Source: an uncultured Lachnospiraceae bacterium | Lineage (GTDB): Bacteria; Bacillota_A; Clostridia; Lachnospirales; Lachnospiraceae | Direction: 5' to 3' | Length of the DNA stretch: 17,483 nt | Assembly (NCBI GenBank): GCA_900553635.1 | Contig: USDU01000023.1 | Span: 1-17,483, forward strand | Shown here: positions 1-17,483 of the stretch, piece after piece | How positions within the stretch are numbered: the stretch's first letter is position 1 | How the letters are laid out: every line of letters starts with the position of its first letter | Position numbers and translations under genes: made by a program | The notes under the pieces: generated by a model | Seen by the model: the letters and a program-made list of their open reading frames with translations, nothing else | Told to the model about the DNA's origin: nothing | The model's database searches: none

Positions 1-1
1 G

Positions 2-355
2 GTGGCGATTCTGGGGACGATTATTCCGCCGTTCCTGATTATCTCGGTTATCTCGATCTTCTATGCGGCGTTCCGCGATAATTTTGTCATCAGCCGACTG
101 CTCCTGGGGATGCAGGCGGGCGTAGGCGCAGTCATCGCTTCCGTGGTCTATGATATGGGCTCTGGCATCGTACACAGTAAAAATATTGTGTCCATCCTGA
201 TTATGCTGGCAGCTTTTATCGCGTCCTGTGTGTACGGCATCAATGTCATCTATATTATTTTGGCCTGCGCGACGCTGGGGACGGTACGGACGCTGGTGAA
301 AAATCGAAACAGCCGAACTGATACCTCGCATACTCCTCATGACAAGCAGTCCTGA
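2..355 (+). CDS. Chromate transporter (CHR family) half protein, 3' part only
   Basis: This is the carboxy-terminal part of an integral membrane protein, cut by the left window edge. The frame is open from base 2 and its GTG is probably an internal valine codon, so the real start lies outside. About 117 residues are visible. They form several hydrophobic segments (roughly residues 5-25, 38-55, 62-80 and 82-97) followed by a polar tail rich in Arg, Asp, His and Ser. The protein itself shows no diagnostic motif. The call rests mainly on the next gene, 40 bases downstream on the same strand, which is a clear short CHR-family protein. Short CHR proteins are usually encoded as adjacent pairs whose products act together as an anion or chromate exporter. 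Function beyond that pairing is inference. Confidence 0.7.
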   Translation: MAILGTIIPPFLIISVISIFYAAFRDNFVISRLLLGMQAGVGAVIASVVYDMGSGIVHSKNIVSILIMLAAFIASCVYGINVIYIILACATLGTVRTLVKNRNSRTDTSHTPHDKQS

Positions 356-395
356 CTTTTGGAAAATGATTTATAAATAGAAAGAGGTTATTGGA

Positions 396-965
396 ATGAT
401 TTTACTGGAATTATTTTTAAGCTTTCTGCAAATCGGAGCCTTCAGCTTCGGCGGCGGGTATGCGGCCATGCCGCTGATTCAGGCTCAGGTGGTCATCAAA
501 TACGGCTGGCTTACCATGGAAGAATTCACGAACCTGATCACCATCGCGGAAATGACGCCCGGCCCCATCGCAGTCAATTCAGCTACCTTCGTGGGTACGA
601 AAATCGCCGGGGTGCCGGGAGCGCTGGTAGCCACCATGGGCTGTATCCTGCCCTCCTGTATCATCGTGACGCTGATTGCTTCACTCTATCTGAAATACCG
701 GAATCTGTCCCTGATGCAGGGAATCCTGAGGTCGCTCCGGCCTGCGGTAGTGGCCATGATTGCATCGGCTGGGATCTCGATTCTGATTACGGCATTCTGG
801 GGTAGCAGCGCCGCCATCGCGCTGGCGGATACCAACTGGGATTTGGTGGTGATCTTCATTCTCTGCATCGTGTTATTGCAGAAATGTAAGATGAATCCGA
901 TTCTGGTAATGGTGCTTGCGGGCGTAATGAAGGTGGTTGTAGATGTGGTAGTAGGGTTTCTGTAG
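396..965 (+). CDS. chrA: Chromate transporter, short CHR-family protein (second of a pair)
   Basis: This is a 189-residue membrane protein with the hallmarks of the CHR domain. The N-terminus has the FSFGGGYAAMPLI signature at about residues 17-29. An EEF segment and the TPGPIAVNSATFVG block (about residues 54-67) follow, with a GALVATMG...PSC segment behind. Further hydrophobic stretches lie around residues 88-104, 116-133 and 148-186. At about 190 residues it is a mono-domain short CHR protein, which normally works with a partner such as the truncated gene just upstream. The ATG is preceded by an AGAGG ribosome site. The family is linked to chromate efflux, but in gut Clostridia the physiological anion is unknown. 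The stop codon lies inside the large palindrome at 964-997. Confidence 0.9.
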   Translation: MILLELFLSFLQIGAFSFGGGYAAMPLIQAQVVIKYGWLTMEEFTNLITIAEMTPGPIAVNSATFVGTKIAGVPGALVATMGCILPSCIIVTLIASLYLKYRNLSLMQGILRSLRPAVVAMIASAGISILITAFWGSSAAIALADTNWDLVVIFILCIVLLQKCKMNPILVMVLAGVMKVVVDVVVGFL

Positions 966-997
966 AAAAGACACGGGAAATTTCCCGTGTCTTTTCT
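964..997. terminator. Perfect 34-bp palindrome, likely bidirectional terminator
   Basis: Bases 964-980 are an exact inverted copy of 981-997, with no mismatch. The GC-rich core is ACACGGG/CCCGTGT and the outer arms are AGAAAAG/CTTTTCT, so both strands end in a T-rich run. It covers the stop codon of the rightward chromate gene (963-965) and the stop codon of leftward larC (996-998). This is the expected position and form of a shared intrinsic terminator for two convergent operons. Confidence 0.88.
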
Positions 998-1832
998 ATT
1001 TCTCTTCGATCAGCATTGCCCGCAATATATTCGTATTCTGATACTCCCGCTTCCCCGCACCCATGCCGACTTTTTTCACGCAGTAAGCAGCCGGGATCTG
1101 TCCCTCGGATAATGCCGCAATCGCGGCGCCGGTCGGGGTAACCATTTCGCCCTCCTGCTCGATCTGGTGGAAGGTCAGGTGATGGGCCGCCGCAATCTCC
1201 AACACCGCCGGAACCGGCACTGGCAGTACGCCGTGCTGACAGCGGATGTGGCCGCAGCCCTCGGTCAATTCGGAAACGACCACTTTATCCACATTTAACT
1301 CGTCCAGGCAGGCTGCCGTACCCACAATATCCACAATGGAATCCACAGCACCCACCTCGTGGAAATGTACCTCGTCCACCGGATGACCATGGACCTTTGC
1401 CTCAGCCTCGGCTACGGTACGGAACATCTGCAAGGACAGAGCCTTGACACGGGGCTTCAGGTCAGATTCCAGGAGCATCTTTTCGATGTCGGCCCAGCTG
1501 CGATGGACATGGGGATGCATGTGGTCGTGAGTGTGAACCTCGTCATGCACGTGTTCATGGGAATGTACGTGTGCTTCGACATCACCATGCTCATGGGAGT
1601 TCTCATACGTATGCGCCGGAACCTCATGTTCCAGGAGCACATCAAAATCGCTGACCAGCAGTCCGCTCTTCATCACTTTTTTAATCTGTATATCATAGCC
1701 GTCCACCGGCAGCTTTGCAAGCTCCGCCCGCAGGTTCTCCTCGGTCGCGCCCAGATCCAGCAGGGCTGCCACGGTCATATCGCCGCTGATGCCGGAGCGG
1801 CACTCCAGATATAAGGTATTGCCATTACTCAT
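996..1832 (-). CDS. larC: LarC N-terminal domain protein (LarC1), nickel-pincer nucleotide maturation
   Basis: LarC inserts nickel into the pincer nucleotide made by LarB and LarE, giving the cofactor used by LarA-type racemases. The 278 residues start with the LarC signature YLECRSGISGDM (residues 8-19). A histidine-rich loop at about residues 69-110 holds 15 His and is probably a nickel-holding segment. The HFHEVGAVDSIVDIVG block (near 156-171) and a GAGKREYQNTNILRAM end follow. Full LarC proteins are about 400 residues long. This one stops where the N-terminal domain ends, and the CTP-binding C-terminal domain (LarC2) is missing. No other frame continues it, because the terminator and an opposite-strand gene follow at once. 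In Lactiplantibacillus plantarum the two parts are joined by programmed frameshifting, which the layout here excludes. The start ATG overlaps the larB stop by 8 bases, which suggests coupled translation. Confidence 0.88.
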   Translation of the reverse strand: MSNGNTLYLECRSGISGDMTVAALLDLGATEENLRAELAKLPVDGYDIQIKKVMKSGLLVSDFDVLLEHEVPAHTYENSHEHGDVEAHVHSHEHVHDEVHTHDHMHPHVHRSWADIEKMLLESDLKPRVKALSLQMFRTVAEAEAKVHGHPVDEVHFHEVGAVDSIVDIVGTAACLDELNVDKVVVSELTEGCGHIRCQHGVLPVPVPAVLEIAAAHHLTFHQIEQEGEMVTPTGAAIAALSEGQIPAAYCVKKVGMGAGKREYQNTNILRAMLIEEK

Positions 1833-2613
1833 CTTTTTCTTCCTCCACTACCTCTTCACTGAGATGTCTGCCACCGCAGGCCAGCCGGTTGATCTGGGTC
1901 GCCACATAAGCCGCTCCGTAACCATTGTCGATATTTACCGTGGTAATGCCGTTGGCACAGGAATTCAGCATGGTCAAAAGGGCCGACAGGCCGCCGAAGT
2001 TCGCGCCATATCCCACGGAAGTCGGCACTGCGATGACCGGCACATCCACCAGACCCGCCACCACTCCGGCCAGCGCGCCCTCCATACCGGCTACCGCAAT
2101 GACGCAGCTGGCGCCCTGGAAGGCCTTCATATTCGAAAGCAGGCGGTGGATTCCGGCCACGCCCACATCATAAAGCCGCGTCACATTGGTGCCGAAAAAT
2201 TCCGCCACCTGGGCCGCTTCCTCCGCCACCGGCACATCCGCCGTACCGCCGGTACAGACCACGATGCGGCCTATCCGCTTCCTGTCCCGCTTCTCCACCT
2301 TCAACACCCGGGATACCTCGTCCCAGACTGCCTCCGGAATTGCCTCTTTCACCGCCTCATACTGCTCCCGGCTGGCCCGGGTGCCCAGCACGTCGATGCC
2401 CTCCGCCGTCAGCGTCTGATAAATCTTTACCAGATGGGGCGTCGCCTTTCCCTGGCAATACACCACTTCCTCGAAGCCCTGCCGCACCTTCCGGTGATGA
2501 TCCAGCTTGGCGAAGCCCAGATCCTCGTAGGGGAGGTTCTTCAACTCGGCTTCGGCCTGTTCTATCGATATTTCATTATTTTTTATCTGAGTTAAAAGTT
2601 TTGTCACATCCAT
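1825..2613 (-). CDS. larB: LarB, nicotinic acid adenine dinucleotide carboxylase/hydrolase
   Basis: LarB carries out the first step of nickel-pincer nucleotide synthesis: it carboxylates the pyridinium ring of nicotinic acid adenine dinucleotide and hydrolyses the phosphoanhydride. At 262 residues the length is normal. The N-terminal half is the LarB-specific region. The C-terminal half is PurE-like, with CTGGTADVPVAEEAA near residues 120-134 and PTSVGYGANFGGLSALL near 197-213. SCANG follows, whose Cys219 matches the cysteine implicated in substrate binding, and then NIDNGYGAA. The gene has its own promoter at 2660-2688 and a GGGGGA ribosome site, and it overlaps larC by 8 bases. It is co-directional with, and just downstream of, the sugar cluster that contains a LarA-like gene. 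No LarE gene is in the window. Confidence 0.93.
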   Translation of the reverse strand: MDVTKLLTQIKNNEISIEQAEAELKNLPYEDLGFAKLDHHRKVRQGFEEVVYCQGKATPHLVKIYQTLTAEGIDVLGTRASREQYEAVKEAIPEAVWDEVSRVLKVEKRDRKRIGRIVVCTGGTADVPVAEEAAQVAEFFGTNVTRLYDVGVAGIHRLLSNMKAFQGASCVIAVAGMEGALAGVVAGLVDVPVIAVPTSVGYGANFGGLSALLTMLNSCANGITTVNIDNGYGAAYVATQINRLACGGRHLSEEVVEEEKDE

Positions 2614-2659
2614 GGGTGCATCCCCCTGTTCGTCTTTTTAATCAGTCAGATCTATAGCT

Positions 2660-2688
2660 ATTATAATTACTAAAAGCGATATTAACAA
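2660..2688 (-). promoter_or_regulatory. Sigma-70-type promoter for larB-larC1
   Basis: Read on the minus strand, TTGTTA (2683-2688) and a consensus TATAAT (2660-2665) are 17 bases apart. The -10 box lies 47 bases upstream of the larB start codon. The -35 box overlaps the stop codon of the upstream oxidoreductase gene (2682-2684). No terminator separates the two, so larBC can be transcribed both from here and by read-through from the sugar operon. Confidence 0.75.
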
Positions 2689-3737
2689 GCATGAATCTCA
2701 CAAAAAAATCTGTACGCCTCCTTACATGCCATTTCTAATTCACATGCTGAATGCTTTTCCTTCTGCATACTTTTTAACCAGTCCAATGCCTGCAAATAAT
2801 ACGTATCTTCTTCTGTATTATTTTCTTTTCGTATCACATAACCTTTTTTATCCAGAATACCCGCTTCACTTTTCTCCCATATTTGAAGCTCATCCGGCCT
2901 TTCCTGCGTATAATAACCCACCGCTCCGGACCCGACTATCTGTATTTCTTCATATGCAATACCTACTCTGCTACAATCCATGAGACACCGGCATCCGTCT
3001 TTCATTCGAACGATAAAAACAGCCGCATCATCTGTCGTAACTGCCCTTTGGACTCCCCCGTCGTCCACTCTTGTCTTTATAAAAGTGTCCGTCTCCGCTG
3101 TAATGTTCTCTATCTCTTCCGGCTGATAGCAACCCAGCGTCAGGAAATTATCCAGAATATGAGAACCAAAATCAATTCCTGCTCCCATTCCGCTTTTACT
3201 GCGATCCATTCTCCATTCAAAAGGCAGGCTTTCCTGGGCAAGGCGGTTTCCTCCCTTTCTCTGATAAAAGGTCCAAATTTTCCCAAACACGCCTTTTTTC
3301 ATCAACTCATATAGCGTTCGATTTTCCCAACTGTATCGATAATTAAATCCCACAATATTTCCTGCTCTGTTGCTTTGTGCCAGCTCTATCAGCCTTTTCA
3401 ATTCCTCCGCTGAGCCGACCATAGGTTTTTCACACAGTACTTTTTTGCCCTGCTGAATCGCTTTTATCGTATACTCTGCATGTGTCGCATTCGGAGAACA
3501 GATACAGACCGCATCTGTCCTATCCAAAAGCTCCTGATAATCGCTACATACCTGCGCCTCTAACCCATGTCTTTCTACAAAGGCTTTTCCCTGCTCACTT
3601 TTTCTTGTATATACGGCTGTTACCTGTAGCTCTGGAATTCTTTTAAATGCATTCACATGACTGTCCGCTATCGCGCAGGTGGTTCCTGTTCCTACGATTC
3701 CTACCCACGTCCTGCTTTTCCCTTCTAAAACACGCAT
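2682..3737 (-). CDS. Gfo/Idh/MocA-family NAD(P)-dependent oxidoreductase
   Basis: This is a soluble 351-residue sugar or polyol dehydrogenase/reductase. The Rossmann start is VGIVGTGTT (residues 12-20). The family EKP motif has catalytic Lys104 in LCEKPM, and the substrate domain carries the D-x-x-x-H pattern DFGSHILD with Asp189 and His193. Length is typical. The start codon sits inside the end of the glycyl radical enzyme gene (13-base overlap), so the two are translationally linked and probably share a pathway. The superfamily includes inositol and glucose-fructose dehydrogenases and also 1,5-anhydro-D-fructose reductase, which makes 1,5-anhydromannitol. Given two anhydrohexitol-lyase-like enzymes upstream, reduction of 1,5-anhydrofructose or its 6-phosphate is an attractive role. 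It is inferred from context, not from residues. Confidence 0.9.
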   Translation of the reverse strand: MRVLEGKSRTWVGIVGTGTTCAIADSHVNAFKRIPELQVTAVYTRKSEQGKAFVERHGLEAQVCSDYQELLDRTDAVCICSPNATHAEYTIKAIQQGKKVLCEKPMVGSAEELKRLIELAQSNRAGNIVGFNYRYSWENRTLYELMKKGVFGKIWTFYQRKGGNRLAQESLPFEWRMDRSKSGMGAGIDFGSHILDNFLTLGCYQPEEIENITAETDTFIKTRVDDGGVQRAVTTDDAAVFIVRMKDGCRCLMDCSRVGIAYEEIQIVGSGAVGYYTQERPDELQIWEKSEAGILDKKGYVIRKENNTEEDTYYLQALDWLKSMQKEKHSACELEMACKEAYRFFCEIHAC

Positions 3738-6061
3738 TCCGTCCTCCGGATAATCTCATTCTGCAGCTTTGTATCCAGCGACGTAAAATAAGCCGTGTAT
3801 CCAGCTACGCGAATCAGCAGATTTCGATAAGCCTCCGGATCCTTCTGAGCTGCCAGGAGTTCCGCCCTGTCTACCACATTAAACTGTACATGCTGAAGCT
3901 TCAAGGCCACAAAGCTGCGGAGAATACTATAAAAATGTTTTTTGTCTCTTTCTTCCCTGAAAATAGATGGAGAAAATTTCATATTCAACAGCGAGCCGTT
4001 GGAAATATCCTGATTGTCCAGTGCAGCTGCCGACTTCAGCATACTGGTCGGTCCCTGTCTGTCGCAGCCGCTGCTGGCTGAAATTCCTCCGTCTGCCAAC
4101 GGTTCCCCCGCTTTTCTTCCATCACAGCTCGCACCCACATTTTCTCCCATGGGAATATGGGAAGAAACTGTGTATAAGCCTGCATGAAAGCTTCCGCCCC
4201 TGGCATTTTTATATTTTTTAAGTTCTTGACAGAACGTCTGAATCCATTTGTTTGCCAGTTTGTCCGTCTCGGGAACATCATTTCCATATTTTGTTATTTC
4301 ATGTTTAATATAAAGTCTGAGGTTTTCATTCTTCCAGTTCTGCTGAAGTTCTTCCAGAAATTCTTTTCCTGTGACTTTCCCGGAATATACAAGCTCCTTT
4401 AAGACCTGAAACGAATCTATAAGATTCGCTGGCTGAACGAACTGCATTCCGGAAAAATTATATCTGGCTCCTCCGGCTGTGACATCCAGCCTCTTTTTCA
4501 TACATCCATCCACCACCGAAGACAGCAATCCTGTCGGCAGCAGTTCCTGATGCATATGATCGGTTATCCGATGAAATCTTACCATTTTTTCAACAAAGAA
4601 CTGTATCTGTTTTGCAAATGCCTTTTCCAGTTCTTCCCATGTCAGATAGCTGTCCAGTCCTCCATAATCCGGACCGATAACTTCTCCCGTCTGCAAATCC
4701 TTTCCGTGATTTAATGTCAGCTCCAACACCTTTACTGCGTTAAACATGGATGCATTACTCCAACCCAGGGTATTCCCGCAACCGGCTAGTTCTACACAGC
4801 CGACGATACCGTAGTTTACCGCATCCTCCCGATTCATCCCTGCCCCTTCCAATGTCGGAATAACCGCCTCGTCATTGAAAAACTGTGGAAGTCCTCCTCC
4901 CTTTGCGACGCACTCTGTACATGCCTCCAGAAATGCTCCACTGCTGTTCGCAGACAATCTGGCTGACAGATTCGGCTGTGGCAGATGCAATTCGCGCTGA
5001 GCCTCCAAAAATAAAAAACTCAGTTCATTTTCCGCGCTTTCCCCTTTCAGATTTTTCCCGCCAACTACCAGGTTGAAGCCAATGGGAAAACCGGCAAAAT
5101 ACTTCGCCTCTGTTCCGCTTCGCATACAGACAATCTGATTGAACTTCAGAAAAAAGCTCTCCGTCAGCTCCAGTGCATCCTCCCGGGTCAGGATCCCACT
5201 CTCAATATCCTGAAGATACCAGGGCAGCAAATACTGATCCAGCCTTCCCATGGAAAAAGAAGCAGCATTGGATTCCATCTGCAGACAGACCATCAGGAAC
5301 CATACCGATTGCAGCGCACTCCGGTAGCTTTTCGGAACTCCATCCTTCAGTTCTCTGCATATCCCTGCTATCTCCAGATATTCTTTCTGTTCATGACTGT
5401 CGATACTCTTGATACTCTTCTTTTCCGCAAGCAACGCATAGCGCTCCAAAAAGCGCTGAACTCCTTCCAGAGACAAAATTACACTTTGGTAAAAATCCGT
5501 TTGCTCCCGGGTCATATTTTCCTGCGTCAGACAACTTTTTGCTTCTTTCAAAAGGCCCGCAGGGCCTTTTGAAAGCCACAGGGGAATGTCCGGAATAATA
5601 TGCCCCTGAGCTCTTCCCTGCTGATTTGTTTTGATGACGCTGGAAAGCTTCTGATCTTCTCCTCCGGTTTCCTGCGCAATCTTATATTCCAGACATCTAT
5701 TTTTCCATTCCGGTAATAGGGTGTGTCGAATCCATTCTGCATCTTCACGTTTTACATAGAAGGGATCCTGTTTTCTGTCTGAAAGTCCATCCAACTCTTT
5801 TTCCAGCCACAGAATTCCACATTCCGGGAATACAACTCCACTCCTTACTCCGACTGTCCGGTTGCCTACTATCTGTTCTCCTTCTCCGATACTAATCTGA
5901 ATTTCATCAAAAGCCGCTGCCAGCGCACAGGCTCTGCGGATACAGGCAGGTTCCTCTGCCTTTTCCCTGTGTACACGAACGATAATTTTCGCCTGCTCAG
6001 TACTCAGAAAACGTTTTTCCTCCAGCATCTCTCTTTTCAGCCGTCCTATCCGCTCCCGCAT
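3725..6061 (-). CDS. Glycyl radical enzyme 2, PflD-like lyase/dehydratase
   Basis: This is a 778-residue glycyl radical enzyme of the pyruvate formate-lyase superfamily. The PFL-like barrel domain fills most of the chain. The thiyl-radical cysteine is Cys422 in NYGIVGCVELAGCG, followed two residues later by Glu424; C-x-E is the mark of the dehydratase/lyase branch rather than true PFL, which has two adjacent cysteines. The C-terminal radical loop is IRVAGYTAYF with Gly754. The region after GCVE (GNTLGWSNASMF) matches my recollection of E. coli PflD, reported to act on 1,5-anhydromannitol 6-phosphate; this assignment is tentative. The gene starts one base after the activase stop, with a GGAGG site in the activase end. 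Codons for residues near 163-172 form the strong hairpin at 5545-5575. Choline, hydroxyphenylacetate and isethionate lyases are less likely from the context. Confidence 0.9.
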   Translation of the reverse strand: MRERIGRLKREMLEEKRFLSTEQAKIIVRVHREKAEEPACIRRACALAAAFDEIQISIGEGEQIVGNRTVGVRSGVVFPECGILWLEKELDGLSDRKQDPFYVKREDAEWIRHTLLPEWKNRCLEYKIAQETGGEDQKLSSVIKTNQQGRAQGHIIPDIPLWLSKGPAGLLKEAKSCLTQENMTREQTDFYQSVILSLEGVQRFLERYALLAEKKSIKSIDSHEQKEYLEIAGICRELKDGVPKSYRSALQSVWFLMVCLQMESNAASFSMGRLDQYLLPWYLQDIESGILTREDALELTESFFLKFNQIVCMRSGTEAKYFAGFPIGFNLVVGGKNLKGESAENELSFLFLEAQRELHLPQPNLSARLSANSSGAFLEACTECVAKGGGLPQFFNDEAVIPTLEGAGMNREDAVNYGIVGCVELAGCGNTLGWSNASMFNAVKVLELTLNHGKDLQTGEVIGPDYGGLDSYLTWEELEKAFAKQIQFFVEKMVRFHRITDHMHQELLPTGLLSSVVDGCMKKRLDVTAGGARYNFSGMQFVQPANLIDSFQVLKELVYSGKVTGKEFLEELQQNWKNENLRLYIKHEITKYGNDVPETDKLANKWIQTFCQELKKYKNARGGSFHAGLYTVSSHIPMGENVGASCDGRKAGEPLADGGISASSGCDRQGPTSMLKSAAALDNQDISNGSLLNMKFSPSIFREERDKKHFYSILRSFVALKLQHVQFNVVDRAELLAAQKDPEAYRNLLIRVAGYTAYFTSLDTKLQNEIIRRTECVF
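5545..5575. repeat. Perfect 14-bp inverted repeat with 3-base loop inside the PflD-like gene
   Basis: Bases 5545-5558 (CTTTCAAAAGGCCC) are exactly complementary to 5562-5575, around a GCA loop. The element is in frame and encodes part of LSKGPAGLLKEA. No T-run follows on the coding (minus) strand, so it is not a standard terminator. It should form a very stable mRNA hairpin about 490 bases into the gene. Confidence 0.85.
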
Positions 6062-6062
6062 T

Positions 6063-6983
6063 TCAGCCTCCGATCTGCACCTTTTCTACATATCCTTCCA
6101 GCTCTTTTTTCAACCACTCCAGTTCTTCTTTCTTGAGTGATGGAACGCCCTGCATGGCGTATTCCATATGAAGATTCTCATACTTTTTTTCTCCAAACTG
6201 ATGGAAGGGAAGCAGGTGTGCTTCTTTTATTCCATACCTCCGTAACAGCTCTCCGAATCCCTTTCCTGCTTCCGGTCCGTCATTATATCCCGGTATGATC
6301 GGAATTCTCGCTATTACCCTTTTCCCGGAATTCACAGCAAGGGACAGATTTTTCAGGATAATCTCCTGTTCAAATCCTGTCCCTTCGACATGTTTTTCAG
6401 AATTGTAATGCTTTACATCAAATAAAAAGATATCCATACAGGTAAGCGCTTTGCGGAGATTTTCTTCCGGAATGCCTCCGGCCGTCTCACACGCTGTTGT
6501 GATACCCTGTTCTCTGACCCTGTCTGCCACTTCTTTTACGAAGTCTATCTGCATCAATGCTTCACCGCCAGAAAATGTAACGCCGCCACCCGAGCTTTCA
6601 TAAAAGACAGCGTCCTTCATGATTTCCTGAACCACTTCCTCTACAGACATACGTTTTCCCTCCAGAGAGAGAGCTTTTTCTCCGTCTCCCCTGCAGGCGT
6701 TTACACAGCTTCCGCAGCCCACACATTTTTCAGCGTCAAAAATCGGATATCCCGTTTCCGGGTCTGCATGGATTCCACCCTTCGGACAGGCCTGTATACA
6801 CCGAAGACACCGTATGCAATGTCTTCGATCCAGCATTAACTGACTTTTTTCCAACTGTGATTCCGGATTGGCGCACCACCTGCATTTTAAGGGGCATCCC
6901 TTTAAAAATACGGTAGTGCGGATTCCTGGTCCGTCATGTATACAAAACTTTTGAATATTAAATACCAATCCGGAATTTTTCAT
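6063..6983 (-). CDS. Glycyl radical enzyme activating enzyme (radical SAM)
   Basis: This 306-residue protein makes the glycyl radical on its partner enzyme by reductive cleavage of S-adenosylmethionine. The radical-SAM cluster motif C-x3-C-x2-C is Cys30, Cys34 and Cys37 in GCPLKCRWC, after the usual IHDGPGIRTTVFLKG lead-in. An inserted ferredoxin-like domain carries two further 4Fe-4S motifs, Cys56-59-62-66 and Cys87-90-93-97. This is typical of activases for non-PFL glycyl radical enzymes, while PFL activase itself lacks them. A SGGEALMQ motif follows (about residues 140-147). The ATG overlaps the aldolase stop by one base (TAATG) and the next glycyl radical enzyme starts one base after its stop. 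It is the only activase in the window, so it probably serves both enzymes. Confidence 0.94.
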   Translation of the reverse strand: MKNSGLVFNIQKFCIHDGPGIRTTVFLKGCPLKCRWCANPESQLEKSQLMLDRRHCIRCLRCIQACPKGGIHADPETGYPIFDAEKCVGCGSCVNACRGDGEKALSLEGKRMSVEEVVQEIMKDAVFYESSGGGVTFSGGEALMQIDFVKEVADRVREQGITTACETAGGIPEENLRKALTCMDIFLFDVKHYNSEKHVEGTGFEQEIILKNLSLAVNSGKRVIARIPIIPGYNDGPEAGKGFGELLRRYGIKEAHLLPFHQFGEKKYENLHMEYAMQGVPSLKKEELEWLKKELEGYVEKVQIGG

Positions 6984-7654
6984 TATTTCGCAGCAATCTC
7001 CTTTTGCAGTTTATCCCAGTCTGCCATAAACATCTCAATTCCCTGCGCGCTTAAAGGATGTTCAAAGCTCATCTTCAGAGGGCCATAAGGAATGGTCGCA
7101 TAGCCTGCGCCCGCCTTGGCCACCTGCTCCACATGATAGGGCTGCTTTAAGCTCGCGCACAACACCTCTGTCTTACAGTTCTGAATTCGGAAAATCTCGC
7201 AGATTTCTCTGACAACTCCAACTCCTTCCGCGCAGATATCGTCCAGTCTTCCCACAAACGGAGCTACGAAGGCTGCGCCTGCATTGGCTGCAAGAAGAGC
7301 CTGAATCGGGGTAAATACCAGCGTAACCGCCGTCCGGATTCCTTCTTTACTCAAGGCATGAACCGCCTTAATTCCTTCTCTGCACATGGGAATCTTCACC
7401 ACAATATTGGGAGACTTGGCAGCCAGTTCCCGGGCCTCCGCAATAATCTTATCGCTCTCCAGTGAAACTGCTTCCGCAAAAATCAACGTATCCGGATCAT
7501 CTGAAAAAATCTGAATAATCTCCTGCAAGGTCTCTTCAAATTCTCTTCCTTCCTTTGCAATCAAAGTCGGATTGGTCGTTGCTCCGCAGATTACGCCTGC
7601 GTCATACATTTCTTTAATCTGTTTTGTATTCGCTGTGTCAATTAAAATTCTCAT
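6983..7654 (-). CDS. TalC/FSA-family transaldolase or fructose-6-phosphate-type aldolase
   Basis: This 223-residue class I aldolase has the small-transaldolase (TalC/FSA) fold. It shows LIDTAN with Asp6, GATTNPTL (residues 24-31), and Schiff-base Lys87 in VVKIPM. Two residues used to separate the activities point to transaldolase: Glu61 in FAEAVS, where FSA has Gln59, and Phe133 in APFVGRLDD, where FSA has Tyr131. E. coli FsaA and FsaB genes sit beside glycyl radical enzyme genes in the same way, and their products cleave 1-deoxyfructose 6-phosphate to hydroxyacetone and glyceraldehyde 3-phosphate. Position between the YbiW-like enzyme (15 bases upstream) and the activase supports that role. 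The residues leave open a true transaldolase, including a sulfofructose-type one. The AGGAGG site overlaps the stop of the preceding gene. Confidence 0.88.
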   Translation of the reverse strand: MRILIDTANTKQIKEMYDAGVICGATTNPTLIAKEGREFEETLQEIIQIFSDDPDTLIFAEAVSLESDKIIAEARELAAKSPNIVVKIPMCREGIKAVHALSKEGIRTAVTLVFTPIQALLAANAGAAFVAPFVGRLDDICAEGVGVVREICEIFRIQNCKTEVLCASLKQPYHVEQVAKAGAGYATIPYGPLKMSFEHPLSAQGIEMFMADWDKLQKEIAAK

Positions 7655-7669
7655 CTCTCATTTCCTCCT

Positions 7670-10075
7670 CTACACGGTATGTTCTGTTCGTTCTATGATG
7701 TCATCCTGCGTCTGCCTGGACAGGGAATTGAAAAAGGCACTGTAGCCTGCTACCCGTACAATCAAGTCCCGATATTCCTCCGGGTTTTTCTGTGCGGCTC
7801 TCATGGTCTCTCTCGACACCACATTATACTGAACATGAAATCCTTTTAAACTGTCAAAAAAGGCACGGATAATACTAATCAGCTTTTCTGTATCTGCCTC
7901 ATTTTCCAGTACGGAATGATTCATTTTCTGATTCAGCAGAACGCCTCCTGTAATCAGATGTGTCGGCAGCTTCGAAATGGATTTAAATACGCTGGTAGGG
8001 CCATGCACATCGACCCCATGCTGCGGGGAACAGCCCTCCGCCAGAGGCGTTTTCGCTTTTCGTCCGTCCGGTGTCGCCATCGTCATGCCGCCCTGCGGGA
8101 CATTTGCCGAAATAGATGAGGTTCCTGCATAATATCCGCCGCCGATCGGCCCTCTCCCGAAACGCGTATTTTTATATTTTACGATTTCATTAATAAAACA
8201 ACTGTAAGCGTCTGCGACAACACGATCTACCTCTTCTTCGTCATTTCCGTATTTGGGAGCCTCCCGGATCAGAATCTGTCTTACCCGCTCTCCTTCTTCT
8301 CCCTCATAATTATGAAGCAGGGCTTCCCAGACCTCTTCTTTTGTCAACAGCTTTTTCTCAAATACACAGACCTTCAGTGCTTCCAGAGAATCTCCCAGAT
8401 TGGCGATTCCTACCTGAAGTCCGCTGATAAAATCGTATACCGCGCCGCCGGATTTCAGATCCAGTCCTCTTTTGACGCAGTCGTCTACCAGTACGGAGCA
8501 AAGAACATCCGGCGTCTCCTGTTCAATCACCGTGTCTGCGCAGTTATCCAGTACAACGCTCATTCTGGCGATTTTTTCTGCTGTATCCTTCCATTCAGCA
8601 AACAACTCCTCGTAGCTCTCTATCTCCAGAAACGGCTTACACTCGGGAAGTACACGCTCTCCACTTGTCAGATCAACGCCGCCATTCATCATAGCCAGCA
8701 GGAACCTCGGGAGATTTGAGAATGACATTCCGGTACACCGATATCCCCATTTACCAGGTACTGCCACTTCCACACATCCGATGGCGCTGTAGTTCCGCGC
8801 GTCTTCAAGCGCTACTCCCTTCTCCACAAAGGAGGGAATGATAATTTCGTCGTTATTAAATGCAGGCATTCCAAAGCCCAGTTTTATAACCTGCATACAT
8901 TCCCGCATAAAATCCTGTGGAAGGTTCTTATGATACCGCACTGTCAGGTTGGGCTGCGGAAGATGCATCCGCGCTACACTTTTCAGAATCAGCCAGGACA
9001 CAGGGTTGGTAGCATCCTTTCCTTCCGTGGTCTGCCCTCCGACCGTCACATTCTGATACATGGGACTTCCTGCTGAAAATTGTGTGTGCGCCCAACTCCT
9101 GACTTTATTAATGGTAAAGGTTTTCAGCCACAGGTTTTCAAGCAGCTCGCAGGCGCTTTCCTCTGTTACCCTTCCCTCTTCCAAATCCTTTTTATAAAAC
9201 GGATATAAATACTGATCCAGTCTTCCATAGGAAAGGGAATGCCCATTGGATTCTATCTGTAAAATCAGATGCACCAGCCAAATACTCTGCAGCGCTTCCC
9301 ACATGGTTTCTGCCGGATACTCCGGAACTCTGGAGCAGATGCGCGCAATCTCTTCCAGCTCTTTTTTTCTCTTTTCGTCTCTTTCTTTTTCAGCTTCCTG
9401 CTTTGCCAGCTCCGAAAAACGATGAGCAAACGCAATAGAACTGTCTATCATAATCAGCGCGGCATCGTAGAAATATCGTTTTTCCAGATTCCTGTAATCT
9501 GTCAGATCCAACTTTTCACGGTACTCTTCCACCAACGTCCGGAAATGCCGAAGACCCAAACGTATCAACTCGTCATAATTTACAGCCAGATGCGCATCAC
9601 CGGATGTGATAGAGCCTTCCATTTTTATAATTCCAAGATCATATATTTTCCGGTATTCCGAAGGAAGGGCCGCAAGGCCCTTATCCTTCAGTGTATTTCT
9701 GTCCCAGTATTTCCCCAGCTCGCGGATCTGGGCTTTTTCCTCTTCCCGTACATGGAAAACGTCTCCGTCACGTTTTTCAAAGGTATCGAGTTCCTCTACC
9801 ACCCAGTCCATACAATATTCCGGAAATAGCGGAGCTGCCCGGTTCAGAGACGCCTGATTTCCCACAAGCAACGTCTGTTTTTCAATGAAAATACTCATAT
9901 GTTCCAAAACATTCGCCACACAGTTCGCTCTCTGCAGGATCACCGGCTCATCTCTGTGCTGCCTGTATGCCTGTGTATACAATCTTCCTCGTTCCGCGCA
10001 AATATAGGATGGCGTATTAAGCAGTTCTTCTCTGAATTCCTGTATTCTCTGCGTCGATTCTCCAAAATAACCCAT
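7670..10075 (-). CDS. Glycyl radical enzyme 1, YbiW-like lyase/dehydratase
   Basis: This is an 801-residue glycyl radical enzyme. Cys434 in NYSAIGCVEVAVPGKWG is the thiyl-radical residue, with Glu436 as the C-x-E partner base. The radical loop RVAGYSAFF near the C-terminus carries Gly777. The core GRLDQYLYP, LPQPNLTVR and NNDEIIIPS blocks are shared with the paralogue at 3725-6061. The stretch after GCVE (PGKWGYRCTGMS) differs from that paralogue and resembles what I recall of E. coli YbiW, reported to open 1,5-anhydroglucitol 6-phosphate. Substrate is inferred from that resemblance and from the adjacent aldolase. The start has a GAGGAG ribosome site and lies 28 bases after the lipoprotein gene. 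It is not PFL, which has a Cys-Cys pair, and no microcompartment genes of the choline or propanediol type are nearby. Confidence 0.92.
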   Translation of the reverse strand: MGYFGESTQRIQEFREELLNTPSYICAERGRLYTQAYRQHRDEPVILQRANCVANVLEHMSIFIEKQTLLVGNQASLNRAAPLFPEYCMDWVVEELDTFEKRDGDVFHVREEEKAQIRELGKYWDRNTLKDKGLAALPSEYRKIYDLGIIKMEGSITSGDAHLAVNYDELIRLGLRHFRTLVEEYREKLDLTDYRNLEKRYFYDAALIMIDSSIAFAHRFSELAKQEAEKERDEKRKKELEEIARICSRVPEYPAETMWEALQSIWLVHLILQIESNGHSLSYGRLDQYLYPFYKKDLEEGRVTEESACELLENLWLKTFTINKVRSWAHTQFSAGSPMYQNVTVGGQTTEGKDATNPVSWLILKSVARMHLPQPNLTVRYHKNLPQDFMRECMQVIKLGFGMPAFNNDEIIIPSFVEKGVALEDARNYSAIGCVEVAVPGKWGYRCTGMSFSNLPRFLLAMMNGGVDLTSGERVLPECKPFLEIESYEELFAEWKDTAEKIARMSVVLDNCADTVIEQETPDVLCSVLVDDCVKRGLDLKSGGAVYDFISGLQVGIANLGDSLEALKVCVFEKKLLTKEEVWEALLHNYEGEEGERVRQILIREAPKYGNDEEEVDRVVADAYSCFINEIVKYKNTRFGRGPIGGGYYAGTSSISANVPQGGMTMATPDGRKAKTPLAEGCSPQHGVDVHGPTSVFKSISKLPTHLITGGVLLNQKMNHSVLENEADTEKLISIIRAFFDSLKGFHVQYNVVSRETMRAAQKNPEEYRDLIVRVAGYSAFFNSLSRQTQDDIIERTEHTV
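9661..9688. repeat. GC-rich inverted repeat inside the YbiW-like gene
   Basis: AAGGGCC (9665-9671) and GGCCCTT (9676-9682) flank a GCAA loop. The outer AAGG/CCTT (9661-9664 and 9685-9688) extend the stem past a two-base bulge. It lies in the coding sequence near residue 132 and has no following T-run on the coding strand. It is weaker than the hairpin in the paralogous gene at 5545-5575 but has a similar GGGCC/GGCCC core. Confidence 0.6.
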
Positions 10076-10103
10076 TGTTCAACAGCTCCTCTGTCTTTGC
10101 CTT

Positions 10104-11186
10104 TTACTTATAAAGTCCCTCTGCCGCTTCTGTCATCAAATCAAACATTACATAGTCGTCCACATTTGTGCCTTCCGGCGCGGTTCCGTTTGTAATCATT
10201 TGATTCAACTGTGTCTGATAGTAGCCCTTAATAGTGCCATCCTGTACGGCTGCGTATAATTCTTCGCCGGTCAGCCAGTTTCCATCATGATCCTGTGCCT
10301 CAACAGTCGCCACATCCGCTGCAAGCTGTGTCGCAATCCACTCAGATACCTGTGTCAGATTTTCTTCTTTTGCACCGTAATCCATAGCTTTCATCAAAGC
10401 TCTTGTGAATCGAACTAGGACGTCGTGATTCTCATCCGCCCATTTTTCCATGACTACGAAGCTGGACAATGCCACGGCCTTATCGATATAATCCATCGGA
10501 GAACACAGCTTCTTCGCGTCATCCAATTCATTCAGAATCTGCCAAGTATTCGGGGACCAGGTACTGCATGCATCCAGGGTTCCGGATACCATAGCGGTAA
10601 CCATATTGCTGGTATCCATGTCATATGCATTGATATCAGCCATGGTCAGCCCTGCATCCTCAAGCGCTCTCTGAAGCATAGTCTCAGATGAGGTTCCTGA
10701 GGAATAGCCTACTGTCTTACCCTTTAAATCCTGGAGCGAATTCACTCCGGAGGAGGTTCTTCCGATTACCATTTCCGCATCTCCGATATGGGAATAGCAG
10801 AAAATCTTACAATTTCCGTTGGCCGCCAGCTTGTGCGCGCCATCGCCGATGTAAGCCAGGTCAATGGATCCGGATTCCATGGACGCGATTTCAGTGGGGC
10901 CGTCCGCAAACTCATAAAAGGTTACATCCAGGCCTTCCTCATCAAAGTATCCTCCGTTCTTTGCCGACATCAGTACCCACATGGAAGCATAGTTCGGCAT
11001 ATAAGCTACGTTCAGAGATACCCTTTCTACTGTTTCCACTGCGGTATCCTCTGCTGTTGTGTCCTCTGCCGCAGTGGTTTCCTCCCCCTTGGAATCTGCA
11101 GCCGTCTCCGTTCCTTTTCCGGAACCACATGCCGCCAGGCTGAACGCCATAGTTAACGCTAGCAACAAACTCATCACCTTTTTCAT
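10104..11186 (-). CDS. ABC transporter substrate-binding lipoprotein, NitT/TauT (NMT1) family
   Basis: This is the extracytoplasmic binding protein of the adjacent importer, 360 residues long. The frame is open further upstream, but the start at 11186 is chosen for two reasons: AGGAGAAGG precedes it and a lipoprotein signal follows directly, with a lysine start, a hydrophobic core and the lipobox LAAC giving lipidated Cys20. An acidic Thr/Glu/Ala-rich linker (about residues 28-55) leads into the SsuA/TauA-like domain. That domain shows NVAYMPNYASMWVLMSAKNGGYFDEEGL, split over residues 59-86, and GSIDLAYIGDG. Related proteins bind taurine, alkanesulfonates, nitrate or pyrimidine precursors. 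Binding sites of this family are not readable by eye, so the substrate is unknown. A sugar-related ligand is suggested only by the operon. Confidence 0.88.
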   Translation of the reverse strand: MKKVMSLLLALTMAFSLAACGSGKGTETAADSKGEETTAAEDTTAEDTAVETVERVSLNVAYMPNYASMWVLMSAKNGGYFDEEGLDVTFYEFADGPTEIASMESGSIDLAYIGDGAHKLAANGNCKIFCYSHIGDAEMVIGRTSSGVNSLQDLKGKTVGYSSGTSSETMLQRALEDAGLTMADINAYDMDTSNMVTAMVSGTLDACSTWSPNTWQILNELDDAKKLCSPMDYIDKAVALSSFVVMEKWADENHDVLVRFTRALMKAMDYGAKEENLTQVSEWIATQLAADVATVEAQDHDGNWLTGEELYAAVQDGTIKGYYQTQLNQMITNGTAPEGTNVDDYVMFDLMTEAAEGLYK

Positions 11187-11232
11187 AGTTTCCTTCTCCT
11201 TTTTACTTTTTTTTCCTGCTTCCGCAGGTAAA

Positions 11233-12024
11233 TTACTTCGGTATTTCCAGGTATTCCTGATATACTCTGGACCAGATAAAGTTCTTAAGCTCAATAAAGG
11301 TTGGATCCATGCGCGTCTCCTGTGTTCGCGGATAAGGAATATCAATCTCCACAATCTCCTTGATACGTCCCGGTCTCGCACTCATGATAACCACTCTCTG
11401 AGCCAGAATAATTGCTTCTTCCACATCATGGGTGATAAAGAAACAGGTTTTTCTTTCCTCCTGCCATGTCTTTAACAGCTCTGACTGAAGCTGCGTTCGT
11501 GTCTGGGCATCCAACGCTCCAAAGGGCTCATCCATAAGAAGTACCTCCGGATTGACCGCATAAGCTCTCGCAATAGCTACCCTCTGCTTCATTCCTCCTG
11601 ACAGCTCTTTCGGATATGCATTGGTAAACTTTTCCAAATCCACCATACGGATGTACTTCATCGCGATTTCTTCAATTTCATCCTCCGGAAGATTTTTCAG
11701 CCTCAGACCAAACTCTACATTTTTCTTCACTGTCAGCCAGGGAAATAACGCATACTGCTGGAACACGACTCCACGCTCTACTCCGGTTCCCTGAACCTTT
11801 TTTCCATCCACAAAGACATTTCCTGAGGTCGGCTCCATCAATCCTGCGATAATATTCAACAATGTCGATTTTCCGCATCCGGAAGGTCCTACCACGCAGA
11901 CAAACTCATTATCGAGAATATCCATATTGATGCCGTTCAGCGCAACCATTTCACCGCTGCGTCCATTGAACACCTTCCGGACACCGTCGATCTTAACTTT
12001 TATATTTCTCTCTTCTCCTGCCAT
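11233..12024 (-). CDS. ABC transporter ATP-binding protein, NitT/TauT (SsuB/TauB) type
   Basis: This 263-residue ATPase powers the importer. The motifs are in order: Walker A GPSGCGKST (residues 46-54), a Q-loop in VVFQQYALFPW, the signature LSGGMKQR, Walker B VLLMDEPFGALD and the switch histidine in FFITHDVEEA. The ALFPW and MKQR variants are common in the nitrate/sulfonate/taurine importer class. It overlaps the permease gene by 25 bases and is followed after 46 bases by the lipoprotein gene, so the three form one transport cassette. No extra regulatory C-terminal domain is present. Confidence 0.93.
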   Translation of the reverse strand: MAGEERNIKVKIDGVRKVFNGRSGEMVALNGINMDILDNEFVCVVGPSGCGKSTLLNIIAGLMEPTSGNVFVDGKKVQGTGVERGVVFQQYALFPWLTVKKNVEFGLRLKNLPEDEIEEIAMKYIRMVDLEKFTNAYPKELSGGMKQRVAIARAYAVNPEVLLMDEPFGALDAQTRTQLQSELLKTWQEERKTCFFITHDVEEAIILAQRVVIMSARPGRIKEIVEIDIPYPRTQETRMDPTFIELKNFIWSRVYQEYLEIPK

Positions 12025-12788
12025 GAAGTCAGCTTCCTTTCAAAATATTTCAGTACTTTTTCTGCCAGCATTCCGATTACGCCAACTATGATAATGTAGA
12101 GCAGCATCGGCGTTGTCTCATAGGAATTGGCCAGGGCCTTAATTCTCATTCCCAGTCCGCAGATAGCTCCTGTGGACTCAGCTGCAATCAGTGTTGTCAG
12201 CGCTGTGGAAATACCCAGGCGGATTGCCGTTACAATGAAAGGCGTCGTCGCGGGAAATACAACCTTTCTCAGAATTACGCTATCGTTCGCTCCCAGTACT
12301 CTTGCCGCTTTTATCAGCGTCTCGTCCACATTTACAACGCCCTGAAAAATCGTGATTGTCATAACCAGAAATGTGGAAAGACAAATAACGATGACCTGCG
12401 GCTTTCTTCCGACTCCTGCAGAAAGTACTACCAATGGTACATAGGCCAGCGGCGGGATATTTCTTACAAACTGAATCCACGGTTCCACGATGAACCTTAT
12501 CGGACGATACCAAGCCATCAGAAAGGCTACCGGTACCGCCAGGAGAAAGCCAAATCCAAATCCGCTGATTGCGGATATCAAGCTGCTTACAATATCCTGA
12601 ATCAGTACGCCTCTCCTATGCATGGTCGCTGCTGACGCAAAAACCTCTGTCAGTGGTTTAAAGGTCCGCCCTGTCTTAGGACTCATGGATAACAGCTGCC
12701 ATACGACAATCGCTGTTAAGAGAGAGATAAGCAGCCATGCCCATTTGGGTATTTTGCCTACCCAATCCATTCCCTTTTTGTTTTTCAT
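12000..12788 (-). CDS. ABC transporter permease, NitT/TauT (SsuC/TauC) type
   Basis: This 262-residue inner-membrane subunit has about six hydrophobic segments, the first at residues 16-34 and others around 68-90, 100-122, 130-150, 187-205 and 227-245. The cytoplasmic EAA loop that docks the ATPase is recognisable as IKAARVLGANDSVILRKVVF in the second half. Sequence style and length match SsuC/TauC permeases. It is the first gene of the transport cassette and has an AAGGAGGAGG ribosome site 5 bases before ATG. The 111-bp AT-rich region before it is the only sizeable gap in the cluster and may hold a promoter. Confidence 0.92.
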   Translation of the reverse strand: MKNKKGMDWVGKIPKWAWLLISLLTAIVVWQLLSMSPKTGRTFKPLTEVFASAATMHRRGVLIQDIVSSLISAISGFGFGFLLAVPVAFLMAWYRPIRFIVEPWIQFVRNIPPLAYVPLVVLSAGVGRKPQVIVICLSTFLVMTITIFQGVVNVDETLIKAARVLGANDSVILRKVVFPATTPFIVTAIRLGISTALTTLIAAESTGAICGLGMRIKALANSYETTPMLLYIIIVGVIGMLAEKVLKYFERKLTSWQEKREI

Positions 12789-12839
12789 GTATGCCTCCTC
12801 CTTAATTGGATATAATTTATATTTTAATTTTAATTTCTA

Positions 12840-12867
12840 ACTATATTTTGTAACATTTGTAACACAA
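12840..12867 (-). promoter_or_regulatory. Possible internal promoter upstream of the transporter genes
   Basis: On the minus strand, TTGTGT (12862-12867) and TATAGT (12840-12845) are 16 bases apart, 52 bases before the permease start. The -10 is good and the -35 is poor. The surrounding 12789-12899 gap is very AT-rich and also holds a tandem 9-mer and a 12-base palindrome. No terminator hairpin closes nagA, so read-through from the upstream genes is also likely. Confidence 0.4.
12847..12864. repeat. Two perfect tandem copies of a 9-base unit
   Basis: TTTGTAACA occurs twice head to tail (12847-12855 and 12856-12864); on the minus strand it reads TGTTACAAA twice. The repeats lie between the proposed -10 and -35 boxes, where a bound protein would block transcription. 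They could also be chance in AT-rich sequence. Confidence 0.5.
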
Positions 12868-12884
12868 TATCAATCATTTTCTAC

Positions 12885-12896
12885 ACAAACGTTTGT
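12885..12896. promoter_or_regulatory. Perfect 12-base palindrome ACAAACGTTTGT, candidate operator
   Basis: The sequence is fully self-complementary with a central CG, the form typical of LacI/GalR-family operators. It lies just past the nagA stop codon and about 17 bases upstream of the proposed -35 box of the transporter promoter. No regulator gene is in the window. A 12-base perfect palindrome in AT-rich DNA is suggestive, not proof. Confidence 0.4.
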
Positions 12897-12899
12897 CTT

Positions 12900-14036
12900 T
12901 TAAAAAACCTTTTTCCCTTTGACAAATGTTGATTGTATCCGGTACTTTTCATCCACAATTACAAAATCGGCATCCCGTTTTTCTTTTAAATATCCCTTTT
13001 TCCGTTCCAGTCCCAAAAGGCACGCCGGATTTTCTGTAAACAATGGTATTATCCTTTCCGGATTTTCCCCCGTAAATCTTATCAGGTTCTGAAATGCCTT
13101 CGCAGCCGTCAAAACGCTTCCGGCTCTTGTCCCGTCCGACATCAGCTTTGCGTCTCCGTCCTTTACGATTACATCATTGACGCCCAGCTTATACTGTCCA
13201 TCCGGGAAACCTGTTGCCATAATGGAATCCGCCACCGCCACAACCCTGTTCCAGCTCTTTGTTTTCAGCAGCAGACGTACAGATCCAGGATGCAGATGAA
13301 TTCCGTCACAGATTGCTTCACAGTAAATATCAGACTCCAGGGCCGCTCCCATAATTGCCGGCTCATGCTGATGAAACAACCGCATGGCGTTAAAGGTATG
13401 CGTGCATGCTCCGGCTCCCTGACGAATTGCCTGCATCGCCTGATCATAGGTCGCGTCAGAATGTCCAATCGCCACCTGTATTCCCATTTTTCGAATTTCC
13501 GGAATAGCCGCAAGTACTCCTGCACGCTCCGGTGAAACGGTGATATATCGGATTTCTCCTTCCGCCGCCTGCTGATATCTTTTCAGAAGCTCCAGATCCA
13601 TATCTCTTAACAGATGGGGCGGCATCGCTCCCTTATACTTTTCCCCGAGAAACGGACCCTCCAGATGAATTCCCATCAGCTCCGCTCCCCAATGAGGAAG
13701 TTCTTTCCATCTGCGATATTCATGGATACATTTCAGCGTCTGCTCCTCTGTATCGGTAAGAATCGAACACAGCCATCCTGTTACTCCCTGCGTTGCCAGA
13801 AATCTACCGATCTTCTCGAAGCCTTCCGCATCAGCAGCATTTACATCTACGCCTACTGCGCCATGCATGTGAATTTCAACAAACCCCGGTATAACGCGAA
13901 AGCCCTGGATTTCCAGTATTTCTTCCTCCATTTCTGGCAGGTCTGTTCCAATTTCAAGGATCTTTCCCTCCATAATCCGAATGTCTTTTTTTCGAAATTC
14001 CCCATCCTGATATATCAAACCGTTTTTTAAAAGCAT
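12900..14036 (-). CDS. nagA: N-acetylglucosamine-6-phosphate deacetylase-like amidohydrolase
   Basis: This cytoplasmic 378-residue TIM-barrel amidohydrolase removes acetate from N-acetyl-hexosamine 6-phosphates. All expected motifs are present: the H-x-H pair His56/His58 in VEIHMHGA, metal ligand Glu126 in HLEGPF, His192 in IGHSDA, and His213 in THTFNAM. The substrate motif CDGIHLHP has His247, and the catalytic aspartate is Asp270 in VAVADS. Length is normal. It follows the NagB-like gene by 16 bases with a GGGGGAAG ribosome site. The active site is intact, so an N-acetylated sugar phosphate is a likely substrate of this cluster. N-acetylgalactosamine 6-phosphate or another N-acetyl sugar phosphate is possible as well. 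Confidence 0.93.
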   Translation of the reverse strand: MLLKNGLIYQDGEFRKKDIRIMEGKILEIGTDLPEMEEEILEIQGFRVIPGFVEIHMHGAVGVDVNAADAEGFEKIGRFLATQGVTGWLCSILTDTEEQTLKCIHEYRRWKELPHWGAELMGIHLEGPFLGEKYKGAMPPHLLRDMDLELLKRYQQAAEGEIRYITVSPERAGVLAAIPEIRKMGIQVAIGHSDATYDQAMQAIRQGAGACTHTFNAMRLFHQHEPAIMGAALESDIYCEAICDGIHLHPGSVRLLLKTKSWNRVVAVADSIMATGFPDGQYKLGVNDVIVKDGDAKLMSDGTRAGSVLTAAKAFQNLIRFTGENPERIIPLFTENPACLLGLERKKGYLKEKRDADFVIVDEKYRIQSTFVKGKKVF

Positions 14037-14052
14037 TTTTCTTCCCCCACTT

Positions 14053-14868
14053 CTACAACTGCGCTACTTCCTCTGTAAACCGGATTGAAATGTCTGCATG
14101 ATTCTGAAGTAAGGTTACAGGAAATTCAGTGGTCGCTTCTCCATATGCCGCCCTCCGAACGACAGCTTTATGCCAGTTCCGGAAACATCCAAGCCGAACC
14201 TTCCGGGAGCGGATGATTTCATACATTCCCACTGTCATACAGTAATTTGGCATGTCCTCCAGGGCCCCGTTAAAATCTCCGATGGCGTTGGCGGCCCTTG
14301 TCTCCTGTGAGATGTGAAGAAGCCGCGTCTTCTGTTCCACAAACGCTTCTTTCGTAAGCGTCTGATCTGCCTCGTTAAATGCCAGATGTCCATTCAGGCC
14401 GATTCCTCCGAAGCATACGTCTGCCCATCCCAGCTTTTCCAGCATCCTCGTCACCTTTTCCGGATCCTTTGGATCCGGAAAAACTCTCTGTTCCTCTGGC
14501 ATTACCAGCTCCGGATCTATCTTGTCATATACCGTTCGGTACATAAATCCCCGGAAACTCAGTGGATGACTCATATCAATCCATTCTTTTTCATCTGTCA
14601 GATACTCATCCATATTGAAAAACCATACATTTTTAAGATTTATCCGCTTTTGATTTACAATTTCCACAAAATAGGGATACTGGCCTACCGGCCCCACCGG
14701 GCAGATAAAAACTGTTTTTTCTCCCTTTTTGTTATGCTCTTCTATCTCCTCCGCCATTTCCTGCGCCATCTGCCGGAATACCTCTTCCTTTGTCTCATAA
14801 CATTCCAGCCGAAGCTTCGGCGACTCCAGGAGTTGTTCCTTTGTGTATGTATAATAGGAATGGATCAT
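14053..14868 (-). CDS. NagB-family glucosamine-6-phosphate deaminase/isomerase-like protein
   Basis: This is a 271-residue protein of the NagB sugar-phosphate isomerase family. The usual phosphate loop is altered to CPVGPVGQYP (residues 56-65). Asp87 in FFNMDEYL matches the catalytic Asp72 of E. coli NagB. The second catalytic block is GGIGLNGHLAFNE: His161 and Glu166 are kept, but the residue matching Asp141 of the deaminase triad is Asn159. Later, a conserved lysine appears in NWHKAVV. True NagB converts glucosamine 6-phosphate to fructose 6-phosphate and ammonia. With Asn in the triad this protein may be a weak deaminase, an isomerase only, or act on another amino sugar phosphate. It lies between the LarA-like gene and nagA with gaps of 15-16 bases. 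A strong hairpin is embedded at 14456-14482. Confidence 0.85.
   Translation of the reverse strand: MIHSYYTYTKEQLLESPKLRLECYETKEEVFRQMAQEMAEEIEEHNKKGEKTVFICPVGPVGQYPYFVEIVNQKRINLKNVWFFNMDEYLTDEKEWIDMSHPLSFRGFMYRTVYDKIDPELVMPEEQRVFPDPKDPEKVTRMLEKLGWADVCFGGIGLNGHLAFNEADQTLTKEAFVEQKTRLLHISQETRAANAIGDFNGALEDMPNYCMTVGMYEIIRSRKVRLGCFRNWHKAVVRRAAYGEATTEFPVTLLQNHADISIRFTEEVAQL
14456..14482. repeat. Perfect 12-bp inverted repeat with 3-base loop inside the NagB-like gene
   Basis: TTTTCCGGATCC (14456-14467) is exactly complementary to 14471-14482 around a TTT loop. It encodes the local FPDPKDPEK repeat-like stretch (near residues 130-138). On the coding strand it is followed by GGTGACG, not a T-run, so it is not an ordinary terminator. 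It is the second perfect short-loop hairpin found inside a gene of this cluster. Confidence 0.82.
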
Positions 14869-14883
14869 ACCTTTTCTCCTTTT

Positions 14884-16335
14884 CTATTGATTACAGTCCT
14901 CGTCTTTCATGCACAAATGCACAGCAGAAAGCTTGAACGCCTGCGGAAGCGCCAGAATACGCGGATTCTCTCCCACATATTTTTTCTTTGCATCCTCCAG
15001 TGCCTCTTCAAAAGTAGCCCTTGTCTTCAGTCCCATACTTCTGGCAATTCCGGGCTCCTGTGCTCCTACAATATAAATCGCCGAGGTATTCATCTCCGCA
15101 ATATGTCCACAGCTCATCATGGAGAATCCATGGAACGGATGGAATGCGTTGCAGAATCTGTATTTCCGGATATATTCCTCATTGGTGGCAAAATACTCTC
15201 CGTACCGATTCATATCTGCCAGCGTATTCATGTAATCATGCTGGAACATCTCATACTGTTCTCTCAGATAAGGCCAGCGTTCATCGTGAAAATACCCGTT
15301 GCAGATAGAAGAACAGATTATTACGCATTTATCCTTCATAACTCTCTTATGTCGGATTACCTGCGCGCTCAAGGCCTGCATCATCTGAATCGGGTTCGTT
15401 CCCATTCCGTTGCCATAATGGAAATCCTGCGGCATTCCGAATATCATAATGTCGTATTTTTCCTCTGCAAATGGTACATAGGTACGCTTGTTCGCCATGA
15501 TCCAGGAATGGGGCTGCATCACCGCCGCGTATCCGGAATTGATCTCGATCTGACGGGACCAGGTATCCAGCACCGCGTCACAGCAGAAAAATGGATGGCC
15601 CATCTTCTTTTCCATGTGCATACCAATCTCATCGAATTTGCTCCGCATCAGGCTATGACTGGATACCGGTGTGAAATCCTTTCGATGCATGACATCCGGC
15701 ACATGATGTGTCGCAATAGAGCGCCAGTGGGTAATACCGGTCGAACAATGCTTATATCCCCCGGAATATCCTCCATACGGATTGCCCTGTGTATGGCCAA
15801 TCAGAATCGGGATGTCACAATCAAAGACATACTTATTCATTAATACCCTGTCACCGCGCTCTGTGCAGCCCAGATCTACCAGATGCTCATAATCCTCTGA
15901 ATCATGACTGGTAATCTGATGGGTCCAGTAAAATTCGTTGAACAATTTTTCCCCGAGAATTTTTTTCATCTCCGGAACCGTTGTCCGCGGATGCAGGCCG
16001 TTGGAAAACAGCAGTAAAATATCCTTTTTTTCTACGCCAGCCGCATACAGCTCTTCCAGAATGACCTGAATCGCGATTTTTCGATGCGAAGTGGGCTGGC
16101 AGCCTCCCTTCACAATATCCGGAATAACAAATACCACTGTGCTTCCCTTATGTGCCAGCTTTGACAGAGGATCCATTCCCATGGGATTCCGTACGGATTC
16201 TCTTGTGGCCTCTACCAGCTTCTCCTCTGGAATGCAGGGCGGATCCTTCACGGTTGTTCCCGGAATAAAAATCTCTGTATTATCCGGCAGTTCTGCAGAC
16301 ATCAGGCCGTTTCCATATTCAAATTCCAATTTCAT
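14884..16335 (-). CDS. LarA-like (DUF2088) nickel-pincer-dependent racemase/epimerase
   Basis: This 483-residue protein of the lactate racemase superfamily interconverts 2-hydroxyacid stereoisomers with a nickel-pincer nucleotide. The N-terminal DUF2088-like part has IPDIVKGGCQP (Asp73, with Lys76 where LarA has Arg) and GLHPRTTVPEM with His115. The cofactor-binding GGYSGGYKHCSTGI carries Lys195, which matches the lysine that tethers the cofactor (Lys184 in LarA). Ten residues before it, where LarA has nickel-ligand His174, this protein has Asn185; His181 lies nearby. A HHVPDVMH segment follows. It is about 60 residues longer than classic LarA. It is probably not a simple lactate racemase; a sugar-acid epimerase is possible. 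LarB and LarC1 for the cofactor are encoded on the same strand at 996-2613. Confidence 0.82.
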   Translation of the reverse strand: MKLEFEYGNGLMSAELPDNTEIFIPGTTVKDPPCIPEEKLVEATRESVRNPMGMDPLSKLAHKGSTVVFVIPDIVKGGCQPTSHRKIAIQVILEELYAAGVEKKDILLLFSNGLHPRTTVPEMKKILGEKLFNEFYWTHQITSHDSEDYEHLVDLGCTERGDRVLMNKYVFDCDIPILIGHTQGNPYGGYSGGYKHCSTGITHWRSIATHHVPDVMHRKDFTPVSSHSLMRSKFDEIGMHMEKKMGHPFFCCDAVLDTWSRQIEINSGYAAVMQPHSWIMANKRTYVPFAEEKYDIMIFGMPQDFHYGNGMGTNPIQMMQALSAQVIRHKRVMKDKCVIICSSICNGYFHDERWPYLREQYEMFQHDYMNTLADMNRYGEYFATNEEYIRKYRFCNAFHPFHGFSMMSCGHIAEMNTSAIYIVGAQEPGIARSMGLKTRATFEEALEDAKKKYVGENPRILALPQAFKLSAVHLCMKDEDCNQ

Positions 16336-16347
16336 ACGTTGTTCCTC

Positions 16348-17184
16348 CTACTCTCCCATGTATTTGTCAATAATTTCCAGGTATTCTTCCGGATAAAATC
16401 CGATCTCTCCCTGGAACCGTGTCAGTGCAATCAGTCCACCGTCCAGCTCTGCCACCGATGATACCATGGCTGCATTCTCTTTTTTCAGACCGCCTCCGTA
16501 CACAACATCCACATCTCCCATGACCTTTTTTATGTATTTTCCAATCATTTCCATATATTCTTTTCCCGGAGGTGTCTTGCCTGGTCCGATTGCCCAGACC
16601 GGTTCATAGCCGATAGTCACTTTTGTCAAATCCGCTCCTGCCAATCCTGTCGTCAGCTGCTTTTCCAGCACCTCCTGCCAGTTTTCCTGCTCTTCTGCCC
16701 GCTCGCCAATGCAGTACAATACCTCCAGACCAGCTCTCTGGGCTGCCAGAATTTCCTGATTCAGAATACGGTTTACAGCTTCTGCATCTGTACAGCCTGC
16801 TTCCTTCAGGACTCCTGCTTTATCCATCCGTTCCTCGCAGTGTCCTATCAGCACGGCTTTACATCCCAGTCCAACCATTGCGTTTCCCGTCCTGTTGCCC
16901 GTAAAAGCGCCAAAATTTTTACCTTTTTCTGTATCCGCTCTGTAAATACTCTGACATCCAAGCTTAACCATGCTGTCCGGCTTCAGCGCCGCACTGGCCG
17001 TCAATATATGCGCCTCCGGGAAAAAGATTACAAATTCCACATCTTTTCCTCTGTATTTTTCCAGAGGTTCCTGAATATGATGAATAATATAGCTTCCCCA
17101 CTCCGTGACTGGCGCAATTGCATTCACTCCTGCTTTTTCAGTAGGAATGTCGAATCTCTTCAGATTCAAAAAAATGTGTTTCAT
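16348..17184 (-). CDS. Divergent triose-phosphate-isomerase-like protein
   Basis: This is a 278-residue TIM-barrel isomerase. The catalytic set is kept: Asn7 and Lys9 in FLNLKRFD (the N-x-K of GNWKMN), His115 in IGHCEER, and Glu194 in GYEPVWAIGPGKT. The rest departs from housekeeping TpiA. The N-terminal motif is changed, an extended VNAIAPVTEWG segment follows, the phosphate loop reads YGGGLKKENAA, and the end (IALTRFQGEIGF) is unusual. It is also longer than the usual 250. Similar diverged TPI relatives isomerise tetrulose phosphates in erythritol pathways, so the substrate may not be a triose phosphate. The ATG overlaps the PFK stop by 4 bases (ATGA), and an AAAGGAGG site lies in the PFK end. 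The LarA-like gene starts 12 bases after its stop. Confidence 0.85.
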   Translation of the reverse strand: MKHIFLNLKRFDIPTEKAGVNAIAPVTEWGSYIIHHIQEPLEKYRGKDVEFVIFFPEAHILTASAALKPDSMVKLGCQSIYRADTEKGKNFGAFTGNRTGNAMVGLGCKAVLIGHCEERMDKAGVLKEAGCTDAEAVNRILNQEILAAQRAGLEVLYCIGERAEEQENWQEVLEKQLTTGLAGADLTKVTIGYEPVWAIGPGKTPPGKEYMEMIGKYIKKVMGDVDVVYGGGLKKENAAMVSSVAELDGGLIALTRFQGEIGFYPEEYLEIIDKYMGE

Positions 17185-17483
17185 TGCTGCTTTCCTCCTT
17201 TAATGTTTTCTCCCAACACAAGCATTTCCGGCAGTTTCCCTCCAATCAGTGGCCTGCACCATGCTGTATATTCTTCTGTCACATCATTGCCCCTTGCATC
17301 AATATATTTTTCCGGCATCTTTTTTTCGTAAAGCATAACCTTTTCTATTGGGATAGTTCGAAATTCCACTTCATAGCCCTCTGTATTCTTCCGAAACAGC
17401 CCGACCATCTCGCCACTTTTTCCAGCCAGAGCCGCTTTTACCGCCTCGCGTCCTGCCCGTATCGCTTCCTCTATGTCTGTCTC
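17181..17483 (-). CDS. 6-phosphofructokinase, C-terminal part only
   Basis: This frame runs open from the right window edge, so 100 C-terminal residues of a larger protein are seen. They start ETDIEEAIRAGREAVKAALA, followed by GKSGEMVGL. Further on come EVEFRTIPIEKVMLYEKKMP and the closing DVTEEYTAWCRPLIGG. This pattern of helix, GKSG-MVG turn and a final aromatic-PLIG end is that of the C-terminal region of bacterial phosphofructokinases, ATP- or pyrophosphate-dependent. The residues deciding the phosphate donor are outside the window. It would convert fructose 6-phosphate (for example from the NagA/NagB route) to the bisphosphate. The 4-base overlap with the TPI-like gene shows it belongs to the same operon. 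Confidence 0.75.
   Translation of the reverse strand, partial: ETDIEEAIRAGREAVKAALAGKSGEMVGLFRKNTEGYEVEFRTIPIEKVMLYEKKMPEKYIDARGNDVTEEYTAWCRPLIGGKLPEMLVLGENIKGGKQQ

Follow-up and report, generated by a model that had tools for sequence, protein, structure and literature searches.

Which substrate is consumed by an operon that joins two oxygen-sensitive glycyl radical enzymes (GREs) to relatives of glycolytic and amino-sugar enzymes? The window that raises this question is a stretch of 17,483 nucleotides from an uncultured Lachnospiraceae bacterium, for which an original prediction had proposed a pathway for anhydro-sugars.

The glycyl radical cassette and its operon

The block of five genes named in that prediction, coding for GRE1, TalC, an activase, GRE2 and a Gfo/Idh oxidoreductase, lies on the minus strand where it had been placed, with gaps in this order of 15, -1, 1 and -13 bases. 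The LarA, NagA and ABC importer likewise named there are all present by profile matches, and to these we add a TIM, NagB, LarB and LarC and, at the edge of the window, a PFK C-terminus. The GRE cassette forms the end of a longer operon with PFK, TIM, LarA, NagB, NagA and a sulfonate-type ABC importer, and the features are:

17186..17483, minus: PFK' (phosphofructokinase family), C-terminal part, truncated at the edge of the window; 92 aa aligned to the L013 PFK at 59.8% identity
16348..17184, minus: TIM', triosephosphate isomerase relative; PF00121, catalytic residues kept, phosphate-binding residues changed
14884..16335, minus: LarA', nickel-pincer, His-to-Asn subfamily; PF09861, PDB 9q3j (855 bits) and 9q2u (796 bits)
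14053..14868, minus: NagB', glucosamine-6-phosphate deaminase relative; TIGR00502 at 104.7 bits, below the cut-off of 236.9; altered phosphate loop, R172 to D
12900..14036, minus: NagA', N-acetylglucosamine-6-phosphate deacetylase relative; TIGR00221 at 281 bits, above cut-off; R227 to H
12000..12788, minus: ABC permease, taurine/sulfonate type; profile matches all below cut-offs
11233..12024, minus: ABC ATPase, taurine/nitrate/sulfonate type; best matches shown below cut-offs
10104..11189, minus: ABC substrate-binding lipoprotein, SsuA/NMT1 type; TIGR01728 at 137.4 bits, below the cut-off of 163.5; PF09084
7670..10075, minus: GRE1, YbiW-like glycyl radical enzyme; TIGR01774 at 950.7 bits, 48.9% identity to E. 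coli YbiW, tree
6983..7654, minus: TalC, transaldolase/FSA family; TIGR00875 at 244.2 bits, just below the cut-off of 245.95; E59/F131/G133
6063..6983, minus: radical-SAM glycyl-radical activase, the sole one in the window; TIGR02494 at 337.3 bits
3725..6061, minus: GRE2, PflD-side glycyl radical enzyme with an N447-type pocket; TIGR01774 at 753.3 bits, 41.6% identity to E. coli PflD, tree
2682..3737, minus: Gfo/Idh/MocA oxidoreductase; PF01408, PF22725
1825..2613, minus: LarB, nickel-pincer cofactor synthesis; NF033503 at 290 bits
996..1832, minus: LarC, only the initial part (278 aa, where L001 and L002 have 437 aa); TIGR00299 at 205 bits

The L013 copy of PFK' matches PF00365, and the PFK' active-site residues, which lie outside the window, were read in relatives only. 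The start of the lipoprotein is our choice, the listed open reading frame beginning at 11381 with GTG; its PDB matches are weak (at most 52.6 bits), with binders of nitrate, sulfonate, pyrimidine and taurine among them. The window has no Rfam match at the gathering threshold and no tRNA match, neither TSUP nor LarE was seen in it, and apart from the PFK relative the operon showed neither a PTS nor an ordinary sugar kinase.

The cassette order recurs in two other genomes, at L001 and L002 (one scan with a single sequence, two loci), and because of this repetition it is not attributed to chance. Of 299 genomes of one family, 23 have close TIM' homologues (at least 251 bits) and 22 have TIM-LarA operons with no GRE within about 20 kb. 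We mapped 24 operons from other genomes, those of the 23 TIM' genomes and of G002, and counted genes within the stretch read: LarA' is found in 24, PFK' in 18, NagA', NagB' and FBA' in 13 each, the SsuABC-type ATPase and TSUP/TauE in 11 each (L001 and L002 carry TSUP) and an aldose-1-epimerase-like gene in six. Both NagA' and NagB' are missing in eight of these stretches, and the ABC ATPase and TSUP are each missing in 13. A close FBA' was not found in G001 or G002 (best match 46% over part), and the GRE-bearing form of the operon appears to lack the usual aldolase. These missing genes, the window in which neither TSUP nor LarE was seen, and the retention of PFK' although FBA' is gone count against the explanation we prefer.

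Changed phosphate sites in the operon enzymes

In the TIM-LarA operons, catalytic residues are kept and 6-phosphate-binding residues are changed in TIM', NagA', NagB' and PGI'; like the gene content, the conserved operon, the TalC signature and the GRE1 pocket, these changes were read directly from the sequences. TIM' retains the catalytic Lys, His95 and Glu, with YGGS changed to YGGG and VGGASL to IALTRF. YGGG and IAL are present in 25 of 25 module rows (window included) and in none of eight comparison rows, which are E. coli and seven of the many canonical TIMs found; the canonical phosphate-binding Ser211 and Gly-Gly are missing, and an Arg or His stands in the loop, in all 25. NagA' has H227 in all 13 operon rows. 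Among 17 non-operon rows (alignment of matches of 50 bits or more) 13 have R, one Ile and three His, the last from TIM' genomes without NagA' in the mapped stretch, where two of the three share its contig. Position 172 of NagB' is D or E in all 16 rows, which represent 14 genes, and R in 10 of 13 others. PGI', which is found in relatives, reads AKNFET in four of four cases against SKTFTT in E. coli PGI, the one comparison used, and FBA' keeps the loops that by our own assignment we take to be the C1-phosphate site. From these residues, several operon enzymes no longer seem able to hold the customary 6-phosphate. The replacement of phosphate ligands by acidic residues (D172 in NagB', E in PGI') makes for a poor fit to an anionic group and in that respect argues against the explanation we prefer.

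PFK' has been withdrawn from this evidence. H162 and L/I249 are found in 18 of 18 module rows, against R162 in all 16 rows chosen for comparison (E. coli and 15 of 33 PFK matches). Nine left-out PFK-family rows from the same genomes, seven long paralogues (L095-L098, L100, L104, L105) and two PFP-like proteins (L108, L109), also have neither R162 nor H249; because other PFKs of these genomes differ too, PFK' gives the preferred explanation no support. H162 and L249, as in the module, are also found in PFK relatives (43% identity) from L059 and L061.

The glycyl radical enzymes, TalC, Gfo/Idh and LarA'

Both GREs match the PFL-like and Gly_radical families with large scores and carry the C-x-E and RVAGY motifs in their translations. 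Among PDB sequences, GRE1 matches YbiW and one of its close relatives best (6xs4, 8id7, 8yjn) and GRE2 matches PflD best (8yjo). In the tree, GRE1 joins E. coli YbiW inside a 32-row set with support 100, YbiW being a long branch and the program warning of long-branch joins, and GRE2 groups on a short branch with E. coli PflD, itself a long branch, with support 99. At positions that line the pocket in GDH, GRE1 has the YbiW letters at GDH 164, 281, 282, 339, 433, 435, 444-448, 640, 642 and 644 and differs at 461 and 717. At GDH 328/331 it has A/Q and E. coli YbiW has S/K, which we had considered as lost phosphate binding. We dropped this loop as evidence because similar changes occur in relatives read as PTS- or kinase-linked (Q in L193, beside a putative PTS gene; A/L in L202 and L206, beside putative ROK kinases), and a rule separating ABC-linked from PTS-linked GREs fell with it. 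At GDH 447 and 281, where PflD carries D and S, GRE2 carries N and A; it also has S446 for H, the latter change being shared by other PflD-side, D447-type proteins. The GRE2 of G002 is without about 50 residues of the pocket region, a further point against the preferred explanation. The predicted YbiW-like and PflD-like pair is supported for GRE1 by sequence matches, tree and most pocket letters, and for GRE2 by its PflD-side place and not by its pocket. The two types do stand together here as claimed, and this proximity is not unique: in G255, G733 and G015 they lie within about 10 kb of each other, with separate activases. Homologue searches scored two candidates per genome as a rule, so that copies may be missed (the operon GRE2 of G002 is absent from one listing).

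TalC keeps the Schiff-base Lys85, D6, T26 and N28 and has E59/F131/G133 in place of the Q59/Y131/N133 of E. coli FsaA/FsaB. The former triad is present in three of three TalC sequences and the latter in seven of nine FSA homologues beside other GREs. Of these residues, Q59 and Y131 separate FSA from transaldolase. Their replacement by E and F speaks against the FsaA/FsaB-like split that had been predicted, and a clean FSA split is therefore doubtful. A TalC-family gene also adjoins TIM' in L062. Gfo/Idh had been proposed to link the epimers through 1,5-anhydrofructose; at 49.8 bits to 1,5-anhydrofructose reductase, against 88.8 bits to the best solved match, it is far from that enzyme in sequence, and such a role is not supported.

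LarA', in motifs read by eye, has N at the His174 position, the NPN lysine and Lys for Arg75, and with its strong matches to 9q3j and 9q2u belongs to the LarA_Bw/LarA_Sp subfamily, which has been described with no known substrate (PMC12611868).

A proposed pathway, its alternatives and known systems

We suggest, giving the proposal about an even chance, that the operon is a parallel upper glycolysis for an imported, non-phosphorylated hexose or hexosamine modified at C6 by a group X, most likely a sulfonate or sulfate ester; this choice of X is favoured and unproven. Gene content and residues are what we infer the substrate from, as well as the identity of X, each reaction and the roles of GRE2, LarA' and Gfo/Idh. 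In this model, (i) the SsuABC-type importer would take up the sugar, (ii) NagA' would strip the acetyl group and NagB' would deaminate and isomerise the product to 6-X-fructose, (iii) TalC as a transaldolase and/or PFK' with an aldolase would yield a three-carbon X-aldehyde, (iv) TIM' and the nickel enzyme LarA' would convert the C3-X product, and (v) GRE1 would open a YbiW-like 1,5-anhydro ring or a close analogue to a 1-deoxyketose, whose cleavage by TalC could feed the same C3-X pool, with GRE2 as a second, re-tooled PflD-side lyase. Against the proposal, we know of no natural 6-X 1,5-anhydrohexitol. A C6-carboxylate (uronic acid), weighed on reasoning alone, was rejected. More speculative, and rather doubtful, is the extension that gut anaerobes possess a complete upper glycolysis independent of 6-phosphate (NagA', NagB', PGI', PFK', FBA' or TalC, TIM', LarA') for 6-sulfated or 6-sulfonated GlcNAc and glucose, e.g. 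mucin GlcNAc-6-sulfate, with LarA' acting on a C3-sulfur aldehyde, and that in the lineage of the window two GREs and a transaldolase replace the aldolase step by radical chemistry on the 6-modified sugar.

The original prediction had GRE1 and GRE2 open the 6-phosphates of 1,5-anhydroglucitol and 1,5-anhydromannitol and TalC split 1-deoxyfructose 6-phosphate; a kinase encoded elsewhere would have to phosphorylate the sugars. The affinities of the two GREs and the neighbouring pairs in other genomes fit this part of it; the operon's apparent lack of both a PTS and an ordinary sugar kinase, GRE2 positions 447 and 281, the transaldolase-type TalC and the distant Gfo/Idh do not, and NagA', NagB', TIM' and LarA' are left unexplained, so that we regard it as unlikely. 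Alternatively, X could be just a hydroxyl group, with GlcNAc, glucose and 1,5-anhydrohexitols used in free form without 6-phosphorylation, PFK' making fructose 1-phosphate and TIM' acting on glyceraldehyde. This would account for the changed sites in TIM', NagA', NagB' and PGI', the acidic D172 and E replacements and the epimerase-like gene, and would offer natural 1,5-anhydro sugars to the GREs; we consider it quite improbable. It leaves the sulfonate-type importer and TSUP unaccounted for, and the Arg or His in the TIM' loop in all 25 rows also speaks against it.

The importer and TSUP are equally unaccounted for if X is hydrogen and 6-deoxyhexoses such as quinovosamine yield DHAP and lactaldehyde, with LarA' working on a lactaldehyde-level compound. 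The hydrophobic GG to AL swap in TIM' and the lactate chemistry of the LarA family (available part of PMC11770544) would suit such a route, whereas LarA_Sp of the subfamily showed no lactate racemisation (PMC12611868), and we think it very improbable. Finally, the cassette may have been inserted into the LarA'/TIM' operon as an unrelated pathway without a shared intermediate. It is absent from 22 of the 24 mapped stretches, and G219 and G255, which both also carry the TIM' operon, have separate clusters of a YbiW-like GRE, an FSA and an ABC importer with no kinase seen; that such genes and the TIM' operon share a genome is also a point for our preferred explanation. Tight packing with overlaps, the order kept in L001 and L002, the missing close FBA' in G001 and G002 and the TalC-family gene of L062 point the other way and make this explanation, too, a quite improbable one.

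For a LarA subfamily with known structures and no known reaction, our preferred explanation, a glycolysis for C6-modified sugars, offers a class of substrates that can be tested. It suggests that a sizeable share of one anaerobe family (23 of 299 genomes sampled) has a relative of upper glycolysis which has gone unrecognised and which annotation would call ordinary glycolysis. If X is a sulfate or sulfonate, host mucin or dietary sulfur sugars would be joined to gut sulfur chemistry. The residues of GRE2 and TalC also caution against transferring the PflD, YbiW and FSA names to them. In the open-licence PubMed Central literature we found neither an operon of this kind described with GREs nor a glycolysis for GlcNAc-6-sulfate.

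With the radical-mediated 1,5-anhydrohexitol pathway of E. coli YbiW and PflD (Ma et al., as described in the available part of PMC12441222), the cassette shares YbiW-side and PflD-side GREs and a TalC/FSA-family enzyme; here, in contrast, there is an ABC importer rather than a PTS, a single activase, a re-tooled GRE2 pocket and a transaldolase-type TalC, and the cassette shares its operon with LarA' and altered genes of glycolysis. The LarA_Bw and LarA_Sp neighbourhoods similarly have a His-to-Asn LarA beside PGI, PFK, TIM, FBA, NagB and an aldose-epimerase gene, and the available part of that account mentions neither altered phosphate sites nor a connection to sulfonates nor GREs (PMC12611868). 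Sulfoglycolysis (sulfo-EMP, sulfo-TAL and sulfo-TK; available part of PMC11659671) is alike in being a glycolysis-like route for a 6-modified sugar. No sulfoquinovose isomerase or sulfolactaldehyde reductase was seen among the window genes. Presumably the likeness extends to the use of a kinase with aldolase or transaldolase variants and to an exporter of the sulfur product, for which TSUP in the relatives would be the counterpart (in 11 of 24 mapped stretches and none of the assigned window ORFs). The genes would fit a transaldolase-type or a kinase/aldolase cleavage of a 6-modified ketose, and what sets the operon apart from sulfoglycolysis is its NagA'/NagB' entry, PfkA-type kinase, TIM', LarA' and GREs.

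Gene order in the window and in related operons

The minus strand of the window carries a run of genes that comprises the end of a PFK gene, TIM', LarA', NagB', NagA', an ABC permease, its ATPase and binding protein, followed by GRE1, TalC, the activase, GRE2, Gfo/Idh, LarB and LarC (primes denote operon relatives of the named enzymes; GRE1 and GRE2 are the YbiW-like and the PflD-side glycyl radical enzyme). Intergenic gaps are at most 43 bases, except between NagA' and the permease (111) and between Gfo/Idh and LarB (68). The same gene order is present in two other genomes, at loci L001 (Clostridia bacterium isolate B90_2) and L002 (Bacterium 1XD21-13). In both, Gfo/Idh and LarB are separated by a TSUP/TauE gene (tested with Pfam in L001) and by a LarE-like gene (identified by eye), and PFK and a divergent LacI gene lie on the upstream side. 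LarC of the window (996-1832) has 278 amino acids versus 437 in L001 and L002, and no LarE was seen in the window, suggesting that NPN synthesis here may be incomplete or partly encoded at another site. A chromate-transporter gene follows LarC on the plus strand.

Close homologues of TIM' (at least 251 bits) occur in 23 of 299 genomes of the family of G001, the genome of L001, which we take from organism names to be the Lachnospiraceae; other TIMs are well separated, with at most 123.4 bits among the matches listed. Approximately 20 kb were read around 22 TIM' genes, giving 24 mapped operons together with those of G001 and G002. With counts that are lower bounds given the identity thresholds and limited stretches, these operons include LarA' (24/24), PFK' (at least 18/24), NagA', NagB' and FBA' (each at least 13/24), an SsuABC-type ATPase and TSUP (each at least 11/24), an aldose-1-epimerase-like gene (at least 6/24) and PGI' (at least 4/24); Pfam checks covered a single example each of FBA', PGI', the epimerase and TSUP. 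Within the stretches read, GRE1, GRE2 and TalC are confined to the same two operons, eight stretches have neither NagA' nor NagB', and a search for a close FBA' in G001 and G002 found none.

At L062, the TIM'/LarA' operon contains a DUF4838 protein (Pfam; 8547-10406) and has a different TalC-family gene at the usual place of PFK'; a similar-looking DUF4838-like protein lies beside another such operon (L047, 8929), and both are possibly glycan-acting enzymes. Proteins of about 640 amino acids that resemble the operon binding protein lie near two-component genes (L050, 6785; L058, 2897) and are possible ligand sensors.

Altered phosphate sites and the proposed C6 group of the sugar

Phosphate sites were compared with E. 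coli proteins and with paralogues of the same genomes, the residue roles being those known from E. coli or related enzymes. TIM' has YGGG and IAL in 25/25 rows and in none of eight comparison rows, seven of which have VGGASL. H227 is present in all 13 operon rows of NagA', and the 17 other rows have R (13), Ile (1) or His (3); the three His copies come from TIM' genomes (G121, G151, G255) in which the mapped stretch has no NagA'. In NagB', position 172 is D or E in 16/16 rows and the phosphate loop is changed, while comparison rows have R172 (10/13) or Gly (three). PGI' has AKNFET in 4/4 rows versus SKTFTT in the single E. coli row. Catalytic residues are retained in all four enzymes, and FBA' retains the loops that we take to be the C1-phosphate site.

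That 6-phosphate contacts are lost in TIM', NagA', NagB' and PGI' alike argues, at the level of sequence, that the C6 group of the operon's sugar would be something other than phosphate. We favor a sulfonate or sulfate on the basis of the SsuA-type importer (11/24) and the TSUP genes (11/24). Because NagB' and PGI' carry acidic replacements, which count against an anion, a free hydroxyl at C6 is a possible alternative to the favored sulfonate or sulfate.

A change in the PFK' phosphate site (H162 and L/I249 in 18/18 rows), read in relatives only as the window's own residues lie beyond its edge, was dropped as evidence because nine further PFK-family rows from the same genomes show other losses. 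These genomes also encode another class of long PFK paralogues (L095-L098, L100, L104, L105), which lack the E. coli-type R162 and H249.

The glycyl radical enzymes and TalC

GRE1 shares 48.9% identity with E. coli YbiW, and GRE2 shares 41.6% with PflD; PDB sequence matches agree with these assignments. In a 66-row tree, the YbiW group (support 100) encloses a 12-row module clade (100) that holds GRE1, while the module clade of GRE2 (99) falls on the PflD side with support 99 on a short branch. The program warns about joins of long branches, and those of E. coli YbiW, PflD and glycerol dehydratase (GDH) are long. At positions that line the pocket of GDH, GRE1 has the YbiW letters at 164, 281, 282, 339, 433, 435, 444-448, 640, 642 and 644 and differs at 328, 331, 461 and 717, whereas GRE2 has N447 and A281 in place of D and S in PflD. 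S446 of GRE2 (H in PflD) is also found in D447-type relatives. Because most of the YbiW pocket is retained, the simplest guess is that GRE1 would open the ring of a 1,5-anhydro or similar sugar.

N447 is shared by the clade sister to GRE2. One of its members, from G255, is encoded beside a YbiW-like GRE, a homologue of fructose-6-phosphate aldolase (FSA) and an ABC importer whose binding protein is of the NMT1 type. A search of 397 genomes with GRE2 (E <=1e-240), in which usually two candidates per genome were scored, gave matches in at least seven genomes; for G002 it returned another paralogue and missed the operon copy. That copy (L002, 10001-12178) has 725 amino acids and lacks about 50 pocket-region residues including the position of GDH Ser282. 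At L166, L203 and L204, a YbiW-like GRE is clustered with an ABC importer and a homologue of FSA; these clusters have an unusual EMTK loop and no visible kinase, and their genomes, G255 and G219, also carry a TIM' operon.

TalC of the window, L001 and L002 has E59, F131 and G133, whereas FsaA and FsaB have Q, Y and N; E and F at positions 59 and 131 mark transaldolases. Seven of nine other TalC-family members adjoining GREs also have Q, Y and N, the remaining two having Q, Y, H (G219) and E, Y, H (G255).

LarA' and its wider distribution

LarA' strongly matches the PDB sequences 9q3j, presumably LarA_Bw judging from its size, and 9q2u, which is LarA-like. At E <=1e-100, LarA' was found in 8 of 398 genomes of the phylum. 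In four of the seven new genomes (G652, G558, G605, G535), relatives of PFK, FBA and TIM are all nearby, as is a TSUP-like gene, called from weak similarity in two and from reading of the sequence in two. G333 has TIM without PFK or FBA, G687 has PFK and FBA without TIM, and none of PFK, FBA, TIM or a TSUP-like gene was found around LarA' in G441.

In distant operons at L154, L155 and L158 (LarA identity 47-48%; some genes named by eye), relatives of PFK, FBA and TIM and GntR-like and TSUP-like genes are present with an adjoining sugar-type ABC importer. At L156, a 3-hydroxyisobutyrate-dehydrogenase-type gene (10604-11512) lies between FBA and LarA', at the expected place of TIM'.

A literature search of open-licence PubMed Central found no published description of such a pathway with glycyl radical enzymes. 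Asn replaces His174 in all printed rows of LarA' except L064, in which the motif pattern was unmatched. This LarA subfamily with a His-to-Asn replacement and glycolytic neighbour genes has been described without an assigned substrate (PMC12611868).
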